Virus record (IMG/VR): IMGVR_UViG_3300028608_000007
Location: 1 to 64,000 of that record
Direction: 5' to 3' (one strand)
DNA length: 64,000 nucleotides
From: a virus
Positions 1 through 64,000 of this stretch are shown in pieces. The first letter of the stretch is position 1. Each line of letters begins with the position of its first letter. The notes under the pieces were generated by a model. It saw only the letters and a program-made list of their open reading frames with translations. It had not been told where the DNA came from and did not search any database. The position numbers and the translations under genes are program-made.

Positions 1-78
1 TAGCTTTTGTTTGTCATCCAACATCGACTCGTACCGACGTCGAACGATGGAGGCAAAGAGATCCAGTATTTCTTGCAT
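1..78 (-). CDS. Partial hypothetical protein, N-terminus only
   Basis: Twenty-six codons are open from an ATG at 78 to the window edge, so only the N-terminus is seen (MQEILDLF then an Arg-rich stretch). The ATG lies just after the stop of the beta-like gene at 80-751, the tight spacing usual in this minus-strand operon. Too short to assign any function. Confidence 0.55.
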   Translation of the reverse strand, partial: MQEILDLFASIVRRRYESMLDDKQKL

Positions 79-79
79 G

Positions 80-751
80 TCACTTGTCCAGTGTGTTGTC
101 GAGGTGGATGGTCTTGAGCAACACGGACAGTGTAGTCACCGACTTCACTTTGGTGCCGAATTGAGACAGGTACTCGAGGTTCACAGAGCCTGTGTCAATG
201 ATAGACCGGTTCATGGCGTTGAATGCCTTGGAGTCACCACCACGGAACTTGATCAACTCGGTAATGGTGGAATCCAGTCCCTGAGCAAACAACACCTGAA
301 GTTCCGGGAAGGAGATCTTCGATCCTTTGGAAGGACCGGTAGACTGACCCGAAAGCTCGTCGATGTGTTTGTTGTTCTCAGGGATGGTGGACTTACTTTC
401 CAGCAACTGGACCTGACGTCGCAACGGCAGATCAATCACGAGATACTTTACAGGCGTCTGGTAGAGCTGACCGGTGGTTGGGTCAGTCAAGAGCAAGTGC
501 TCGAAGAATTCGTGCCCCAACTCTTTAGCGATTGCCAGATTGCGCTGTAGGTCCAGTTTGTACTTGCCTAAGTTCGGGACGTTGATTGTGAGGGTTTCCT
601 CACCCGAATCCAGACGGTTGATGAAGTCACCGAATGCCTTGTCAGACATTGCCGCAAGGCTAGTCCGATAGAACTCAGTGTTCGGGCTTCCCGGCAAGAT
701 CTTGTCAATGTAGCGCAAGATCATATCGGTTGCAGCTTTGCGGTTTGCCAT
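80..751 (-). CDS. RNA polymerase beta C-terminal-domain-like protein
   Basis: The 223-residue product resembles the extreme C-terminal region of bacterial RpoB. Its order of motifs matches: TDPTTGQLYQTPV (compare YDGRTGEPFxRPV of RpoB), then a stretch ending in QSTGP (RpoB ARSTG), then SFPELQVLFAQGLDSTITEL (RpoB [21 protein letters not shown]), then LSVLLKTI (RpoB FNVLLKEI). phiKZ-type phages carry split beta subunits, but a fragment this small is unusual. I place the start at the ATG at 751, preceded by CAGGA, because 26 further upstream in-frame codons overlap the preceding gene. It may be a subunit of a phage polymerase or a stand-alone clamp-type domain. The assignment is made by eye, without alignment software. 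Confidence 0.55.
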   Translation of the reverse strand: MANRKAATDMILRYIDKILPGSPNTEFYRTSLAAMSDKAFGDFINRLDSGEETLTINVPNLGKYKLDLQRNLAIAKELGHEFFEHLLLTDPTTGQLYQTPVKYLVIDLPLRRQVQLLESKSTIPENNKHIDELSGQSTGPSKGSKISFPELQVLFAQGLDSTITELIKFRGGDSKAFNAMNRSIIDTGSVNLEYLSQFGTKVKSVTTLSVLLKTIHLDNTLDK

Positions 752-783
752 GGTTGCAGTCCTGATTCTTAATACCCATAGAA

Positions 784-1404
784 TCAGGTGGTCAAAGCGA
801 AGTTCAGATACGACACCCCATGAGCCCACGCCGTTTGTGCAAACGTTGAGGTCAGTTTGTCTGGAGTGGCGAAAGCGTCACGTCGCGTGAACTCTACCGC
901 ATGAGTTACGTGTTTGAACGCATGGTCCAGAGCTTCAAAAGCCAACTCAGGATCGCGAGGCAAACGCACACTACTAAATGGCAAACGATGCCGCTGGATC
1001 ACCGCAGTCATAGCGTTGAGGAAAGCTGGATCGCCAAGGAAGTGAACCGCAGCCCCCACACGAGGTTCTTCCGGGTCCCAACCTAAGTCTTCCAGCAAGC
1101 GCAACACTGTGTTCTCGATGTAGATCATCTCACCGGTAAAGCGTGGACAGTAAACCATCAAGTGAACGATGGAGTACATCCCTTGGGTGCAATGACGTAC
1201 ATCAGAGGAAGGTTGTGGTTCACCGCCTCGCGTGATGTTGATCTCCGACTCTTCGTCACCTCCACGGGTGATACTCATCGAGTGGATAGTTCCGATCCTG
1301 ACCGGTTGTCGCACGTATCCACCCTCTGGGGCTTGTGCGTAGTAGTCAACCGGTTGACCGCGTGGGTTCTGTCGGAGGAATTCTTCCAACGCTGGATTGT
1401 TCAT
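784..1404 (-). CDS. Hypothetical protein, 206 aa
   Basis: No family recognised. The N-terminal ~75 residues are polar and include two copies of the tripeptide-like element ITRGG (SITRGGDEE and NITRGGEPQ). The rest looks globular. It is packed between the small gene at 1408-1686 and the RNA polymerase beta-like gene, so it probably belongs to the same transcript. Confidence 0.75.
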   Translation of the reverse strand: MNNPALEEFLRQNPRGQPVDYYAQAPEGGYVRQPVRIGTIHSMSITRGGDEESEINITRGGEPQPSSDVRHCTQGMYSIVHLMVYCPRFTGEMIYIENTVLRLLEDLGWDPEEPRVGAAVHFLGDPAFLNAMTAVIQRHRLPFSSVRLPRDPELAFEALDHAFKHVTHAVEFTRRDAFATPDKLTSTFAQTAWAHGVSYLNFALTT

Positions 1405-1407
1405 AAC

Positions 1408-1686
1408 TCATTTCCAATCGGGTAGCCCATACGTCACAATGGTCTGGACTACGTGCTTATTGAAGAGACGCATCCACTCTTTCTCGCTGATGTCATCCAT
1501 CAAGCATTCACGCTCACGGATAGTGTCGACATTCAGCAAGCCGAGCTGAGTACGCAGGTAACGGTTCATATGGATGATAGCGTCACCGCCTACTGGAGTC
1601 GGTACGTAGTGTTGAGTGAACTGGGTAGCGCACTCAGGACTGCGCTTGTTAATGGAGGATACGACTGAGTTGTAAAGAGTTGACAT
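1408..1686 (-). CDS. Hypothetical protein, 92 aa
   Basis: Unknown function. I start it at the ATG at 1686 (MSTLYNSVV), which has an AGGTG ribosome site about six bases upstream; nine more in-frame codons exist upstream without such a site. It opens a transcription unit just after the terminator at 1757-1788 and runs into the 206-residue gene with a three-base gap. Confidence 0.7.
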   Translation of the reverse strand: MSTLYNSVVSSINKRSPECATQFTQHYVPTPVGGDAIIHMNRYLRTQLGLLNVDTIRERECLMDDISEKEWMRLFNKHVVQTIVTYGLPDWK

Positions 1687-1756
1687 TTTGGACACCTGTA
1701 AAGTGATGGGCACATGACCTATATAGTTTCTCCTCTGTCTAAAGAATTACTACGTA

Positions 1757-1788
1757 CAAAAAAATAACCCAGTCGAAACCGGGTTATT
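1757..1788 (-). terminator. Rho-independent terminator
   Basis: An inverted repeat (AATAACCC / GGGTTATT, 1763-1788) is followed on the minus strand by a run of seven T. It ends the unit containing the gene at 1802-2188. It lacks the TTTATGCC tail seen at most other terminators here. Confidence 0.85.
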
Positions 1789-1801
1789 AAAGGGGCGGTG
1801 C

Positions 1802-2188
1802 TCAGCCGCGTTGAATCGTTTTCTCCAACTCCATGATCTCTAACATGAGAGGTTCATAGCGGAGATTCAGTCGATCGCCCATTGCGATTAAGCGGTCGAC
1901 TTGATGATTGCGGATTTCCGTGCGGCGGATCTGACCTTCAATCTCGAGTTTGATTTCACCCGTGAACTGCCAAAGCCAGATCATCACCGCAAGGTTATGT
2001 TGCAGCGCACCCATGAAGAACATCTTGATGAGTACTTCGAGGTGCTCATCAGTGACTTCACAGGTTTCTTCTTTGTCACGCACATAGTTCAACAGCTTCT
2101 TGATACGGTGGAACTTTTCCTGCATGCGGCGGGCTTCTGCCACTTTACCGACAATCAGGACTCTTGCAGCGTGAACTTTAGCGGTCAT
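1802..2188 (-). CDS. Hypothetical helical protein, 128 aa
   Basis: Unknown function, predicted largely alpha-helical with alternating charged and hydrophobic residues. A stretch from about residue 25 (RIKKLLNYVRD, then TDEHLEVLIKMFF) resembles the product of 3142-3537 (KRIRKLLEKV, then TEEDMKTCLQIVI), which suggests a diverged duplication within the cluster. It is the last gene before the terminator at 1757-1788. Confidence 0.7.
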   Translation of the reverse strand: MTAKVHAARVLIVGKVAEARRMQEKFHRIKKLLNYVRDKEETCEVTDEHLEVLIKMFFMGALQHNLAVMIWLWQFTGEIKLEIEGQIRRTEIRNHQVDRLIAMGDRLNLRYEPLMLEIMELEKTIQRG

Positions 2189-2217
2189 TCTAGTTCTCCG
2201 TAGAACTTGAGTTTAGA

Positions 2218-2562
2218 TTAGTGAGCGACGTTCAAGACGTCCCACACTTTGTGGCGTTCCCAGTCGCGGTAGGTTTCTACGCGATCTGCCATTGGGAGGT
2301 CTTCGCCGTTGAGCTTGAGGCCGATTGCGTTCTTGCTCAACACCAGTTGGTTGTTGAGGAACTCAATAGCGCACAGGTTAGCAGCGACACCATCGATCAA
2401 ACCGACCACAGTTTCCCATTCGCCTTCGTGGCCGAACAGGGCAACGTGAGTCAGACGGATGGGGCGTCGGGTTGCAGCGTCGATCACCAGGCCTTTCTCA
2501 GCCAGTACAGTGTCGATGATCGAGGTGTTACGCAGACGCAGAGTGTCGATTTTGTTTTCCAT
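2218..2562 (-). CDS. Hypothetical protein, 114 aa
   Basis: Unknown small protein of mixed composition with no membrane segment. It starts with MENKIDTLRLRN, with a purine-rich AGGAGAGAC site just upstream. It lies in a row of five similarly sized genes (1802-3537), the pattern of phage host-takeover cassettes, but function cannot be read from the sequence. Confidence 0.7.
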   Translation of the reverse strand: MENKIDTLRLRNTSIIDTVLAEKGLVIDAATRRPIRLTHVALFGHEGEWETVVGLIDGVAANLCAIEFLNNQLVLSKNAIGLKLNGEDLPMADRVETYRDWERHKVWDVLNVAH

Positions 2563-2583
2563 GGTGTCTCTCCTTGAGGTTAT

Positions 2584-2898
2584 TTAGGCTTTTGCTTTGT
2601 TGTCCCACGATTGATAAAGCTTGATGGTCTTGGTGCGACCTTCAATAGCTTCGAGGCGGCGAGCCTGATCACGCTTGATTACAGTCAAGTCGTAGTTCAG
2701 GGATTCGAGGTAAATCTTTGCCATCTCGTTGTGGTCTGGTTGATCTTCGCGATTCACGCGATCGATCTCATCCACAATCTCATTGTACTTTTTGTTCTCT
2801 TCCACAACCAGACGGTTATGTTCTTCCTGAGCTTGAGCGATCAGGTTCAGGTCTTCTTGCCACACAGCTTCGGTGATCAGTTTCCAGAAGTGATTCAT
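2584..2898 (-). CDS. Hypothetical helical protein, 104 aa
   Basis: Unknown function; highly charged and probably helical throughout (EEHNRLVVEENKKYNEIVDEID is typical in style, shown here in part only). The ATG at 2898 is preferred over the GTG one codon upstream because AAGGA then sits seven to eight bases away. It is part of the minus-strand small-gene cluster. Confidence 0.7.
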   Translation of the reverse strand: MNHFWKLITEAVWQEDLNLIAQAQEEHNRLVVEENKKYNEIVDEIDRVNREDQPDHNEMAKIYLESLNYDLTVIKRDQARRLEAIEGRTKTIKLYQSWDNKAKA

Positions 2899-2908
2899 CA
2901 CGCTTTCC

Positions 2909-3127
2909 TTAACGTTGGCCTTTGATCATTTCAAGATTGGTGAGTCCTTCGAGAAACACCGTGGTTTCAGTTGCGGCAGTGATAGGAGCCGCCACCGCAA
3001 AGGAACCTTTACTTGTGTCGCGGTAAATCGTGTGGGTACGGATGATCGTACCACGAGGAAGCACCATGGCGTAGGTAGTGGTATCGCCAGCTTCTTCCAA
3101 TACAACCCAAAGACTTGATTGTGCCAT
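2909..3127 (-). CDS. Small hypothetical protein, 72 aa (paralogue of 60630-60926)
   Basis: Unknown function. The core TTTYAMVLPRGTIIRTHTIY resembles QETYYMLLPQGAMMRTVTTV in the product of 60630-60926, 58 kb away, and more weakly EAMAVGYGALVRDTITG in the product of 60923-61201. This points to a phage-specific small-protein family with at least two members. An AAGGAATG site precedes the ATG at 3127. Confidence 0.7.
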   Translation of the reverse strand: MAQSSLWVVLEEAGDTTTYAMVLPRGTIIRTHTIYRDTSKGSFAVAAPITAATETTVFLEGLTNLEMIKGQR

Positions 3128-3141
3128 TGCTACATTCCTTC

Positions 3142-3537
3142 TTAGGAAGTGAGTTTAGAAATCTCAGCGTTCAGCCGAGTTTGTTCATCCATTACTTGAT
3201 TGTAGTGGATGGTCACACGGTGCATGCACTCCATCGTTTTACGGACGAAGTGTTGGGTGCGTTTCTGACCCGCTATCGCCTTATCGATATCGCTACCGAT
3301 TTGATTGATGACAGCAGTCCAGTAAGCAATCCGCAGTTGATCCATTTCGGCTATCGCGCAGATGACGATCTGAAGGCACGTCTTCATGTCTTCTTCGGTG
3401 TAGTGTAGCTCACGTGGAAGACTGGCAACCTTCTCTAACAGCTTCCTGATCCGCTTGATCTTTTGGTGATCTTGAATCAGGATTTCATGATTCTGTTGAA
3501 CTTGGTTAGCAAGTTGTTTCACTTGGGCTAAGCTCAT
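3142..3537 (-). CDS. Hypothetical coiled-coil-like protein, 131 aa
   Basis: Unknown; helical with heptad-like spacing in its first 40 residues (QVKQLANQVQQNHEILI). I start at the ATG at 3537 (MSLAQ) because AGAAGGA lies seven bases upstream, whereas the in-frame ATG at 3543 touches that ribosome site. It is probably a diverged relative of the 1802-2188 product. It is the first gene after the terminator at 3637-3672. Confidence 0.72.
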   Translation of the reverse strand: MSLAQVKQLANQVQQNHEILIQDHQKIKRIRKLLEKVASLPRELHYTEEDMKTCLQIVICAIAEMDQLRIAYWTAVINQIGSDIDKAIAGQKRTQHFVRKTMECMHRVTIHYNQVMDEQTRLNAEISKLTS

Positions 3538-3636
3538 GGTCATTTCCTTCTGAGGACAAATAGATTAGATGAAAGGGATTTGTTATCCTATTCACTGTGG
3601 TATTATGTATCTGAAATTTCTTTAAATCGACTTTGC

Positions 3637-3672
3637 GGCATAAAAGCCTAGGGGACCGAAATCCCCTAGGAC
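3637..3672 (-). terminator. Tagged terminator (minus strand)
   Basis: CCTAGGGG / CCCCTAGG form a hairpin at 3647-3670. On the minus strand it is followed by GCTTTTATGCCGC, the tag found at most terminators in this window. It lies after the membrane-protein gene at 3673-3918. Confidence 0.8.
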
Positions 3673-3918
3673 TTAGTGTTTCTTGAACATGAAAGCTTGG
3701 TAGTTGGTACCATCCCACCAAACCCAATGTCCAGAGAGCTTGTCACGCTTGATGAACTTCCAACGTTTCCCGGTGCGACGACTGACTCCACCGTTCCACA
3801 TTATCTTCTCGTCAAGCCACAGTCCGCCCACAATCGCAAGGCCCGCTGCCACAATTATGGCTAAGAGCAACGCTGACGTTTGGGCAGCTTTGAGTAGGTC
3901 CTCCGGGGAAATCTCCAT
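3673..3918 (-). CDS. Small membrane protein, 81 aa
   Basis: One strongly hydrophobic segment (about residues 10-36, SALLLAIIVAAGLAIVGG) is followed by a basic, Trp-rich cytoplasmic-type tail (RRTGKRWKFIKRDK, WVWWDG). The start at 3918 has GGAGA six bases upstream; the in-frame ATG at 3939 has none. Function unknown. A lysis or superinfection role is possible, but nothing in the sequence proves it. Confidence 0.65.
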   Translation of the reverse strand: MEISPEDLLKAAQTSALLLAIIVAAGLAIVGGLWLDEKIMWNGGVSRRTGKRWKFIKRDKLSGHWVWWDGTNYQAFMFKKH

Positions 3919-4066
3919 GACGCGCTCTCCGTGAAGCAATGGTCAACAACCAGTTGAGCAAACGACCACCTCGCTTATTCGTCTGCTCCATATTGGCAAT
4001 GCGATCAGCCGTCACTACATCAAAGCACCGATCGTACAGTTTCTGACGCGGTGAACGAAAGTCCAT
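3812..4066 (-). CDS. Possible small overlapping gene, 84 aa
   Basis: An ATG at 4066 overlaps the stop codon of the ATPase gene (TAATG), a classic translational-coupling arrangement. The frame (MDFRSPRQKLYDRCFD...) runs to 3812, overlapping the N-terminus of the membrane-protein gene by about 107 bases. Without it, 3919-4065 would be empty. The Cys-rich last 20 residues lie in the overlap and look non-coding. Treat as plausible but unproven. Confidence 0.4.
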   Translation of the reverse strand: MDFRSPRQKLYDRCFDVVTADRIANMEQTNKRGGRLLNWLLTIASRRARHGDFPGGPTQSCPNVSVALSHNCGSGPCDCGRTVA

Positions 4067-5448
4067 TACACAGCCCACTTAGGCTTGTACTCGCCCTTAG
4101 CCATGCGCAGGAGGTCCAGAGTCGAACAGAAGTCTTGAGGGTTCTTGTTCTCTTCGAAGTCCCACCAGCCGCGAGTGCTCAGGATCTGGTCCATGTTGAA
4201 GCCTTTCTCTTTGAGCTTGGCGTGAAGCTCAGCAGGTTCCATCATCAGACCACGAGCTTGGATGAAGCCCAAGTTCTCCATCTGACACAGTTCCGAAGAG
4301 ATCTCCATAGCACGCTGGAGTTTCGGATCTTCTTTGATCCTGCCGCGCACAGTGGTACGCTGCATGGTCACGTCAGGGTACAGGTCCATGAAGTAAGCAC
4401 GGTCGTGACCACCAATGCCGTACTTGAAGAACTTGCAGTAGTTGAACTCGGACAGACCCACCAGCAAACCTTCACGCTGTGAGTAGATCACCTCGAACGG
4501 CATACCGGTAGGACCAGCCTTTGCCCGCAGGTTTTGCAGGAGCAGCAAGTTCAGGTCGGTGTCGCCTTTCAGGTTATCATCAGCATCAGCCGGGAACTCA
4601 GGTGCCTTGGTGGTGGCGTTCTGGAGTACGGAGACGCTGTTGCAGTACCACAGGTTGTTGGTGAGGAACGTGAACTTCTCCGGCACGTTCTTGAAGACGT
4701 TCTTGCCTTTGAGGAAGGCGAGCTTCTTCGGATCAGGTGCGTACGGATCGAGCTGGTGTTTGTCACCAACGTGGGCAGTAGCGATCAGCAGGTTGTTCGC
4801 GCCAGCAGTCAGGTTCGGCAACTGCATCAGCATCTGAGTTTTGGCCGCAGCCGAACGCAGTGCGTCAGTGTTGGCACCCGAGTCGCCGATCTCGTTCTTC
4901 TCGTAGATGCCTTCCACCGAGTCGGTGATGAACATACTGAGAGAATCCACCTCGAACAAGTGAGGCAGAATGGTGGTGATGAAGTCGCCTTTGTTGTCGA
5001 TGAAAGGCGTGGTGCGCTTGAGGTTCTTGGCCTCTTTGCGTTTCATGTGCGACAGATCGCGGAACTTGTCGAACCACTTGTTGCCCGACATTTGTACGGA
5101 GTCGGTCAGGATCAGTTGTTTCTCTTCTGCCAAGTCGCGCTCGGCCAGATTGAGGAACTGCATGGCCAACTGGTACAGGCGGGCCAGGGTCATGGAAGTC
5201 TCGGTATCGTAGAAGTTGGCCCGAGCCAGATAACGAGACATGATGCGCAGGATCATGAAGTGGGCAATCAGGGATTTACCCATGTTGCCACGACCTGCGA
5301 TACCGGTGAAGTGAGCAAGACCTCCGTTAAGGATCATCTCGCCGTCTTTACCTTCGAAGTATCGTCCGGTCGGAATATCGAACAGGCAGCCCAGGTTAAA
5401 GAAAGGGCGCAGCCGTGGGGCCTGCTCGAAAAAGTCGTCTAATTCCAT
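4066..5448 (-). CDS. RecA/DnaB-fold P-loop ATPase (recombinase or helicase-like)
   Basis: The 460-residue protein has a Walker A motif at residues 52-59 (GRGNMGKS) inside HFTGIAGRGNMGKSLIAHF and a Walker B-like LSMFITDSVE near residue 170. Further conserved-looking stretches (LLIATAHVGDKHQ) suit the RecA/UvsX/DnaB core. In phiKZ-type phages a RecA-like protein of this size acts in replication and recombination. The sequence shows the ATPase fold but not whether it is a strand-exchange protein or a helicase. It is the first gene of the minus-strand unit reading away from 5.5 kb and is divergent from the gene at 5568. Confidence 0.75.
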   Translation of the reverse strand: MELDDFFEQAPRLRPFFNLGCLFDIPTGRYFEGKDGEMILNGGLAHFTGIAGRGNMGKSLIAHFMILRIMSRYLARANFYDTETSMTLARLYQLAMQFLNLAERDLAEEKQLILTDSVQMSGNKWFDKFRDLSHMKRKEAKNLKRTTPFIDNKGDFITTILPHLFEVDSLSMFITDSVEGIYEKNEIGDSGANTDALRSAAAKTQMLMQLPNLTAGANNLLIATAHVGDKHQLDPYAPDPKKLAFLKGKNVFKNVPEKFTFLTNNLWYCNSVSVLQNATTKAPEFPADADDNLKGDTDLNLLLLQNLRAKAGPTGMPFEVIYSQREGLLVGLSEFNYCKFFKYGIGGHDRAYFMDLYPDVTMQRTTVRGRIKEDPKLQRAMEISSELCQMENLGFIQARGLMMEPAELHAKLKEKGFNMDQILSTRGWWDFEENKNPQDFCSTLDLLRMAKGEYKPKWAV

Positions 5449-5567
5449 GCGGTTGGACTCACTGAGGTGAAAAGTGGATGCGTTGAACTCACTAGATAGG
5501 TCCTAGGAGTTTAATTTTATGTGTCTTTGCTCTAACTTGAGCTTTCCCTATTTACAGGATGGAAACC

Positions 5568-6377
5568 ATGCAGATCTCCCTTGAACAACAGGCCAGCGTC
5601 CTGTCGATGGAAGCTTTCAACCTGCGAGCGTCTCTGACGGCCTTGACCAAGGTCTTCCCAGCGTACGCCCGTGGTATCAGCGACACCATTCAGTCGTACC
5701 TCGCTAATGACCAGCAAACTATCCCGCTGGTTCGTGTAAAGATCAAAACCAAGATCGCACACAATATCGATTATAGCGCACACCGAAAAACTGTGATCTA
5801 CGGACCACAGGGTTTGAAGGTGACCTACCTCGAATACCTCGAGGCAATCGAAGCGTCGGTAGACATCGCCAAGCACGTACACGATAACCAACTGGTGCCT
5901 TTCAACGGTTGGGTTACCAAGCTGCTGGGTAGCCCGGAAGAGCTGTCGAGCATCAACCCGAAGGACATCCTCAAGCTGGACGAGTCCGATCTCGATAAGG
6001 CTAAGAGCCAGCTCGAGAAGTGCGTGAACCGTGCGAACTCGCAGACCAGCCACGAATACGGCAAACTGGTTAAACAGAACGCCGAGTGGGACCTGATCCT
6101 CGAGAAGACCAACGCGCTGATCGTAGCTTACCAAGCAGTGGACCGTAAGAAGCTGCTGGATGAAGTTGAGCTGCTGAACGACCAACTGCTGCGTCTGGCT
6201 GATCGCATCAAGGAGGACCCGGACACCTACAAGGCTTCGGGTGTGACCATCTCTGAACTGGCTAAGCGTTGCCTGCTGATGGCTCGCTTCGTTGAGTTCT
6301 ACTCGATCACCGGCTTCCTGCTGACTGAGCTGTCCACCACTGTGCAACAGTCCTTCGACGCCATCGAGCGTCTGTAA
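5568..6377 (+). CDS. Probable virion (inner head) protein with S-x-E sites
   Basis: The 269-residue product starts MQISLEQQASVLSMEAFN. The SLE and SME sites near the N-terminus match the S-x-E cleavage motif of phiKZ-type prohead proteases, and the SME context resembles that of the large protein at 37030-38598. The remainder is helical and charged. I use the ATG at 5568 (AGGA eight bases upstream) rather than the ATG at 5559, which abuts the AGG. It is a single-gene plus-strand unit closed by the terminator at 6378-6430. Head location is an inference from the motif. Confidence 0.65.
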   Translation: MQISLEQQASVLSMEAFNLRASLTALTKVFPAYARGISDTIQSYLANDQQTIPLVRVKIKTKIAHNIDYSAHRKTVIYGPQGLKVTYLEYLEAIEASVDIAKHVHDNQLVPFNGWVTKLLGSPEELSSINPKDILKLDESDLDKAKSQLEKCVNRANSQTSHEYGKLVKQNAEWDLILEKTNALIVAYQAVDRKKLLDEVELLNDQLLRLADRIKEDPDTYKASGVTISELAKRCLLMARFVEFYSITGFLLTELSTTVQQSFDAIERL

Positions 6378-6430
6378 GCGTCATAAAGACTGACTCCCCA
6401 GGATCACCTTGGGGAGTCAGTCTTGTATGC
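6378..6430. terminator. Bidirectional terminator at convergent junction
   Basis: A long perfect stem, AGACTGACTCCCC / GGGGAGTCAGTCT, separates convergent genes ending at 6377 and 6437. Its flanks (GCGTCATAA on the left, TTGTATGC on the right) look like degenerate versions of the GGCATAAA / TTTATGCC tag. Confidence 0.85.
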
Positions 6431-6436
6431 TGGGTA

Positions 6437-6844
6437 TTACGCTAAGCCCAGTTTTGCCGTTTGCATCACAGTACGGGCATCGTCTAGCATCTGCTTGACA
6501 TCGTCGTATTGCAACCACTTCGGCATTTGTTCCACTACCTTCAACGAGCACGCATCGAGTGATCCTGTTGCGACCGTTTCGTCCAGGTTACAGCCGCCCC
6601 AAATGGTGCGAGCCAGTAGAGCCGGGACTTCAAGAGCTTCCTTGGAAGAAGACAGAGACATCTTCTCATTCAGGACTTCCAGCTCTTGCAGTTCGTTGTG
6701 GGTAAGGTGCTTGAGCCCAGCAAAGAGACTGACTGCGAACAGCAGTCTCTTACCGTACCGTGGCAACCCCACCCGAAGAAGACGTAGTAACAAGCGCCGG
6801 TTAAGACCAGCCACCGCCTTCGTTAGGGAGGTAATAGGGTTCAT
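6437..6844 (-). CDS. Hypothetical protein, 135 aa
   Basis: Unknown. The N-terminal 45 residues are basic and amphipathic (LNRRLLLRLLRVGLPRYGKR), the rest acidic and helical. It follows the RNase H gene with a short gap and shares its terminator. No family recognised. Confidence 0.7.
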   Translation of the reverse strand: MNPITSLTKAVAGLNRRLLLRLLRVGLPRYGKRLLFAVSLFAGLKHLTHNELQELEVLNEKMSLSSSKEALEVPALLARTIWGGCNLDETVATGSLDACSLKVVEQMPKWLQYDDVKQMLDDARTVMQTAKLGLA

Positions 6845-6857
6845 AGGTCATTCTCAT

Positions 6858-8411
6858 TCAACTGGTCAGTAGACAGATGTTGGAATAGATGCCAGCCCAG
6901 ATCCCAATGTCATCATCCGTTTTGATGATGGTAGCGTAGCGGAATGCCGCATCGCTCTCACGCCATGTGATCAGGTACACCCTCGGATTGTTCGCTGCCA
7001 GCGCAGACAACGTGTTGCGGTTGGCAATGTCCATCCCGATGGTGATTGGCAATTTGAACTGGCCCGACTTCGCACCTGTGTGGTAAGGCGCTTCAATCTC
7101 AATGCGTTTAAGCGCACTGTTGATCGTAGACCGGAGTTTTGTAACAGACTTGTTCTTCTTGACTTCCGTCTCGTAAAACAGGTCGGTGATTTCATGGTGA
7201 AGAAAGGTTTGCCCGATCGGTACACAGATCGCTTTATCACTGATGAAATCAAGCAGCATGTTCTCCATTACAGCCATCGACTGCATAACACGGAAAGCAA
7301 TGCGTGGAGGTTTCAGGTCCTTGGTCAACTGAAGTGGAGACTCACCAGGCATGAACAGGTCCATCTTCCCCCAGTTTTTACACTGTAGGAATTGGTCACC
7401 ATATCGTTCCAACTCAGCGTACACTTTACCGCCTAAGACGTTGTTCAGACGTCCGACCACCATGCTGTTAAAACCACCGGTGTCCAGAGAGTCTTGATAC
7501 TTCGTCAACATCTCCATTACCGGATCACGCTCCTTGAGGAACAGAACCGAGAACGAAGCATCACTGATCTTCTTCCCACAGAAATCGTCTTCCGATCCGT
7601 GGTCGCCGAGGTAGTACACCACACGCCCATCAGGCGCAACCTGAGTCCCACCCACATTGGTATTGAAGTACCAGTATGGAAGAGAGAACATGCGGTTGTA
7701 CGTGGACTTAACCGCCCAGTAACCTTTGGCTTCTGAGAAGAAGACTTCACGCACTTTCAACTCTTTCTTGCCAGCGATGATTGCAGCACCGGCCAGATAG
7801 TCTACAGTGTCGTTACCAAGATCGCCTGAGTGACCCCGAACCCAACGAGTGAAGATCTGAGTCCCACGAGATTGCAGAACATCGACCGCAGCAACGATCT
7901 GCTGCCACAGCTCTTTGTTTGCAATAGGAGTTTGGTCTGGTCTGCACCAGCCATTGGCCTGCCACTTACGCGACCAGTTGAGCAAGCCATTCAAGGCGTA
8001 CTTACTGTCCGGTATCAGCATGACCGACGCCACCTTCTCTTGGATGGCTATTTGTAAAGCCTCCAACAGAGCCGTGGTTTCAGCTTCGTTGTTCGTGGAT
8101 TCCGGGATCAACGATCCATACCCCGAGACATAACGTAGGGGTGTTACAGTTTGGATTTGTGGATCGTCGTACCGCTCGACCTCTGGATCACGGTCGGTCG
8201 GTTTGTAGTTGAAGAAGGCCATCCCCGGTTGACCTTCATCTGGGTCGATGTACCCAAAGTTGGTAACCAGAGCAGGTGCGCCGGTCCCTTGCTTCGACTT
8301 TTCAGTCGTGTAGGTGTAACCATGAATGGCCCACCCACCAGTCCCACGAGATGGTTTGCAACCACCATCTGTGTAGATCACGGCATGCACCGCTTGCTCA
8401 TTGTTACTCAT
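6858..8411 (-). CDS. Ribonuclease H domain fused to a large unknown C-terminal domain
   Basis: Residues ~10-210 form an RNase H1 domain, which cleaves RNA in RNA-DNA hybrids. The acidic residues are visible as D15 (IYTDGG), E111 (TNNEAE), D135 (IPDSKY) and D204 (GNDTVD), with the usual His at 194 (VRGHSG). An insertion of about 75 residues (~31-106) lies between the first strands, larger than in cellular enzymes. About 310 more residues follow with no recognised domain. Total length 517 is over three times a typical RNase H1. The role is probably primer removal or R-loop clearance in phage replication. The fusion could instead be a nuclease with a second activity. Confidence 0.85.
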   Translation of the reverse strand: MSNNEQAVHAVIYTDGGCKPSRGTGGWAIHGYTYTTEKSKQGTGAPALVTNFGYIDPDEGQPGMAFFNYKPTDRDPEVERYDDPQIQTVTPLRYVSGYGSLIPESTNNEAETTALLEALQIAIQEKVASVMLIPDSKYALNGLLNWSRKWQANGWCRPDQTPIANKELWQQIVAAVDVLQSRGTQIFTRWVRGHSGDLGNDTVDYLAGAAIIAGKKELKVREVFFSEAKGYWAVKSTYNRMFSLPYWYFNTNVGGTQVAPDGRVVYYLGDHGSEDDFCGKKISDASFSVLFLKERDPVMEMLTKYQDSLDTGGFNSMVVGRLNNVLGGKVYAELERYGDQFLQCKNWGKMDLFMPGESPLQLTKDLKPPRIAFRVMQSMAVMENMLLDFISDKAICVPIGQTFLHHEITDLFYETEVKKNKSVTKLRSTINSALKRIEIEAPYHTGAKSGQFKLPITIGMDIANRNTLSALAANNPRVYLITWRESDAAFRYATIIKTDDDIGIWAGIYSNICLLTS

Positions 8412-8466
8412 TGGTCCCTACCCAAAAATTGGCTTTACTCAAGAGATTACTGCATCGAGTAATCCC

Positions 8467-8892
8467 TTACTTCCGGCCAGGTTTGTGAGTTCGCTCGTAG
8501 TCAAGGTTAGCTTGCACGTCAGCCAAACGCTGTTCCAGAGAGGTCTGGGTCGCTCGACTGATGGCTAAGTCAATCTCAAGTTGATGAGCTTCTCCACGGT
8601 TGGTCTCATACTTCCCGACCAGTACTGCATGGTCAGTGATGAGTTGTTCGTATTTGGCAGTAGTTTCCCTACTTTCCCGCAACAGTCGATCGTACAATCG
8701 AGCGTATTCCTCAGCCGTGCGTGCATTACCAATGGTCAGCAACAGCAGAACCAACGACGATGCCAACAGGGTGACGATGCTCTTGTTGCTACGGACTGCT
8801 AATTGGAAGTCCTTGTTCCTGAAGAATACTTCCCTCAGAAAAGGCCACAGTTTCAAAAGAAACTTAAAAAGAAGGACAGTATTCCCGATCAT
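8467..8892 (-). CDS. Membrane-anchored coiled-coil protein, 141 aa
   Basis: A basic N-terminus, one transmembrane segment (SIVTLLASSLVLLLLTIG, about residues 38-55) and a long heptad-rich C-terminal helix give an inner-membrane spanin-like (Rz) topology. However, no overlapping lipoprotein gene is present, and a clear spanin pair exists at 39037-39679. The ATG at 8892 has CGGAG ten bases upstream; a TTG start at 8919 is less likely. Function unknown. Confidence 0.6.
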   Translation of the reverse strand: MIGNTVLLFKFLLKLWPFLREVFFRNKDFQLAVRSNKSIVTLLASSLVLLLLTIGNARTAEEYARLYDRLLRESRETTAKYEQLITDHAVLVGKYETNRGEAHQLEIDLAISRATQTSLEQRLADVQANLDYERTHKPGRK

Positions 8893-8930
8893 CTTTGGTT
8901 TGCTCCGTTCAAACCCCAAGAATGGTATAG

Positions 8931-8940
8931 GTAATTTACT
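8931..8940 (+). promoter_or_regulatory. Candidate promoter element AATGGTATAG
   Basis: The ten-base word AATGGTATAG lies 32 bases before the gene at 8972 and recurs upstream of the oxygenase/radical SAM operon at 24850-24859. Two copies, both just upstream of plus-strand units, suggest a shared promoter element. No start site is known. Confidence 0.35.
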
Positions 8941-8971
8941 TTACTTACACCCTCCCCACGAAGAGGTCTTT

Positions 8972-10291
8972 ATGTATAGTCTCAAAGCGTTTATGATCTA
9001 CGCACCGTTGGCTGACAACGCCGTAGATGTGATTGCGCCCTTAGGGGAGCTTTCCACCCACGTTCGAACCTTCTCGAAAGAGAAAGGTCAGTACACCAGC
9101 ACTGATTACAAGGACTCAAAGCTGATCAGCTTTGTGAGCCAGAACATTGCTGATAACGGCACCAAGACCTTGGTAAAAGTTCCAGCCGCTCATTCTAACG
9201 CAGCGCTGAACTTGGGTCAATGGATTTATGCAAAAGCCATTGCCAGTGAAATCCGCGATGACCGGGACGCCCTCACTGTTGCACTGAACACCGCATTCGG
9301 TGGTCTGCTCAATGACCTCACTTTCGGCGAGATCGTCAGTGACGGTGTGCGGTGGATGCCAGAATGGATCACCTACTCGCTGGTCGGTCAACCCGAGAAC
9401 CGGGTGCGGATCTGGTTTGCTGATGATTCCATGCGTCGTCAGTACGACGAGTACGAACTCGCCTTCGTCGCACCGATCGCCAACTTGGACGACTTCTTCC
9501 GTGACCCTGCCGAAGTCAAGGTGTTGGTAGATGCTTACAAGTTGGATACCGCTCTGTCAAAAGCCGAGACGGTAAAGAACCGCAAGCCGGAAACCTACAT
9601 CATCAACCGCGTGTACAAGTACATCGCACAGAAGGCTCCGTTCATCAACCTGGACACCAACTGGATGGTGATCATCTGGGGCCCAGCGGGTAACAACCCC
9701 GACATCATCAAGCAAGAACTGGCCAAGTGGATTTTGGCTAACTCACAACATACCGAAGAAGAATGGATGGATATCTTCCCTGATATCTTCACTTCGACGG
9801 AGTTTATCGTCACCCCTTTTTGGGATAACATCGCCATCGAACAGAAGGCGATTAGCTCGGGTGTCTACTCACCAACTATGTTGCTGACGGACATTCGTAC
9901 CAAGTCCTTGAAGACCATCAAGGGTAAGAACTACACCACAGCTCACATCGATCAGAACTTGGTCCAAACTGCGTTCCAGTATGCGTCTGTGTGTGCGTCT
10001 GTCTGCGGTGGTCCTTACAACCGTAACAACGTCAAGCGTTTGGACGAACAGTGGCCTGACTACATCAACGTGGCGTACGATTCCCTCGACGCTGGTCGTA
10101 TGAAGTTGGCGACGCAGAACTGGTTGAACTTCATGGTGGAGCTGCTGATCCAAGCAGAGAAAGCCACGCTGTTCAATGACCTGCCTCAAGGGATTGCTCG
10201 AGTGACCCGTGACGGTATCGTCTACATCGCTTCGACCCATGAGGACATTCTGTACCTGGTTGTCACCAAGTACTCGATGCTCGACATCTGA
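8972..10291 (+). CDS. Probable virion structural protein, 439 aa
   Basis: No motif identifies it. It has the even composition and full codon bias of the neighbouring structural genes, and it is followed after eight bases by a gene of similar character. The ATG at 8972 has AGAGG six bases upstream. An open frame continues upstream to 8600 but overlaps the divergent membrane-protein gene and is ignored. A baseplate or neck role is possible but unproven. Confidence 0.65.
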   Translation: MYSLKAFMIYAPLADNAVDVIAPLGELSTHVRTFSKEKGQYTSTDYKDSKLISFVSQNIADNGTKTLVKVPAAHSNAALNLGQWIYAKAIASEIRDDRDALTVALNTAFGGLLNDLTFGEIVSDGVRWMPEWITYSLVGQPENRVRIWFADDSMRRQYDEYELAFVAPIANLDDFFRDPAEVKVLVDAYKLDTALSKAETVKNRKPETYIINRVYKYIAQKAPFINLDTNWMVIIWGPAGNNPDIIKQELAKWILANSQHTEEEWMDIFPDIFTSTEFIVTPFWDNIAIEQKAISSGVYSPTMLLTDIRTKSLKTIKGKNYTTAHIDQNLVQTAFQYASVCASVCGGPYNRNNVKRLDEQWPDYINVAYDSLDAGRMKLATQNWLNFMVELLIQAEKATLFNDLPQGIARVTRDGIVYIASTHEDILYLVVTKYSMLDI

Positions 10292-10299
10292 GGTGAGTT

Positions 10300-10911
10300 A
10301 TGGCTGGAGTAACCCCACCTCTTTTGACCAGAGGTCGCTACACCCTGGTAACGCCCTTCACTGCGTTACCTACCACGTTGTACACCTGTGCTGCGATTCG
10401 TACAATGCCGGAGTGTCAGATCCACGGTGAAGACGTCCTTAACGACATCTACATCAAAGCGGGTCTGACCAAAGCAGATTACGACCGTGACTCCAAAGCC
10501 GGTGCCAAGATCATCACGTTGTTGTCTGATGACTCGACACCGATCTATGTACCAGACTCCTACATCGAGTCGTATCCGAACTATGACGCAGTTGCCTATT
10601 CTCACACGGTGCTGTCGATTGACTTGGGTGCATTGCCTGACTTTGTGAGTTTGGCTAACCTGCAATTGGAAGTCTCTGCTCTCACGTCTGACGTGGTGGG
10701 TAAAGAGTCCAAGGTTACCGTACACCGTGGGGCTTCAACTGGACTGGTGACGCCAGAACAACACGAAGTCGCTGAGGTTGCACGGGTCGCTGCTATCAAA
10801 CGTCGCACTACGTATCGGGCTGAGAACATCCGCCTGCAAAACGAGAATGCTGCGTTGATTGCACAGAACCAAGTGTTGATGGACTTGCTGAAAGAGGCTG
10901 GTCTGATGTAA
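10300..10911 (+). CDS. Probable virion protein, 203 aa
   Basis: Unknown. The first two thirds look globular. The last ~55 residues are helical with an Asn/Gln/Leu-rich coiled-coil end (LQNENAALIAQNQVLMDLL). It is translated directly after the 439-residue gene and is closed by the bidirectional terminator at 10912. Confidence 0.65.
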   Translation: MAGVTPPLLTRGRYTLVTPFTALPTTLYTCAAIRTMPECQIHGEDVLNDIYIKAGLTKADYDRDSKAGAKIITLLSDDSTPIYVPDSYIESYPNYDAVAYSHTVLSIDLGALPDFVSLANLQLEVSALTSDVVGKESKVTVHRGASTGLVTPEQHEVAEVARVAAIKRRTTYRAENIRLQNENAALIAQNQVLMDLLKEAGLM

Positions 10912-10950
10912 GACAGCATAGAGGGAGGCCCGATGGCCTCCCCTTATGCC
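10912..10950. terminator. Bidirectional tagged terminator
   Basis: GGGAGGCC / GGCCTCCC form a stem between convergent genes. It is flanked by CAGCATAGA on the left and TTATGCC on the right, a near-match to the tag described in the findings. Confidence 0.85.
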
Positions 10951-10952
10951 GA

Positions 10953-11462
10953 TTACTCGTTGTAACGGAACACGGTGATCCAACGACTGTAGGCGATCTC
11001 GTCCGCAAACAGTAGTTCGTGAAGAGTCGCCGTAAAGGTCTCGTCAGTTGGTTCTTGTAAAGTTCGGGTGAGGAACTTCTCAATCTCCTTCCGACGGGCC
11101 TCACGACGATTGTTCTGGATCGGGTACAACACCAGAATGAACTGGATGGCCAGGGTGGTGTGGATGTCCACGGGACGTGGGTCATCATCACTGAAGGTCC
11201 GCATGAAGAGGTCGTGTGCCGTCTCCAATTGGTTCTTCACTGTTGCAGGGGTCGGGAACAAAGCCCGTACGCCACCCTCGGTGAAGTGATGCAGAAGAGC
11301 ATTGATCAAGTTAGGCAGAGTGAAAGGCTCCAGCAACTTGGCGTTTACAGCAAACGTCATGTCTTTGTAGTCTTTAAACAGATCCGCCATTACTCGCTGA
11401 TACGCTTTGTGTTCACGAACCATGGTGGTCCGATCTACACGTTCATGGACGAATTCACTCAT
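10953..11462 (-). CDS. Hypothetical helical protein, 169 aa
   Basis: Unknown function, mostly helical. Its ATG at 11462 overlaps the stop of the upstream gene (ATGA), so the six extra in-frame codons upstream are not used. It is the last gene of the minus-strand unit that begins with the Rad50-like gene. Confidence 0.7.
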   Translation of the reverse strand: MSEFVHERVDRTTMVREHKAYQRVMADLFKDYKDMTFAVNAKLLEPFTLPNLINALLHHFTEGGVRALFPTPATVKNQLETAHDLFMRTFSDDDPRPVDIHTTLAIQFILVLYPIQNNRREARRKEIEKFLTRTLQEPTDETFTATLHELLFADEIAYSRWITVFRYNE

Positions 11463-11830
11463 TCGACGGTGTACTCCCAACGGAGGTCGCGGTCAGCCCA
11501 ACGGGAGAACCATCCCAAGCGGTTGGCATTGAGGTTCATACCGTCAAAACCAAATGCTGCAATGGCGCTCCCCAACTTACCGTTAAAGAGGCAGAGGGCG
11601 AACTGGTCCCACTCAGCTACCGAACAAGGAAGAACCTTGATCCCCTCTAACGGAGTCGGCGAGAAGCAATACGTGAAAGCTTCGGCCACCTCACAGTCAG
11701 CGATGGAGCAAATCACTCCGTTTCGTTTTGGCAAGTAGAAGACAGGTGCACCACCAATCAAGTCATGTTGCTCTAACTTGAAATCACCAACGTCCACTAC
11801 TACCTGAGTTTGATGCAGTTCGCTCATCAT
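11459..11830 (-). CDS. Hypothetical protein, 123 aa
   Basis: Unknown; globular, mixed composition with several Cys and Trp residues. It may start at either of two adjacent ATG codons (11830 or 11827). It is coupled to the next gene by a 4-base overlap. Confidence 0.7.
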   Translation of the reverse strand: MMSELHQTQVVVDVGDFKLEQHDLIGGAPVFYLPKRNGVICSIADCEVAEAFTYCFSPTPLEGIKVLPCSVAEWDQFALCLFNGKLGSAIAAFGFDGMNLNANRLGWFSRWADRDLRWEYTVE

Positions 11831-11839
11831 TACGCCACC

Positions 11840-12592
11840 TTAAACGTCGTTGGAACCAGGCTCTTCTTCCTCTTCTTCTTCGCCTTCGTCGTCATCGTCC
11901 CCATCAGTGTTTCCAGCGTCGTCGTCTCCGTCGCCGCCTTCACCTTCGCCATCACCGGCGTCTCCCTCACCACCGTCGCCTTCGCCTCCGGTGTCATCAT
12001 CACCAGTGTCAGTGTCACCACCGTCACCAGTACCGTCAGAGCCGTCACCTTGGCCCTCGTCACCCTCGCCCGTATCGCCGCCTGAGGTGTCGCCAGCTTC
12101 GTCACCGTCTGCTGCACCACCGGCCGAGCCGTCGTCGTATCCGCCATCACCGGAACCCTCTCCGCCTTCGCCACCTTCACCGCCCTCGCCTTCCGGCAGA
12201 CCAGTGTTCGGCTCGTTCACGCCTTCAGGACGTGGGTTCTTGTCGTCGTCAGTCAGGACGAGTTGACCATCAGCCATGGATTGCTCCATGCATTTGATGA
12301 TCATGTTCTTGGCTTCGCCCACAGCCACCGGATCACCGATACCTGCCAGAGGAATGCCACGGTCACGCAGCAGCTCAACAGCGGCCAGGATCTCGTTCAT
12401 TTCTTTGATGGCTTTCAGCACCAGGGGTTGACCCATGGACTCGCCACCTTCTTCCCCGTCTTCAGCCGAAACGACAGGAGCTGCGGTTTGGTCGAGAGCT
12501 TTCGGACCCATGGCAGCCAGTTGAGTGAAAACGCCTACGAGTTCACCGGCTTCCTGAGCGCCCCGTACAAACAGAGATTGGATGAGGTTCAT
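11840..12592 (-). CDS. Protein with very acidic Asp/Glu/Gly-rich C-terminal half
   Basis: Residues 1-125 form an ordinary domain (MNLIQSLFVRGAQEAGELV onward). The remaining ~125 are almost only Asp, Glu, Gly, Ser and Thr, ending in a run of nine Glu. The repetitive DNA encoding this tail also keeps several antisense frames open; those are artefacts. Such polyanionic tails occur in DNA mimics, scaffolds and chaperones. The portal here ends in a similar tail. Function unknown. Confidence 0.7.
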   Translation of the reverse strand: MNLIQSLFVRGAQEAGELVGVFTQLAAMGPKALDQTAAPVVSAEDGEEGGESMGQPLVLKAIKEMNEILAAVELLRDRGIPLAGIGDPVAVGEAKNMIIKCMEQSMADGQLVLTDDDKNPRPEGVNEPNTGLPEGEGGEGGEGGEGSGDGGYDDGSAGGAADGDEAGDTSGGDTGEGDEGQGDGSDGTGDGGDTDTGDDDTGGEGDGGEGDAGDGEGEGGDGDDDAGNTDGDDDDEGEEEEEEEPGSNDV

Positions 12593-12719
12593 CAGTATTA
12601 CCTTTACAGTTGGTTACTTGAGTGCCGCACCGCCCAAACCTTGGGTGGCATTGAGCGGCGTTTGACGCTACTACACCCTATATGGGAGACGAGCTTATCA
12701 AACCATACGGCGCTCAAAG

Positions 12720-15182
12720 TTACTCAATTGTGACGTGTTGATTATACCGGGCTGGAACAGTAACGTTGCTTGGGTCCATCACCAGAACTTCTGCGTTGGT
12801 GAAAGAACCATGACTTACGGCGTAGTGGGAGATCATAAAGACTTGGCTAAAACCTTTGGTTTCAACGAGGTCTTTTACGAAACTCATCACGTTGGCTTTG
12901 TGAGTCTCATCAAAGAAGTGACCCAGTTCATCCAGGAACAGTGGGAACTGATCCAACCGTTTGTACAGCATCGCCACCAGCATAAAGGCAAAGTCAATCA
13001 TCTCTTTCTGACCCATGGAAGTCTTCATGACGTCTGGAGTAGGACGCTCACCTTTCACAGAGACAGGGAAGCGGTAATCCAATTCGCCAGAGGACTCACC
13101 ACACGGGAGGACTTCCAAGCTGTAAGTCCACACGTTTTCAGTAACAGCGTTGATATCCTTGGCCCACGCTTTGATGAACCCGATCATCTGTTCTGCAATG
13201 ATGCCATCTTTAGGGGACAGCTCATCGGCAATGGCTTTGAAGATCTCGTGGCGCAGAGCAGCGTCAGCCCGAGAGATCTCCAAATCTGTCAACAGGTTCT
13301 CAATGGTTTTGCGTTCACTGAGTTTGCTGTTGAGGAATGCCAGACGGGATTGGTTGTTCCGAGTGATTTCATTGATGGTGTCATCACGCAGTTCCACCAC
13401 GTAGTCACGGAAGGCTTCTTCTTTCTTCTGTGAACCCGCTTCCAACTGACGACCCAAGTCTTCCAACTGAGCAGCCTTATTGACGATCTCCTGAACATCA
13501 TCAAAGTCACGACCCAACTGAACCAACTGCTCGGTAAGGTGTGCGATCTTCTCAGCGTTCTGGTCTATACGGGTTTGCAACTCACCCTGACCGTTGGATT
13601 TCTTCATGGCCTCCACGGAGAGTTCCAACTGATCCAGTCGACGCTTGACCATTTCCCATTCAGCATAAGTCTCAGCATCACGGGAGAACGCACCGAACTT
13701 ACGAATCCAACCTTGTGGGTTGGTGTTGATGCCATCCTCTCGAAGCATGGCGTCCCAGAACACACCCATGGTTGGGTTGTTAGCCACCAAGGCCCTGAAA
13801 CGCTGATAGAAGGCCGAGAACTCTCCAGCCTGCTCCAAGTACACCTCACAGATTTTCATCGCTATCTGCGTGTCGTTGACCTTCTGCTGGAACTCTTTGA
13901 GATTCAGCTCCGCAGCACGACGAATCTGAGCGGTGTTACCCGGCAACCACTTGTGTTCGCAGTTCGGACACTCGTTGTGATTCACAGTCGAGACGTGTTC
14001 AAGGATAGATTCTTCCTTGGCCACCCGGTTCTGGAACCCTTCCAGTTCACGCCGTAAGCCTGTCAGTAACTCACGGTTGTCTTTGACCCGCATCATGTTG
14101 AACTGTTTGTCGAGGTTGTTAGGAATGTTCCGTAACACCTCGGTCAGTTCTTCACGTGCGTTGTTGATGGCTTGGTTCAGTGCCAGACCATCCACCTCCG
14201 CTATGTTTGGGAAGTCAGTCATGCAACCGCGCAGGTAATCCGACTTCCTGTTCAGTTGAGCTATCTCAGCCTCAGCTTCTTCCAGAGAACCCACACCACC
14301 AGAATCGACGGTGGCTTTCAACCGCTGGAGGTCTTCCAACGACTCCGTAGTCCACTGGATCGAATGCTTCACCAGATCTTGTTCTTTCTGGATTGCAGTC
14401 AAACGGTCTTTAGCGTGCTGGAGACTAGGGAACTTCCCACCAACAGGATTCCCCATAGCAAGAATGCGATCAGCCATCCGACACTCCCACTGGAGCATCT
14501 GGTCAATGCGTGTCTCACCACCGGACAGATTACGGTTGGAACGGTTCAGGTACAGGATCTCCAGTTCTTGTTGGAGTTCCTCAGCCTCTGCTGCCCACGC
14601 AACGTAGTCGTCACCCAATGCTCGCAGCTTGTTGGTCTCGGTTACCATCCGGTCAGCCAGACCTTTGGAGTAACCCAAAGCGTCTCGAGCATTACGAGAC
14701 ATGTCGTTGAAGTAACCTACCACAAAACTGAAATCGGTATCGCACAGCAGCGTAAACCACTTGCGGCGTTCCGAAGTCGACATCTGTGAGAACTTGATCT
14801 GACCTGTGATCAGTTCGTGAATGTCATCGTCATAGCCAAACTCTTGCATGGCCAGTTCTCGACTGACACTTTGAGTGCCACCCGGATTGAGTTCTACCCC
14901 GTCCTTAACGAAGGTGTGTTTACCCGCCTTGGTTTTAAAGCTGGAACTGATTTCGTAGATAGAGCCCTTGTGTTCCCACTTGGTTTCCTTACTACCCCCA
15001 GTTGAATAGTTCTTCGGATCTGCCGGAAGGGGCGAGATCTCGTTCACGATAGAACTCTTACCGCTGCCGTTCGTACCCAGAATCAACTGGTACATCTGTG
15101 TCGGCGTAAACTTGATGTAACGGATGTTGGCTACCAGCATCAGCCGAATACACCCGTCAATAGTCATCTCTAACAGTCGCAT
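12720..15182 (-). CDS. Rad50/SbcC-like (gp46-type) SMC-family ATPase
   Basis: The 820-residue product has Walker A at residues 36-43 (GTNGSGKS), a long coiled-coil centre, a zinc-hook-like CPNC near residue 402, and at the C-terminus a signature-like SMGQKEM followed by Walker B FPLFLDELGHFFDE. This layout defines the Rad50/SbcC/T4 gp46 family, which works with an Mre11-type nuclease in DNA end processing and recombination. No nuclease partner is visible in the window. An early LSGGE (about residue 220) is oddly placed for a signature motif and is probably coincidental. Confidence 0.9.
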   Translation of the reverse strand: MRLLEMTIDGCIRLMLVANIRYIKFTPTQMYQLILGTNGSGKSSIVNEISPLPADPKNYSTGGSKETKWEHKGSIYEISSSFKTKAGKHTFVKDGVELNPGGTQSVSRELAMQEFGYDDDIHELITGQIKFSQMSTSERRKWFTLLCDTDFSFVVGYFNDMSRNARDALGYSKGLADRMVTETNKLRALGDDYVAWAAEAEELQQELEILYLNRSNRNLSGGETRIDQMLQWECRMADRILAMGNPVGGKFPSLQHAKDRLTAIQKEQDLVKHSIQWTTESLEDLQRLKATVDSGGVGSLEEAEAEIAQLNRKSDYLRGCMTDFPNIAEVDGLALNQAINNAREELTEVLRNIPNNLDKQFNMMRVKDNRELLTGLRRELEGFQNRVAKEESILEHVSTVNHNECPNCEHKWLPGNTAQIRRAAELNLKEFQQKVNDTQIAMKICEVYLEQAGEFSAFYQRFRALVANNPTMGVFWDAMLREDGINTNPQGWIRKFGAFSRDAETYAEWEMVKRRLDQLELSVEAMKKSNGQGELQTRIDQNAEKIAHLTEQLVQLGRDFDDVQEIVNKAAQLEDLGRQLEAGSQKKEEAFRDYVVELRDDTINEITRNNQSRLAFLNSKLSERKTIENLLTDLEISRADAALRHEIFKAIADELSPKDGIIAEQMIGFIKAWAKDINAVTENVWTYSLEVLPCGESSGELDYRFPVSVKGERPTPDVMKTSMGQKEMIDFAFMLVAMLYKRLDQFPLFLDELGHFFDETHKANVMSFVKDLVETKGFSQVFMISHYAVSHGSFTNAEVLVMDPSNVTVPARYNQHVTIE

Positions 15183-15273
15183 CCGTTTAGCCCCATCTAA
15201 AAATTACTCCACATACTCTAAAGACCCCGTGTGAGAATTAACTTATTGTGTGACAAACCCTTAGGACTCTATC

Positions 15274-16029
15274 ATGGATGCTACTTGCTTCAAGATCGTC
15301 TCTATCGGGATCGTGGCAGAAAACAAGGCAATGCAGTCCAATGGTGGCTGGAACCATGTAGTGGACGTGACACCTATCGAAAGCATGAACATGCTCGACG
15401 GTGAGATCAAGTCCAACCCATCCCTTGTAGAGAACAAAGGCGTTGACCGTACAGGTCAGCAATTTGGTAGTTCGGTGGCTGTTGACCAAACGGTCAGTGC
15501 CACATGGCTTCCGTTCTCCACTAACCGTGTGACTTCACCAGACGTACGCCGTGGTGAGCGTGTGTACCTCTGGCAGGCCGCTAACGACGATAAGTACTAC
15601 TGGACTATCGCTGGTCTGGATGACGACAAACGTCGCTTAGAGACCGTGATCTACGCCTTCAACGCTAACCCTAGTGCTGGTGGTCTGGATCTGTCGAACT
15701 GCTACTACTTGGAAGTGTCGGCGCATAATAAGTCGGTTACTTTCGAGACCAGTACAGCCAACGGTGAGGCTCACGCATACACCCTCCAGATCAACACTGG
15801 GGAATCGGTGATCACCATCCAAGACGATGCAGGGAACTATTTCCAGCTTGACTCGGATGAGCAGAAGTTGACCCTGATGAACCAAGCCCAGTCTCACGTG
15901 ATCCTCGACAAGACCAAGATCAACATCAAGGCACTCGATGAAGTAGCGATTGATGTGGGTGCTACTCAAGTAACACTCACACCAGCCGGTACGATCTGGA
16001 AAACTCCTAAATTCGACGGGTTCAGCTAA
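15274..16029 (+). CDS. Baseplate central spike protein (gp5/VgrG-like beta-helix)
   Basis: The 251-residue protein has an N-terminal OB-like region with polar beta strands (VYLWQAANDDKYYWTIAGLD). Its C-terminal part shows short periodic strands (ESVITIQDDAGNYFQLDSDE, HVILDKTKINIKALDEVAID) characteristic of the triple beta-helix of phage spikes. The next gene encodes the PAAR tip and overlaps it (TAATG), which strongly supports the assignment. Role: membrane-piercing needle under the baseplate. Confidence 0.8.
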   Translation: MDATCFKIVSIGIVAENKAMQSNGGWNHVVDVTPIESMNMLDGEIKSNPSLVENKGVDRTGQQFGSSVAVDQTVSATWLPFSTNRVTSPDVRRGERVYLWQAANDDKYYWTIAGLDDDKRRLETVIYAFNANPSAGGLDLSNCYYLEVSAHNKSVTFETSTANGEAHAYTLQINTGESVITIQDDAGNYFQLDSDEQKLTLMNQAQSHVILDKTKINIKALDEVAIDVGATQVTLTPAGTIWKTPKFDGFS

Positions 16030-16292
16030 TGGGTGGAATCTCACGAGTCGGTGTCAACTCAGCAGGAGGCGTCATACAAGGTCCAGGAGAGCCCACGTTC
16101 ACCTTAGATGGTGCGGTGGTATCCCACTTGAACGATGACGTCGCAGGACACGGTGTAGGCTCTCACGCAGGCCCTAAGATGGTAGAGGGTTCAGCGTGGA
16201 TGTCGTGGAACGGGATTCCTATCGTTCGGGCTGGTAACAAAGCCAGTTGTGGTCACGAAGCAGACGGTCATCCCACGTGGAACATTGAATGA
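16029..16292 (+). CDS. PAAR-motif spike-tip protein
   Basis: The 87-residue protein shows the PAAR pattern: GHGVGSHAGPKMVEGSAWMS, then WNGIPIVRAGNKASCGHEAD. Its His and Cys residues (SHAG, SCGHE) could bind the metal at the tip. PAAR proteins cap the spike of contractile tails. It is translationally coupled to the spike gene. Its stop codon TGA is the first part of the terminator tag. Confidence 0.9.
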   Translation: MGGISRVGVNSAGGVIQGPGEPTFTLDGAVVSHLNDDVAGHGVGSHAGPKMVEGSAWMSWNGIPIVRAGNKASCGHEADGHPTWNIE

Positions 16293-16330
16293 CGGCATAG
16301 CGAGGGGCACTAAGCCCCTCGCTTTATGCC
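16291..16330. terminator. Bidirectional tagged terminator
   Basis: GCGAGGGGC / GCCCCTCGC is enclosed by GACGGCATA and TTTATGCC between convergent genes ending at 16292 and 16331. Confidence 0.9.
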
Positions 16331-17575
16331 CTACAGATCAGAACCGATCTTCAAGAAGTAAGCCTTCGAGTAACGGTTCGGGTAGTGGCGGTCTTGAGTA
16401 GGATCAATCGACACACCATCTTGCCAGTGGGTAGTCTCGAAGTTGTACTCAGGACGTCGGTTGGAGCCACCAGCGATGACGTACGTGTCGCCCTCACGAA
16501 CCACCCAGTACGACATCAACTCACCCTTGTCGATCACCACAGGCCACAGCGGTCTGGTCTTGGTGAAGTAACGGTCAGGTGTCTTGGAGACTTCCAACTG
16601 TTCACGATCAACGTAGATGTCGTTGTTGTTGATCACCACCAAGAACGTTTGGGACAACGTGAGCAACTTGGTGATCACTTCATTGCTCAGGTATTCCTCC
16701 AGAGCAATCTGATCGTAGTTCCCATTCTTGATAGTCATCAACGGACGAATGGCTTCGAGGTTGATTTTCTTTTGAGCGTGGAAGTACCAATCCACAAAGA
16801 CTTGGTTGCGCAGGTCCACCGAGAACGCTTTGTCACCGATGCGTTTCAGTGCTCGACCCCAAGGCAGTAAGAAGCCCATAAAGGACAACATCACCGTCTT
16901 GTCAGTCAGGTCCTCGTTTACCGTGAGGATGGTGTTGATGTACAGCGAAGGATCACTACCACCGGCTGAGATCATCTCAGGGGTAATCGCAATGGTACGC
17001 ACACCACCGACTGCTTGGAAGTTCAAGATGCCGACGTGGTTGTCATTACAGATCCGTCCGGTGCGACCACCTTCGTAAACGTAGTTGGCTTCCGAGTCGT
17101 AATCCACACGGTGTAACAATCCGTTCACTTCTACCAGACAGTTCTCGTAGAACACCTTGGGATCAATCCCTTCTTTCCATAAGCGCAGGTCATGGGCATC
17201 GGAGATCAGGAAGTCGTTACCGTAAGCGACACCCGGTGGAATAGGTGCCAAGTTGTAACCGGCAGCAACAGCATCACGGTAGGTCACGTACTTTGGATTG
17301 ATCTTCGGTACGGTGGTGGAGGTGGGGAGAGACTCGTTACCCAAGCCTGCTAACCACTGAGCAAGCGTAGTTCCCGGCATCACTTTGGTAATGCGACTAC
17401 GGACTTCGTTGAGGTCCAGAGACAGGGGTTCCTCGTACAGAGGGGAACTCAACACAAGGATCAGTCGGGAATAGTCCGTCCACAGTTTGAAGACGTCCAT
17501 ATCCGCCAAGTCTACTTGGGCCCAGCGACCCGTACGACCGCGCGTTCTGGCCAGCGTATAAAGGAGTGTGTACAT
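16331..17575 (-). CDS. Hypothetical probable virion protein, 414 aa
   Basis: No family recognised. The sequence is globular with many aromatic residues (YWVVREGDTYVIAGG near the C-terminus) and lies between spike and fibre genes, so a baseplate role is reasonable but inferred. The first in-frame start at 17581 is TTG; the ATG at 17575 (MYTLLYTL) is preferred. Confidence 0.65.
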   Translation of the reverse strand: MYTLLYTLARTRGRTGRWAQVDLADMDVFKLWTDYSRLILVLSSPLYEEPLSLDLNEVRSRITKVMPGTTLAQWLAGLGNESLPTSTTVPKINPKYVTYRDAVAAGYNLAPIPPGVAYGNDFLISDAHDLRLWKEGIDPKVFYENCLVEVNGLLHRVDYDSEANYVYEGGRTGRICNDNHVGILNFQAVGGVRTIAITPEMISAGGSDPSLYINTILTVNEDLTDKTVMLSFMGFLLPWGRALKRIGDKAFSVDLRNQVFVDWYFHAQKKINLEAIRPLMTIKNGNYDQIALEEYLSNEVITKLLTLSQTFLVVINNNDIYVDREQLEVSKTPDRYFTKTRPLWPVVIDKGELMSYWVVREGDTYVIAGGSNRRPEYNFETTHWQDGVSIDPTQDRHYPNRYSKAYFLKIGSDL

Positions 17576-17677
17576 GGGCAAAATCTCTTGGAGCCGAGCC
17601 TGAGGCCGGGCAATAGTATGGTGCGTATTCTTTTACAGGCAACTATAACATTCGCAGTTTTCTGAGGAGTCAACGGT

Positions 17678-20191
17678 ATGGCCGCGACCTATACTTACCC
17701 ATTTGACCCCACCGGTTCCGCGACTACGAACGCCGTTGCAAACGAGCGGCACGTACTGTCACCCCCGGCGTGGACAGACTTTTACTTCATCGTTCCGAAG
17801 TATGCACCGTACTTCCGGGACTCGCTCCGGGTAATCCATCGTCCTTCCGGCAAGCTGTTGGTCGAAGGGCAAGATTACCACTGCACCCACTACTTCCACG
17901 CAGCGTCTCATGGCGTGGCTCGTCGGGTGTATGGTTCGATCACGTTCCTCGATAAGACCCTCACCGGTGTTGCCGAGATCAGTTATCAGACCATCGGTGG
18001 CGACTGGATTCTGGATGCCTCGGCTGACCTCACTCGTCTGACGAACACCCAGCTCAACCCGCGCATCACTACTTGGGAACAAGTGGTCGACGTGCCGTAT
18101 CAATTCCCACCGATCGATCACGAGTGGAACCTGGAAGACCTCAAGGGCGTTGAAGCCATCCTCCCGATTCTGGAAGAGATGACTGAAGCTATCCGTGAGT
18201 CGGCAGGTAGTGACTTCGCGCTTCACATCAACGATAAGAACAACCCTCACAACGTCACTAAGGCGCAGGTAGGGTTGGACCAAGTTCAGAACTTCCCATT
18301 GGCGAACATCACCGAGGCCCAACAGGCCACGTTGAACACTCGCTACATGACGCCTGTTCGCACCAAGAACTTTGTCGACTTCTACGTTGTACCGTTGATC
18401 GACGCTCACAAGAACGACCTCAACAACCCGCACGGTACGACCAAGGCGCAGGTTGGCCTCGGAAGTGTCCAGAACTACGGTATGGCCACCCAGGCCGAAG
18501 CCGAAGCTGGTCTGGTAGCCAACAAATACATGACCCCGCTGCAAACCAAGCAGGCGATTGAAGCGTTGGCAAACTCGGGTCTCACCACCCACATTGCGGA
18601 CAAGAACAACCCTCACGGCACCACGAAGGCCCAAGTAGGTCTGGGGTCCGTAGAGAACTTACCGCTGGCAACTGTTGCAGAAGCCGAAGCAGCTTCGCGT
18701 AACGACCGCTACATGACTCCGCTGACTACTGCGGCAGCCATCAACACCTTGGTCGGTGAGTCCCTGACTCTCCACATCAACGCTACCAACAACCCGCACA
18801 TGGTCAACAAGGCTCAGGTAGGTTTAGGTAACGTCTTGAACTATGGCATCGCAACCGATGCTGATTCGGCTGCGGGTACCCGCAACGATCTGTACATGAC
18901 GCCGTTGCAGACCAAGAAGGCTATCGAGTCGCTGGCCACTGGTTCCATCGCAGCTCACTTGGCAGATGACCAGAACCCACACGCCACTACCAAAGCACAA
19001 GTTGGTTTGGGTAGCGTGCAGAACTTCCCAATCGCAAACACGACGGAAGCTCAACTGGGTGAGTCGAACTCTCGCTATATGACCCCGCTGATGACGGCTG
19101 CGGCTATCGAAGCGCGTGTTGGTGAGACGGGTGTGGCTACTCACATCTCGGACTACAACAACCCACACCGGGTGACTGCTGCTCAAGTTGGTGCTCCTAC
19201 TACCGCTGCGATGAACACTGCGCTGCTGAGTAAACTGGATGCTACCGCTCAGGCTGCTGACTCCAAGTTGCTGGAAGGTCAAACGGTTGCACAGATCATC
19301 GCGGCTGCTGGTGGTGTGAAAGCACCTGACTCGGCTAAGCTCGATGGTAAGACCTACGCGGAAGTTCTGGCTGCTGCTCAGGCTCAGAAAGCTGCCGACA
19401 GCTTCAAGCTGGAAGGTAAGACTCTGGCTCAAGTGATTGCCCAAGCGAACGCTGACGTTGGTAAGCAGGATGTGGCTGTTCAGTACTCCTTCCCAGAGAT
19501 TCCATCTGGTGCTACCAACTGGCTTCAACTGGCACGCACGAACTACCTGCCTACCGACGAGCCTCAAGACTTGGTTCTGTTGATCGCTGGTGGTGGTCGT
19601 ACCGATGGTACTGCCGAAGCGCATCCGACCATTCTGGTTCGTATGGGTTACGCAGGCGACACCATTGAAGTCACCATGCTGAGCCAAGGCGTCCTGCCGA
19701 CGTTCGAGCTGTATCGTCAACCTCTGGCTGGCGGTTTCGGTGCTCTGTGGGCACGTACCACTGTGGGTTGCTACCCGCTCAACGTGACGGTCCTGTCTGG
19801 TAAAGGAAACCTCGTATACGACACCAGTGTCGATCCGACTACTACTGTACCGGCTAGTGCTGTGAAGGCTACCTTCCTGCTCCGTGCCGATCAACGTGAA
19901 GGCAGCACCAAGGTCATTCACGAACAGGTCAGCGTAGCAGCCGGTGCGTGGAAAGAATACGCGTTGAAGACTTACATCGACACCGCTGTTCACAACGTTC
20001 CTGGTACTGAAGTCCGTGTGCGGATTCTCGACCAAGTTGCAGGGTCCCCGACTCTGAACCAACTGATCGACGCCGAAGCGCTCGTGACCACGTCGTTGGA
20101 TCTCACGGCTGCTGCTCCGAAGGCTCGGATCTACAACGCCTCCTCCACTGCCTTGACCCTGAACATTCGGGTAGAGGTGCCTCGTACTTAA
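17678..20191 (+). CDS. Tail fibre protein with ~60-residue repeats (fibre 1)
   Basis: This 837-residue protein has a ~180-residue N-terminal virion-attachment-like part, then six repeats with the pattern H-I-x-D-x-N-N-P-H-x-x-T-K-A-Q-V-G-L, then N-x-Y-M-T-P-L (18220-19200). Three short repeats of DSxKLxGKTxAxV follow (~19255-19450), then a C-terminal ~250-residue receptor-binding-type domain. The NNPH..TKAQVGL repeat is common in phage fibres and trimerises. The N-terminal start (MAATYTYPFDPTGS) resembles that of the third fibre (MGTIIVKYPEDPTG), so both probably attach to the same baseplate socket. Confidence 0.85.
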   Translation: MAATYTYPFDPTGSATTNAVANERHVLSPPAWTDFYFIVPKYAPYFRDSLRVIHRPSGKLLVEGQDYHCTHYFHAASHGVARRVYGSITFLDKTLTGVAEISYQTIGGDWILDASADLTRLTNTQLNPRITTWEQVVDVPYQFPPIDHEWNLEDLKGVEAILPILEEMTEAIRESAGSDFALHINDKNNPHNVTKAQVGLDQVQNFPLANITEAQQATLNTRYMTPVRTKNFVDFYVVPLIDAHKNDLNNPHGTTKAQVGLGSVQNYGMATQAEAEAGLVANKYMTPLQTKQAIEALANSGLTTHIADKNNPHGTTKAQVGLGSVENLPLATVAEAEAASRNDRYMTPLTTAAAINTLVGESLTLHINATNNPHMVNKAQVGLGNVLNYGIATDADSAAGTRNDLYMTPLQTKKAIESLATGSIAAHLADDQNPHATTKAQVGLGSVQNFPIANTTEAQLGESNSRYMTPLMTAAAIEARVGETGVATHISDYNNPHRVTAAQVGAPTTAAMNTALLSKLDATAQAADSKLLEGQTVAQIIAAAGGVKAPDSAKLDGKTYAEVLAAAQAQKAADSFKLEGKTLAQVIAQANADVGKQDVAVQYSFPEIPSGATNWLQLARTNYLPTDEPQDLVLLIAGGGRTDGTAEAHPTILVRMGYAGDTIEVTMLSQGVLPTFELYRQPLAGGFGALWARTTVGCYPLNVTVLSGKGNLVYDTSVDPTTTVPASAVKATFLLRADQREGSTKVIHEQVSVAAGAWKEYALKTYIDTAVHNVPGTEVRVRILDQVAGSPTLNQLIDAEALVTTSLDLTAAAPKARIYNASSTALTLNIRVEVPRT
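18220..19200. repeat. Six ~60-codon fibre repeats
   Basis: In-frame tandem repeats of about 150-180 bases within fibre 1, each encoding an NNPH / KAQVGL / YMTPL unit. Copies are diverged at DNA level, so this is protein-level repetition, not a recent tandem array. Confidence 0.85.
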
Positions 20192-20199
20192 GGTGACAT

Positions 20200-23184
20200 A
20201 TGGCTAACCTGTCGTTAAGCGTTGCTCCGGGGTACTACCTCGAGGCGCAACATGCGGATTGGGTGCTTAGCTCTGAAGTTGACTTCATTAGCTTTGCGCT
20301 CAATGGCGCACAACCCGCCCTGTCGAAGTACATCGCTTACGACACCCTGACTCCGGCTAACCCCTTCATTGCGGTAACGGAGGACGGGAACGGTCGTGTG
20401 GTGTACGATGGTGGGTTCCCTAAGTTCTACAACTCGTTTGCACCGACAGCGGGTCTTGATCCGCTGTTCAGCTTGGAGTTCCGTGGGACCAAAGACAGTC
20501 CTGGCGCTGATGGTAACGCCTACTACTACGACCTGTTTTCAACTGTTGCGGTAACAATCGCAGCCGGTGACAAATTGGTGTACGACATCTGGTGTAACAG
20601 TCCAGATGCTCGTGTGGGGGTGGACGGCATCACCAACGCTACGATCATCAATGGTCCTCCATTCCTGTACTCGCTACGAGACTGGAAGCAGCAAGGAAGT
20701 GTGCTCAAGGATCAGAACGGAATCTCGATCCACCCAGCGTCAGACCACTCAGCTTATTCAGCGAACAAGTGGTACCACCGGGAGTTCGATCTGACCCAAG
20801 CGGCCGGATACCAGTTCATCAAATGGAGTTTGGCATACGAAGGTGAAACGAACGGGGTGTTCTACACTCGGTTCAAAGAGGTCTACGTCATTGACAAAAA
20901 CGGTAAGGTGAAAGCCACGCTGTTCAAAGACCGGATCACTATCCCTTCGGGCACCCCAAGCTACCCCGGCGCTTCGGGTTACTCGAACATCTCCACTGGC
21001 ATTTACGATCCTCGTAGCAACCTCTCGGCGGCTTTCAAGTATCTGTTCAATGCCATTCGCTGGGTGTCGAAGAAGAGCCTTGAAGAGGCAGGTACCAAGA
21101 AGATCCTGATCTTGGGCGACGCCTCGCTGGCTGGTACTGCCAACTACCGGATCAAAGGTACTGGTAACGGTGATTTCAATACCAGTCTAACTAACCTTTG
21201 TACTGCTGTTGGGTTTACCCCTACATTTAAAGACGTGTCGGACTATAGTGGCGGTTTGCTTAACGCCACGTTGGCCGAGATGAATCAGTACAACTGTGTG
21301 TTACTGATGGGTTCTCAGAGCGGTACGTCGGCACTGATCACCACGTCAATGATCCAAGATATCCAGACATACCGCCAACAAGGTGGTGGGATCATCATGA
21401 TCACCGACCACGGTAACGATATTGCGACCATTGGTAATGCTTATCCTCCTGCGAGTGGTGTAGCGTTCTTCCACTTGGTTAACGCCGTGGCGGTGAACTT
21501 TGGTGCTTGGTTCTCAGGCAACTTTGACCGGACGCCTGTTAACGTTGGGTTCCTTCGCACCAACTATGGTGACCACCCCTTGTACGATGGGATGACCAAT
21601 GCTGAGTCAATCGCTGCGGGCACTTCTGAGTCCAAGGTGATCGTCAGTAACCCACCTCAGTATCGTCCTCCGATTGCGGGGATCGATATCACCCAGCAAG
21701 GTGTGAACACGGTCCGTGTAATGGCGTCGTTGAAAGACGGCACCATGGAAGCGTACAGCTTTGTTTACGTGATCGCCACGGGTCAGTTGATCGTCTTCCG
21801 TGATCCAGAGGGCACTGAGATCAACGCGTTGCCAGCCTCCTTGAGTTCTAAGGTGGACTTCAACGTTGAGTTGATCGGTGCAGGTCTGGGTACGTTGGTG
21901 GGTGATGTTCGTCTCAACGGGAAGACGGTAGCTCAGCTTTCCTTCGACACCACTGACGGTTCTGTGCAGAAGTGGATTGGTGGTGGGTCTAACCAGCTCT
22001 TCGTTAATAAGGGTGATGTCTTCGAGGCTCGGATCACCAGTCCGTTCTCGTACGCGCGTAACCTTCCGGTAAACCGATTGGTACCTAGCCTTGTGGGTCT
22101 GCGTAAACTCCCTGACGTTGTTAAGGAATTGCGTGGCAACGGATTCAGCACCAGTAAACCGAAAGAGACGGTACTCGACGCCGTGAACTACATGACGCGT
22201 GAATTCCCAGCCTTGGGGTACACGCCGAAGGGTGACTACGCTCGGGACATCGCTCAGCTCCAAGGGTTCTGGGGTTCAGAGCCGACTAAGCCGGATCAAG
22301 GTGTTTACATCTATCCGACTTTGACTGCTGCCCAAGAAGCCATGGGGCGGTTGTCTCCACCGACTCCCCAACAGGTCTTCAACACATGGGACCGTTTCAC
22401 CAGTAACGAGTACTTCGTTGGTGGTGTGGGAGCTACTGGGGATGCGGCAGCTTGGCAGTGGAACGACTCCTTGGGTGCTGCGGTACAACCGTTGAACACT
22501 GCGTCGTGGAACGGTTTCATCTCCCCTGACGTGGTGGACAGTTACGAGCTGGACGTGGTGATTAAGTCGGATAACGCCGACGATGACACCAACGGTCTCG
22601 TGTTGGCCTTCAACCGCCAGAACAACATCAACCACCGACTGATCTTGGCGTTGAACCAAGGTGGTAACACACCTGCGGCTTCCCACTCGATCGGCCTTTA
22701 CAGTACGTCCACGCAACATTTGGTCTTGAATGACTTCGCTGGGCGTAAGTCCAACGCGGCGTTCCCGACTGATGGTGGTTGGCGAGGTAAGTTCAGCCGT
22801 GTGAAAGTTATACGGTCAGGCAACTACTTCAAAGTGTTGGCTAGTCAGTGGAACTCGTTAGTCTTGGACCCTGCGTCCTTGATGGAGTTGACACTGGACG
22901 ATTCCGCACTCCAGGCTCAGTTTAAAGGGCCTAAAGCATGGGGCTTCATCAACTACTCCCAGTCTCAGTCGTACTTCACTCTGCGCAGTTACAAAGGCGG
23001 TCCTTTGAAGGACGTCGTCGTGGTGGCAGCTACCGGAGCGGTGTACTTCTACGGTTCCAATGGGTGGGAGTTGATTGCAGGTACTACTGCGAAAGATGTC
23101 TTCGGATACCCTCGTAAGTTGACTAACCCCGAAACTGGTGCGTCGTTCATGGTCAACGCGAACGGCACGATCACAGCACTTTGA
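20200..23184 (+). CDS. Large tail adhesin with an embedded GATase/ThuA-like domain
   Basis: The 994-residue product sits between two repeat-type fibre genes. Residues ~300-440 look like an alpha/beta Rossmann-type domain (KKILILGDASL, then NCVLLMGSQSG, then GGGIIMITDHGND) similar to ThuA/DUF4350-type class I glutamine-amidotransferase folds, unusual in a virion adhesin. The C-terminal third (EFDL-type strands, then YFTLRSYKGG) looks like a LamG/concanavalin-type carbohydrate-binding module. It may bind or process surface polysaccharide. The domain calls are by pattern only. Confidence 0.6.
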   Translation: MANLSLSVAPGYYLEAQHADWVLSSEVDFISFALNGAQPALSKYIAYDTLTPANPFIAVTEDGNGRVVYDGGFPKFYNSFAPTAGLDPLFSLEFRGTKDSPGADGNAYYYDLFSTVAVTIAAGDKLVYDIWCNSPDARVGVDGITNATIINGPPFLYSLRDWKQQGSVLKDQNGISIHPASDHSAYSANKWYHREFDLTQAAGYQFIKWSLAYEGETNGVFYTRFKEVYVIDKNGKVKATLFKDRITIPSGTPSYPGASGYSNISTGIYDPRSNLSAAFKYLFNAIRWVSKKSLEEAGTKKILILGDASLAGTANYRIKGTGNGDFNTSLTNLCTAVGFTPTFKDVSDYSGGLLNATLAEMNQYNCVLLMGSQSGTSALITTSMIQDIQTYRQQGGGIIMITDHGNDIATIGNAYPPASGVAFFHLVNAVAVNFGAWFSGNFDRTPVNVGFLRTNYGDHPLYDGMTNAESIAAGTSESKVIVSNPPQYRPPIAGIDITQQGVNTVRVMASLKDGTMEAYSFVYVIATGQLIVFRDPEGTEINALPASLSSKVDFNVELIGAGLGTLVGDVRLNGKTVAQLSFDTTDGSVQKWIGGGSNQLFVNKGDVFEARITSPFSYARNLPVNRLVPSLVGLRKLPDVVKELRGNGFSTSKPKETVLDAVNYMTREFPALGYTPKGDYARDIAQLQGFWGSEPTKPDQGVYIYPTLTAAQEAMGRLSPPTPQQVFNTWDRFTSNEYFVGGVGATGDAAAWQWNDSLGAAVQPLNTASWNGFISPDVVDSYELDVVIKSDNADDDTNGLVLAFNRQNNINHRLILALNQGGNTPAASHSIGLYSTSTQHLVLNDFAGRKSNAAFPTDGGWRGKFSRVKVIRSGNYFKVLASQWNSLVLDPASLMELTLDDSALQAQFKGPKAWGFINYSQSQSYFTLRSYKGGPLKDVVVVAATGAVYFYGSNGWELIAGTTAKDVFGYPRKLTNPETGASFMVNANGTITAL

Positions 23185-23199
23185 TAAACAGGAAAGGTT

Positions 23200-24828
23200 A
23201 TGGGCACTATCATTGTTAAGTACCCTGAAGACCCAACGGGGATCAACCCCAACAACCTGGTCATCAACGAGCCTCACGATCTTGGAGCAGGGCGCAATCG
23301 CGCCTTTGTTCCTAACTACGGTTCCTACTTCACGGAATCGATGATCGTTACTGAGGCTGCGACCGGGCGGGTCCTCACCAAGGGTACGCACTACATCGCT
23401 GCACAGTTGCAACAAGAAGCCACTCTGGCGATGGACAAAGAGATTTGTGCCGTCGTTGTCATCACTGACCCGAGTGTACAGGACCAACTGTTGTTCACCT
23501 ACCAAGTTGTTGGTGGTGTGTTCAGCACGTCGGTCTCCGCGTTGCAGAAAATGATCGAAGACCTCGATCTGGACGAGCGGGCTGTTGAGTGGGGCGCCAT
23601 CATTGGTAAGCCTACTGCTTTCCCACCTGCTCCTCACCTCCACGATATCGGCGACCTGTACGGTTTCGAATACCTCGTGGAAGCACTGGATGCGCTGCGT
23701 AACGCCATCTTGATCGGTGACGAAGCTGCGCACGATGAACTGCGACAGTACATCCAGTACGAAGACGGGTTGCTGCGGGCAAGCATTGCTGAGCTGAAAG
23801 GTCAGTTCGATGCTCACGCCCAAGACAAGAACAACCCGCATGGTACTACCAAAGCTCAGGTCGGACTTGGTTCGGTCGAGAACTACGGTATCGCTACCAC
23901 TGCCGAAGCCCAAGCAGGTACTTCCAACGCGAAGTACATGACTCCTCTGCGTACGGCCGAAGCGATTGCTCAGCAAGCGTTGATTCCTTTGAACGCACAC
24001 ATTGCGGACAAGAACAATCCACACCAAACCACTAAAGCCCAAGTTGGCTTGGGTAGTGTGGAGAACTACGCGATTGCCACCACGGCAGAAGCGCAGGCCG
24101 GTACCAGTGACGTGAAGTACATGACGCCTTTGAAAACCAAAGACGCCATTGCCCAACAAGCACTGATCCCCCTGAACAACCACATCGCCGATAAGAATAA
24201 CCCCCACCAGACCACCAAGGCACAGGTTGGGTTAGGTTCCGTTGAGAACTACGGCATTGCGACGACCGCTGAGGCTCAAACGGGTACCAGCGATATCAAG
24301 TACATGACTCCGTTGAAGACCGCACAAGCGATCTCTCAGCAGGCTCTCGTACCGCTGAATGCTCACATCGCTGACAAAGGTAACCCTCACGGTACGACCA
24401 AGGCGCAAGTGGGCTTGTCGGATGTGGACAACTTCGCAACAGCTACTCAGGCTGAGGCTCAGGCTGGTGTGCTGAACACCAAGTTCATGACGCCGCTGCG
24501 AACTGCGCAGGCTATTGCCCAGCAAGTGGGGAACACCCTGACGGCTCACATCAACAACCAGTCGAACCCTCACAACGTGACCAAGTCGCAGATCGGTCTA
24601 AGTCTGATTCCGAACTCGATCACTCGTAGTCGGGCTACCAACTCTGACGGTTCGTTGCTGACGGCTGGCGGTATGTACGATCACGTGAACTCTGCGGACC
24701 ACGATGCTCGTTACGCTCCGAAGAACACGGCAGGCGTTGACTGCTCGGTTCACTGGAACGGTGCAGGTGTGTACGTCTGGGGCGGTGGTGCATGGCGTCA
24801 AGTGTGGCCTGCTCAGTGGGCTGCGTAG
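23200..24828 (+). CDS. Tail fibre protein with ~60-residue repeats (fibre 2)
   Basis: The 542-residue protein starts MGTIIVKYPEDPTGIN and carries five near-regular repeats (23811-24612) of the form H-I-A-D-K-N-N-P-H-x-T-T-K-A-Q-V-G-L-G-S-V-E-N-Y followed by YMTPL.T. It ends in a short Trp/Gly-rich tip (VYVWGGGAWRQVWPAQW). The repeats are more alike than those of fibre 1, so they may recombine. It is the last fibre gene before the modification operon. Confidence 0.85.
   Translation: MGTIIVKYPEDPTGINPNNLVINEPHDLGAGRNRAFVPNYGSYFTESMIVTEAATGRVLTKGTHYIAAQLQQEATLAMDKEICAVVVITDPSVQDQLLFTYQVVGGVFSTSVSALQKMIEDLDLDERAVEWGAIIGKPTAFPPAPHLHDIGDLYGFEYLVEALDALRNAILIGDEAAHDELRQYIQYEDGLLRASIAELKGQFDAHAQDKNNPHGTTKAQVGLGSVENYGIATTAEAQAGTSNAKYMTPLRTAEAIAQQALIPLNAHIADKNNPHQTTKAQVGLGSVENYAIATTAEAQAGTSDVKYMTPLKTKDAIAQQALIPLNNHIADKNNPHQTTKAQVGLGSVENYGIATTAEAQTGTSDIKYMTPLKTAQAISQQALVPLNAHIADKGNPHGTTKAQVGLSDVDNFATATQAEAQAGVLNTKFMTPLRTAQAIAQQVGNTLTAHINNQSNPHNVTKSQIGLSLIPNSITRSRATNSDGSLLTAGGMYDHVNSADHDARYAPKNTAGVDCSVHWNGAGVYVWGGGAWRQVWPAQWAA
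23811..24612. repeat. Five ~60-codon fibre repeats
   Basis: Tandem in-frame repeats of about 180 bases inside fibre 2. Three central copies share nearly the whole HIADKNNPH-QTTKAQVGL block, a possible substrate for repeat-number change. Confidence 0.85.
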
Positions 24829-24849
24829 TAAAAGTTTAGTGTGTATGAC

Positions 24850-24870
24850 AATGGTATAGATTTTCTATAC
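24850..24870 (+). promoter_or_regulatory. Promoter/operator candidate of the modification operon
   Basis: AATGGTATAG (also at 8931) overlaps a perfect inverted repeat GTATAGA-TTT-TCTATAC at 24854-24870, 15 bases before the first gene of the operon. It could be a promoter with an operator, or a small hairpin in the leader. Confidence 0.4.
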
Positions 24871-24884
24871 GTGGGTGAAAAGAA

Positions 24885-25394
24885 ATGGGTAATGTGAGTA
24901 GTGGTTCTTTATTCCAATATATCACAGAGTCTACCCTAAGGGTAGACGACATCCTTAGTAGTCCTTACCCCTTTGAGCAACAGCTTGTAAAGATTCTCAA
25001 CAAGGGCATTGTCATCGACGCTCTAAGTGCTTCGGATGTATTGGAGCACTCTGATAAGGTCATCAAGATTGAAGGAATGGAGAAACTCTGTCCAGTCCTG
25101 TTCAAGGCTTGCAAAGACCTGGCAGAAGTCATGGAACATGATGGGCCTGTAACTTGCCATCTGTTCCTGTCTCCTGTTGGGGGCAAGAGCTTCCCAACAC
25201 ACACTGATCCTGACGACGTGTTTTTGTACATGGTCAGTGGTATGAAACACATGGCGGTCAATGACAACGTTAAACTGCTCACCGCAGGAGACTCGTTGTT
25301 GATCCCTCGGAACACACCCCACAGAGCACACAACCTGAACGCCTCGAAGATGTTGAGCTTTGGGTTGGAACGCTTTATTGTTGAGAAGCTCTGA
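24885..25394 (+). CDS. JmjC/cupin-type 2-oxoglutarate-Fe(II) oxygenase-like protein
   Basis: The 169-residue protein carries FPTHTDPDDVFLYMVSGMKH followed ~30 residues later by LLTAGDSLLIPRNTPHRAHN. This is the H-x-D...H iron triad and PGD-like turn of JmjC/cupin hydroxylases such as ribosomal-protein or peptide hydroxylases. It is shorter than most family members. It heads the plus-strand operon, and its stop overlaps the start of the first radical SAM gene (TGATG). Codon use looks less biased than in the fibre genes, hinting at separate acquisition. Likely reaction: hydroxylation of a protein side chain. Confidence 0.65.
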   Translation: MGNVSSGSLFQYITESTLRVDDILSSPYPFEQQLVKILNKGIVIDALSASDVLEHSDKVIKIEGMEKLCPVLFKACKDLAEVMEHDGPVTCHLFLSPVGGKSFPTHTDPDDVFLYMVSGMKHMAVNDNVKLLTAGDSLLIPRNTPHRAHNLNASKMLSFGLERFIVEKL

Positions 25395-26428
25395 TGACCA
25401 AGACTATCTACGTCAAGACCACTGGCAGTTGCAACTTGAACTGCCAGCATTGTTTCACCGGAGGCCGTAACGGTGACCGGACACAGTTCGATCCCCAGCA
25501 GTACGGGGATTGGATTGAGGACTACATGTCCAAACATCCTCGGGGGACTCAGTATCACCTTGAGTTCCACGGGGGTGAACCTTTCCTTGTGCCGTTAGCC
25601 AAGCTTACAGAGTTGGCTGATCGGTTCTTTGAGCGGGAAGGGGTGTCGATGTGTGCGAACAGTAACCTCACGTTCAAGATCACAGATGACATCCTTGCCT
25701 TTATCCAGAAGTATTTCTACGGCCACATTGGTACGAGTTGGGACCACTGGATTCGCTGGAGTAATCAAAAGCAATTTGATCTCTGGCGCTCAAATCTTTC
25801 TATGCTCCGCGAGCACGGAGTATGTATTTACTTAAAGGTGTCTGTCAGTCGGGAGTTGATCAACACCACGGCTGATTGGTTCTTGGATCAGATCGAAAGC
25901 TTTGGGGTGAGTGAAGTCTCCTTGGAGCGGTTGACCTGTGATGGCAATGCCAAAGAGAATATGGACATCTTCCCAGACAACGAGGCGCAGGACAACTGGT
26001 ACCTCGAGCTGTACAAGCGTTACAAGCAACGCAAGCCCAAAGTCAAGATCCGCACCTTGGACATTCTCGAAGAGAAGCTTAAGTACAACGTGGTGGCTGT
26101 GGATACCAACTGTCGCAACTGTGAACAGAACTTGGTGACCATGAACTCCAACGGGACCTTAGGCGGTTGTCCAAACGTAGCCTCTGCTCGAAAGCACGCA
26201 CGTTTAGAACAGGGGGCTGATGCATTCCTGAACTCCGAAGACCGAGTGTCCGAGATCGCTAAGGAACTGACGTGGGGTGATGGTTGCCTTAATTGTGACG
26301 TCTTCGATTTATGCGGTGGCGACTGTCACCGATTGCCTTGGCAGCAAGGTCGCTGTGGCGGCTTGAAGAATACGCTGAGGTATCTGTCGGGACGTTCTAC
26401 TCAGTCCAATTTGATTATCAAGGTGTGA
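25394..26428 (+). CDS. Radical SAM / SPASM peptide-modifying enzyme 1
   Basis: The 344-residue enzyme has the 4Fe-4S SAM motif C13-x3-C17-x2-C20 (CNLNCQHC) and the SAM-binding GGE (EFHGGEPF). A C-terminal SPASM region holds NCRNC, GGC, and GCLNCDVFDLCGGDC, able to bind auxiliary clusters. SPASM enzymes modify peptides and proteins (thioether, C-C crosslink, epimerisation). It lies two bases upstream of the gene for the Cys/His-tailed protein, which makes that protein the first candidate substrate. Confidence 0.85.
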   Translation: MTKTIYVKTTGSCNLNCQHCFTGGRNGDRTQFDPQQYGDWIEDYMSKHPRGTQYHLEFHGGEPFLVPLAKLTELADRFFEREGVSMCANSNLTFKITDDILAFIQKYFYGHIGTSWDHWIRWSNQKQFDLWRSNLSMLREHGVCIYLKVSVSRELINTTADWFLDQIESFGVSEVSLERLTCDGNAKENMDIFPDNEAQDNWYLELYKRYKQRKPKVKIRTLDILEEKLKYNVVAVDTNCRNCEQNLVTMNSNGTLGGCPNVASARKHARLEQGADAFLNSEDRVSEIAKELTWGDGCLNCDVFDLCGGDCHRLPWQQGRCGGLKNTLRYLSGRSTQSNLIIKV

Positions 26429-26429
26429 A

Positions 26430-26984
26430 ATGACGGACGTAACAAGACAGAGCGTCGCTGACTTATTCAACGGCGTCGTGCGTGCCAACGCCAACGCTGG
26501 TATCTCGTGGGGCAACAACAACTATCCTGCTGGTGCTCTGGCAGGTTGGTTCGGTGGCTCCACTGGTGGTTTGGCCTTAGCAATGGGTGCTGGTGACATT
26601 GCTGCGGGTAACCTCTCCGCTTCTAACGTAGCTGCTGTGCTGCGTAACTTCACTAACCAGTGGTCTGCTATCCGCCGTACGCGCATCGTGATCTACTACG
26701 CGTGGAACAGTGGTGAGGACTTTGTCAACTCTGGTGTGAACGTGCAGTATGATGGTACAGCCATTGCCTATACTGCGTACCCGGCTGGAGCGCCTGGTAA
26801 CAACGCAGCATTGCCTGGTCTGGCTCAAGGGGCTAACGTCTCTTACAGCAACATGCAGGCGTGCGTGAATAACCTGTGGGGTCAGTACTACGAGATGTGC
26901 CGTAACACCACCCTGACTCTCACCAACACTGTCTGCCACACAAGCTGCCACGACAACTGCCACTGTGCACGCGGTCGTCGTTAA
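26430..26984 (+). CDS. Candidate modification substrate: small protein with Cys/His-ladder C-terminus
   Basis: The 184-residue protein has an Ala/Gly/Asn-rich body (~1-140) that reads like a compact virion protein. It ends in VCHTSCHDNCHCARGRR, with Cys at 169, 173, 177 and 179 and His at 170, 174 and 178. Two more Cys lie at 145 and 157. A regular Cys-His-x-x ladder before a basic end is what a metal-binding or enzymatically modified tip would look like. It sits directly between radical SAM enzyme 1 and two unknown genes. It could be a RiPP-like precursor, a fibre-tip protein, or a zinc-binding protein. Family not recognised. Confidence 0.6.
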   Translation: MTDVTRQSVADLFNGVVRANANAGISWGNNNYPAGALAGWFGGSTGGLALAMGAGDIAAGNLSASNVAAVLRNFTNQWSAIRRTRIVIYYAWNSGEDFVNSGVNVQYDGTAIAYTAYPAGAPGNNAALPGLAQGANVSYSNMQACVNNLWGQYYEMCRNTTLTLTNTVCHTSCHDNCHCARGRR

Positions 26985-26995
26985 GGAGAACCCCA

Positions 26996-27739
26996 GTGGA
27001 TAAACCCACCGTCATTGTTGAAACCGTAGCACCCATTCCGCTGGACGTCCTCAAGCGTAAGTTCACCGAAGATATCGAGTTCCATATCGACTACGAGAAC
27101 TCCAGGCTCAAGGGTAAGGTGTTGATCACCTACCTGTCGAACTTGAAGATCAAGTGTCGGTTGATCTTGAATGATCGCGAGACTACGTTGCTGTTGATCC
27201 AAGAGTACCTGAACATTCCGGTACTGGTCGACATGCCTGACCTCGCAGACCACGCCATGAACATGCTGTTGGATTACACCGGCAAGCCAAGTACGGTAGT
27301 GGGTGATCTGGTTGAGTTCTACACGTTCAACCGCGAGATCCTGAACACGTGGGTGCGTCGTCTGTACTCGATGCCGCTGTTTGCCATGTACTGCATGGGC
27401 GACCAGTATCACGAGTACGTCGAAGGTTTCCCGAAAGATGAAGAAGATAACATCGCTGGTATCAACTTCGTCAACCTGCTGCGTCATCCCTTGTTTGCAG
27501 TAATGCTCGAAGGGGTAGAGGAAGACCAGTACACTTGGAACCCTGTGTTCTTCAAGGAGTACATCTTCCAGGGCAACAACCTGTTCCACTATTTCGCCGA
27601 TCGCAACAACCCGCTGTTCATGGGTGTGCTGGCGCTCCAAGACCCTGAGTCGTTCAAGGCTTATAGCACCGCTCTCGCAAACGAGGTGCGTGACTCCCAA
27701 GCCCTTCTGAAAGGTATCGGTTATGTACCATCTCTTTAA
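26996..27739 (+). CDS. Hypothetical protein, 247 aa
   Basis: Unknown. It starts at GTG 26996 with AAGGAGA upstream, overlapping the stop of the substrate gene. Globular and rich in aromatic and acidic residues, with no cluster-binding cysteines. It overlaps the next gene by 17 bases, so the two are probably co-produced and perhaps partners. A virion or chaperone role is as likely as an enzymatic one. Confidence 0.7.
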   Translation: MDKPTVIVETVAPIPLDVLKRKFTEDIEFHIDYENSRLKGKVLITYLSNLKIKCRLILNDRETTLLLIQEYLNIPVLVDMPDLADHAMNMLLDYTGKPSTVVGDLVEFYTFNREILNTWVRRLYSMPLFAMYCMGDQYHEYVEGFPKDEEDNIAGINFVNLLRHPLFAVMLEGVEEDQYTWNPVFFKEYIFQGNNLFHYFADRNNPLFMGVLALQDPESFKAYSTALANEVRDSQALLKGIGYVPSL

Positions 27740-28778
27740 CTCGGTGTACGTGGACTCTGAACGCCGTGTCATGCGTGACGTGAATAACATCACCATCTCG
27801 CCTCACATCGGTTACGAGTACTTCCCTGGCCCGAACGAGAAAGCCGGTCGTCAGATTGGTTACGCTCGTACACTCGATGAAGTCGAACCAGCGGTGCTGA
27901 TGGGTTGGCTCAAAGAAGCCATGCTGTCGGAAGAGAAGACCTTCATCTTCTGTGATGGTCCGACCTACCTGCGGCTGTACACCATGCTCGTCAAGTGTCT
28001 GGTGCCTCAGATCGACCTCGAAACTTTCCGCTGGGTTTGGCTGTGCAAGAAGGCTACCTTCAACACGTCCCTGACCAACTGGAAGCAGCCAGGTAACAAC
28101 GTCCTTGAAGGCGTGGTGATCAACAACGAGGTCATCCTCGATCTGGCTGAGTTCGAAGACCCGCTGCAAGGCCCGTTCAACGAACTGATGGCTGGCGATG
28201 ATGAAATCGTATCGCTGGAATGGCACATCTTCCGTCTGGCGGCGGTGGGCTACACTGGCATCGTACCAAAGCGTCTGAAGAACATCCTGCGTCGTATCGC
28301 TCTGGCGAACACTCACGATGCACTGGACGTTTGGGGTCGTGTGATCACTGATCCGTCGAACTGGGAATACGCTGGCGCTGATCTGGACACTCTGCTGAAT
28401 GCCCCATCGGTATTCGAAGGTGCCTTGAACATGCACTACACCAACAATCCGATCTTCTTGAAGCCTGGGCTGTTCGTGAAGTTCCCACAAGACCAGTGGC
28501 TGTGCAACCTGCTCGAAGAACTGCAACCGTTGCTCGAACGCATCGGTGAAGGTCCAACGGCTAAGCGGACGACCAAGATCCTGATGTTCTTGCAAGACCG
28601 CAATCCGCTGAATGATCCTGGTGCCTGCTTGCAGCGCTGCCGTGACATCTTCACTGGACCTGACCGCCTGGCCATGCCAAACCGGGACTCGAGCAAGTAC
28701 GACGAGAACCTGATCCGTTACATCCTAAGTCGTGACCAGAAAGATCTGGCGCGCATGTTTGAAGGGGCAACTTGGTGA
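27723..28778 (+). CDS. Hypothetical protein, 351 aa
   Basis: Unknown. Globular; many Leu, Trp and Asn-Pro turns. The strong codon bias resembles structural genes. It overlaps the upstream gene by 17 bases and the radical SAM 2 gene by 4 bases (GTGA), so it is embedded in the modification operon. No motif supports a specific role. Confidence 0.7.
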   Translation: MYHLFNSVYVDSERRVMRDVNNITISPHIGYEYFPGPNEKAGRQIGYARTLDEVEPAVLMGWLKEAMLSEEKTFIFCDGPTYLRLYTMLVKCLVPQIDLETFRWVWLCKKATFNTSLTNWKQPGNNVLEGVVINNEVILDLAEFEDPLQGPFNELMAGDDEIVSLEWHIFRLAAVGYTGIVPKRLKNILRRIALANTHDALDVWGRVITDPSNWEYAGADLDTLLNAPSVFEGALNMHYTNNPIFLKPGLFVKFPQDQWLCNLLEELQPLLERIGEGPTAKRTTKILMFLQDRNPLNDPGACLQRCRDIFTGPDRLAMPNRDSSKYDENLIRYILSRDQKDLARMFEGATW

Positions 28779-29785
28779 ATCTAATCCCGGTGGTAGACGT
28801 ACTCGCTGAGAAGAAAGGGCCGACGAAAGAAGCGCACTTGATCCTCTTCGAGAAATGTAATCTGCGTTGCTCGTTCTGCCACCAGGACCACGATTCTACC
28901 GTTGGTCTTGATGCTGAGGAGATCATGCGTAAGGGGATCAAGCTCGTTGAGCAATCGGACCTCGAAGCACCGATCGTAATCAACATCACTGGCGGCGAGT
29001 TGTTCACGGACGACATCGAAGACTGGATGTTTGGGTACTACCATGCGCTGGGTGAGTACCTGTTGAATAACTTCAAGCGTGTCAAGTTGGTCTACGGGAC
29101 TAACTTGGTGTACGAAAACGTGTGGCGCGTTGAACGCATGATGATCATGCTGAACAACCTGTGCGACAAGGACAAGCAGGAAGTTGTCTTAGCGACGTCA
29201 TACGACCCCGCAGGCCGGTTTAACCCAGCCCAGCGGGAATTGTTCTTCAAGAACTTGGATCGTGTTGGCATGTGGGTCGACACGGTAAACGTAGTGATCA
29301 CGAGACAGAACATCGACGTCTTCCTGAACGACCGCGAGGGCGTTGAGGTGAAAGATCTGGCGTACGACTACGATCTGTATTTTGATCATTACATACCAAG
29401 CGAAAGATATGAAGAGCACCAACCTACCGAGTCACAGATCCGTCAACTGTATTTGAAGTTGGCTGAGCGGTATCCTAACTCGTATCCCATAAAAGCCTGG
29501 AAAGAACAGCGCTTTAATGACACGACCTGCCGTTCCACCAAGATCATCAACAAAGATGGTGTGGTGACTACGTGTTGGTCGGAAGCGGGTAAGGATGCGG
29601 TCCTCGACGAAGGGCAAGGGTTGGCTGCGAAACATGCGGCTGAAGAACGATTCATCGAACACTACGGGTGTCTGTCGTGTGAGTATTACCAACGCTGCGG
29701 TTTGCGTTGCTTCCTCCACCACAGCTTTATCGAAGGCTCTTCCAAAGAGTGCGAGATCAAGCTCCTGTTCGACGAAATCTTGTAG
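28775..29785 (+). CDS. Radical SAM / SPASM enzyme 2
   Basis: The 336-residue enzyme has C28-x3-C32-x2-C35 (CNLRCSFC), a SAM-binding NITGGELF and a SPASM-type end with TTCRS, TTCWS and GCLSCEYYQRCGLRC plus a last Cys near the C-terminus. I use the GTG at 28775, overlapping the preceding stop. A hairpin terminator follows the gene, so transcription of the genes after it may be reduced or restarted. Confidence 0.85.
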   Translation: MNLIPVVDVLAEKKGPTKEAHLILFEKCNLRCSFCHQDHDSTVGLDAEEIMRKGIKLVEQSDLEAPIVINITGGELFTDDIEDWMFGYYHALGEYLLNNFKRVKLVYGTNLVYENVWRVERMMIMLNNLCDKDKQEVVLATSYDPAGRFNPAQRELFFKNLDRVGMWVDTVNVVITRQNIDVFLNDREGVEVKDLAYDYDLYFDHYIPSERYEEHQPTESQIRQLYLKLAERYPNSYPIKAWKEQRFNDTTCRSTKIINKDGVVTTCWSEAGKDAVLDEGQGLAAKHAAEERFIEHYGCLSCEYYQRCGLRCFLHHSFIEGSSKECEIKLLFDEIL

Positions 29786-29787
29786 CC

Positions 29788-29825
29788 CAGGGCCGGTGGT
29801 AAAAGCCACCGGCTTTGTGCCGTCC
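29788..29825 (+). terminator. Tagged terminator inside the modification operon
   Basis: GCCGGTGG / CCACCGGC hairpin followed by TTTGTGCCGTC, a one-base variant of the TTTATGCCGTC tag. It separates radical SAM 2 from radical SAM 3. Confidence 0.75.
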
Positions 29826-29839
29826 TTAAGGGGAAACCT

Positions 29840-30931
29840 GTGAACCTGATTATTAAGCCGACTGTCAACTGTAACTTCAAGTGTACGTTCTGCTCGAGCA
29901 CACACTTGTCAGAAGAGGCTAAGGACATCGTCGAGTTGGAAGACATTGAACGCTTCCTCGTACGCTACCCTGAAACCCAAACCATCATTGTTAACGGTGG
30001 CGACCCTCTGATGATGCCCCCTAAGTACTACTGGGACATGATCGCAATCCTCGACCGTCTGGAGATGGATAACTGTACGATCTCGTTCACCACTAACCTC
30101 TGGGCGTTCCACAAGAAGCCCGAGCTGTGGACTGAACTGTTCCGCCACGAACGTATCGGCGTAACCACCTCGTTCCAATACGGTGACAAACGTCTCAAGG
30201 GAGACCGAACCCCGTTCACCGAGAAAGAGTTCCTTGAGATCTCTGACCAGTTCTTGGAGCTGGTAGGTTATCGCCCTGACTTCATTGCGGTGATTGACCA
30301 AGACAACGTTGACTCCGTCATGAACACCGTGAACCTTGCTAAGCTCCTAGGGATCGAAGCGAAGATCAACTACGTGTCTGCCTCAGGACCTGAGGTGAAC
30401 AACCGTGGTGTGATCATGGGGAGCATCAACAACTTCTACACCCAAGCTGACATGTACGAACAGTATGTGGCGATCTATGATGCAGGTTTAGGGGAATGGG
30501 AGTACAACACCAAACAGATGGCACGCCGTTTGAAACACGGTAACACCACGTGTCCTCTGTCTCGTAACTGCGACTCTGGAATCCGTGCACTCCAACCGGG
30601 TCGTAACTACTACTCGTGCGGTAGCTTCGGCGATGATGGCGAATACCCTATCTCGTTTGAAGCCGAAATGCAGGGTCAGTTCTTTACCCCGCTGCAAGAA
30701 GCGTTTGAAATCGACACGATGAAGAACGCGTGTTACGAGTGCCCGATGTTCAGCATTTGTAATGGTTGCCGCAAGACTATCGCTGACACCAAACGGTTTG
30801 GGTTGGTTGAACACCATTGCAAGAAGATGAAGTCCCTCGCTCCACGTATCATCGAGATCAACGGAATGGCTGGGTTGATTGAACCCACCCCGTACGTTGA
30901 TGAATCCGTCCAGATTATCGCAAGAGGTTAA
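29840..30931 (+). CDS. Radical SAM / SPASM enzyme 3
   Basis: The 363-residue enzyme starts at GTG 29840 (AAGGGG upstream). It has C11-x3-C15-x2-C18 (CNFKCTFC) and VNGGDPLMMP in the GGE position. Its SPASM-like C-terminus carries TTCPLSRNC, YYSCGSF, and NACYECPMFSICNGC followed by HHC. The product is likely a peptide- or protein-modifying enzyme. It opens the second half of the operon after the internal terminator. Confidence 0.85.
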   Translation: MNLIIKPTVNCNFKCTFCSSTHLSEEAKDIVELEDIERFLVRYPETQTIIVNGGDPLMMPPKYYWDMIAILDRLEMDNCTISFTTNLWAFHKKPELWTELFRHERIGVTTSFQYGDKRLKGDRTPFTEKEFLEISDQFLELVGYRPDFIAVIDQDNVDSVMNTVNLAKLLGIEAKINYVSASGPEVNNRGVIMGSINNFYTQADMYEQYVAIYDAGLGEWEYNTKQMARRLKHGNTTCPLSRNCDSGIRALQPGRNYYSCGSFGDDGEYPISFEAEMQGQFFTPLQEAFEIDTMKNACYECPMFSICNGCRKTIADTKRFGLVEHHCKKMKSLAPRIIEINGMAGLIEPTPYVDESVQIIARG

Positions 30932-30932
30932 C

Positions 30933-31349
30933 ATGACTGTAGTAGTGAATGAAAACGTAACACTGATCAGTGGACCACTCGACAGTAGCGGTGGCGGTAC
31001 AGATTACCACTGCTGTCACCTCGATGGCGAACCACTGGTTGATCAGGTAGAACAGTTCAACGGCAAGAACATCACTGTGCGTTACTGGGTTAGCAGTACC
31101 CCACTGACCAGCGTGGAAGAAGCCGACGAACAAACCCTGAAACAGGTTATGGGTTTCCTCGACGCCGATATCAGTCACAGCTACTCCGACGTCACTGGGT
31201 ATCTCTGGACCGACGAACACTTGAAGGTCGGTGGCCACAACGTCCTGGAGGAAATCTGGGAGCTGTGTAACAACGGTCGTTGGGTTGACGGCAAGTACGT
31301 AGACATCTACCTCCTGATGGAAATCACGGTCCATGAAGAGCCCAATTAA
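30933..31349 (+). CDS. Hypothetical protein inside the radical SAM cluster, 138 aa
   Basis: The function is unknown. The ATG at 30933 follows AGAGG and the previous stop, and the end overlaps radical SAM 4 by 17 bases. It begins with beta-rich sequence (NVTLISGPLDSSGGG) and contains a CCH. Its small size and place between two radical SAM genes make it a candidate partner (precursor-recognition protein) or second substrate, but nothing proves this. Confidence 0.65.
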   Translation: MTVVVNENVTLISGPLDSSGGGTDYHCCHLDGEPLVDQVEQFNGKNITVRYWVSSTPLTSVEEADEQTLKQVMGFLDADISHSYSDVTGYLWTDEHLKVGGHNVLEEIWELCNNGRWVDGKYVDIYLLMEITVHEEPN

Positions 31350-32292
31350 CCTCAGTGTTAACCTCACCTACTACTGCAACTTTAAGTGTGGGTTCTGTTA
31401 CCTCACGCCAGAGCAGTTGAGAGACCGCCAACGCCTTCCGTTAGACCTACTCGAGCAAAGACTCGATGAAGTCATGGCGCAGTACGAGATCCACCACGTT
31501 GACCTTTACGGCGGTGAGGTCATGGTGCTGCCGAAGGAATACTTGTTCGAGGTTCGTGACATCCTCCACAGTCGTGGGATTGATGACATCGTACTGGTAA
31601 CCAACGGTTCCATCATGAACGAAGTCACCGCATGTGAAGACTTCGATTTAACGGTCTCCTACGACCTCTCTGCACGTGAGAAGAGCGATCAGGTACTGTC
31701 CAACCTCTTTATGCTCGATCGGCCTTATACGCTGCTTACGCTGGCTTCCAGAGCGTTCTTGGATACCGTTTCGGTAGACGACTATGTGAACGAGCTGAAT
31801 ATGCTCAATCGCATGAAGTGTGCTGAGATAAAACCGTACTCCACCAACCAAGCTAACCAACACCGGGTCTCGTACAAAGAGTATGAAGACTTCGTGTGGG
31901 CTGTGATCACTCACCCTAACCGTCAGTTCTATTTTGAGAACCGTACACAGGTGAAGGAAGCGGTTGAAGGTGTGCGTAATGCTTACAGTGACGATCACTT
32001 GTACATCACCCCTGAGGGTGAGTTTGCAGTGCTGGAGTTCGATCACAAAGACCATGAGTTCTTCTTGCGCATGGATTCGTTACATGACTACCGTAACTGG
32101 TGTCAGGTTGAGCGATTCCGCGTAGAAGGCAATCTGTTCTGCGGCGCGTGTCCTTACAAAGGAAACTGTCTGTCGGAACACTTACGCGATGTGAAGTCCT
32201 TGGACAACTCCTGTAACGGGTTCCGAGGACTCTTAGACAGGTGGGCTGAACATGCAAGTACAACACCGACAGCGCCTGGAGATCACCCTTGA
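31333..32292 (+). CDS. Radical SAM enzyme 4 (twitch/SPASM-like)
   Basis: The 319-residue enzyme has C15-x3-C19-x2-C22 (CNFKCGFC) and DLYGGEVM. Its C-terminus has FCGACPYKGNC then SCNG, enough cysteines for one auxiliary cluster. It overlaps its neighbours on both sides (17 bases upstream, 41 bases downstream), so expression is tightly coupled. Confidence 0.83.
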   Translation: MKSPINLSVNLTYYCNFKCGFCYLTPEQLRDRQRLPLDLLEQRLDEVMAQYEIHHVDLYGGEVMVLPKEYLFEVRDILHSRGIDDIVLVTNGSIMNEVTACEDFDLTVSYDLSAREKSDQVLSNLFMLDRPYTLLTLASRAFLDTVSVDDYVNELNMLNRMKCAEIKPYSTNQANQHRVSYKEYEDFVWAVITHPNRQFYFENRTQVKEAVEGVRNAYSDDHLYITPEGEFAVLEFDHKDHEFFLRMDSLHDYRNWCQVERFRVEGNLFCGACPYKGNCLSEHLRDVKSLDNSCNGFRGLLDRWAEHASTTPTAPGDHP

Positions 32293-33268
32293 CATCTTTC
32301 GAGGGTGTGGTCACTCCTGTGCAGGCTGCATGATTGACAAACAACTAGGGGGTGAGGTTTCAGACATCCCTGAGTTGCTGCTGTTGATCCAAGAGATGGA
32401 AGCTGTGGGTTACGTACCCTTTGACTTAGGTGTCGGACCTACAGACTACATGACCTCGAACAACGTACAAGACGTGATGGGCAACGAGACCTTCCAAGAG
32501 ATGGCTCAGTTGTTCCATCAGGTGACCTTCAACGCTGCGTTCTTGGAAAAGGATCTGGACAAGTACTCCGAGATGTGCCAAGACATTGATCTGGCGTGTC
32601 CCGGTAAGCCTATCCGGTTCCTCATTCCAGCAGCCCCCACCTTCTTCAAGAACGACAAGTTTGGCAACATGATTGAAGCCAAGCTTAATCACTGTAAAGA
32701 AGCTTTCCAGTCAGCCTTCTTGAATGAGGCAGGCTTTGTCGTAACGTGTAACCATGAGACGATGGATGAGAACTTCGACCAGTTGATTCGACGCGGGATG
32801 GATGTTGAATTCCCAGTGGACAAAGACGACATCCTCAACATTCCGTATGGTCGCTCCAAGAACCTGGACCTAATGGTGTCTCAACGGGTCTTACGTGTCT
32901 CCCACGCCATCAGTGAGTTCTATGCAGGGCTTTCTGGTGAGGACGAGCGTCGTCGTAACCCTGATTTGCACTACGACACAGGGACGATGGTTAACTTGTT
33001 GTACACAGGTGGGAAGCTGTATTGGGTTCCCTTCCTTAAAGACGACTGTCCGTTCATTCACGACGAGTTTGTGATCCCAAGGCCCTGGACTATGTCTAAC
33101 CTCTTGCGCGTGCGTAACGAGGCTATGGAGCGTTCTGTAGAGTACCTCAAAGATACCAAGTGTCTTGAGTGTGTACACTTCGCTAGCTGCATGGAGAAGG
33201 GCATCAGCACCATCATGCAGAAGCTGTCGATTCGTGATTGCTTGGTGGGCTTAGATCATGTTTCCTGA
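32252..33268 (+). CDS. Radical SAM enzyme 5 (GPTD subtype)
   Basis: The 338-residue enzyme has C19-x3-C23-x2-C26 (CGHSCAGC). In place of GGE it has DLGVGPTDYMTSNN. The C-terminus has KCLECVHFASC followed by DCL, a reduced auxiliary-cluster region. It is clearly homologous to enzyme 6, with the shared FVIPRPWTMSNLL / FELPRPWTSESVL block. A tandem duplication is likely. Confidence 0.78.
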   Translation: MQVQHRQRLEITLDIFRGCGHSCAGCMIDKQLGGEVSDIPELLLLIQEMEAVGYVPFDLGVGPTDYMTSNNVQDVMGNETFQEMAQLFHQVTFNAAFLEKDLDKYSEMCQDIDLACPGKPIRFLIPAAPTFFKNDKFGNMIEAKLNHCKEAFQSAFLNEAGFVVTCNHETMDENFDQLIRRGMDVEFPVDKDDILNIPYGRSKNLDLMVSQRVLRVSHAISEFYAGLSGEDERRRNPDLHYDTGTMVNLLYTGGKLYWVPFLKDDCPFIHDEFVIPRPWTMSNLLRVRNEAMERSVEYLKDTKCLECVHFASCMEKGISTIMQKLSIRDCLVGLDHVS

Positions 33269-34295
33269 GCTGATCGGCATGTCCTTAAACCTGAACCTTG
33301 AGATCCTCACCGGGTGTGGGTTCAGTTGTCCTGGCTGTACTGTGGAGAAGAACTTTGCACCGTTCGAGTTACCAGCCGCCGATACACAAGCGCTCGAAGC
33401 TTTCGTACTCGACCTCCGGGCGCAACAGTGGAGGCTCCTCGAGTTCAAAGTCGGGCCCACTGATATTTGTAGTTCTGATAACGGCTTTGCTGCTCTGGGT
33501 CACCCATTAGTCAAAACCTTGGCTCAACATTACAAAGCGTTGAACATCAACCTTGCGATGTTGAGTACTCGAGGCTTTGAAGAGTTAGCGCCGTTGCTCG
33601 ATGCGTTGATGCCCGGTAAGAAGCTCTCTGTGACGGTTCCAATGACGTTGAAGAACATTGGTAACCCAAAGTACCGGGCTGTGTTGAAAGAGCATGTAAC
33701 GTACTTTAAGAGCCTTCTGAAAGAGGTGGACTTTAACCGGGTGTACGCAGGGTTCAACGTGGTCGAGGAAAACCTCACCCACTTGGATCTTGAACACTAC
33801 GAGTTAGCCCACACACTGGACCTAGGTAACGTAGGGATCGTGGTGGAGTTCCCGTTTGCTCACTCACGCCAAGGGTTCAACAACCTCTTGAACGTCGAGA
33901 AGTTCAAACGTGATCTGGCGGTGTACTCTGAGTTCGCTAAAGCGCGAGTCAACACTCAGATGTTCCGTCCTTTGCAACCTGCGATCTTGGAAGGTTTTGA
34001 ATTCACGTACCGAGGCGGTAGTTTGTACACCACTCCGGTACTGATCGAAAACTTCCCAATCTTCCATCCTGACTTTGAGTTACCCAGACCATGGACCTCC
34101 GAGTCTGTATTAGCTTACAAACAGGAGAGATACTACGATAACCTGATCGAGTATGCCGAGCACCCCGAGTGTGGGAATTGCTGTTTCCTCGATCATTGTG
34201 CACGCGGTGACGTCCATCGCATCATGAAACTGATTGGGAAAGACACATGTCTGACAAACACCCGCAATCGGAGCGACCTGTTAATCCCGGAGTAG
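33258..34295 (+). CDS. Radical SAM enzyme 6 (GPTD subtype)
   Basis: The 345-residue enzyme has C20-x3-C24-x2-C27 (CGFSCPGC), KVGPTDICSSDN in the GGE position, and a C-terminal ECGNCCFLDHC followed by DTC. It is a paralogue of enzyme 5 and overlaps it by 11 bases. Its end overlaps the next oxygenase gene by 49 bases, an unusually long overlap. Confidence 0.78.
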   Translation: MFPELIGMSLNLNLEILTGCGFSCPGCTVEKNFAPFELPAADTQALEAFVLDLRAQQWRLLEFKVGPTDICSSDNGFAALGHPLVKTLAQHYKALNINLAMLSTRGFEELAPLLDALMPGKKLSVTVPMTLKNIGNPKYRAVLKEHVTYFKSLLKEVDFNRVYAGFNVVEENLTHLDLEHYELAHTLDLGNVGIVVEFPFAHSRQGFNNLLNVEKFKRDLAVYSEFAKARVNTQMFRPLQPAILEGFEFTYRGGSLYTTPVLIENFPIFHPDFELPRPWTSESVLAYKQERYYDNLIEYAEHPECGNCCFLDHCARGDVHRIMKLIGKDTCLTNTRNRSDLLIPE

Positions 34296-34741
34296 AGGGT
34301 AACTTCCCCATCATCTTGGACTATATCAGGTTCCCAGAAAACCTTCCTGACCTAGCTCTCTGTCAAACCAACAAAGAGTTTATCACGGACCCTGAGATCA
34401 ACGACTACGTCACCACCCATCTCTTGTCTCAAGTGCGCGAGAGGGTAAAGGTGGACGAAGGTTACGAGCTACATGCTTGCGCCAATCACGTTCATATCGG
34501 CGACCAAGGGATCAACATCCACGATCATCAACCTCACGCTCTGACGTCTGTCCTCTTCTTGACGCAGTCTGATGGCATGCTGGTCTTGCATGAAGATCCC
34601 GTCACTCCTGGTCAAGCTATCAAGCCTAAACCGGGACGCTTTGTAATCATGAAGGGAACCACGCTCCATCAAGTATTCCCTTCTCCCATGCCTGAACTTC
34701 GAATTACTTTGGTGTCCAACTATGAATGTCGCCGTCCATAA
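34247..34741 (+). CDS. Double-stranded-beta-helix Fe(II)/2OG oxygenase-like protein A
   Basis: The 164-residue protein has INIHDHQPHALTSVLFL, then GRFVIMKGTTLHQVFPSPMP and RITL. The order H-x-H...H...R fits the 2OG-Fe(II) oxygenase group related to prolyl hydroxylases seen in phages. The first pair is HDH rather than the classic H-x-D. Probable role: hydroxylation of a protein substrate, in the same unit as six radical SAM enzymes. Confidence 0.6.
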   Translation: MSDKHPQSERPVNPGVEGNFPIILDYIRFPENLPDLALCQTNKEFITDPEINDYVTTHLLSQVRERVKVDEGYELHACANHVHIGDQGINIHDHQPHALTSVLFLTQSDGMLVLHEDPVTPGQAIKPKPGRFVIMKGTTLHQVFPSPMPELRITLVSNYECRRP

Positions 34742-35159
34742 GCAGTATCAAGAGTTGTACGCCTCGGTTGTCCAAGAACACTCTGACGACTTCTCGAAGA
34801 TGTTGTTTGTTGAAGACGGAGAGTTGGTGGAGAACGCCAAGCAGTACTTCCTCAAGGCTGAGTTCCCGTTGATCTATCCAGCCAAGTCGATGGCAGTAGC
34901 AGTGATCTACGCTCTGTTGCTGGAAGAGACCTACGCGATCAATCCGTTTGATTCGTTGAAGGACCCTGACTTGTTCTTAGGACAAGACCCCTACTTCGAA
35001 CCGTATGACAAACATCCGAATGAGTACGACCAGTTGCTCGAGTGGGTACTCAGCCATGACAACTGGAAGGAGCTAGGTTGGGCTCCGAAGACCTGTGAGT
35101 ACTTCCGTTTGGAGTGCACCGCAGAAGGCATTCAAGAAGTGATGGAGAACCTCGGATGA
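34722..35159 (+). CDS. Hypothetical protein, 145 aa
   Basis: The function is unknown; acidic, helical, with aromatic clusters (DPYFEPYDKHPNEYD). It overlaps oxygenase A by 20 bases and oxygenase B by four, so it is translationally coupled to both and may be an accessory subunit or a target. Confidence 0.7.
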   Translation: MNVAVHKQYQELYASVVQEHSDDFSKMLFVEDGELVENAKQYFLKAEFPLIYPAKSMAVAVIYALLLEETYAINPFDSLKDPDLFLGQDPYFEPYDKHPNEYDQLLEWVLSHDNWKELGWAPKTCEYFRLECTAEGIQEVMENLG

Positions 35160-35716
35160 ACATTATCCAACCTTGGCAGACCCCGCTTGGTCATTCGAAC
35201 TTTGCTCAGTGTTTGGACCTCACCGCACTCAAAGATGAGATCGGTGCGCTGGCACTGATGTCAGACCAAGAAGACGGTGGACAGCGTTACGTCAATGACT
35301 ACTCGACGTTCCCCAACATCGTTCACTTGATCCGTGACATCATCGACCATGAGGTCAAAGAGTACGTCCAGAAAATGTGGGACTACAACCTCGGTGACTT
35401 CCGTCGGGAAACCAACGCCAAGTGGATTCCACCGGGTGAGGGTCTGTACCCGCACTACCACCCTGGTTCACAGATGTCGGCGATCTTCTACCCGGAAGAC
35501 TCTCCATCAGGGTTGGCGATGTTTGATCCACGAGGTAATGCGTGTCGTGGTTATCCCAAACCGATCCGCAATCGCTTCATGGCTCCGCACCTGATCTCTC
35601 CTGCGGCGGGTGATCTGTGGATCTTCCCTTCCTTCGTACAACACAGCGTCTCCTACGTGAAAGAGGACACGCGGCTTTCTATGTTGTGTGAATACTACTT
35701 CTCTGACGAGCGCTAA
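35156..35716 (+). CDS. Fe(II)/2OG oxygenase-like protein B
   Basis: The 186-residue protein has PHYHPGSQMSAIFYPED, then FDPRGNACRGYP, then GDLWIFPSFVQHSVS and TRLSM. This matches the phage/bacterial putative 2OG-Fe(II) oxygenase family with HxH, a conserved DPRG, and distal H and R. The ATG at 35156 overlaps the preceding stop (ATGA). It is a tandem paralogue of the next gene. Confidence 0.75.
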   Translation: MNIIQPWQTPLGHSNFAQCLDLTALKDEIGALALMSDQEDGGQRYVNDYSTFPNIVHLIRDIIDHEVKEYVQKMWDYNLGDFRRETNAKWIPPGEGLYPHYHPGSQMSAIFYPEDSPSGLAMFDPRGNACRGYPKPIRNRFMAPHLISPAAGDLWIFPSFVQHSVSYVKEDTRLSMLCEYYFSDER

Positions 35717-35718
35717 CC

Positions 35719-36273
35719 ATGGAACTGATTCAACCCTGGAACACGTCTATCTTCAAAGGTAACGTGTCCCACATGTGCAACGTGGAAGACATCGCTAACG
35801 AGATCCTGACTCTCCACAGTCTGTCTCCACAAGAGTCCACCACCCCTCACAAAGTCACTCCCGAAGAGTTCCCAGCTCTGTGCGACTTCCGCGATCGCGT
35901 CGTGACCAATCTGGTTAAGGAGTTTGCATGGCAGACCATGCACTTCGACTTGACCGAGTTCACTGTCGATACGTTCGGTAAGTGGTTTGCTAAAGGTTCT
36001 GACCTGGCCCCACACGTTCACGGTAGCACTGGTTTCACCACCATCTTCTACCCGGACGATTACGAATCGGGGATGATGATCTTCGACCCTCGTGGGAATG
36101 CTTCGCGTGGCTATCCTCGCAAGATTCGCGACGAACACTTCGCTCCGTACACCGTGTACCCGAAGAAGGGTGACCTGTACATCCTGCCTTCGTTCCTGCA
36201 ACACTACGTGCCGACCGTGAAAGACGATCTGCGCCTGTCGCTGATCAACGACTACATGTTCAAGTCGATCTAG
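35719..36273 (+). CDS. Fe(II)/2OG oxygenase-like protein C
   Basis: The 184-residue paralogue of protein B has the same opening (MELIQPWNT versus MNIIQPWQT), PHVHGSTGFTTIFYPDD, FDPRGNASRGYP, and GDLYILPSFLQHYV followed by LRLSL. It starts two bases after protein B ends and closes the modification operon before the terminator at 36277. Confidence 0.75.
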   Translation: MELIQPWNTSIFKGNVSHMCNVEDIANEILTLHSLSPQESTTPHKVTPEEFPALCDFRDRVVTNLVKEFAWQTMHFDLTEFTVDTFGKWFAKGSDLAPHVHGSTGFTTIFYPDDYESGMMIFDPRGNASRGYPRKIRDEHFAPYTVYPKKGDLYILPSFLQHYVPTVKDDLRLSLINDYMFKSI

Positions 36274-36276
36274 CTA

Positions 36277-36305
36277 GAGGGCCCTCCGGGGCCCTTTATG
36301 CCGTC
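36277..36305 (+). terminator. Tagged terminator ending the modification operon
   Basis: AGGGCCC / GGGCCCT hairpin followed by TTTATGCCGTC on the plus strand only, as expected for a one-way terminator. Confidence 0.85.
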
Positions 36306-36342
36306 AATCTTATGTAGACTTTTAATCCTCGAGGGGACCAGT

Positions 36343-37020
36343 ATGTTTCAAGTAACTGATCGAAGCGAGATCAAAAAGACTCAACAGAAGCTTAAAGACC
36401 TCGGCTTCTATGAGGGTAAGGTTGACGGTATTTGGGGTCCTCTGTCACAAGCGGCTCTGGAAGCCTCGCGAGGTGAGAAAGTGGTTAGTCCAGCCTTCGA
36501 CACTACCCGGATTATCTGGGCCAAGAAAGTGTCCAAAGAGTTCATCCTGAAAGTCCGTGACATTGCCAAGAAACTCCAGATGCCCTCTGAAGGTGCAAAC
36601 TGGTTGATGGCGTGTATGGCTTTCGAAACGGGTGAAACCTTCTCACCCACCATCAAGAACGGTGCAGGTGCTCCGTACTACGGTCTGATCCAGTTCGGTG
36701 CGGCTGCGGCTAAAGATGCTGGCACTACGGTCGATGCCCTGCTCAAGATGACTGCTGAGCAACAGCTTGACTACGTGTACAACTTCTTCAAACCGTACAC
36801 CGGTAAGCTCAAGACCCTGAGCGACATCTATATGCGCATCCTGTGGCCCGCTGCTGTTGGTAAGCCAGAAGACTACGTGATCTTCGATGAGAAGGTTCGT
36901 CCTACGGCGTACGTTCAGAACAAAGGTCTGGACATCAACAAGGATGGTAAAGTCACCAAGGCTGAGTGTGCAGCCAAGGTCCAACAAAAATACGAGCGTG
37001 GACAGCAGTTCATCCTCTAA
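36343..37020 (+). CDS. Endolysin: peptidoglycan-binding domain plus lysozyme/transglycosylase domain
   Basis: The 225-residue protein has an N-terminal PG_binding_1 repeat (QQKLKDLGFYEGKVDGIWGP, about residues 14-39). A lysozyme-like domain follows (MACMAFETGETFSP, probable catalytic Glu95; APYYGLIQFG), as in phiKZ-type endolysins. Near the C-terminus, DINKDGKVTKAE has the spacing of an EF-hand calcium loop. The ATG at 36343 has GAGGGG ahead. It degrades host cell wall at lysis, or might act in the virion. Confidence 0.85.
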   Translation: MFQVTDRSEIKKTQQKLKDLGFYEGKVDGIWGPLSQAALEASRGEKVVSPAFDTTRIIWAKKVSKEFILKVRDIAKKLQMPSEGANWLMACMAFETGETFSPTIKNGAGAPYYGLIQFGAAAAKDAGTTVDALLKMTAEQQLDYVYNFFKPYTGKLKTLSDIYMRILWPAAVGKPEDYVIFDEKVRPTAYVQNKGLDINKDGKVTKAECAAKVQQKYERGQQFIL

Positions 37021-37029
37021 GGAATCATC

Positions 37030-38598
37030 ATGGGTGCATTAGCGAGTTACTTCCCTTCTATGGAAGAGGAGTTGCAAGATCCCGAGGACTTTCTAGGTCC
37101 CGGTGCATTAGTAGAAAGTCGAGTGGCTTCGGAACGTGCCGATGACGACGTGCAGGCTCTGAGTGAGATCCATGCTACGTTGGAGTCGCTGTCTGCTTCG
37201 ATGGAAGCTTGTCTGGAAGCTGACCCGTTTACCCCCGTCTTCATCAACCATGCTCTTGACTCGATTGGTCGTCGTACCGGTCTGAGACTGCCTGCGGCTT
37301 CGATGGAAGACGCTTCTGTCTCCATCAGCATGGAAGGGTTAGGTGGTGCACTCAAAGCCATCTGGGACGCTATCGTTAAGGCTGTGAAAGCAGCTCTTAA
37401 AGCGGTGGCTGACTTCTTCCGTCGGATCTATGAGCTGGTTGCTGGTAAGCGCAAGAAGATCGAGGCAGGCTTTGCTAAGGCTAAGAAAGAAGGTGACTCC
37501 ACGCCTTCCAAACTGGCCGACACCAACAACCTGTCGAAGGTCGCTGACTCAGAGATCGAAGCCCTCAAGAAGAAGCTCAAGACCCCTGAGTTGGTCAAGT
37601 GTCGTAAAGACCAACTGGTTGCACTGACTGCTGCGGCAGCCACTGTGATCGACCGGGCTAACATCTTGGATGGTAACCAAACCATCCCTAAAGAAGAGAT
37701 CACTCACGGTGGTGAATCCTTCACCTTCGTGCGTCGTGAAGATGTTAAGCGTGCCAAGTACGTCAAGCTCTGCCAAGCAGGTAATGACTTCATCGCTCAC
37801 GCCAGTGTTGCCGGTGTCTCGCTGGCTGCCCTGAAAGAGCATCGCTGCGAGATCAGCATCGGTGACGTTACCGAAGTGGTCTGGGAGTGTCTGTACCGAG
37901 GCAAAGAGATCCGTGATGTAGGTAACAACGTTTCCGCTGCGGTTCTGGAAATCTCGAGACTGGCCATCGCAAAGATGAAAGGGTACTTCGCTAAGGACCG
38001 CAAAAACACCCCTGGCGACTTCCATTTCAGTAGTCAAAGCGACGCTATGAATGCTGAGGTGTTGGCCAAGTTCGAAGTGGTCCGCAACGAGTTCAAAAGG
38101 ATCACTGGTAAGGATGGTTGGATTCCTGCTGGTCGTCGTGTGGTTAAGTTCCTGGAACCCAAGAACGTTTACCACTTGTTCCCTGAGTCGAATGGGATGC
38201 CAGAGCTTGCTAAGTTCACTGAGAGCGAAGTCTTGCTGAATATCCCAACTTGGTCTGAATCCAAGAAGGCTTCGGATGGCGTGACCTCGCTGCTGATCCT
38301 CAATACGCAGAAGGACGTTATCACCGCCATCAACATCGGCTTTGACCGCGCGTTGGATGAATGGAACGCAGCCATCAAGTGGGTTGCTGAACAAGGACAC
38401 GGTGACAAGACCCCAGTAGTCACCAAGTACTTCACGGACTACTGCAAACTGTTCTTCACCGATATCCAAACTCAGTACAACCGTTTCCTGCGCTCGCAAC
38501 TGGCAATGGAAGGTACAGCGATTCAATGGGCCGAAGTTCTGTCTGGTACCATGGCTCGTCTGGCCGATGCCAAAGATCTCGTTGAGGAACTTGCTTGA
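37030..38598 (+). CDS. Probable inner-head/virion protein with multiple S-x-E protease sites
   Basis: The 522-residue protein has SME at residues 10-12, 57-59, 91-93 and 100-102, then an Ala/Lys-rich amphipathic helix (GGALKAIWDAIVKAVKAALK). Clustered S-x-E sites are the prohead-protease motif of phiKZ-type phages, so the first ~102 residues may be a removed propeptide. It follows the endolysin gene by ten bases. It could be an inner-body or ejected protein; this is inferred. Confidence 0.6.
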   Translation: MGALASYFPSMEEELQDPEDFLGPGALVESRVASERADDDVQALSEIHATLESLSASMEACLEADPFTPVFINHALDSIGRRTGLRLPAASMEDASVSISMEGLGGALKAIWDAIVKAVKAALKAVADFFRRIYELVAGKRKKIEAGFAKAKKEGDSTPSKLADTNNLSKVADSEIEALKKKLKTPELVKCRKDQLVALTAAAATVIDRANILDGNQTIPKEEITHGGESFTFVRREDVKRAKYVKLCQAGNDFIAHASVAGVSLAALKEHRCEISIGDVTEVVWECLYRGKEIRDVGNNVSAAVLEISRLAIAKMKGYFAKDRKNTPGDFHFSSQSDAMNAEVLAKFEVVRNEFKRITGKDGWIPAGRRVVKFLEPKNVYHLFPESNGMPELAKFTESEVLLNIPTWSESKKASDGVTSLLILNTQKDVITAINIGFDRALDEWNAAIKWVAEQGHGDKTPVVTKYFTDYCKLFFTDIQTQYNRFLRSQLAMEGTAIQWAEVLSGTMARLADAKDLVEELA

Positions 38599-38637
38599 CG
38601 GCATAAAGGGAGGGCCGAAGCCCTCCCGTTTATGCCC
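38597..38637. terminator. Bidirectional tagged terminator (best copy)
   Basis: Outer arms GGCATAAA / TTTATGCC enclose GGGAGGGC-CGAA-GCCCTCCC, giving a 16-base-pair stem between convergent genes. The left gene's TGA stop runs into the tag (TGACGGCATAAA). Confidence 0.95.
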
Positions 38638-39040
38638 CATTCATACCGAGCAACAGCTTGACAAATTCCCAGCCAGTCTGTAACACGCTATTAAGAGTCT
38701 CCTTATCCCAAGTCCCAAGTTCAGTATCCCAGCTTGCTAGCAAACCAATCACCACCATAGCCAACCCACCCACGACACCGACGGTCTTGAGTATGTTCAC
38801 CCCACGGGATGAGCTTGATTCGACGCCCTCCAAGTTACCAATGTCCATTGTGAGAATAGCGATCTGGACAGAGTCTTCCATCGCTACAATCTTTTCCATG
38901 ACGCCGGAACCGGTGTCAGTCAAGGCAACTTGCTTATCAACGGGGAGATGAAAGTTGCAGATTTGTGCAACCATGTTCCCCCACGAGTAGGTACCAAGAG
39001 TTTGGTTACCGATGGTACCCAGAGCACCTCCGATGTTCAT
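38630..39040 (-). CDS. Small membrane protein, holin candidate
   Basis: This 136-residue protein has one clear transmembrane segment (VGVVGGLAMVVIGLLAS, about 89-105) and a short C-terminal amphipathic stretch. It overlaps the outer-spanin gene (ATGA), so it is in the lysis cluster. Holins are diverse and often recognised only by size and position. A single hydrophobic segment in the C-terminal part would fit a class III or atypical holin. Alternatively, it is an unrelated membrane protein. Confidence 0.5.
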   Translation of the reverse strand: MNIGGALGTIGNQTLGTYSWGNMVAQICNFHLPVDKQVALTDTGSGVMEKIVAMEDSVQIAILTMDIGNLEGVESSSSRGVNILKTVGVVGGLAMVVIGLLASWDTELGTWDKETLNSVLQTGWEFVKLLLGMNGA

Positions 39041-39396
39041 TTCGCTTTCCCCTTCTTAGCGATGCGTGCTTGCGTGTCGGCAATCCACTGATTCAGGTCG
39101 TTCGTACGGATGTTACACGAACTGACGTTAGACGTCTGGATCATGTACAGTAGCCCTAATACTTTCAACCGTTCTTCAACCGATAGCTTCAAGAACGCTT
39201 CCTTGGAAGGAGGCGGTTCGACTGAACTTAAAACCAATAACTCACTTGGAGGGTTTGGGAACGTCTCCCGCACCTCGTACACTGTTTCGATACGACTCCC
39301 ACATGCCGTCAATGACAGCAGCGGAAACAGGATCAACAACAGCGGGCGAGCCAATGGTTCCAACAGGCGCTTCTTGAAGCAGAGTGGTAACTTCAT
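39037..39396 (-). CDS. Outer-membrane spanin lipoprotein (Rz1-like)
   Basis: The ATG at 39396 gives a signal peptide ending in the lipobox L29-T-A-C32, followed by a Pro-rich region (FPNPPSELL, PPPSKEAF) and a short mature protein. The gene overlaps the inner-spanin gene by 155 bases in another frame, the classical embedded Rz/Rz1 layout. With the inner spanin it spans the periplasm and fuses the membranes at the last step of lysis. Confidence 0.8.
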   Translation of the reverse strand: MKLPLCFKKRLLEPLARPLLLILFPLLSLTACGSRIETVYEVRETFPNPPSELLVLSSVEPPPSKEAFLKLSVEERLKVLGLLYMIQTSNVSSCNIRTNDLNQWIADTQARIAKKGKAK

Positions 39397-39679
39397 GTTG
39401 CACCTTTTCTCTTGCGACCGCTTGTGACACGTCTTGCGCTCCCTGTGCTTTACCGTGATCACTTGCAGCCTTGGTATCGATCTGGGTTTGTTCCTTCAAA
39501 CCTTCGACCTCACCTTCCAACCGCTCTCGAGTCTGTTTCAGCTCTTTGACCTCTTTACGGGCCTCAGTAAGGTTCTTCTCGGTCTGCGTATGTTTCCAAT
39601 ACAAACCACCTATCACTGCTACAACCAAGAGCGCTTGGAGGATGTACTTTTTAAACACTTCACCTAAGATCGTCAGCAT
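39242..39679 (-). CDS. Inner-membrane spanin (Rz-like)
   Basis: The 145-residue protein has an N-terminal transmembrane helix (YILQALLVVAVIGGLYW) followed by a charged coiled coil (NLTEARKEVKELKQTRERL), the i-spanin topology. The ATG at 39679 has GGAG four bases upstream and overlaps the end of the RuvC-like gene. It pairs with the lipoprotein embedded in its 3' half. Confidence 0.85.
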   Translation of the reverse strand: MLTILGEVFKKYILQALLVVAVIGGLYWKHTQTEKNLTEARKEVKELKQTRERLEGEVEGLKEQTQIDTKAASDHGKAQGAQDVSQAVAREKVQHEVTTLLQEAPVGTIGSPAVVDPVSAAVIDGMWESYRNSVRGAGDVPKPSK

Positions 39680-40269
39680 AGCACTCCACCCCCACGTAAC
39701 CAATTGATCAACGCAAGGATCTTGTAATACCCAACCGCGATAGCGTCAGTGGAGTGTTCGTCCAGATCTTCGATTCTCTTCCCTGATTCGTTACGGTAGT
39801 TGGGCAATCGCAAGATACCTTGCTGCACCTCTACTTTGTTCTTGCTTTTACCAGGTACCCCGACCGCAATCTTGGCAGAGGGAGGGTCAACTGTATCGAG
39901 GGGCATGTTGATGTCGTAGTTCAAGAGTGCTCGGCGTATAAACACCTTGCACTCCACCAACGCCTCGAAGGCTTGAGGGAATCGTCCTAAGAAAGGAGAT
40001 TCGCAAATCACGCCGTGGGGACACCAAAAACGGAGCCAGTTAATCAGCTCGATCTCGTGGGAATGAAGCTTAGCCCAGCGGGGACCGTGAGTGTCGATGA
40101 CATCAGGGTACTGCCGACTGTTCCTTTCACCACGTAAGGTGTTTGCATCACGCAGGATCACCTCCCCAGTGAAGAGGTCGAGGTCCTGTACAGCAGTCCC
40201 CAAGGTATCAGTACCTGGGTCAATTGAGCCGACACGATAGTATCGGCTGTGCTCTGGGATCAACAACAT
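39673..40269 (-). CDS. RuvC-like Holliday-junction resolvase
   Basis: The 198-residue protein has the RNase-H-fold resolvase pattern: GSIDPGTDTLGTAV with the first Asp, GVICESPFLG with Glu, and DEHSTDAIAVGYY with the last acidic pair. RuvC-like enzymes cut branched DNA, as needed before packaging. The ATG at 40269 is two codons inside a TTG-started frame. Its 3' end overlaps the spanin start by seven bases, a somewhat odd coupling of replication and lysis genes. Confidence 0.75.
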   Translation of the reverse strand: MLLIPEHSRYYRVGSIDPGTDTLGTAVQDLDLFTGEVILRDANTLRGERNSRQYPDVIDTHGPRWAKLHSHEIELINWLRFWCPHGVICESPFLGRFPQAFEALVECKVFIRRALLNYDINMPLDTVDPPSAKIAVGVPGKSKNKVEVQQGILRLPNYRNESGKRIEDLDEHSTDAIAVGYYKILALINWLRGGGVLC

Positions 40270-40275
40270 AACCAA

Positions 40276-41142
40276 TTAACCGTTGTTGGCACTCACGTAG
40301 TTGGAGTCAGACAGCAGAGGCTCGGTAGCACCCAGTTCGATGTCCTGAGTGAAGCCTTTGTTGGTGAACGCCACGGAGTGGTGAGTGGTAATGAAGCTGG
40401 CGATCTGGGCGCAGATCACTTCCTTCATGTTGAAGGTGGTGTTACCCGGACCTTGTACCTGTGCGTTTCTATCTACACCAGATACCATACCGATTTCAGA
40501 AATTACGGCGTAGGCTTCATTGTCGTAGAGGATACGGCAGGCGTTGATCAGTTCCAGCACGTCTTCGGCAGTAAACACGAGGGTGAGGATCTGGGAGGTC
40601 GACAGGTAGTCGCCGGAGGTGGTGATCACACCGGTGTTCGACATGGCTGGCGGCTGAGGGTTCAGGTTAGCCAGAGTCGGTACGTAGTCTTCGGTTTCTT
40701 TCTGCGAACCGTTGACGATGGTGTGGGTAATCGCTGGCGCAGTGTTGGCCATCGAGATACGCTTGAGGTAGTACGCGAAGTAGTTCACGCCACCGATGTT
40801 GACCAACTTACGCAGACCGTAACGCTGACGGGCTACTGGGTCGAGGTCGTTGTCTACACGACGCAGGACGAACGGCAACTGACGATACAGCGCAGCGTCC
40901 CAAGCACGGTGAGGGATAGGACTGGTGTATTGAGCACCGTCGGCACCTACCATGTTCTTGTGACCACCGTTACCAATGCAGTAGTACTGCATCGCAGGGC
41001 GCTCAGCATCACCGAGCTTTTCATCAACGAGAATACCGTGCTTCTCGTTCAGGGTGCTGTGTTCCAGAATAGTTGGTTTCTGGCCCAGCAGCAAAGAGGT
41101 TTGCAGCGATGAACCCCAGATGCTCCGGGTGATAGTCTTCAT
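40276..41142 (-). CDS. Probable virion protein, 288 aa
   Basis: There is no recognised domain. The even, polar composition and strong codon bias fit a tail or head protein, and it is flanked by tail-type genes upstream. The ATG at 41142 (MKTITRSIWG) follows CAGGA; the open frame extends 22 codons further without a ribosome site. It is expressed after its own tagged terminator/promoter region at 41143-41236. Confidence 0.6.
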   Translation of the reverse strand: MKTITRSIWGSSLQTSLLLGQKPTILEHSTLNEKHGILVDEKLGDAERPAMQYYCIGNGGHKNMVGADGAQYTSPIPHRAWDAALYRQLPFVLRRVDNDLDPVARQRYGLRKLVNIGGVNYFAYYLKRISMANTAPAITHTIVNGSQKETEDYVPTLANLNPQPPAMSNTGVITTSGDYLSTSQILTLVFTAEDVLELINACRILYDNEAYAVISEIGMVSGVDRNAQVQGPGNTTFNMKEVICAQIASFITTHHSVAFTNKGFTQDIELGATEPLLSDSNYVSANNG

Positions 41143-41203
41143 AGATGTGTTCCTGTGGATAGTTGCTAGGCCAAGTGTACGTAAGCCAATACACATTATA
41201 CGC

Positions 41204-41244
41204 GGCATAGAGGGAGGCCTAAGCCTCCCCTACACTTTAGGCAT
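41204..41244 (-). terminator. Tagged terminator (minus strand) followed by a TATAAT-like box
   Basis: GGGAGGCT / AGCCTCCC hairpin (minus) followed by CTCTATGCCGC. Immediately downstream the minus strand reads GTATAATGTG, a possible minus-10 box for the gene starting at 41142. Confidence 0.75.
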
Positions 41245-41809
41245 CCATCAGGGTGACGTTACCAACGTTGCGAGTCGCAGCGAGGTAGTCCAGTTGACCA
41301 CCATTCGGGTCTACAATCTTGATGAAGATACTGCCGCCATTGGAACTCTTCGGCAGGAACCGAGGAGAGTTGTTAGCGATCTTCAACTCCAGCACACCCG
41401 CTACAGTCATCGCCTCGTTGAAGGCAGTAGCGTCAGTCACAGCAGTGCCGGTGGTTGGGTGCAGAACGTCTTGAGCTTCAATCGCCAAACCGTACTGGTT
41501 CTTCATATACGTCGCCATGGTGGCAAACGTGAAGGGGTACGCTGTGGTGAATGGGAACTCCACGTAACCTGCCAACAGAGTGGTAACGTTTGCACGCTTC
41601 CACGTCACAGGCACGGTGCCTTTATAACGACCCGGTACGCCAGAGGTGGCTGTCACTCGAGCTGTCATTGTACAGGTCACTGACTGTCCGTTACCGGTGT
41701 AAGCCAAGTCCAGATGAGCAACGTCCAAGTAGTGGTCGTTGTAATCCTGGAACAGTTTCACCAGCACGTCACTGCCAGTGCTCTTCAAAACTTCACTGAG
41801 TTCTAACAC
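41237..41809 (-). CDS. Probable tail-associated protein, 190 aa
   Basis: It starts at GTG 41809 with AAGGAG eight bases upstream. The segment FATMATYMKNQYGLAIEAQD resembles TAQLVDILTAEYGYVFDSDD of the next gene, suggesting related folds. Beta-rich with many Thr and Val, typical of a virion protein, but not identified. Confidence 0.6.
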   Translation of the reverse strand: MLELSEVLKSTGSDVLVKLFQDYNDHYLDVAHLDLAYTGNGQSVTCTMTARVTATSGVPGRYKGTVPVTWKRANVTTLLAGYVEFPFTTAYPFTFATMATYMKNQYGLAIEAQDVLHPTTGTAVTDATAFNEAMTVAGVLELKIANNSPRFLPKSSNGGSIFIKIVDPNGGQLDYLAATRNVGNVTLMDA

Positions 41810-41820
41810 CGCAGTGCTCC

Positions 41821-43074
41821 TTAAGTCAGTTTGCTCAGGTTGTAGTGAATCATCAGACTACCCCTGAGGTTAGTGCAATATTGATCGTTGAGTTCAATCA
41901 CGGCGATGTAACCCATGAACACGTTGTACGCTTGATCGTACTTACGGTTGAACCCGTTGAAGATTACCTTGGCCCCAAAGAGGTTGTTCTTCGACGCACG
42001 GTTCACACACTTCCAGCGGTTCTCCCCAGTTGCAGCCTCGTTATTAAGGATGAAGTTGAGGAAGTCCACATCAGTGTTGTTGATCGTGAATTCGTAGTCA
42101 GTTGGGAATGCAGTAATCTGCGCTGGGTAATTGTGACCGTGGTACTGACCACCGTTAAGCAGCTCTGGAGGCGACTTGAACGTGATTGGGAACTCAGGCA
42201 GGATCTCACCCAGACGTGAGCTGTAGTAGACCACAAGGTCCCCACCAACGTCTGTACAGTAGTGAGACGACAGCTCGATCACCAACGCTTTGGTTGCTGC
42301 GCTGTTGTATGGAACCAGTCCGTAGTTCTCAACCCGACCGTTGAATTTCACCGTAGCACCGAACAGGTTACGAGGTCCTGGGGTGTTCTGGTATTTCCAC
42401 GTAGTTTGTGTACCGATTGGAAGATCACCGTAGATCACATCCAAGTACTTCGCCAAGGTAACTGCGTCAGTCACAGGTCCTTTACGAATGTCCGTCAGGT
42501 AGATCCCATAGAACAGACCGTCAGTGAACGGTTTACGATGGGTAACGAATGGACGCCCTTGGTTTTCTACTACGTCGATACCGCCGAGGTCGCTTACCTT
42601 CGCCAGTGCTTCCAGGGAATCACGAGGCAGGAGGTTAACTGTCAGCTCACCAATCCAACGTTTAGAGCGAGGTGTTGCCCGGAGGACGTAACCGTGAGCG
42701 TTGGATACTGTAATGATTTCCTCGTAGAAGTCATCACTGTCAAACACGTAGCCATACTCAGCGGTCAGGATGTCCACGAGTTGGGCGGTAGTGGTTGGTA
42801 AGTCCAACGTCAGGTTGATCTTTACACCCTCAAAGAAAGTGCCTAAGTCCAACCGGTTGTAGGTGAAGATTGACTCGCCGGAGAAAGGTACGGGAGCAAA
42901 GGGATCAAAGCTCTTGCGTACTTTCAGCGTCACCTGAGTCTGTCGTCCAGTCAGCGCCGTTACGTCAGCGATCTGGATGATGTCTTCTCGCAAGGTCACA
43001 TTGTTACGTGCCCCTGCAATCTCAAGCAAAGCTGCCGTCGGAGTCAGTTGAAGAAGACCGATCGTGTCTAGCAC
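41821..43074 (-). CDS. Probable tail protein with internal duplicated domain, 417 aa
   Basis: The C-terminal part holds two copies of a ~70-residue unit: NLFGATVKFNGR...ALVIELSSHYCTDVGGDLVVYY and NLFGAKVIFNGF...IAVIELNDQYCTNLRGSLMIHY. I place the start at GTG 43074, eight bases after AAGGAG; a GTG at 43083 touches the site. Beta-rich throughout. Function unknown, probably virion. Confidence 0.6.
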   Translation of the reverse strand: MLDTIGLLQLTPTAALLEIAGARNNVTLREDIIQIADVTALTGRQTQVTLKVRKSFDPFAPVPFSGESIFTYNRLDLGTFFEGVKINLTLDLPTTTAQLVDILTAEYGYVFDSDDFYEEIITVSNAHGYVLRATPRSKRWIGELTVNLLPRDSLEALAKVSDLGGIDVVENQGRPFVTHRKPFTDGLFYGIYLTDIRKGPVTDAVTLAKYLDVIYGDLPIGTQTTWKYQNTPGPRNLFGATVKFNGRVENYGLVPYNSAATKALVIELSSHYCTDVGGDLVVYYSSRLGEILPEFPITFKSPPELLNGGQYHGHNYPAQITAFPTDYEFTINNTDVDFLNFILNNEAATGENRWKCVNRASKNNLFGAKVIFNGFNRKYDQAYNVFMGYIAVIELNDQYCTNLRGSLMIHYNLSKLT

Positions 43075-43093
43075 TGTCCTCACTCCTTACAAG

Positions 43094-43137
43094 CAAAAAA
43101 GAAAAGGGCTTGCACACCCCCGAAAGAATGTGCAAGC
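43094..43137 (-). terminator. Terminator after the G-F-D-Y repeat gene
   Basis: GCTTGCACA / TGTGCAAGC hairpin with a CCTTTTCTTTTTT tract on the minus strand. No TTTATGCC tag. Confidence 0.8.
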
Positions 43138-43149
43138 ACCTCGTTAAGG

Positions 43150-46014
43150 TCACTCAGGTGGGTTCAACGTCAGTCCATCAAGTCGGACAAAGGGACGTGG
43201 AGTCAAGACCAAACCAGGCAGACGGGTAATTACTACCATGTCAGCCAGTTCGTTCGAATACTCAAAGCCTTCCATCTCGCCTGACAGTGCCAGATCAGGT
43301 AAAGGTTCACCGTACTCCAGACCTTCCATCAGAGGTTCCAACGACACTGCCGTTTCTTCAAACGGTGTGTAATCGAAACCTTCAACAGTCAGCGGTTGAA
43401 GTGGTTTCGCCTCGCCATACTCGAACCCTTCCATAACAGGATTAAGGTTCAGAGGCTTTCGTCCGGCTGGATAATCAAACCCAGGCATTTCATCGACCAG
43501 TTGCAGGTCTTCTGGTTGTGGACCGTAATCCAGACCCGTCAGATCCGTCTCCAGTTCTTCAACCACCAGCGGTGCTGGGTAATCGAAGCCAGTCTGGTCT
43601 TTGGTCAGAGCTAACTGCTCACCCAGATCCTCGTAATGGAAACCGTCCAACTCTGGGCGGAAATCAATTGGAGGAGGCGCTGCCGGATAGTCGAAACCAT
43701 CCAGATGTTGCAGCTCGATCTTCACTTCGCGGAACGGCGAGTAGTCAAACCCATTGAGCGTCAGAGAGACGATCGGAGGTACACTGTTTGGACTGTAATC
43801 GAAACCATCCAAGTTGACTTTGGTCAACACAGTGTCGATGTGTTTGTATTCGCCGATGTTGTGCGGTGGAGTCTCTGGGTACAGGTATTCTGGTACCGGC
43901 GTCTTGTTGATGACGTCGTCCAGATCCAGCACTTTGATCTCAGGGACCGACAGGTAAACCGTTGGGATAACGTACCGAGTGTGGTAACTGGTGTAGGCAT
44001 CGGCACCGAAGTTCACCGTCGGATCATAACCACCCGAGGAGCGTTCTTCTGCACTGGTAGTCATCTCGAACGTAATGGAATCCAAGTCCGTGATGTCTGT
44101 GTGTTTGCCTGTACCATTCATCCCTTGTACGTAGACGTTGGCACTGTGGACTTTCATTCCACCAGCACCATCACCTGCGGTATCGCCCACACGAATGGCT
44201 GACCAGTTGAGCGCAATCATGTTGGTGCCGCGCAGCTCTTTCAAGAACTGAACGGTGTAACTACTCAGTTGGCCCAACAGACGAATCATGGCGTTCTGGA
44301 GTTCTTCCAGGGAAACCGTGACGTGCAAGCTGGTGCCTGTGCAAAGCGCTAACAGGTTGTTGTACAGCATTTCGAACTCAGGTTGCCCAAAGTTCGTTAC
44401 ATCCAGTTGGTGATCCTTCAACCATTGGTCGTAGGTCACCTTGTCAGCTAAGTTGCACTCCTTGATCATGTACAGGTGGTTTGCTGCTGCTTCTGCTTGG
44501 CCACGCGAGACATGGTGCTCTTGCGTGGTATACAACCAGTTATGCTCTCGCCAAGCAGCGTGGATCTCCACACACTTGTTATAGAAAGCATCAACAGACA
44601 TCACCTTGTCAATGACAGGCTGATCGCGAAGCATCGCGTTGAGCAACGCATCAGAGACGTATTGCTGCTCGGTGATCTTGCGCAAGTCTGCAAAAGTAGG
44701 CAACACCCGACGACGAACAAAGAATGCATCAATGTTCGGAACGTACGGCATCTCCTGTCCCAACGCCCGGTTGAGGGAATAAAGGAACAGAATAAATGCA
44801 TCCTTGGCATTCATCCACACCTGATCACCAGTCAACGGGTTGTCGAAGGAGATAATGGTGGTGTAGAGCCCTTCCGTGGAGAAGTATAACCAGTGGTTCA
44901 ACAATACATCAGAGAACGTGACAGCGTAGTCGTTACTACGGTCAACCACTGAAGACTCGAGGACCTTAGTCTTGAGGCGGTTCTTTGGACTGTTCTTCAT
45001 CAAGTCCGTGACATTGCGAACTTCACGATCCGTCTCGTTGTAGTTACCTGGGGCAATCCCAGACTCACGTTCAACGATTCCTTGGACAGTCCACGTATCT
45101 ACCGGGTTACCGCTCGACAGGCGAGACAGCTCTTTTCGCTTGACCTCTACAGTGGGGTACAAGTTGTCCGGTTGATCACTTACGTTATGATGTAGGTTGT
45201 ATTCCGATACCGGAAGCATCCTTAACGTCATCACCTTCTCGACCAACCAGTCGAACGTGTCCTGCTTACCAGCGTTGCGCTGGATGTACAGAATGTTCCG
45301 GTAGAAGAAGAGCATCTGCTCTTTGGTCATGTGGGTGATGTACTGATCGAGTCGTCCGTGCGACGCTAAGTACTCTCGGATATGGAAGCTGTGTACCTGC
45401 TCCGTCCGACAGTTCTCAAGGCGTGCGTTCTCGATAATCAGTGGGAGTTCCAAATACAGCAACGCTAAGAAGGCGGCCGGGTAAAGGTCGTCAACAATGG
45501 CGTACTCTGGAATGTCCCATCGAGTATAACGGGCATCAATCTTTTCTTGGATCTGGTCAACCAGACCAGTTTCATTCTCCTCTATTAAGGAGCGGTCAAT
45601 CCAGAGGATCTTCCCATCCGGTGCATCAATGGCCGTTTGAAGGTCGACTGGATTGAGGATACCTAAGATCAAGTCCTCTTGGTCTGGGTATCGCTTCACC
45701 AAATCGTTGTAATAGCGAGTCCCGTAAGCGTATGCTCTCAGGGTATCGCGGTGGATCGCAAGCGTCTCGATGTCGAAGGAAATCTCTTGACGAGTCTCCA
45801 ATGACACCACAGTCATCTTAGTGTCGGTTGAGTGATAACGCCCAGCTAAATTCAGATAGTATTTCCATGTGGTAGGATCGTCTACGTTGACGTATACCTT
45901 CTTCTCGGACAGACCTGTATTTATAGCGTTAGCACTCGCTTCACTCTTGATGACAATCGTTTTCGCCATCGTGAGGATGGAGTCCACGTAGAGTCTGTAG
46001 TAAGCGTTGGACAC
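43150..46014 (-). CDS. Large virion protein with C-terminal G-F-D-Y repeats, 954 aa
   Basis: Residues 1-~730 form a large globular region without a recognised family. From ~730 to the end are about 13 repeats of 16-20 residues with the core x-x-G-F-D-Y-x-P (LDGFDYSP, LNGFDYSP, LDGFDYPA, MEGFEYGE, VEGFDYTP and others), Pro/Glu-rich between cores. The start is taken as GTG 46014, seven bases after GGAGGAC; a TTG at 46029 is part of that site. It lies opposite the portal gene. A baseplate or neck role with a flexible tether is possible. Confidence 0.65.
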   Translation of the reverse strand: MSNAYYRLYVDSILTMAKTIVIKSEASANAINTGLSEKKVYVNVDDPTTWKYYLNLAGRYHSTDTKMTVVSLETRQEISFDIETLAIHRDTLRAYAYGTRYYNDLVKRYPDQEDLILGILNPVDLQTAIDAPDGKILWIDRSLIEENETGLVDQIQEKIDARYTRWDIPEYAIVDDLYPAAFLALLYLELPLIIENARLENCRTEQVHSFHIREYLASHGRLDQYITHMTKEQMLFFYRNILYIQRNAGKQDTFDWLVEKVMTLRMLPVSEYNLHHNVSDQPDNLYPTVEVKRKELSRLSSGNPVDTWTVQGIVERESGIAPGNYNETDREVRNVTDLMKNSPKNRLKTKVLESSVVDRSNDYAVTFSDVLLNHWLYFSTEGLYTTIISFDNPLTGDQVWMNAKDAFILFLYSLNRALGQEMPYVPNIDAFFVRRRVLPTFADLRKITEQQYVSDALLNAMLRDQPVIDKVMSVDAFYNKCVEIHAAWREHNWLYTTQEHHVSRGQAEAAANHLYMIKECNLADKVTYDQWLKDHQLDVTNFGQPEFEMLYNNLLALCTGTSLHVTVSLEELQNAMIRLLGQLSSYTVQFLKELRGTNMIALNWSAIRVGDTAGDGAGGMKVHSANVYVQGMNGTGKHTDITDLDSITFEMTTSAEERSSGGYDPTVNFGADAYTSYHTRYVIPTVYLSVPEIKVLDLDDVINKTPVPEYLYPETPPHNIGEYKHIDTVLTKVNLDGFDYSPNSVPPIVSLTLNGFDYSPFREVKIELQHLDGFDYPAAPPPIDFRPELDGFHYEDLGEQLALTKDQTGFDYPAPLVVEELETDLTGLDYGPQPEDLQLVDEMPGFDYPAGRKPLNLNPVMEGFEYGEAKPLQPLTVEGFDYTPFEETAVSLEPLMEGLEYGEPLPDLALSGEMEGFEYSNELADMVVITRLPGLVLTPRPFVRLDGLTLNPPE
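43160..43830. repeat. About 13 G-F-D-Y codon repeats
   Basis: In-frame degenerate repeats of about 48-60 bases coding for the G-F/L-D/E-Y core, at the 3' end of the 954-residue gene. The last two units are decayed (LPGLVLTP, LDGLTLNP). Confidence 0.85.
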
Positions 46015-46063
46015 GTCACGGTCCTCCAATCAACTTTCTTAAATTGTCACTGGGAGCGGTAAT

Positions 46064-48949
46064 ATGGGCCCTAACTATGACGCCAACCAGATGCAGATGC
46101 TGGGGCTGGACAGTCAGAAACGGCGTTTCGAAAAACTCGGGCTGTTCAAGAAACGTCCGCTGGCGACCGCTGTCGTAAGTAAGCTGGTCCGGGCCGGTAC
46201 CGATGTACTGGACATCAACACTGGCCAGAACAACCGTGGTGGTGCAGACATGCCCACCTCGGGCTACCTGAACAAAGTCTCGGACACTACCGCGTCTAAC
46301 GTTACTGACGCAGCCAACCTCTACCAGATGCTGCCAGATACCGAACTGGCAGAACAGATTCTGGTCAGTAGTATCCTGTCCCCAAAGGACATGGTAACCA
46401 CAGAACTCAATTACCTCTGTAATGAGACCTCCTTGAAGGGAGACATCACAGGGGTTCTCTTGGCCGTGGTCGAGGAGTTTTTCACCAAAGTCTATAAAAT
46501 AGATCCCCAACTGAAGACGATTCTTTCGGACGTTCTGTTCAAGAAAGGCTCGTACCCAGTTCTGATCATTCCTGAGTCGTCTGTCGATGAAATCATCAAC
46601 GGCGACAAGGCAGGAGTCGGTCTGGAATCCCTGAGTGGGAAGAGTTCGGATCTGTTCAACTATAGCATCGGCATCCTGGGTGACTCGACGATGGAAGACG
46701 GGAAGAAGATCCCGCGCAGCCGTCAACGGGGTATTGGTTTGGAGGATATGAACCAGTACTACACTCAGAACTTCCGCATGCTTCGGCCACGTTTGAAGAA
46801 GGGTAACTTCGACACTCGCATCACTGTGTCGGATAACCCAGACGTTCTGAAAGCGCCATTTGCCCATGAACTGCAACGTCGTCAACATCTGGCGACTACG
46901 TTCCGCAGCCGTGGCTTTGGTATGGAGTCGCAGAACGAAGTCTCTCGTGACGATATCCAGATGTCGTTCTATCGTCCGCGGACCAACCCAATGCGTCCTG
47001 TGGTTGCGATGAAGACCAAGGATCAGATCAAGCGTGCTACCGTGGGACACCCCTTGGTCATGCGTCTGCCGTCCGAGTCGATCATTCCGGTTCACGTTCC
47101 TGGTTCGCCAGAAGAACACATCGGTTACTTCGTGCTCCTCGACCAGACTGGTAACCCAGTTGTGAAGGCCAACCGTTCAGAGTACTACAACGACCTGAAC
47201 ATGAACATGACGATTAACAAGGACATGGCGTCCCAGTTGATCTCTCAAGGCCAACGCACGGTAGAAGGTTACCAACAACGTTCTGACGTGGACACCGAAG
47301 AAGCTACTCGGATCTACGCCCAGCTCGTGGAAGAAGACCTGATTGCTCGTCTGCGCAACGGTATCTACGCTGACAACATCGAGATCTCTCGTCCGTTGGA
47401 AGTGTACCGGATCATGCTGGCGCGTACCTTTGCCAACATGTCCACTCAGTTGCTGTTCGTACCGGCTGAGCTGGTGACTTACTTCGCCTTCGACTACAAC
47501 CGTTGGGGTGTGGGTAAGTCGCTGCTGGAAGACAACAAGATCCTGGCCTCCCTGCGAGTCATGATGATGTTGTCCAACACCATGGCTGCCGTGAAGAACT
47601 CTGTTCCGCACACTGGTCTGAACATTACCCTGGACCCGACTGACCCCGATCCGTCTGGTACCGTGGAGAAACTGGTTCACAACTACACGCAGACTCGTCA
47701 AGCTTCTTACCCTCTGGGTGCGTCGAGTCCTGTGGACATCGTGAACTTCCTCCAGAACGCAGGTGTTGACCTTCATGTAACTGGTTCCCCGGCTTACCCG
47801 GAAACCCGCATGGAAGTTGAAGACCGTCAACGTTCGGTAGCCAAGCCAGACACGGATCTGGAAGACAACCTCAAGAAGCAATTCTTGATGTCGCTGGGTC
47901 TGTCGCCTGAAACGGTGGACAACGGTTACAACGTAGAGTTCGCAGCCAGCATCGTGACCTCCAACCTGTTGCTGACCAAACGAGTGATGCTCTACCAAGA
48001 TCTCTTTACTGAGTTGTTGGGTGAGTTCATTCGCAAGTACGTGTTCAACTCCGGGAACCTGCTCGACAAACTGCGCAAAGCTATTGAAGCCAACCGCAAG
48101 TTGATCGAGGTTGCCGATGGTGAGGAAGCACCAGACACTGAAACGATTCTCCACGAATTCGTGAACGCGATCGCTGTGTCGTTGCCTCGTCCTGACAGCA
48201 TCACTATCGAACGCCAGATGGAAGCCTACGACAAATACGTCGAAGCACTCGAGAAGTGTCTCGAGGCGTACTTCTCCAGCGACTTCCTGGATGGTACTGC
48301 TATGGGTGACCAGCAGGAATCGGTAGACGTTGTGAAAGCAGCTATCCTTGCACACTTCAAGCGTAAGTGGATGCGTGAGAACAACATGATGCCTGAGTTG
48401 GCTGAACTTGCCACGTTCACCGAAGAAGACCACCCGATGATTGACTTGCTCACTGAGCACACTCAACACATCGACGCTATTGGCGCCAGTATCCAAGGGT
48501 ACATGGTAAAAGTAGCAGAAGCCCAAGAAGAGCGTAACAAACTCACCGAAGCAGTAGAAGCCGACAAACACATTGAAGTAGGTGGCGGTGGTGGTGATTA
48601 CGGCTCCTCCGATGACGACTCCAGTGGAGACGACGACGGAATGGGTGATGATGGGATGGGTGACGACGAGTTCGGTGGGGGCGATGAGTTCGACATGGAC
48701 TCTGACACTGGAGGCGATGACTCTGGTGATGATTCCACTGACTCCGACGATGAAAGTCTCGAAGTAGATGACGCAGATGCAGCCGATGCTGCTGACTCCG
48801 GTGGAGACGGCGGTAACGACAATGGTGGGGATACCGATGAGGATATCGGTGAAGAGGGTTCGCCTGACGCTGGTGGTAGCACCGGTTCGCTGAGCGAGTT
48901 CTTGGAATCTACCAAGCAGAAACGTCGCGACAACGAAAACCCGGCATAA
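46064..48949 (+). CDS. Portal protein
   Basis: This 961-residue protein begins a plus-strand unit. The N-terminal part (YQMLPDTELAEQILVSSILSP) and a long central alpha/beta region resemble large-phage portals, which form the dodecameric DNA gate at one head vertex. The last ~110 residues are Asp/Gly/Ser-rich (DDDSSGDDDGMGDD) and very acidic. Size and position near head genes fit phiKZ-type portals. Homology is judged by eye. The stop codon TAA lies inside the terminator tag GGCATAAA. Confidence 0.75.
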   Translation: MGPNYDANQMQMLGLDSQKRRFEKLGLFKKRPLATAVVSKLVRAGTDVLDINTGQNNRGGADMPTSGYLNKVSDTTASNVTDAANLYQMLPDTELAEQILVSSILSPKDMVTTELNYLCNETSLKGDITGVLLAVVEEFFTKVYKIDPQLKTILSDVLFKKGSYPVLIIPESSVDEIINGDKAGVGLESLSGKSSDLFNYSIGILGDSTMEDGKKIPRSRQRGIGLEDMNQYYTQNFRMLRPRLKKGNFDTRITVSDNPDVLKAPFAHELQRRQHLATTFRSRGFGMESQNEVSRDDIQMSFYRPRTNPMRPVVAMKTKDQIKRATVGHPLVMRLPSESIIPVHVPGSPEEHIGYFVLLDQTGNPVVKANRSEYYNDLNMNMTINKDMASQLISQGQRTVEGYQQRSDVDTEEATRIYAQLVEEDLIARLRNGIYADNIEISRPLEVYRIMLARTFANMSTQLLFVPAELVTYFAFDYNRWGVGKSLLEDNKILASLRVMMMLSNTMAAVKNSVPHTGLNITLDPTDPDPSGTVEKLVHNYTQTRQASYPLGASSPVDIVNFLQNAGVDLHVTGSPAYPETRMEVEDRQRSVAKPDTDLEDNLKKQFLMSLGLSPETVDNGYNVEFAASIVTSNLLLTKRVMLYQDLFTELLGEFIRKYVFNSGNLLDKLRKAIEANRKLIEVADGEEAPDTETILHEFVNAIAVSLPRPDSITIERQMEAYDKYVEALEKCLEAYFSSDFLDGTAMGDQQESVDVVKAAILAHFKRKWMRENNMMPELAELATFTEEDHPMIDLLTEHTQHIDAIGASIQGYMVKVAEAQEERNKLTEAVEADKHIEVGGGGGDYGSSDDDSSGDDDGMGDDGMGDDEFGGGDEFDMDSDTGGDDSGDDSTDSDDESLEVDDADAADAADSGGDGGNDNGGDTDEDIGEEGSPDAGGSTGSLSEFLESTKQKRRDNENPA

Positions 48950-48995
48950 AAGCCAAAAAAAAGAGCCCTGGGAAACCGGGGCTCTTTATGCCGTC
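48941..48995. terminator. Bidirectional tagged terminator
   Basis: GGCATAAA (48943) and TTTATGCCGTC (48985) enclose AGAGCCC / GGGCTCT between convergent genes. Both stop codons overlap the tags. Confidence 0.9.
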
Positions 48996-49422
48996 AAACA
49001 GACGACAACATGTTCTTGCGGTTGTCGTCGAGTATTCGCTGACGAGCCAGAGGAGCCACACCCTTGAATACCATAGCTACATCACCATTCGCACAATGAT
49101 CGACGTCGGAGTGCGGTGTGCCAAATGCAAGCTCCAACAACTCAACACACTGATTGATTTCGTGATCGTAAGCTGCCTTCTGGAAGTAGAAGCTTCCACC
49201 AGGTAGGGAGAACAGAACATGGAGGTCATCGGAGTGATGAACGTCATCGTTGATGAACACTACCGTACAGGCCGCCGCAAAACCCAACACGTTCGTCCAG
49301 CGAGCAGATCCACCAAACTGTTTACCCCGACAAAACGGGATGTACTGGAGGACTTCCTCACCGAAAGCTGAGGTGATGTCTACCGTGGGTTCAGGAGTGA
49401 AGTGCATAACGGTTACAGGCAT
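48994..49422 (-). CDS. Hypothetical protein, 142 aa
   Basis: Unknown. The ATG at 49422 has GGAGGAG just upstream, and the longer frame overlaps the next gene. Mixed alpha/beta composition with a His-rich stretch (DDVHHSDDLHVLF). It follows the gene at 49436 by 13 bases. Confidence 0.7.
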   Translation of the reverse strand: MPVTVMHFTPEPTVDITSAFGEEVLQYIPFCRGKQFGGSARWTNVLGFAAACTVVFINDDVHHSDDLHVLFSLPGGSFYFQKAAYDHEINQCVELLELAFGTPHSDVDHCANGDVAMVFKGVAPLARQRILDDNRKNMLSSV

Positions 49423-49435
49423 GGCTCCTCCCCCG

Positions 49436-49876
49436 TTAGTGAACGATACGCAGATCAGTGCGACGACTGTGTTCCGCCTGAGCATTACGAACAGCGTCGC
49501 CGCCACCGTCGAACCGCAGGACACAGTTGTCTTTGATCATGTAGCCGTCGATCACATCCACGCTGATGGTGTTACGTACAGCCCTGGCGGTTTCGGCAAC
49601 AACCGGATTACCCGGCTCACCCACCCCGTACAGCACCATGTAGACATCTTTGGAGTGGAAGTGCTGGTCATTTAGGGTGACGATATAGCCGAACTGTTCC
49701 TCGGCTTGTTTCTCACCAGTACTGATGCGCTGGATTTCGAAGTTACCGTGGATGACATCACCACGAAGGTTGAGTCCATCCAATACATCAATGTGGGTAA
49801 CCAGGTCGTTGAGATCTTTCTCGTGGTCCCAGTTTTCCCAGGGAGTACTCTTGAACATCAGGATAGTCAAAGACAT
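49436..49876 (-). CDS. Hypothetical protein, 146 aa
   Basis: Unknown. The ATG at 49876 (MSLTILMFK) has AAGAAGG upstream. The sequence has HFHSKDVYMVLYGVGEPG and a Gly-Asp run near its end, typical of a beta-rich small protein. It starts a unit right after the terminator at 49903-49936. Confidence 0.7.
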   Translation of the reverse strand: MSLTILMFKSTPWENWDHEKDLNDLVTHIDVLDGLNLRGDVIHGNFEIQRISTGEKQAEEQFGYIVTLNDQHFHSKDVYMVLYGVGEPGNPVVAETARAVRNTISVDVIDGYMIKDNCVLRFDGGGDAVRNAQAEHSRRTDLRIVH

Positions 49877-49902
49877 ATCGAACCTTCTTAGGCTTTTAGT
49901 TG

Positions 49903-49936
49903 AGGGCATAGTGGGGACCCGAAGGTCCCCACCGTT
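49903..49936 (-). terminator. Tagged terminator (minus strand)
   Basis: GGTGGGGACC / GGTCCCCAC-type hairpin followed on the minus strand by TATGCCCTC, a variant of the tag. It ends the unit with the Gln-rich protein. Confidence 0.8.
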
Positions 49937-49938
49937 GC

Positions 49939-52194
49939 TTACAGCTTAACGCTGCGTACCAGTACAGCTTTCAGACCGAGGTAACCCGGCAGGACTTCTA
50001 CCACACGACCATAGCAGTCGATCAGGTAGTGACGGCTGAACTTCACCGACTGCTGCTTGCAACGCTCCAGGATCGCTACACAGGCTGCGTGCAGGTCAGG
50101 CTGGTTCGAAGCTTTGACGATCTGAGCTTGCTCGCCGTAGATCTCAGCAGACCACGGTACGTGGGTAACCGAGAACTTCTCGAAGCGCGCCAGGATCGTA
50201 TTCACCTTGGCCTTGTTTTCGCGAGTCATCTGGTCACCCAACTTGCTCAGGTAGTCCCAGTACTCATCGCCTTTCAGGATGTTGGTGATTGGCTTGATGA
50301 TGTCTTCAGCACGCTCTTGGTTCAGCAGGGTCCACAACAGACCCATTTGATCTTCGAGCAGAGCTTCGCCCAGGGATTCGATGTCAGCCACGAAGTTTTC
50401 GATTTCGAGGGTGTTACCGTAACCCAGGTTGACAGCCAGTGCTTCATTCACACGAGCAGTCAGAGCTTCGTTCAGCACGTTGTACAGACGAGCAGTGATC
50501 TGCTCACGCTCCATGTGATCAGCCAAGAACTTCGCTGCGCCCACGAGGGTTTGCTTCTTGGCCAATTCCAACATCACACCAATCATGGCACCATCAACCG
50601 ACACTGGCTGCATCTCACGGAAGTAGTACTCGCGCACTTTCCCGTCAAAGTTGTCAGCGCCCAGCTTGATGACTTCGTTCAGGCATTTGATCTCGGCTTC
50701 CCGGAAGGAGTGAGCCTCGATTTCCGTCGGAATGATCTTCACCTCAGGATTCTCCACAGGAGTTTCACTGTGATCCTCAGGATCAACAATGACTTGCGGT
50801 TTGTCCAGATCAGCCACTTCACGCCAGTTGGTAGGTACTACCTTCTTGGTTTCATCCAGTTGGTAAGGCTTACGCTGACGGATTTCGTGTTGCAGATACT
50901 CCATCTGTTCCATTTCTTTCTCCTCGATAACCTTAACGATTTCCTTCACAACGAAGGTGCCGTCGGCTTGAGGAGCACGAACGTGGAACTTCATGTGGGT
51001 GAGAGGGTTGAACGCTTCTGGCCATGGAACATCAACATTCCAGGTCAGGTCCCAGCCGCTGGAGTGAGCCGGACGGATCTCGCTACCGTTTTGCAGGCGT
51101 ACGTAGTCGTATGGACGATCCTCGTTGATCGAGTTCAGATCCACTTTACTTTGTAGGCTTGCATCACCGACAACTTGAGCCTGTACAGGTTCGACCAGCG
51201 GTTCAGGGGTGAGCGCCGCTTGTGCCCGTTGTTGTTCTACGCGTGCAGCGAATTCTTGCTGCTGCTTGTTCACGGGTGCTTGTTGCACGTTGGTAGTCCC
51301 GAAGTCATTGAACATTTCCTCAACAACACCGTTGGGGCTTCCCGTAGGCTGCACTGGCCCTTGAGAACTACGGCCACGAGAGGCCACAAAGGCGTTGGAG
51401 GCTGGAGCCGGGGTTTCCTGTTGCGCCTGCTGTGGAGCTGGATCAACTCCTTGCGGGCGCAGGGCCGTCCGTCCTTTATACCCGGAGTTGGGGTTTTCGT
51501 AGACTGAGTTAACCTGCGCGATGGTGCTTTGGGTATTGGCAAAACGACCCCAGTTGATGTTGGGGTTCCCTGCTGGTGCAGCACCGCCACCAGTGTAGGG
51601 CCAGCCACTACCTTGTCGCGCAGCTTGGAACGAGGATTGCTGTTGCTGGTTTCCAGGCCAGGCACTTGCTTGTGGTTGGTTGTTGTTGGGCCAGCTACCT
51701 TGGAAGGATTGCTGGGGTTGGGACAACTGCTGTACTGCTTGAGCCAACTGCTCTTGACGCATCAGCAGGCGCTGGATCTCGGCTTCGATACCGATCCCCA
51801 TCATCTGCTTAACCATCGGGTTTTGCTGCGCGATAGTCGCCGTGTAGCAAGTGACGATCTCATTCGCAGCATTCGCCACGATTTGCTCCTGCGACTGACC
51901 TTGGCTAGCGGGCAGTTTCGCCATAGCCTCAGCCAGTTGCGTGGTGCTGTTGAGCAGAGTCAGATACGTGTCGTTCTGCCAGGCGTTGTCCGACGCCATG
52001 TTGAACATGTAGCAACGCAGAGGGTTCTTCTGCGCATTGTCTTGCAGCAGTTTGATCACGTACCCGTTTACGATAGCAGGGAACTGATTCTGGAAAGGAA
52101 TCTGATACGGTGCGCCCTGTACGTAAAACGTAGGGTTTGGCTCATTAGCAGAGTACTGCTTGCCCATGTTGTTGGATTGGTTAAAGAACGACAT
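49939..52194 (-). CDS. Gln/Pro-rich probable virion protein, 751 aa
   Basis: An ordinary N-terminal domain (~1-165) is followed by a Gln/Asn/Pro/Ser/Gly-rich, low-complexity stretch (~165-340), then a helical domain of ~400 residues. The ATG at 52194 (MSFFNQSNNM) has GGAG nine bases upstream. The unstructured linker resembles tethers of virion-associated proteins. It follows the RNA polymerase beta N-half gene by 15 bases. Function unknown. Confidence 0.65.
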   Translation of the reverse strand: MSFFNQSNNMGKQYSANEPNPTFYVQGAPYQIPFQNQFPAIVNGYVIKLLQDNAQKNPLRCYMFNMASDNAWQNDTYLTLLNSTTQLAEAMAKLPASQGQSQEQIVANAANEIVTCYTATIAQQNPMVKQMMGIGIEAEIQRLLMRQEQLAQAVQQLSQPQQSFQGSWPNNNQPQASAWPGNQQQQSSFQAARQGSGWPYTGGGAAPAGNPNINWGRFANTQSTIAQVNSVYENPNSGYKGRTALRPQGVDPAPQQAQQETPAPASNAFVASRGRSSQGPVQPTGSPNGVVEEMFNDFGTTNVQQAPVNKQQQEFAARVEQQRAQAALTPEPLVEPVQAQVVGDASLQSKVDLNSINEDRPYDYVRLQNGSEIRPAHSSGWDLTWNVDVPWPEAFNPLTHMKFHVRAPQADGTFVVKEIVKVIEEKEMEQMEYLQHEIRQRKPYQLDETKKVVPTNWREVADLDKPQVIVDPEDHSETPVENPEVKIIPTEIEAHSFREAEIKCLNEVIKLGADNFDGKVREYYFREMQPVSVDGAMIGVMLELAKKQTLVGAAKFLADHMEREQITARLYNVLNEALTARVNEALAVNLGYGNTLEIENFVADIESLGEALLEDQMGLLWTLLNQERAEDIIKPITNILKGDEYWDYLSKLGDQMTRENKAKVNTILARFEKFSVTHVPWSAEIYGEQAQIVKASNQPDLHAACVAILERCKQQSVKFSRHYLIDCYGRVVEVLPGYLGLKAVLVRSVKL

Positions 52195-52209
52195 CTGGGT
52201 TAACTCCAC

Positions 52210-53871
52210 CTAAGCGTATTTTGTAAATTGGATTCGTCGTTGTACGTTGTCAATCAGTTCACGGAACTTCTCGTTCCTGACAACACGATAAGAATCATCG
52301 TATTGAACGTAAGGCGAAATGCGCGTACGCCCACTCGGGCTCGCCTTAGGTAGGTTGTTGTAACTTCCCACCTCTACAATCGACGAGTGCAACAATTTGG
52401 ACGCATCACCAGCAGAAGACTTCCCGCTGTTGCGACCGTTACCAGTAGCGCTGGTCTGTGGGACCAGGTTCGACGTGATCTTGAAGTACAGGTTATCCCC
52501 TGGGCTGGAGACGCCTGCAACCTCGCCGTGCTGCCGGTTGATCTTCATGATCGCATCTACAGTCAGGTTACGCCGTAGTGCACTGTTGATTTCCTCTTTT
52601 ACTTTTGGTTTCCGTACCGCCTTCTGCAAGGCGAATTTGAAGTGAGAGATAGCCTTGTTGATATCGAACAAAGCGTAACGCAATACCATCAACTCCTTGT
52701 CGTACATCGTGGACTCAACGTTGTCCGACTGGATGACCATCTCTGAAAGCGCTCCAATGATGAACGCGAACAGTTGGTATATGTCATTTGCGTGGATATT
52801 CTCACTGAGAAGGTCCAACCGCGATCGTTCGTCCAGGGACTCATCCAAAGACTCGATGTGGTTGTCAATCTCGTCTGCCAGTTTACCTTCACTTTGCCCT
52901 GGGCCGAAGATCAGGTGCCCCAGCAGAATACGCCAGAATCGGGTGCTCTCAATGAACTCAGGTTCTACACGCTGCGGGAAATGATCCGTAACGTAGAAGA
53001 ATCCGGCCACCAAACCGATGTTCTGGGTAGTCCAAGCCGTACGGCGAATTGCTAAGCGGATATTCGTGGGAATGTATCCGCTGCGACGAACACCCCGAAG
53101 GCTTCGTGGACAGAGCTGCTTGGAACCGCAGATCAGCCATTCTTCCTTCGGGTAGATGTCATAGTTGATCTCGTCGGGGTATCCAACGAAAACATCCGTG
53201 TTTGACATCATCTTAAACGCCTGGCTAACCCCATACTTGCTAAAGAGGTAATGCGCCATCGTGTGTTTCGCTGTGATGCGATTTCTGTTTCCGGTTCCCT
53301 GCGCAGGGTTACGATTATAGACCGTGGCCCATGCCACGTTCGCCGTTTCGTTCCAACTCGTCTCTAAGCCACCTTCTTCGATGTCATAGATACGGAACGT
53401 GTGATCCAACCGCTCGAAGGTAAGTTTCGTTACCTGGAGTGGAATAAAGATCGTGTTAACACCGTAGCTGATTGCACGGTCGGCCAGTACAGGACTGATC
53501 GAGAACGTACTGCCACGGATTGTGATCAAGCCAGCCTGAGTCATGTATGGCAAGTACATGTGCGGTTCGTACATAGGTTCCCCATTGTACGTGAACCGAT
53601 ACTTCATCAAGAACAGATTGTTCCGCGCGATGTCAAACACCGGCTTCCCGCTCCGCTTCGGCGTAACCACGTTGTACTCTTCCTGAGGTGTACAGCGTGT
53701 GCATCCCTCATAACGCAACCCTGGTGGGAAGCTTTTAGAGATGCTCCTGAACAACCCATCCACATGACGCTCAACAACACGCATCTGCTCTACGGCTAGG
53801 CCTCTCATGACCTTTTCATTCATGCGCGGAATGGCCTTCTCATGAATCCGGCCAAATAGGAGGTTATCCAT
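52210..53871 (-). CDS. Phage multi-subunit RNA polymerase beta, N-terminal half (virion type)
   Basis: The 553-residue product has features I associate with the beta N-half of phiKZ-type polymerases: GLRYEGCTRCTPQEEYN, then MTQAGLITIRGSTFSISPVL, then TIFIPLQVTKLTFERLDHTF. Near the C-terminus, LPKASPSGRTRISPY matches the fork-loop area (compare RxxxALGPGGLxRER in RpoB), after which the protein stops, as in split beta subunits. It would be part of the polymerase carried in the virion to read early promoters. No active-site motif belongs to this half. Assigned by eye. Confidence 0.65.
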   Translation of the reverse strand: MDNLLFGRIHEKAIPRMNEKVMRGLAVEQMRVVERHVDGLFRSISKSFPPGLRYEGCTRCTPQEEYNVVTPKRSGKPVFDIARNNLFLMKYRFTYNGEPMYEPHMYLPYMTQAGLITIRGSTFSISPVLADRAISYGVNTIFIPLQVTKLTFERLDHTFRIYDIEEGGLETSWNETANVAWATVYNRNPAQGTGNRNRITAKHTMAHYLFSKYGVSQAFKMMSNTDVFVGYPDEINYDIYPKEEWLICGSKQLCPRSLRGVRRSGYIPTNIRLAIRRTAWTTQNIGLVAGFFYVTDHFPQRVEPEFIESTRFWRILLGHLIFGPGQSEGKLADEIDNHIESLDESLDERSRLDLLSENIHANDIYQLFAFIIGALSEMVIQSDNVESTMYDKELMVLRYALFDINKAISHFKFALQKAVRKPKVKEEINSALRRNLTVDAIMKINRQHGEVAGVSSPGDNLYFKITSNLVPQTSATGNGRNSGKSSAGDASKLLHSSIVEVGSYNNLPKASPSGRTRISPYVQYDDSYRVVRNEKFRELIDNVQRRIQFTKYA

Positions 53872-53899
53872 TGTTGCTAATGCCCCATTCTTCTAACAA

Positions 53900-55072
53900 C
53901 TACTTGAATGCTAGAAAGATAGCCGCAAGTCCAGTTGCAATGGCGGGAACCCACTTGAGAAACTCCGAAGAGTCTTTTCTCGCATAACTGCGTTCTTCGT
54001 AGTGGTCTTTGCGCTCGAGAGACGAAATTGCTCGCAAGTGCTCTACTCGAGTCTGTTCCTCTTTTAGCCTGGCGCTAGCCTCGTTGATACGAGCTTCCTC
54101 CAGCTTCCACCTGTGCTCCTGCGCTTTACGGTCACTTTCCTCCGCGACGCGCCTTTCCTCGATGTTGCGTTTCCATTCCTCATGCTCTTGATCGCGTTGT
54201 AGACGCTCCATGCGAAGTCGATGCTCCGTCTCCTTCAACTCATGGGCATACTGATCAAGCTCACGTTTCCTCTCAGCAGCAATGTCTCCCATTACCATTG
54301 CTTCTTCGTAGGACTTAAACATTCCCAAGAATTCCTCAGCTTCTGGGAAGGCGAAGAAATCTGACCTAGGTGCACCGACTCCCCCTTGTTCGGAAACAGG
54401 CGCTGTGGATGCTCGATAGACTCCAGACTTTCGACCGGGGTCTTTCGTGGGCTGCACTAGGAAGATCTCTTTGTTGATGTTAATGAAACGAGGTCCGAAG
54501 ATGTCTTCATTGTCGACAATCTGTAGGAAGTACCCCACCGCTCCCACGGTGTTGATCGTTTCGTTTTCAGCTACGAGGCGGTTGCGAATTCCTTCCATAC
54601 TGAAAGGATGATGCGGGACATAACCCCCTTGCATCGTGGAAACCACGACGTCAAGGTTTACAAGGTATAATGATCCTCCAGATGCGGCTACATCAGCCTC
54701 ATCAACACCGTAGTCCACTTGGGCATGACACTGTCCCATTCGCTGTCGCACACTTCCCTGAAGGACGGCATCTCTCAACGCACGCATTCCATCAGAGGTA
54801 GCATTTGATAAGCGGTCTACGTCGATTTTTACACCGGAACGATACTTGATCGTGTATCGCACGATGAATTTGTTAAGAGCCTTGACATTCATAGGTTGAA
54901 TAGTCAGGGGCATACCAGAACGGTCAACTAATGTAACGGGAACTCTAAACCCGTTATAAAACTCCTTCTCTATGGAAAGTTGTGCACCGGGACCTAATTC
55001 AAGTGCACCAGGCACTTCGGTCAGGGTTGCTTCTCGGTTTATCAGTTGGTTGTTGTGGATATATTGGCTCAT
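53900..55072 (-). CDS. Tail-anchored coiled-coil protein, 390 aa
   Basis: Residues ~1-245 are globular. About 250-365 form a continuous charged coiled coil rich in Glu, Arg and Lys (KETEHRLRMERLQRDQEHEE). The last 20 residues are a hydrophobic segment (WVPAIATGLAAIFLAF), suggesting C-terminal membrane anchoring. An early-promoter-like element at 55149 lies ~75 bases upstream, so it may be an early gene with a role at the host membrane. Function unknown. Confidence 0.65.
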   Translation of the reverse strand: MSQYIHNNQLINREATLTEVPGALELGPGAQLSIEKEFYNGFRVPVTLVDRSGMPLTIQPMNVKALNKFIVRYTIKYRSGVKIDVDRLSNATSDGMRALRDAVLQGSVRQRMGQCHAQVDYGVDEADVAASGGSLYLVNLDVVVSTMQGGYVPHHPFSMEGIRNRLVAENETINTVGAVGYFLQIVDNEDIFGPRFININKEIFLVQPTKDPGRKSGVYRASTAPVSEQGGVGAPRSDFFAFPEAEEFLGMFKSYEEAMVMGDIAAERKRELDQYAHELKETEHRLRMERLQRDQEHEEWKRNIEERRVAEESDRKAQEHRWKLEEARINEASARLKEEQTRVEHLRAISSLERKDHYEERSYARKDSSEFLKWVPAIATGLAAIFLAFK

Positions 55073-55148
55073 AGGTTCACACTGACAATAGGGAAGATCT
55101 ATTTTGTCTTTTGGTAGAACGTGCGATTCCTCTGTGGTTGGTCACTTT

Positions 55149-55178
55149 GATAATATACACTTCAAATAGGTTTCAATA
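55149..55178 (-). promoter_or_regulatory. Early-promoter-like element (copy 2)
   Basis: Minus-strand ATTGAAAC, seven bases, AAGTGTATATTA. It matches the copy at 61267 at 20 fixed positions and has TATATTAT where phiKZ early promoters have TATATTAC. It drives toward the gene at 55072. Confidence 0.6.
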
Positions 55179-55179
55179 A

Positions 55180-55280
55180 AGGCGGCATAAAAAGAAGGAA
55201 TTCCTCCTGAGCCCGAAAGCTCAGGAGGGTTCCTTTGAGTCCCCACTTAAAGGACACTCCAAAGGAGCCGAAGCTCCTAA
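55180..55280 (-). terminator. Tandem terminators after the major capsid gene
   Basis: Two hairpins follow the capsid gene on the minus strand: GGAGCTTCGGCTCC (about 55262-55278), then CCTCCTGAGC / GCTCAGGAGG (55203-55228) ending in TTCTTTTTATGCCGCC, the tagged type. The double stop suits a very highly transcribed gene. The remaining bases to 55343 hold nothing I recognise. Confidence 0.85.
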
Positions 55281-55343
55281 GGAGGTGTAACCAACCGTAG
55301 ACCAGGAAGTCTAGTGGTTGTGACCAGTTCAGCCAACGGTCGC

Positions 55344-57527
55344 TTACGGTTGCTCTTGAGTGGCAACAACGATTTTGTTGGTGAGAACTTTGTCCAACCC
55401 CTTCACTTTGATCACTGCCATGGCTGGCAGGTGGTTGATGTGGAGGTTACGCGGTTGCACCATGGCTTCTGGGTAGGTGCCGCCGTCACGCTGAACCATC
55501 ATGCTGGAAGCCAGCTCAGGAATCCACGCGTGCACACCGAAGGTGAGCGGGTCGATGCCTTCGGATTGACCCATGCGGGTCAGACCGATGATGATGGTGT
55601 CCTTCATACGGAAGTCGAAGGAGGACTCGATTTGGTACTCTGGGAACGCGATACCGAAGGTGCGGCTGTCGCCGACAACCATCAGGTGACGTTGCAGAAC
55701 CACGTCGGTACCGATCAGCAGCTTCGGCTGTTGCGAGCCAGTTACGGCAGCGTTCAGCGCAGGCTGGTAGCCGGTGTCGCGGTACATGCGGTAGGACACG
55801 TCACGAATGGCGTTAACCAGGATGGCGTTGATGTCCTGGGCACGGTCCATGTCACGGATGGAGTTGATCTCTTGCTCCAGATCGATTTCCTTCTCTTCGA
55901 AGAAAGGTTTGATCAGGAAGCGACCAACACCTTCCACTTCAGGGATGGTGTCCTGGCGTTTCACGGCCTTGGCGTACGACTTCAGGGTTTCTGCGTAGTT
56001 CAACAGGCGGGTAACCGCGTTGTTGGTGTTACGCACGCGCACGGCGTTGATCAGCATTTCCAGGTCGCGAGCGTCGCGGTTCGAACCGGCCGGGGAAGGC
56101 GCGGAGATCGGAGCACCCAGCGGGATGTGGAAACGGAAGGTGCGATCGTTGGTATCCAGCAGCAGACCACGAGTACGACGGTTGCTGTTGGTACGAGCGG
56201 CCTTCAGATCGTAAGCAACGACCTTGGCGTCTTTCAGGGACAGCACGATTGGAGCACCAGCGCCGGAGACCAGGCTGATTTCTTTGCCGTCAGCATCGAT
56301 GATGCTGTCAACGGTTACAGGCGAGCTGTAAACGCGACCGTTGCCGAGCTGGGTGTCGAAGTCGCCGTTCAGGTTCACAGCCAGGCGTACGGTGACGTTG
56401 GCAGTGGTGATGGCGGCCAGCAGGGTCGGAGCAACACCAGCGGTGGTGAGAGTGTCTTTGTCCAGGACCAGGTCAGCGGTCTTGAAGTTCAGGTTCATCT
56501 CACGGTTGGCGCCTTCAACCGACTTCACGAAGTGGCTGCGGGCCAGACGGCTGGTCACGTACTTCACAGCTTCGCCGTCGGCGAGCTGGATGTAGATGTT
56601 TTCCAGACCGATCGAGTTGTCGATCGCGTCGGTGTGGTCGATGATGCCAGCGCCGATCAGACCTGGGTGCTGCGACAGGCCCAGCAGGTTCAGCTCGACG
56701 TTGATGGCCAGAGGCGCGGTCGGTACGTCGATGTTCGAGATGCGGCGAACGGTCGGAGCGACCAGTGCGGCGTCGATGAACTTGTCAGCGTTGCCGCCGT
56801 TGGCGAGAACGACTGGGATCAGGCTGGTGGATTCGTCGGCCAGGATTTTGTGGTCCATGGCAGCTTCGACCAGGTTCTTACGGTTCCAGTCAGTCACCTT
56901 ACCGGTGTTGCTGTGCTGGATGGCGTTGTGAACCAGGGTACGGCGAACGGTGATGTCCAGGCCACCTTGCTCCGGCGGTACGACAGTAGTCGGGTACCAC
57001 ATTTCGGAGAAGCTGTCTTGAACAGCCGCTTTCACGTTGAAGACGATGGAGTAAGGCAGGAACTTGGCCAGCTCACGTTCGTCGAACGATTCCAGGGAAG
57101 GAGTGTCACGGGTGTCAACGACACCAGCAGCACCGCTCGAACCGATGTCAACAACGTTGTCACCGGAAGCCTGGGAACGCATGGCGACTTCGGCGTATTC
57201 GGCCGGGTTACCAGCAGCCATTGCGGCGATCGCACCGGCTTGCAGTTGGGTGTCGGTCAGGTCTTCTTCGCCGTCGTCTTCGCCTTCACCGTCTTCCAGG
57301 GAAGGGCGCAGGGCTGCGAAAGCGTCTTTGATCTCACGACCGATGTCCTTGGCGCGGCGGTCCAGTTCAGCGAACTGGCCTTCGTCCAGGGACTCCATGG
57401 AGATCAGTTGACCGGTGATGTCCTTGGAAGCAATGTCCGTGCCTTGGGTAGCGATGGTCTGACGCAGGGCAGACAGGACGTTGTTCAGAGGCGAACCAGC
57501 AGAGCCTTTGAATTTCAGAAATGACAT
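55344..57527 (-). CDS. Major capsid protein
   Basis: The 727-residue protein has the strongest codon bias in the window and its own leader and double terminator. An acidic, helical N-terminal ~146 residues contains S-x-E sites at 43-45 (SME), 76-78 (SLE) and 144-146 (TPSLE then SFDERELAKF). The last is the most likely prohead-protease cut leaving a ~580-residue mature protein. Length and layout resemble phiKZ-type capsid proteins. The opposite strand has a 736-codon open frame that is only a shadow of the codon bias. Confidence 0.8.
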   Translation of the reverse strand: MSFLKFKGSAGSPLNNVLSALRQTIATQGTDIASKDITGQLISMESLDEGQFAELDRRAKDIGREIKDAFAALRPSLEDGEGEDDGEEDLTDTQLQAGAIAAMAAGNPAEYAEVAMRSQASGDNVVDIGSSGAAGVVDTRDTPSLESFDERELAKFLPYSIVFNVKAAVQDSFSEMWYPTTVVPPEQGGLDITVRRTLVHNAIQHSNTGKVTDWNRKNLVEAAMDHKILADESTSLIPVVLANGGNADKFIDAALVAPTVRRISNIDVPTAPLAINVELNLLGLSQHPGLIGAGIIDHTDAIDNSIGLENIYIQLADGEAVKYVTSRLARSHFVKSVEGANREMNLNFKTADLVLDKDTLTTAGVAPTLLAAITTANVTVRLAVNLNGDFDTQLGNGRVYSSPVTVDSIIDADGKEISLVSGAGAPIVLSLKDAKVVAYDLKAARTNSNRRTRGLLLDTNDRTFRFHIPLGAPISAPSPAGSNRDARDLEMLINAVRVRNTNNAVTRLLNYAETLKSYAKAVKRQDTIPEVEGVGRFLIKPFFEEKEIDLEQEINSIRDMDRAQDINAILVNAIRDVSYRMYRDTGYQPALNAAVTGSQQPKLLIGTDVVLQRHLMVVGDSRTFGIAFPEYQIESSFDFRMKDTIIIGLTRMGQSEGIDPLTFGVHAWIPELASSMMVQRDGGTYPEAMVQPRNLHINHLPAMAVIKVKGLDKVLTNKIVVATQEQP

Positions 57528-57696
57528 ATCGATGTGTCCTTTTTACTTTCACGAAAGTACAAGTGGGGTGGAATCGGCACGCTGCCTTACCAGTTGCGAC
57601 TAAACAACGGTATCGGTTATAGCTGCTATATAATTAAACATTTACAGCAAACCGAGTTGCAGAGTCATTGAAACATAAAATACGTATTTACGTACT

Positions 57697-58239
57697 TCAA
57701 GGTTTACCGAGAGAATTTAAGTACTCCCGGAAGAAGTCGGAACGGGCGACGTTAGCCAACCCAGTAGCGATAACCCAACGGGTCATCAGCTCGTCCAAGA
57801 AGGTCTCTCCGTTGACATAGGGAGATTCGCCCATCTGTCCTAAGATAGGTGTAACAATTAACGTATCAGATTCGACTGACTTAACGGTGAGTGTGTACTC
57901 ATCGTTGGTTGTATCGTCACGACCCAGCCAGGCTTCATCAGCATTGTAGCCTTGAGCAGCCTTGGCGCGCATGTAGTCAACGATCTGACTGATCTTGCGA
58001 TACCTATCTTCTGAACCCTTCGGAGGGTCACACAGAAGTAAGGTGCAGGTCGACGGGAAGGTCTCTGCAAAGGCACGAGTGAACAGTGCTTCACGCTTCT
58101 CGTTGAGCAGGACATATTTGGCTACATCCTCAGGGGATAGTATAGCCTGCAACTGGTGGAAGTCGTTGACCGTTGCCAGATCGACTTTAGCGTATTCCAG
58201 GGCTTTCATAAGCCACAGGGGTACCAAGACTACTCTCAT
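57697..58239 (-). CDS. Hypothetical protein, 180 aa
   Basis: Unknown. The product is globular, with helical C-terminus. It is divergent from the helicase gene with 30 bases between starts. It lies upstream of the capsid gene, separated by the AT-rich leader 57528-57696 (which contains ATTATATAG on the minus strand, a possible capsid promoter). Start at ATG 58239, ten bases after GGAG. Confidence 0.65.
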   Translation of the reverse strand: MRVVLVPLWLMKALEYAKVDLATVNDFHQLQAILSPEDVAKYVLLNEKREALFTRAFAETFPSTCTLLLCDPPKGSEDRYRKISQIVDYMRAKAAQGYNADEAWLGRDDTTNDEYTLTVKSVESDTLIVTPILGQMGESPYVNGETFLDELMTRWVIATGLANVARSDFFREYLNSLGKP

Positions 58240-58269
58240 TTATACAGACTCCGCGTTAGGAAAACCGTG

Positions 58270-59820
58270 ATGGATGAAAAACTGCTATTGATACAGGTGA
58301 TCACTCTCCTGTATCGAGAAAGCCAACTGGAGACTCGGAACTCAAACTCGAGCGAGTTGGCTGCCTCTGTTGTGGCCACTGTCCGTATCCCAGAAACGGC
58401 AATGGAGGCCGACCGCGGACGTGAATCGCTCAAGGCTCTGAGAAACACCGCATTGGCGATGATCTCTAATCCTCCGAGCCAGGATTATGACAGGACTATC
58501 CTGCTTCAAAAGATACGTGTAAACGTTGGGGACGAGGACGAGCTGTATCAAGCGTTCGAAGCTGCAACTCACCCCATCGAAAACGAAATCTGGTTGAAGA
58601 AGGCGATCCTCGAGTATCGTGCTGAACTGAACGCGTACATGAACCGCGCACAGATCACCGAGATCTTGAAGCAAGCGTATTCAGCGTCCACCTTTAATCC
58701 CCACAGTGTTGACTGGAAGAATTTCGTCCACGACATTATGGGTAACCTTGAACCGCTGGCTCAAATGCAGACAGTGGAACAGAACCCTGCGATTGTAGGC
58801 TCTGTAGACCTCGATGACGACGAAGCTGTGATGGCCCTGATGAACCAGGCGCAGGAAGAGCTTTCGACCAATGGCGTGCTTCGTACGGGCTGGCAGGGCG
58901 TTAACCGGATGTGTGGTGACCAGGACGGCTTCCGTCGTGGTGAGTTCATCCTGCTGGGTGCGCTGCAACACAACTTTAAAACTGGTTTTACGCTGAACCT
59001 GTTTAAACAGTTCGGCTTGTACAACCGACCGTACATGCGTGACCCGTCGAAGAAACCACTGCTCCTGCACATTTCCGCAGAGAACAACCTCATCGACAAC
59101 GTCATGCAACTCTACGTCTCTATTAAGGAGAACGAAACAGGCGAAGCAGTGTCGATCCGTGGCGTGGATCAGAAAGAGGCTGCTGCGTACGTTAAGAGCC
59201 GCATGATGGGTAACGGCTACCACATCCGCATGTTGCGAGTGGACCCGTCTCTATTCAGCTACCGCGACCTGTTCGACTTGATCACCAAGTACGAGTCGGA
59301 AGGTTTCGAAGTTCACTGCTGTGTGTTCGACTACCTGAACATGATCTCGAAGAAGGGCTGCCAACAAGGTCCTCACGGCTTCGAGACACGCGACCTCGTA
59401 CGTCGTGTGCGTAACTTCACTGCACCCCGTGGCATTACCTTCATTACTCCCCATCAGCTCTCTACGCAAGCCAAAGAGCTGGTACGGCAACAGATCGAGA
59501 ACTTCGTTCAAGAGATTGCCAACAAAGGCTACTACGACTCCTGCCGAACGGTCGACCAAGAGGTTGACATGGAGATCACGATTCACATCGAGAAATTCAA
59601 CGGCGAGAGCTACCTCACTATCCAACGCGGTAAACACCGTAAGGTTACGATCACCCCTGAGAAAGATCTGTACTGCGTTCTGAAGTTCGAGAAGATTGGT
59701 AACATCCCTGACGACTACGGTAAAGCAGACCGCACCCTTAAGAAAGTGGGCGGGCGACCAGAGTCGGATGGTGGCAACGCAAACGTCTGGTGGGATTCGC
59801 ACGAGAAGATGGCTGCATAG
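58270..59820 (+). CDS. DnaB-like replicative helicase with a degenerate Walker A
   Basis: The 516-residue protein has the DnaB/RecA-fold order: WQGVNRMCGDQDGFRRGEF (compare DnaB T-G-F-x-x-L...G-E-L), a P-loop-like GALQHNFKTGFTL at ~229, Walker B CCVFDYLNMI, sensor-like TFITPHQLSTQA, and final LTIQRGKHRK. The loop keeps Lys-Thr but lacks the Gly before Lys, and the usual first Gly is replaced by Ala. It probably unwinds DNA at the fork. I use the ATG at 58270; upstream frame overlaps the divergent gene. Confidence 0.75.
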   Translation: MDEKLLLIQVITLLYRESQLETRNSNSSELAASVVATVRIPETAMEADRGRESLKALRNTALAMISNPPSQDYDRTILLQKIRVNVGDEDELYQAFEAATHPIENEIWLKKAILEYRAELNAYMNRAQITEILKQAYSASTFNPHSVDWKNFVHDIMGNLEPLAQMQTVEQNPAIVGSVDLDDDEAVMALMNQAQEELSTNGVLRTGWQGVNRMCGDQDGFRRGEFILLGALQHNFKTGFTLNLFKQFGLYNRPYMRDPSKKPLLLHISAENNLIDNVMQLYVSIKENETGEAVSIRGVDQKEAAAYVKSRMMGNGYHIRMLRVDPSLFSYRDLFDLITKYESEGFEVHCCVFDYLNMISKKGCQQGPHGFETRDLVRRVRNFTAPRGITFITPHQLSTQAKELVRQQIENFVQEIANKGYYDSCRTVDQEVDMEITIHIEKFNGESYLTIQRGKHRKVTITPEKDLYCVLKFEKIGNIPDDYGKADRTLKKVGGRPESDGGNANVWWDSHEKMAA

Positions 59821-59860
59821 GCCAAAACAAGCAAAAAAAAAAGAGTCTAACGCGGACTCA

Positions 59861-59904
59861 GAGTGAGAGAGCCGAAGCTCTCTCACTCACCCTTATTATG
59901 CCCC
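59861..59904. terminator. Bidirectional terminator with right tag
   Basis: GAGTGAGAGAGC / GCTCTCTCACTC is a long stem followed by CCTTATTATGCC. On the left, a second element TTTTTT run (59833-59842, as A on plus) precedes an AGTC...GACT mini-stem. Confidence 0.85.
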
Positions 59905-60237
59905 TTCTTTTCCGAGCTGCATGTGCAACGCGAAGTAGGCTTGGCGCACAGCGTCTTCAAACGTGTGAGACCAGACCGTTACTTCTTCGCCGTCTTCTTC
60001 TACCGGAAGGCAGGTGATCTGAACGATGCGATCAACTTCCAACATGGCGTGAACCACGTCGTCGGACAACCCAGCAACCGTTTGCAGATGCTCAACGGCA
60101 TCTTCAATGGTGGACTTGGGATTGTCACGGTGTTCATTGATCAGGATGGTCACAGAGCCCGAGGTGAGATCCTGGATGTCAGCCAGCATCAATTCCAGAG
60201 TCAGTTCGGCTTCTTCTGGTGCACTGTTATCCATCAT
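59896..60237 (-). CDS. Hypothetical acidic protein, 113 aa
   Basis: Unknown. It is acidic (pI clearly low) and helical. Two possible adjacent ATG starts overlap the stop of the next gene upstream. Last gene of the minus-strand unit that starts at 61201. Confidence 0.7.
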   Translation of the reverse strand: MMDNSAPEEAELTLELMLADIQDLTSGSVTILINEHRDNPKSTIEDAVEHLQTVAGLSDDVVHAMLEVDRIVQITCLPVEEDGEEVTVWSHTFEDAVRQAYFALHMQLGKEGA

Positions 60238-60608
60238 TCTTCGGCACTCGCTTGACGGACTACGGTGGGACGCATGAAGATGTCCTCGAGGTAGTCATTG
60301 GTTTCTTGCATTTCTTTCAGCGTGGCCGAACGAGTGAGGTACTCGAGTACCCGGAAGGTGACCTGGAAAGTTTCACCGTCTTCTTCACCACGAACGTGAT
60401 AGCCCATGTGACGAAGCTTCTTGATCATGCCAGCAATGCTGACGTCCTTGATACGGTCGGTTTTGGTAACCCCTTCCCGCAGTTCGCTACGAGTGAACTC
60501 GATGGTGATGTCGCTGGTGACGCCCAGCTTGATCAGGAGTTCGAAGCGATCGCAGATCAGGGAGTTGATGTGGTCGGCCAGGTCTTTGGTTTTAACAGCT
60601 ACGGACAT
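60234..60608 (-). CDS. Hypothetical protein, 124 aa
   Basis: Unknown; alpha/beta composition. It contains MIKKLRHMGYHVRGEEDGETFQ, a helix-turn pattern that might suit a small nucleic-acid-binding fold, but no family is recognised. Part of the presumed early unit. Confidence 0.7.
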   Translation of the reverse strand: MSVAVKTKDLADHINSLICDRFELLIKLGVTSDITIEFTRSELREGVTKTDRIKDVSIAGMIKKLRHMGYHVRGEEDGETFQVTFRVLEYLTRSATLKEMQETNDYLEDIFMRPTVVRQASAEE

Positions 60609-60629
60609 TACTTACTTTCCTTCTGAGGA

Positions 60630-60926
60630 TTATTTCTTAGGTTCTAGGACAACGATCTCGGTGCCCCGTTTTATTTTCAGGGCGTAGTTCCCTGGGATGA
60701 AACACAATGCTTCACTACTGGACGTAGCTTTAGCCCGGCGAGGAACACCGGTTTGTTCTGATAGGACTTCGATCACAGTAGTGACCGTACGCATCATTGC
60801 ACCTTGCGGTAACAACATGTAGTACGTTTCTTGGATCGTGCCGTATCGCGCGTGGTTAGAGCAAGAAGCTCTAACCCATTCGTTACGAGGAAAACTTCCG
60901 TTATCCTCCTTACCTGCCTCGTTCAC
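60630..60926 (-). CDS. Small hypothetical protein, 98 aa (paralogue of 2909-3127)
   Basis: Unknown. Residues ~30-50 (QETYYMLLPQGAMMRTVTTV) match the protein at 2909-3127. It starts at GTG 60926 overlapping the upstream stop. A strong AAGGAGG at ~60909 lies inside the frame without a start codon in frame after it, so the real start is uncertain. Confidence 0.6.
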   Translation of the reverse strand: MNEAGKEDNGSFPRNEWVRASCSNHARYGTIQETYYMLLPQGAMMRTVTTVIEVLSEQTGVPRRAKATSSSEALCFIPGNYALKIKRGTEIVVLEPKK

Positions 60927-61201
60927 TCGCCACGGCCTGGGTAGTGGGCAACCAGTTCGTACAGCTCAACTGGTTTCTCGTCGATTGCCAGTTCAGTTGG
61001 AATCACCGGAACGACCTTGACGTTGGGAACGTAGGTCATGCTGGTCATCACCGAACGGCTGTGATCGTAGGTGTCTACTGGACCGGTAATGGTATCGCGG
61101 ACCAGAGCCCCGTAGCCGACAGCCATTGCTTCGGTTTTGGATTTGGCCGTTTGGTCAATTACTACCCAGCCTTTCTTAACTTCGTTATTTACTTGAGACA
61201 T
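60923..61201 (-). CDS. Small hypothetical protein, 92 aa
   Basis: Unknown. The ATG at 61201 follows a perfect AGGAGG, and an early-promoter-like element sits 66 bases upstream, so it should be strongly expressed early. Residues EAMAVGYGALVRDTITG weakly resemble the small-protein family at 2909 and 60630. Confidence 0.7.
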   Translation of the reverse strand: MSQVNNEVKKGWVVIDQTAKSKTEAMAVGYGALVRDTITGPVDTYDHSRSVMTSMTYVPNVKVVPVIPTELAIDEKPVELYELVAHYPGRGE

Positions 61202-61242
61202 CGTTTACCTCCTAAGGTACTTAAGTTGTTGTAAACAGGTTT

Positions 61243-61257
61243 AGATTAGTCTAATCT
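61243..61257. promoter_or_regulatory. Perfect palindrome AGATTAG-T-CTAATCT
   Basis: A 15-base perfect inverted repeat lies between the early-promoter-like element and the first gene of the unit, in the expected position of an operator or leader hairpin. Confidence 0.5.
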
Positions 61258-61266
61258 GTTCACCTA

Positions 61267-61295
61267 GGTAATATACACTTGAGATTTGTTTCAAT
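61267..61295 (-). promoter_or_regulatory. Early-promoter-like element (copy 1), exact TATATTAC
   Basis: The minus strand reads ATTGAAAC, seven bases, AAGTGTATATTACC. TATATTAC is the core reported for phiKZ early promoters. It faces the genes at 61201 and below. Confidence 0.65.
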
Positions 61296-61369
61296 CGGTA
61301 TCTTTCTACTTTTCCCCTGTATGTCCCGAGTTTTGTAATTTCGTACATACCACACCTAAGTTAATGAGA

Positions 61370-61384
61370 GCGATATGATATCGC
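61370..61384. promoter_or_regulatory. Perfect palindrome GCGATAT-G-ATATCGC
   Basis: This 15-base perfect inverted repeat lies in the gap upstream of the plus-strand gene at 61491. It may be an operator. The rest of 61202-61490 is AT-rich with no further gene I can support apart from a doubtful 28-codon frame at 61430-61516. Confidence 0.45.
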
Positions 61385-61490
61385 CTCACGGGGAATTAAT
61401 AACAACACGCAACTAGGATAACGTACCAATGGAAGCGCTAATACGCGATTACCAAGGAGCACGTCACCGGGGAGCTACAGGGTGGCGTAA

Positions 61491-61865
61491 ATGGGCAATC
61501 GCATCGGTACAGTAAACGTAACACCCGCTACACCCGAAACACCAATCACTGCTGTAAAACCCCAAACGGGATGGCTAACTGAAAGTCTGGCTCTGGCGGT
61601 TGCAAGCTCTAACCTGCTTCGACACCCCCTGTGCTACGCGGATTTGAAACACCGCAGTTGTGAAACCAGCCAAACAGAACATGGTCGCTTTGTAGAGACG
61701 CCCCTGAGGCTCCACGAAGGAATGCTTCTGTCTATCTTGTCGGGTCCGCATCATCCGTTGCTAAGGCAAGCTTATGCAAATACCCGTAATTATGTGAGAG
61801 AGTTCCTCGAACTTTCACAACCGGTGTTCCCGTGGCCAATGGGCATAAAAGCCCAAATGCTCTAG
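61491..61865 (+). CDS. Hypothetical protein, 124 aa
   Basis: Unknown. It is the only plus-strand gene in an otherwise minus-strand region. GGTGG lies six bases before the ATG. Composition is Thr/Pro-rich at the start, then His/Leu-rich. Its last codons run into the terminator tag (GGGCATAAA), so its 3' end is slightly uncertain. Confidence 0.55.
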   Translation: MGNRIGTVNVTPATPETPITAVKPQTGWLTESLALAVASSNLLRHPLCYADLKHRSCETSQTEHGRFVETPLRLHEGMLLSILSGPHHPLLRQAYANTRNYVREFLELSQPVFPWPMGIKAQML

Positions 61866-61914
61866 CATCCTTCTTCGGAGGGATGCTAGAGCAGTCACGG
61901 TTCTTTATGCCGTC
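61841..61914. terminator. Bidirectional tagged terminator
   Basis: GGCATAAA (61842) and TTTATGCCGTC (61904) enclose a long stem TGCTCTAGCATCC / GGATGCTAGAGCA with loop TTCTTCGGA, between convergent genes. Confidence 0.9.
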
Positions 61915-62300
61915 AGCTTCTTTTTAGGGATGCCAGCGTGTGGGAACAGTCGCAGGGTAGTTGCGTACCCATAGGTGTTCCCACTATAACCGTGGGTCTT
62001 TGGTAGATGCACTTCGAACACTGTAACACCGCACTCCTTGAACTTACGCTCCAGATAGGAGCCCAAGGAGACGATGAGGTCAATCTCTTTGTGTTCTGCG
62101 GCCGAGTGTAGGTTGCCGTTCACCTCCATTTGAAAATATTGCTTCCTGGTTGCAAAACCATCGGCCTTCTTGTTGTAAGAAAAGAACCCTACAGCGTCCA
62201 TCCCCTGATGATTAGGGGCCTCTGCTAACAAGATGATCTTGGTGTTGTCGGTTAAAGCTAGGCCATCTCTACGCTCCACCGCTGCTTCAATGGTTGCCAT
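61905..62300 (-). CDS. Hypothetical protein, 131 aa
   Basis: Unknown. The ATG at 62300 (MATIEAAVERRDG) has GGAG nine bases upstream; longer starts exist at 62321 and 62330. Alpha/beta composition, with KTHGYSGNTYGYATTLRLF near the C-terminus. Its stop overlaps the terminator tag. Confidence 0.65.
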   Translation of the reverse strand: MATIEAAVERRDGLALTDNTKIILLAEAPNHQGMDAVGFFSYNKKADGFATRKQYFQMEVNGNLHSAAEHKEIDLIVSLGSYLERKFKECGVTVFEVHLPKTHGYSGNTYGYATTLRLFPHAGIPKKKLTA

Positions 62301-62421
62301 CTCGCGTACTCCATATCCCATTGATGACAAGAGAAACTCGGGGAGTTTTTCTATTGTGTTAAGTGTTGGCAGTTACACCTCGGTTTTGTAATAGGGTGCT
62401 TCCTGCTCACACAATAGGGGT

Positions 62422-62916
62422 TTATGCCATCATTTGACTTTGAGCCCACAACGACTCTTGTTCACGTTTGGCAGGATCGTTAGATGGTTCAGTCACATTG
62501 AAGGTGATCTGATACAGCTTAACCGCGTTGTAGATAGTCGCAGCGGTGACTTCTGGGACTTCGAGTACCTTCATAGCCTCGAGCAATACCAGATCCGCCT
62601 GCGGCCTTGTAATGCGTTTAGGAACGCCGTCGACAGTGACCGACAGATACTCACAGAGAATGTCGTGAACTACCGCAGCCTGACCGTAAGCTCCCCATGG
62701 TGGAATGATCGACCAGAACGCCCGTGGTACCGAGGCACCGTCAGTCAGATAGCCCGCAGGAACATCGACCCACTGATTGCTACCCTTAGCCCCAAGGTAA
62801 TAGCGAAACCCCTTCATAACGCGCCAGTAGTCCTTACCGAGGCGTTTACTGGCTTCATGGTCGTAAGTAACCATCAGCTCAGCATCGAACTTTGTAAACC
62901 CTAGCAGTTGTGTCAT
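62422..62916 (-). CDS. DUF1353-family protein
   Basis: The 164-residue protein shows the DUF1353 signature: VDVPAGYLTDGASVPRAFWS, then GAYGQAAVVHDILC, then ADLVLLEAMKVLEVP. DUF1353 proteins are common in phages, sometimes next to lysis or tail genes; their biochemical role is unknown. The stop lies in the word GGCATAA. A small membrane-protein gene ends one base before its start. Confidence 0.85.
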   Translation of the reverse strand: MTQLLGFTKFDAELMVTYDHEASKRLGKDYWRVMKGFRYYLGAKGSNQWVDVPAGYLTDGASVPRAFWSIIPPWGAYGQAAVVHDILCEYLSVTVDGVPKRITRPQADLVLLEAMKVLEVPEVTAATIYNAVKLYQITFNVTEPSNDPAKREQESLWAQSQMMA

Positions 62917-62917
62917 G

Positions 62918-63016
62918 TTAGCCCCATGCTTTATATAGCTCGTAGAGACTCCAGGTCACCACGAACGTGATAAACAAACTATGTCCCCAATAGAAGCTCA
63001 AGTCCCTTTTAGTCAT
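62918..63016 (-). CDS. Small single-span membrane protein, 32 aa
   Basis: The frame MTKRDLSFYWGHSLFITFVV and 12 more residues has a basic N-terminus and one hydrophobic stretch. AGGT lies about nine bases before the ATG at 63016. The stop is followed after one base by the ATG of the DUF1353 gene. Its small size, hydrophobicity and coupling suggest a real micro-protein. Confidence 0.55.
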   Translation of the reverse strand: MTKRDLSFYWGHSLFITFVVTWSLYELYKAWG

Positions 63017-63049
63017 TGGAACTTACCTCAATAATTACAGACATAAGAA

Positions 63050-63087
63050 TGGGGCAAAAAAAAAAAGAGGGGCCGAAGCCCCCCTCT
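63050..63087 (-). terminator. Rho-independent terminator
   Basis: Hairpin AGGGGGGC-TTC-GGCCCCT (63066-63087) followed on the minus strand by eleven T. Ends the unit with the DHFR gene. Confidence 0.9.
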
Positions 63088-63088
63088 G

Positions 63089-63478
63089 TCAATGTACCGT
63101 AGTCGGCGCGTAGAACACACGTTCACCTTGGCGGTATTCCTGCAAGTGCAGGCGTTTCCACGGGATCACGTTTCCAGCTTCCATTTGCTCGAGCAACTCA
63201 GGGTTGGTGTTATGCAGCGAGATCGGATTGCCGTAAGGCTTGAGTGCCTCAACCAGCGCAGGGTCCGTCATTACTTCCAACGACACCTTGCGACGGTTCT
63301 TGACCTCACGGGAGGTCGTGATGCGATCGATGAGTCCGAGCTGTTGAAATTTGATGTTGAAATACACGTATCCACCGGACGCTTTCTTCACCGCCACATA
63401 CGGCAGGTTAGGATCGAACATTCCAGTTTCAATACCCACGGGAACTGCCACTTCACGGCGCAGACTAAGCAGGCTCAT
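63089..63478 (-). CDS. Hypothetical protein, 129 aa
   Basis: Unknown. The start overlaps the end of the DHFR gene by 14 bases, so it is translated with it. It has FDPNLPYVAVKKASGGYVYF and a basic middle. No family recognised. Confidence 0.7.
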   Translation of the reverse strand: MSLLSLRREVAVPVGIETGMFDPNLPYVAVKKASGGYVYFNIKFQQLGLIDRITTSREVKNRRKVSLEVMTDPALVEALKPYGNPISLHNTNPELLEQMEAGNVIPWKRLHLQEYRQGERVFYAPTTVH

Positions 63479-64000
63479 CTTTGATCACCTTTCGTTCCAA
63501 TACGTTAATGTCGAATTTAACATCCTGGGTGTGGAATGTGATATCCCACTCCAGGGGATTCCATTCGGGAAAATACGTATCGCACTGGTAAGTACCGTGG
63601 ACAGTGGTCAAGCACATCTCCTCGACCAAATCCTTTTCCAGTACCTCAGCGTAAAGCTGTGCCCCTCCAATTACCACGGGGTTGCCTAAATCAACCCCAA
63701 GTGCGCGACTCCAATTTTCCCTTACGGCATCGCAAAGCTGGAACGCATGTTCCAGATCACGAGCCACATACAGCCCGAAGCGCAGGTAGTCTCTGACGTA
63801 GTCTTTCCCCGACAATACGATCAGAGCCCGGCCTGGTAGCAACGGTTGTTTCTCACTGCCCCACGATTCATCTGCGGGGAGCTTCTTACGCGCGATCAGG
63901 GAGTCGACGGTCTTACTCCCAGCGATCACGATTTTCCCGTAGGTGTAGTTGTAGAAGTTTCTCAAGTCTTCTGGACATTCCCACGGGAGATTATTGTTGA
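63465..64000 (-). CDS. Dihydrofolate reductase, N-terminus cut by window edge
   Basis: The frame is open to base 64000 and reads NNNLPWECPEDLRNFYNYTY, then GKIVIAGSKTVDSL. These match the DHFR substrate and NADPH-binding motifs (LPW, then T-x-G-K-x-V-x-G-x-x-T). Near the end comes PVVIGGAQLYAEVL, the second conserved glycine motif. It reduces dihydrofolate for thymidylate synthesis. About the first 15-20 residues are missing. TTG at 63965 is not the start. Confidence 0.9.
   Translation of the reverse strand, partial: NNNLPWECPEDLRNFYNYTYGKIVIAGSKTVDSLIARKKLPADESWGSEKQPLLPGRALIVLSGKDYVRDYLRFGLYVARDLEHAFQLCDAVRENWSRALGVDLGNPVVIGGAQLYAEVLEKDLVEEMCLTTVHGTYQCDTYFPEWNPLEWDITFHTQDVKFDINVLERKVIKDEPA

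Follow-up and report, generated by a model that had tools for sequence, protein, structure and literature searches.

Radical SAM (rSAM) enzymes with SPASM domains typically act on peptides or proteins, and the polytheonamide type is one of the RiPP pathways that have both rSAM enzymes and 2OG oxygenases. The anaerobic sulfatase maturases and the quinohemoprotein maturases are rSAM enzymes that mature folded proteins, while the His-Xaa-Ser (Hxs) and CXXX-repeat systems (NCBIfam TIGR03977, TIGR03978, TIGR04115) combine H-x-S or Cxxx repeats in the substrate with dedicated rSAM maturases. In the bacterial TvgA/TvgB/TvgC system, TvgB modifies the TVGG repeats of a repeat peptide (PMC9062424). Published work has placed viral rSAM genes in DNA repair, metabolism or the synthesis of heme (PMC8541153, PMC9301287).

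The window analysed here, 64,000 nucleotides of the IMG/VR virus record IMGVR_UViG_3300028608_000007 (positions 1 to 64,000), comes from a giant phage and contains an operon with six CxxxCxxC rSAM proteins, four oxygenases of the cupin/2OG type and one small protein, g3, that ends in a short, conserved CHxS (Cys-His-x-Ser) repeat. The best reading is that the operon encodes a virus-specific, RiPP-like pathway whose target is the C-terminal tail of a virion protein, probably located at the tail tip, and that this tail is thereby modified.

Organization of the operon

ORF calling finds exactly 15 plus-strand genes (g1 to g15) between 24885 and 36273, each overlapping or adjacent to the next. They directly follow three long plus-strand genes of virion or tail-fibre type (17678-20191, 20200-23184 and 23200-24828), which have PHROG tail or virion structural matches and form the context of the module, outside it. 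The same arrangement of 15 packed genes behind three tail-fibre genes had been given in a preliminary description of this DNA, and is reproduced here by ORF calling and PHROG matches. Profile searches (Pfam, PHROG, NCBIfam) matched no peptidase or transporter among the 15 genes. An Rfam search gave no match, and sigma-70 promoters and terminators are rarer than in shuffled sequence and thus tell nothing about the operon.

Radical SAM enzymes

The six genes to which the preliminary description assigned a CxxxCxxC SAM motif keep this motif in their homologues, at 99-100% in g2, g6, g7, g9 and g10. Their cysteine-rich ends, described before as SPASM- or twitch-like, can be sorted by the number of C-terminal auxiliary Cys: g2, g6 and g7 have seven to eight, where about seven mark a SPASM domain, and g9, g10 and g11 have four, as in a twitch-like end. 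In g2 (25394..26428), which directly precedes the candidate substrate gene, CxxxCxxC is present in 114 of 115 homologues, and GGE and the SPASM Cys are conserved. Its closest PDB relatives are rSAM enzymes, anSME among them, and its best NCBIfam match is the anaerobic sulfatase maturase, at 47 bits against a cut-off of 349. The other SPASM-type enzymes are g6 (28772..29785; motif in 104/104 homologues, seven auxiliary Cys), present in 60 of the 62 fully covered loci, and g7 (29840..30931; 90/90, eight auxiliary Cys), the most conserved member, present in 61. The twitch-type enzyme g9 (31333..32292; 79/79, four C-terminal Cys) is found in 56 of these loci. The last two, g10 (32252..33268; 49/49) and g11 (33258..34295; 73/76), are divergent rSAM proteins of similar layout, each with four C-terminal Cys. 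The Pfam Radical_SAM model scores above its cut-off in g7 and g9 and below it in g2 and g6, and no Pfam rSAM model matched g10 or g11.

Oxygenases and accessory proteins

The gene recognised earlier by a JmjC/cupin H-x-D...H pattern is g1 (24885..25394), a putative 2OG hydroxylase that lies above the cut-offs of both Cupin_2 (E 2.8e-11) and JmjC_2 (E 5e-9) and keeps its HxD...H ligands in about 100% of 104 homologues. The three genes with an H-x-H...H...R oxygenase pattern are also borne out, at different strengths: g14 (35153..35716; E 5.6e-10) and g15 (35719..36273; E 4e-6) are 2OG-Fe(II) oxygenases above the 2OG-FeII_Oxy_5 cut-off, the latter just above it, while g12 (34247..34741) is a 2OG-Fe(II) oxygenase-like protein with a weaker match (2OG-FeII_Oxy_3, E 1e-4, below cut-off). 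The g14/g15 family keeps HxH...H...R at 97% or more, and the 15 homologues of g12 keep it without exception. Nearly all homologues of the module enzymes have their catalytic residues in place.

The remaining genes have no assigned function. The protein encoded behind the candidate substrate, g4 (26996..27739), occurs in all 62 fully covered loci; its AF2 model has a pLDDT of 94.4, and a fold search against the PDB gave nothing significant. It is a possible substrate-binding partner. The conserved proteins g5 (27723..28778) and g13 (34722..35159; phrog_20737, E 1e-35) occur in 49 and 47 of the 62 loci, respectively, while g8 (30933..31349) is a small ORF with a weak PHROG match and is not universal.

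The candidate substrate

The likely substrate of the operon enzymes, judged from sequence, is g3 (26430..26984), a protein of 184 residues with a folded body and a C-terminal CHxS tail. In its AlphaFold (AF2) model (pLDDT 88.6), the body of about 165 residues is confident, while the 16-residue tail is disordered and accessible. The tail (26934..26984) reads CHTSCHDNCHCARGRR followed by the stop codon; it has three Cys and three His whose spacing is fixed, its CHxS repeats end in RGRR, and its site occurs once in the 180,543-base genome. This tail was overlooked in the preliminary description. Among g3 bodies, 159 of 167 fall into one homology cluster. A fold search of g3 against the PDB gave nothing significant, and among viral models its matches are confined to a DT01-like protein, one from Atu_ph07 and a small number of phage proteins without characterisation. 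No NCBIfam family matched g3. A Glyco_hydro_45 match (E 4e-4) is below cut-off and was taken as chance. A tblastn search of phages with the 23-residue tail gave no match, the query being too short.

Linkage of the tail to the enzymes

The tail and the enzymes lead to each other in both directions. A search with the tail DNA pattern, blind to the enzymes, finds matches in at least 119 viral stretches; those listed are all in frame and exactly at the C-terminus, and 114 of the 119 have module rSAM genes beside the motif, the other five being incomplete stretches. When loci are picked by the g2 rSAM enzyme alone, blind to the motif, a CHxS-repeat protein adjoins it in 78 of 79 testable loci, 70 of which have the strict tail. 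Motif invariance in the pattern-selected loci is circular because the DNA pattern itself fixes those positions, and the independent evidence on invariance is the enzyme-first set only. Across 84,980 genomes of bacteria and archaea, the tail pattern occurs in only 11 stretches. Most matches to a four-repeat DNA pattern are tandem-repeat artefacts without rSAM genes, which serve as a negative control; the true variants are loci L236, L242, L245, L249, L281, L291 and L303. Natural homologues have 2, 4-6 or about 14 repeat units, a variation expected if the repeat is the unit of modification.

Well over 100 viral contigs carry the module, and they represent at least two phage types that are unrelated to each other, phiKZ-type and T4-type. 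In Pseudomonas phage pPa_SNUABM_DT01 the operon is syntenic, with the order of the six rSAM genes preserved; synteny is also seen in many contigs, which places the operon far beyond chance. Co-conservation in related phages, which the preliminary description had suggested as a check, is thus observed for the gene set. Its author knew of no other phage with this many such enzymes, a statement that has to be qualified in view of related modules in many phages, including the sequenced isolates DT01, FLC6, FLC8, SURPRISE13, Atu_ph07 and Phosso, where the enzymes are annotated singly and without a pathway reading. The open literature yielded single-gene mentions and no description of the module. 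Given the spread of the module, viruses seem to own dedicated and undescribed machinery that chemically alters part of their own particle.

Relation to the virion

In a single homologue (L175), g3 is fused to Peptidase_S74 (E 1.5e-11) right behind the repeats, and in another single case (L291) to Hint domains, both being autoprocessing domains; a Pfam search found no Peptidase_S74 in g3 itself. The gene upstream of the module, often one for a tail or receptor-binding protein, matches tail or structural PHROGs in 17 of 45 loci, Peptidase_G2 in 8, collagen in 2 and BppL_N in 1, and in some loci it is not a tail protein (ADH_N, GCHY-1). In Atu_ph07, where CDS 170 is the substrate gene, a published virion-proteome cluster has its exact start at this gene (PMC6102473), a boundary which suggests that gp170 is present in virions.

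Proposed function and alternatives

It is probable, as far as sequence comparison can tell, that the operon is devoted to the post-translational maturation of one virion protein, g3, and that the CHxS tail is modified by the co-encoded enzymes. The g3 body would fold and probably join the tail or receptor-binding apparatus, whose genes lie just upstream, leaving the flexible C-terminal tail, with its CHxS repeats closed by RGRR, as the modified part. The SPASM and twitch rSAM enzymes may carry out radical chemistry on tail Cys, His and Ser, giving cross-links or oxidations, the JmjC/cupin and 2OG enzymes may hydroxylate residues of the same tail, and g4 may present the tail to them. Within a single pathway, the oxygen sensitivity of rSAM enzymes is difficult to square with the oxygen dependence of 2OG enzymes; rSAM clusters that co-encode such oxidases are known (PMC9062424). 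The modified product would be carried in the virion and may serve in host contact. The wider proposal, that tailed phages of two unrelated types use a virus-specific multi-radical-enzyme pathway without known counterpart to turn the repeat tail of a virion protein into a novel sort of cross-linked, hydroxylated tip for host contact, is held with slightly better than even confidence. The RiPP-like multi-enzyme pathway of the preliminary description is retained, and its virion target is probable, but this target is most likely g3, a small in-operon protein whose C-terminal CHxS repeat hardly varies, and not the neighbouring fibre proteins.

The tail of g3 could also be a metal-binding adhesive tip, in which Fe, Zn or Cu is held by the repeat Cys and His, and the enzymes do no more than tune or protect these ligands. 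The fixed spacing of the three Cys and three His and the expansion of the repeat would suit such a tip, and iron-binding His motifs are known from the tips of T4 gp37 and of spikes. However, ordinary metal sites need no such enzymes, and four or more rSAM genes are kept in 56 of the 62 fully covered loci, so that this explanation is unlikely. As a RiPP-type bioactive product against the host or a competitor, g3 would be secreted or injected and would be no lasting part of the virion; this is very unlikely. Although the RiPP-like enzyme set and the repeat-bearing substrate would fit such a product, the conserved set has no recognised peptidase, exporter or immunity gene, the g3 body is a folded domain, one homologue is fused to a tail-fibre chaperone domain, and the module is linked to tail genes.

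A role of the rSAM enzymes in producing small molecules or in altering host proteins or nucleotides (in auxiliary metabolism, viperin-like activity or counter-defence), with g3 as unrelated cargo, would agree with the published ascriptions of such genes (PMC8541153, PMC9301287). The best named matches of g9 are viperin models and structures, but it scores 47.6 bits against the prokaryotic viperin family cut-off of 180, and a defence-system library search gave weak viperin similarity only. Since two-way linkage to a CHxS protein would be unexpected for such enzymes, and their SPASM domains are typical of peptide or protein modification, there is very little chance that this explanation is correct.

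Comparison with known systems

With as many as six rSAM genes and four oxygenase genes that seem to be devoted to one short tail, the module suggests that phage particles undergo extensive protein chemistry of a dedicated kind, of which we know no description. A clear candidate substrate with a short repeat opens this chemistry to direct tests by mass spectrometry in phages that are already cultured. Among the viral rSAM genes now classed as auxiliary metabolic genes (for heme synthesis or DNA repair), some may in fact belong to a virion maturation module.

Tail fibres and spikes with S74 or Peptidase_G2 autoproteolytic chaperones are a possible further comparison: one g3 homologue (L175), though not g3 itself, carries Peptidase_S74, and neighbouring genes carry Peptidase_G2; to our knowledge, rSAM or 2OG modification has not been described for those fibres. 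The phage module is like the Hxs and CXXX-repeat systems in its repeats and dedicated rSAM enzymes, but its enzymes are far below the model cut-offs (HxsB, 26.3 bits against 370 for g2; HxsC, 18.6 against 267.9 for g7; TIGR04115, 10.2 against 350 for g6), g3 belongs to no NCBIfam family, and the carriers are phages. With TvgA/TvgB/TvgC it shares SPASM rSAM enzymes and Fe/2OG oxidases co-encoded beside a short-repeat gene product, and, as in RiPP clusters generally, the putative precursor adjoins a modifying enzyme, g2. However, RiPP systems of the TvgA/TvgB/TvgC type are bacterial and have a short peptide, a peptidase and a transporter, whereas the phage module is viral, has another motif and up to six rSAM enzymes, lacks a peptidase or exporter among its 15 genes, and has, in place of a short leader and core, a folded protein with a C-terminal tail. 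In having a folded protein as its candidate substrate, it is closer to the sulfatase and quinohemoprotein maturases, the former being the family of the top NCBIfam match of g2; these use one enzyme per protein, while the phage module has many enzymes and a repeat tail.

The operon and its genome

The virus record that contains the window is 180,543 bases long and is of the phiKZ type, since a phiKZ internal head protein gene is present at 37030-38598. Fifteen packed plus-strand genes (g1-g15; 24885-36273) lie downstream of three tail/virion genes. The preliminary description recognised among them six CxxxCxxC genes and four cupin/2OG-type oxygenases, and these assignments are borne out by Pfam matches and by conservation among homologues. 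It overlooked gene 3 (g3), the candidate substrate, and its tail. The window also has a DHFR-like ORF on the minus strand at 63468-63998. Two dihydrofolate reductase genes are found within the module, that is, the radical SAM (rSAM)/oxygenase gene set and its CHxS substrate, of Burkholderia phages FLC6, FLC8 and SURPRISE13 (L005:20216-21429 in FLC6).

The candidate substrate

Gene 3 (26430-26984, plus strand) encodes 184 residues, and its C-terminal end is CHTSCHDNCHCARGRR, a tail of CHxS repeats at a site that is unique within its genome. Close variants of this tail terminate the same gene in Pseudomonas phage pPa_SNUABM_DT01, FLC6, FLC8, SURPRISE13, Atu_ph07 and Phosso, even though the bodies of these proteins are very divergent. 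When the last 20 residues are removed, single-linkage homology clustering places 159 of 167 substrate bodies in one cluster. In profile searches of Pfam, PHROG and NCBIfam, no curated family covers g3. The AlphaFold2 model (pLDDT 88.6, pTM 0.82) has a folded body up to residue 169, followed by a disordered CHxS tail, and has no fold match in the PDB. The number of repeats in natural variants ranges from two to about fourteen. The substrate at L281:7959-8666 has about fourteen CHxx units with VPV linkers between them.

Linkage of the tail and the enzymes

The tail and the enzymes can each be used to find the other. A degenerate DNA pattern of the g3 tail, which makes no use of the enzymes, matches at least 119 viral stretches. 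In all 119 matches listed, the pattern is in frame and ends the ORF, and at least one module rSAM is present in 114 of them, the other five being cut short. A control pattern read backwards has no match in ten genomes, while the real pattern has one in each. In the reverse direction, an alignment of the g2 rSAM recovers 362 relatives, of which 80 were kept; one of these ends inside the gene. A CHxS-repeat protein is encoded immediately downstream of the g2-type rSAM in 78 of the 79 testable loci, and 70 of those 78 neighbours carry the strict tail. Among 84,980 bacterial and archaeal genomes the tail pattern occurs in only 11 stretches. Almost all of these carry the label of metagenome-assembled contigs or bins, and most have module genes next to them. 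The CHxS/rSAM system is therefore essentially viral.

The module is carried by more than one type of phage: among 22 records tested, ten have a T4-type capsid protein and six a phiKZ-type internal protein, and none has both. The 62 loci with enough DNA for counting share a core of g2 (62, by selection), g4 (62), g7 (61), g6 (60), the cupin gene (59) and g9 (56), and 56 of them have four or more rSAMs. A second layout, carried by L011, L029, L037, L064, L080 and other loci, has a tandem pair of CHxS substrates, each about 130 amino acids long, followed by several g10/g11-type rSAMs.

The enzymes and g4

Comparison of homologues shows that the CxxxCxxC motif and the auxiliary cysteines are nearly invariant in the module rSAMs, and that the oxygenases retain their iron ligands. 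Judged by their sequences, g2, g6 and g7 look SPASM-like and g9-g11 twitch-like. No module rSAM scores above the cut-off of any named NCBIfam rSAM family; the only rSAM-related NCBIfam model reached is the general SPASM-domain model, TIGR04085, whose cut-off is passed by g2. The g4 protein has a confident AlphaFold2 model, which has no match in the PDB.

Some homologues depart from this pattern. Three g11 homologues (L005:17711-19144 in FLC6, L009:17217-18650 and L179:17229-18635) have no CxxxCxxC in their first 130 residues; they are possibly degenerate rSAM partners, or the start of the ORF may be mis-set. Atu_ph07 gp164 (L006:17998-18711), a g9 homologue, has no N-terminal rSAM motif, unlike the Phosso g9 homologue (L007:13272-14192), in which the motif is intact.

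Probable association with the virion

Several features point to the substrate being a virion protein. In the g3 homologue of L175, CHTSCHSSCHDSCHG continues into Peptidase_S74, a self-cleaving domain known as a tail-fibre chaperone. The homologue in L291 continues into Hint domains, the second copy scoring above the Pfam cut-off and the first below it. L245 has an end that reads as Hint-like, which Pfam does not confirm. Of 45 genes directly upstream of the substrate, 17 have a tail/structural PHROG match; Peptidase_G2, collagen or BppL_N is matched by as many as 11, which are additional to these or overlap with them.

Published data on other phages bear on the same point. Most of the virion proteins of Atu_ph07, as determined by mass spectrometry of the particles, are encoded in three clusters, among them the cluster CDS 170-215 (PMC6102473). 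The g3 substrate homologue, gp170, is at the edge of this cluster, with gp171 and gp172 inside it and the module genes gp169-gp164 outside; the cluster boundary suggests that gp170 itself was detected in virions. In pelagimyophages, rSAM cassettes are located within the host recognition cluster (PMC7029224).

Proposed modification and comparison with known systems

Most likely, residues of the CHxS tail would be cross-linked or oxidised by the rSAMs and hydroxylated by the g1 cupin/JmjC protein and the 2OG enzymes, at or before the stage of assembly, and g4 may serve as a partner. JmjC_2 relatives that act as hydroxylases on ribosomal-protein His or Arg make these two residues plausible targets of g1.

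In published phages, the module genes appear as individual entries, annotated as DNA repair, metabolism or unknown. Baltic viromes contain 261 'ahbD' calls, with both expected rSAM domains on only three contigs (PMC9301287), and rSAMs of this module may be among these calls. The proposed chemistry is of the same class as the known rSAM/2OG modification of ribosomal products. Neither the open literature nor the family libraries show a precedent for the substrate family, for the CHxS motif, for the viral setting or for the apparent role in the virion; the newness lies in the system, not in the enzyme superfamilies.
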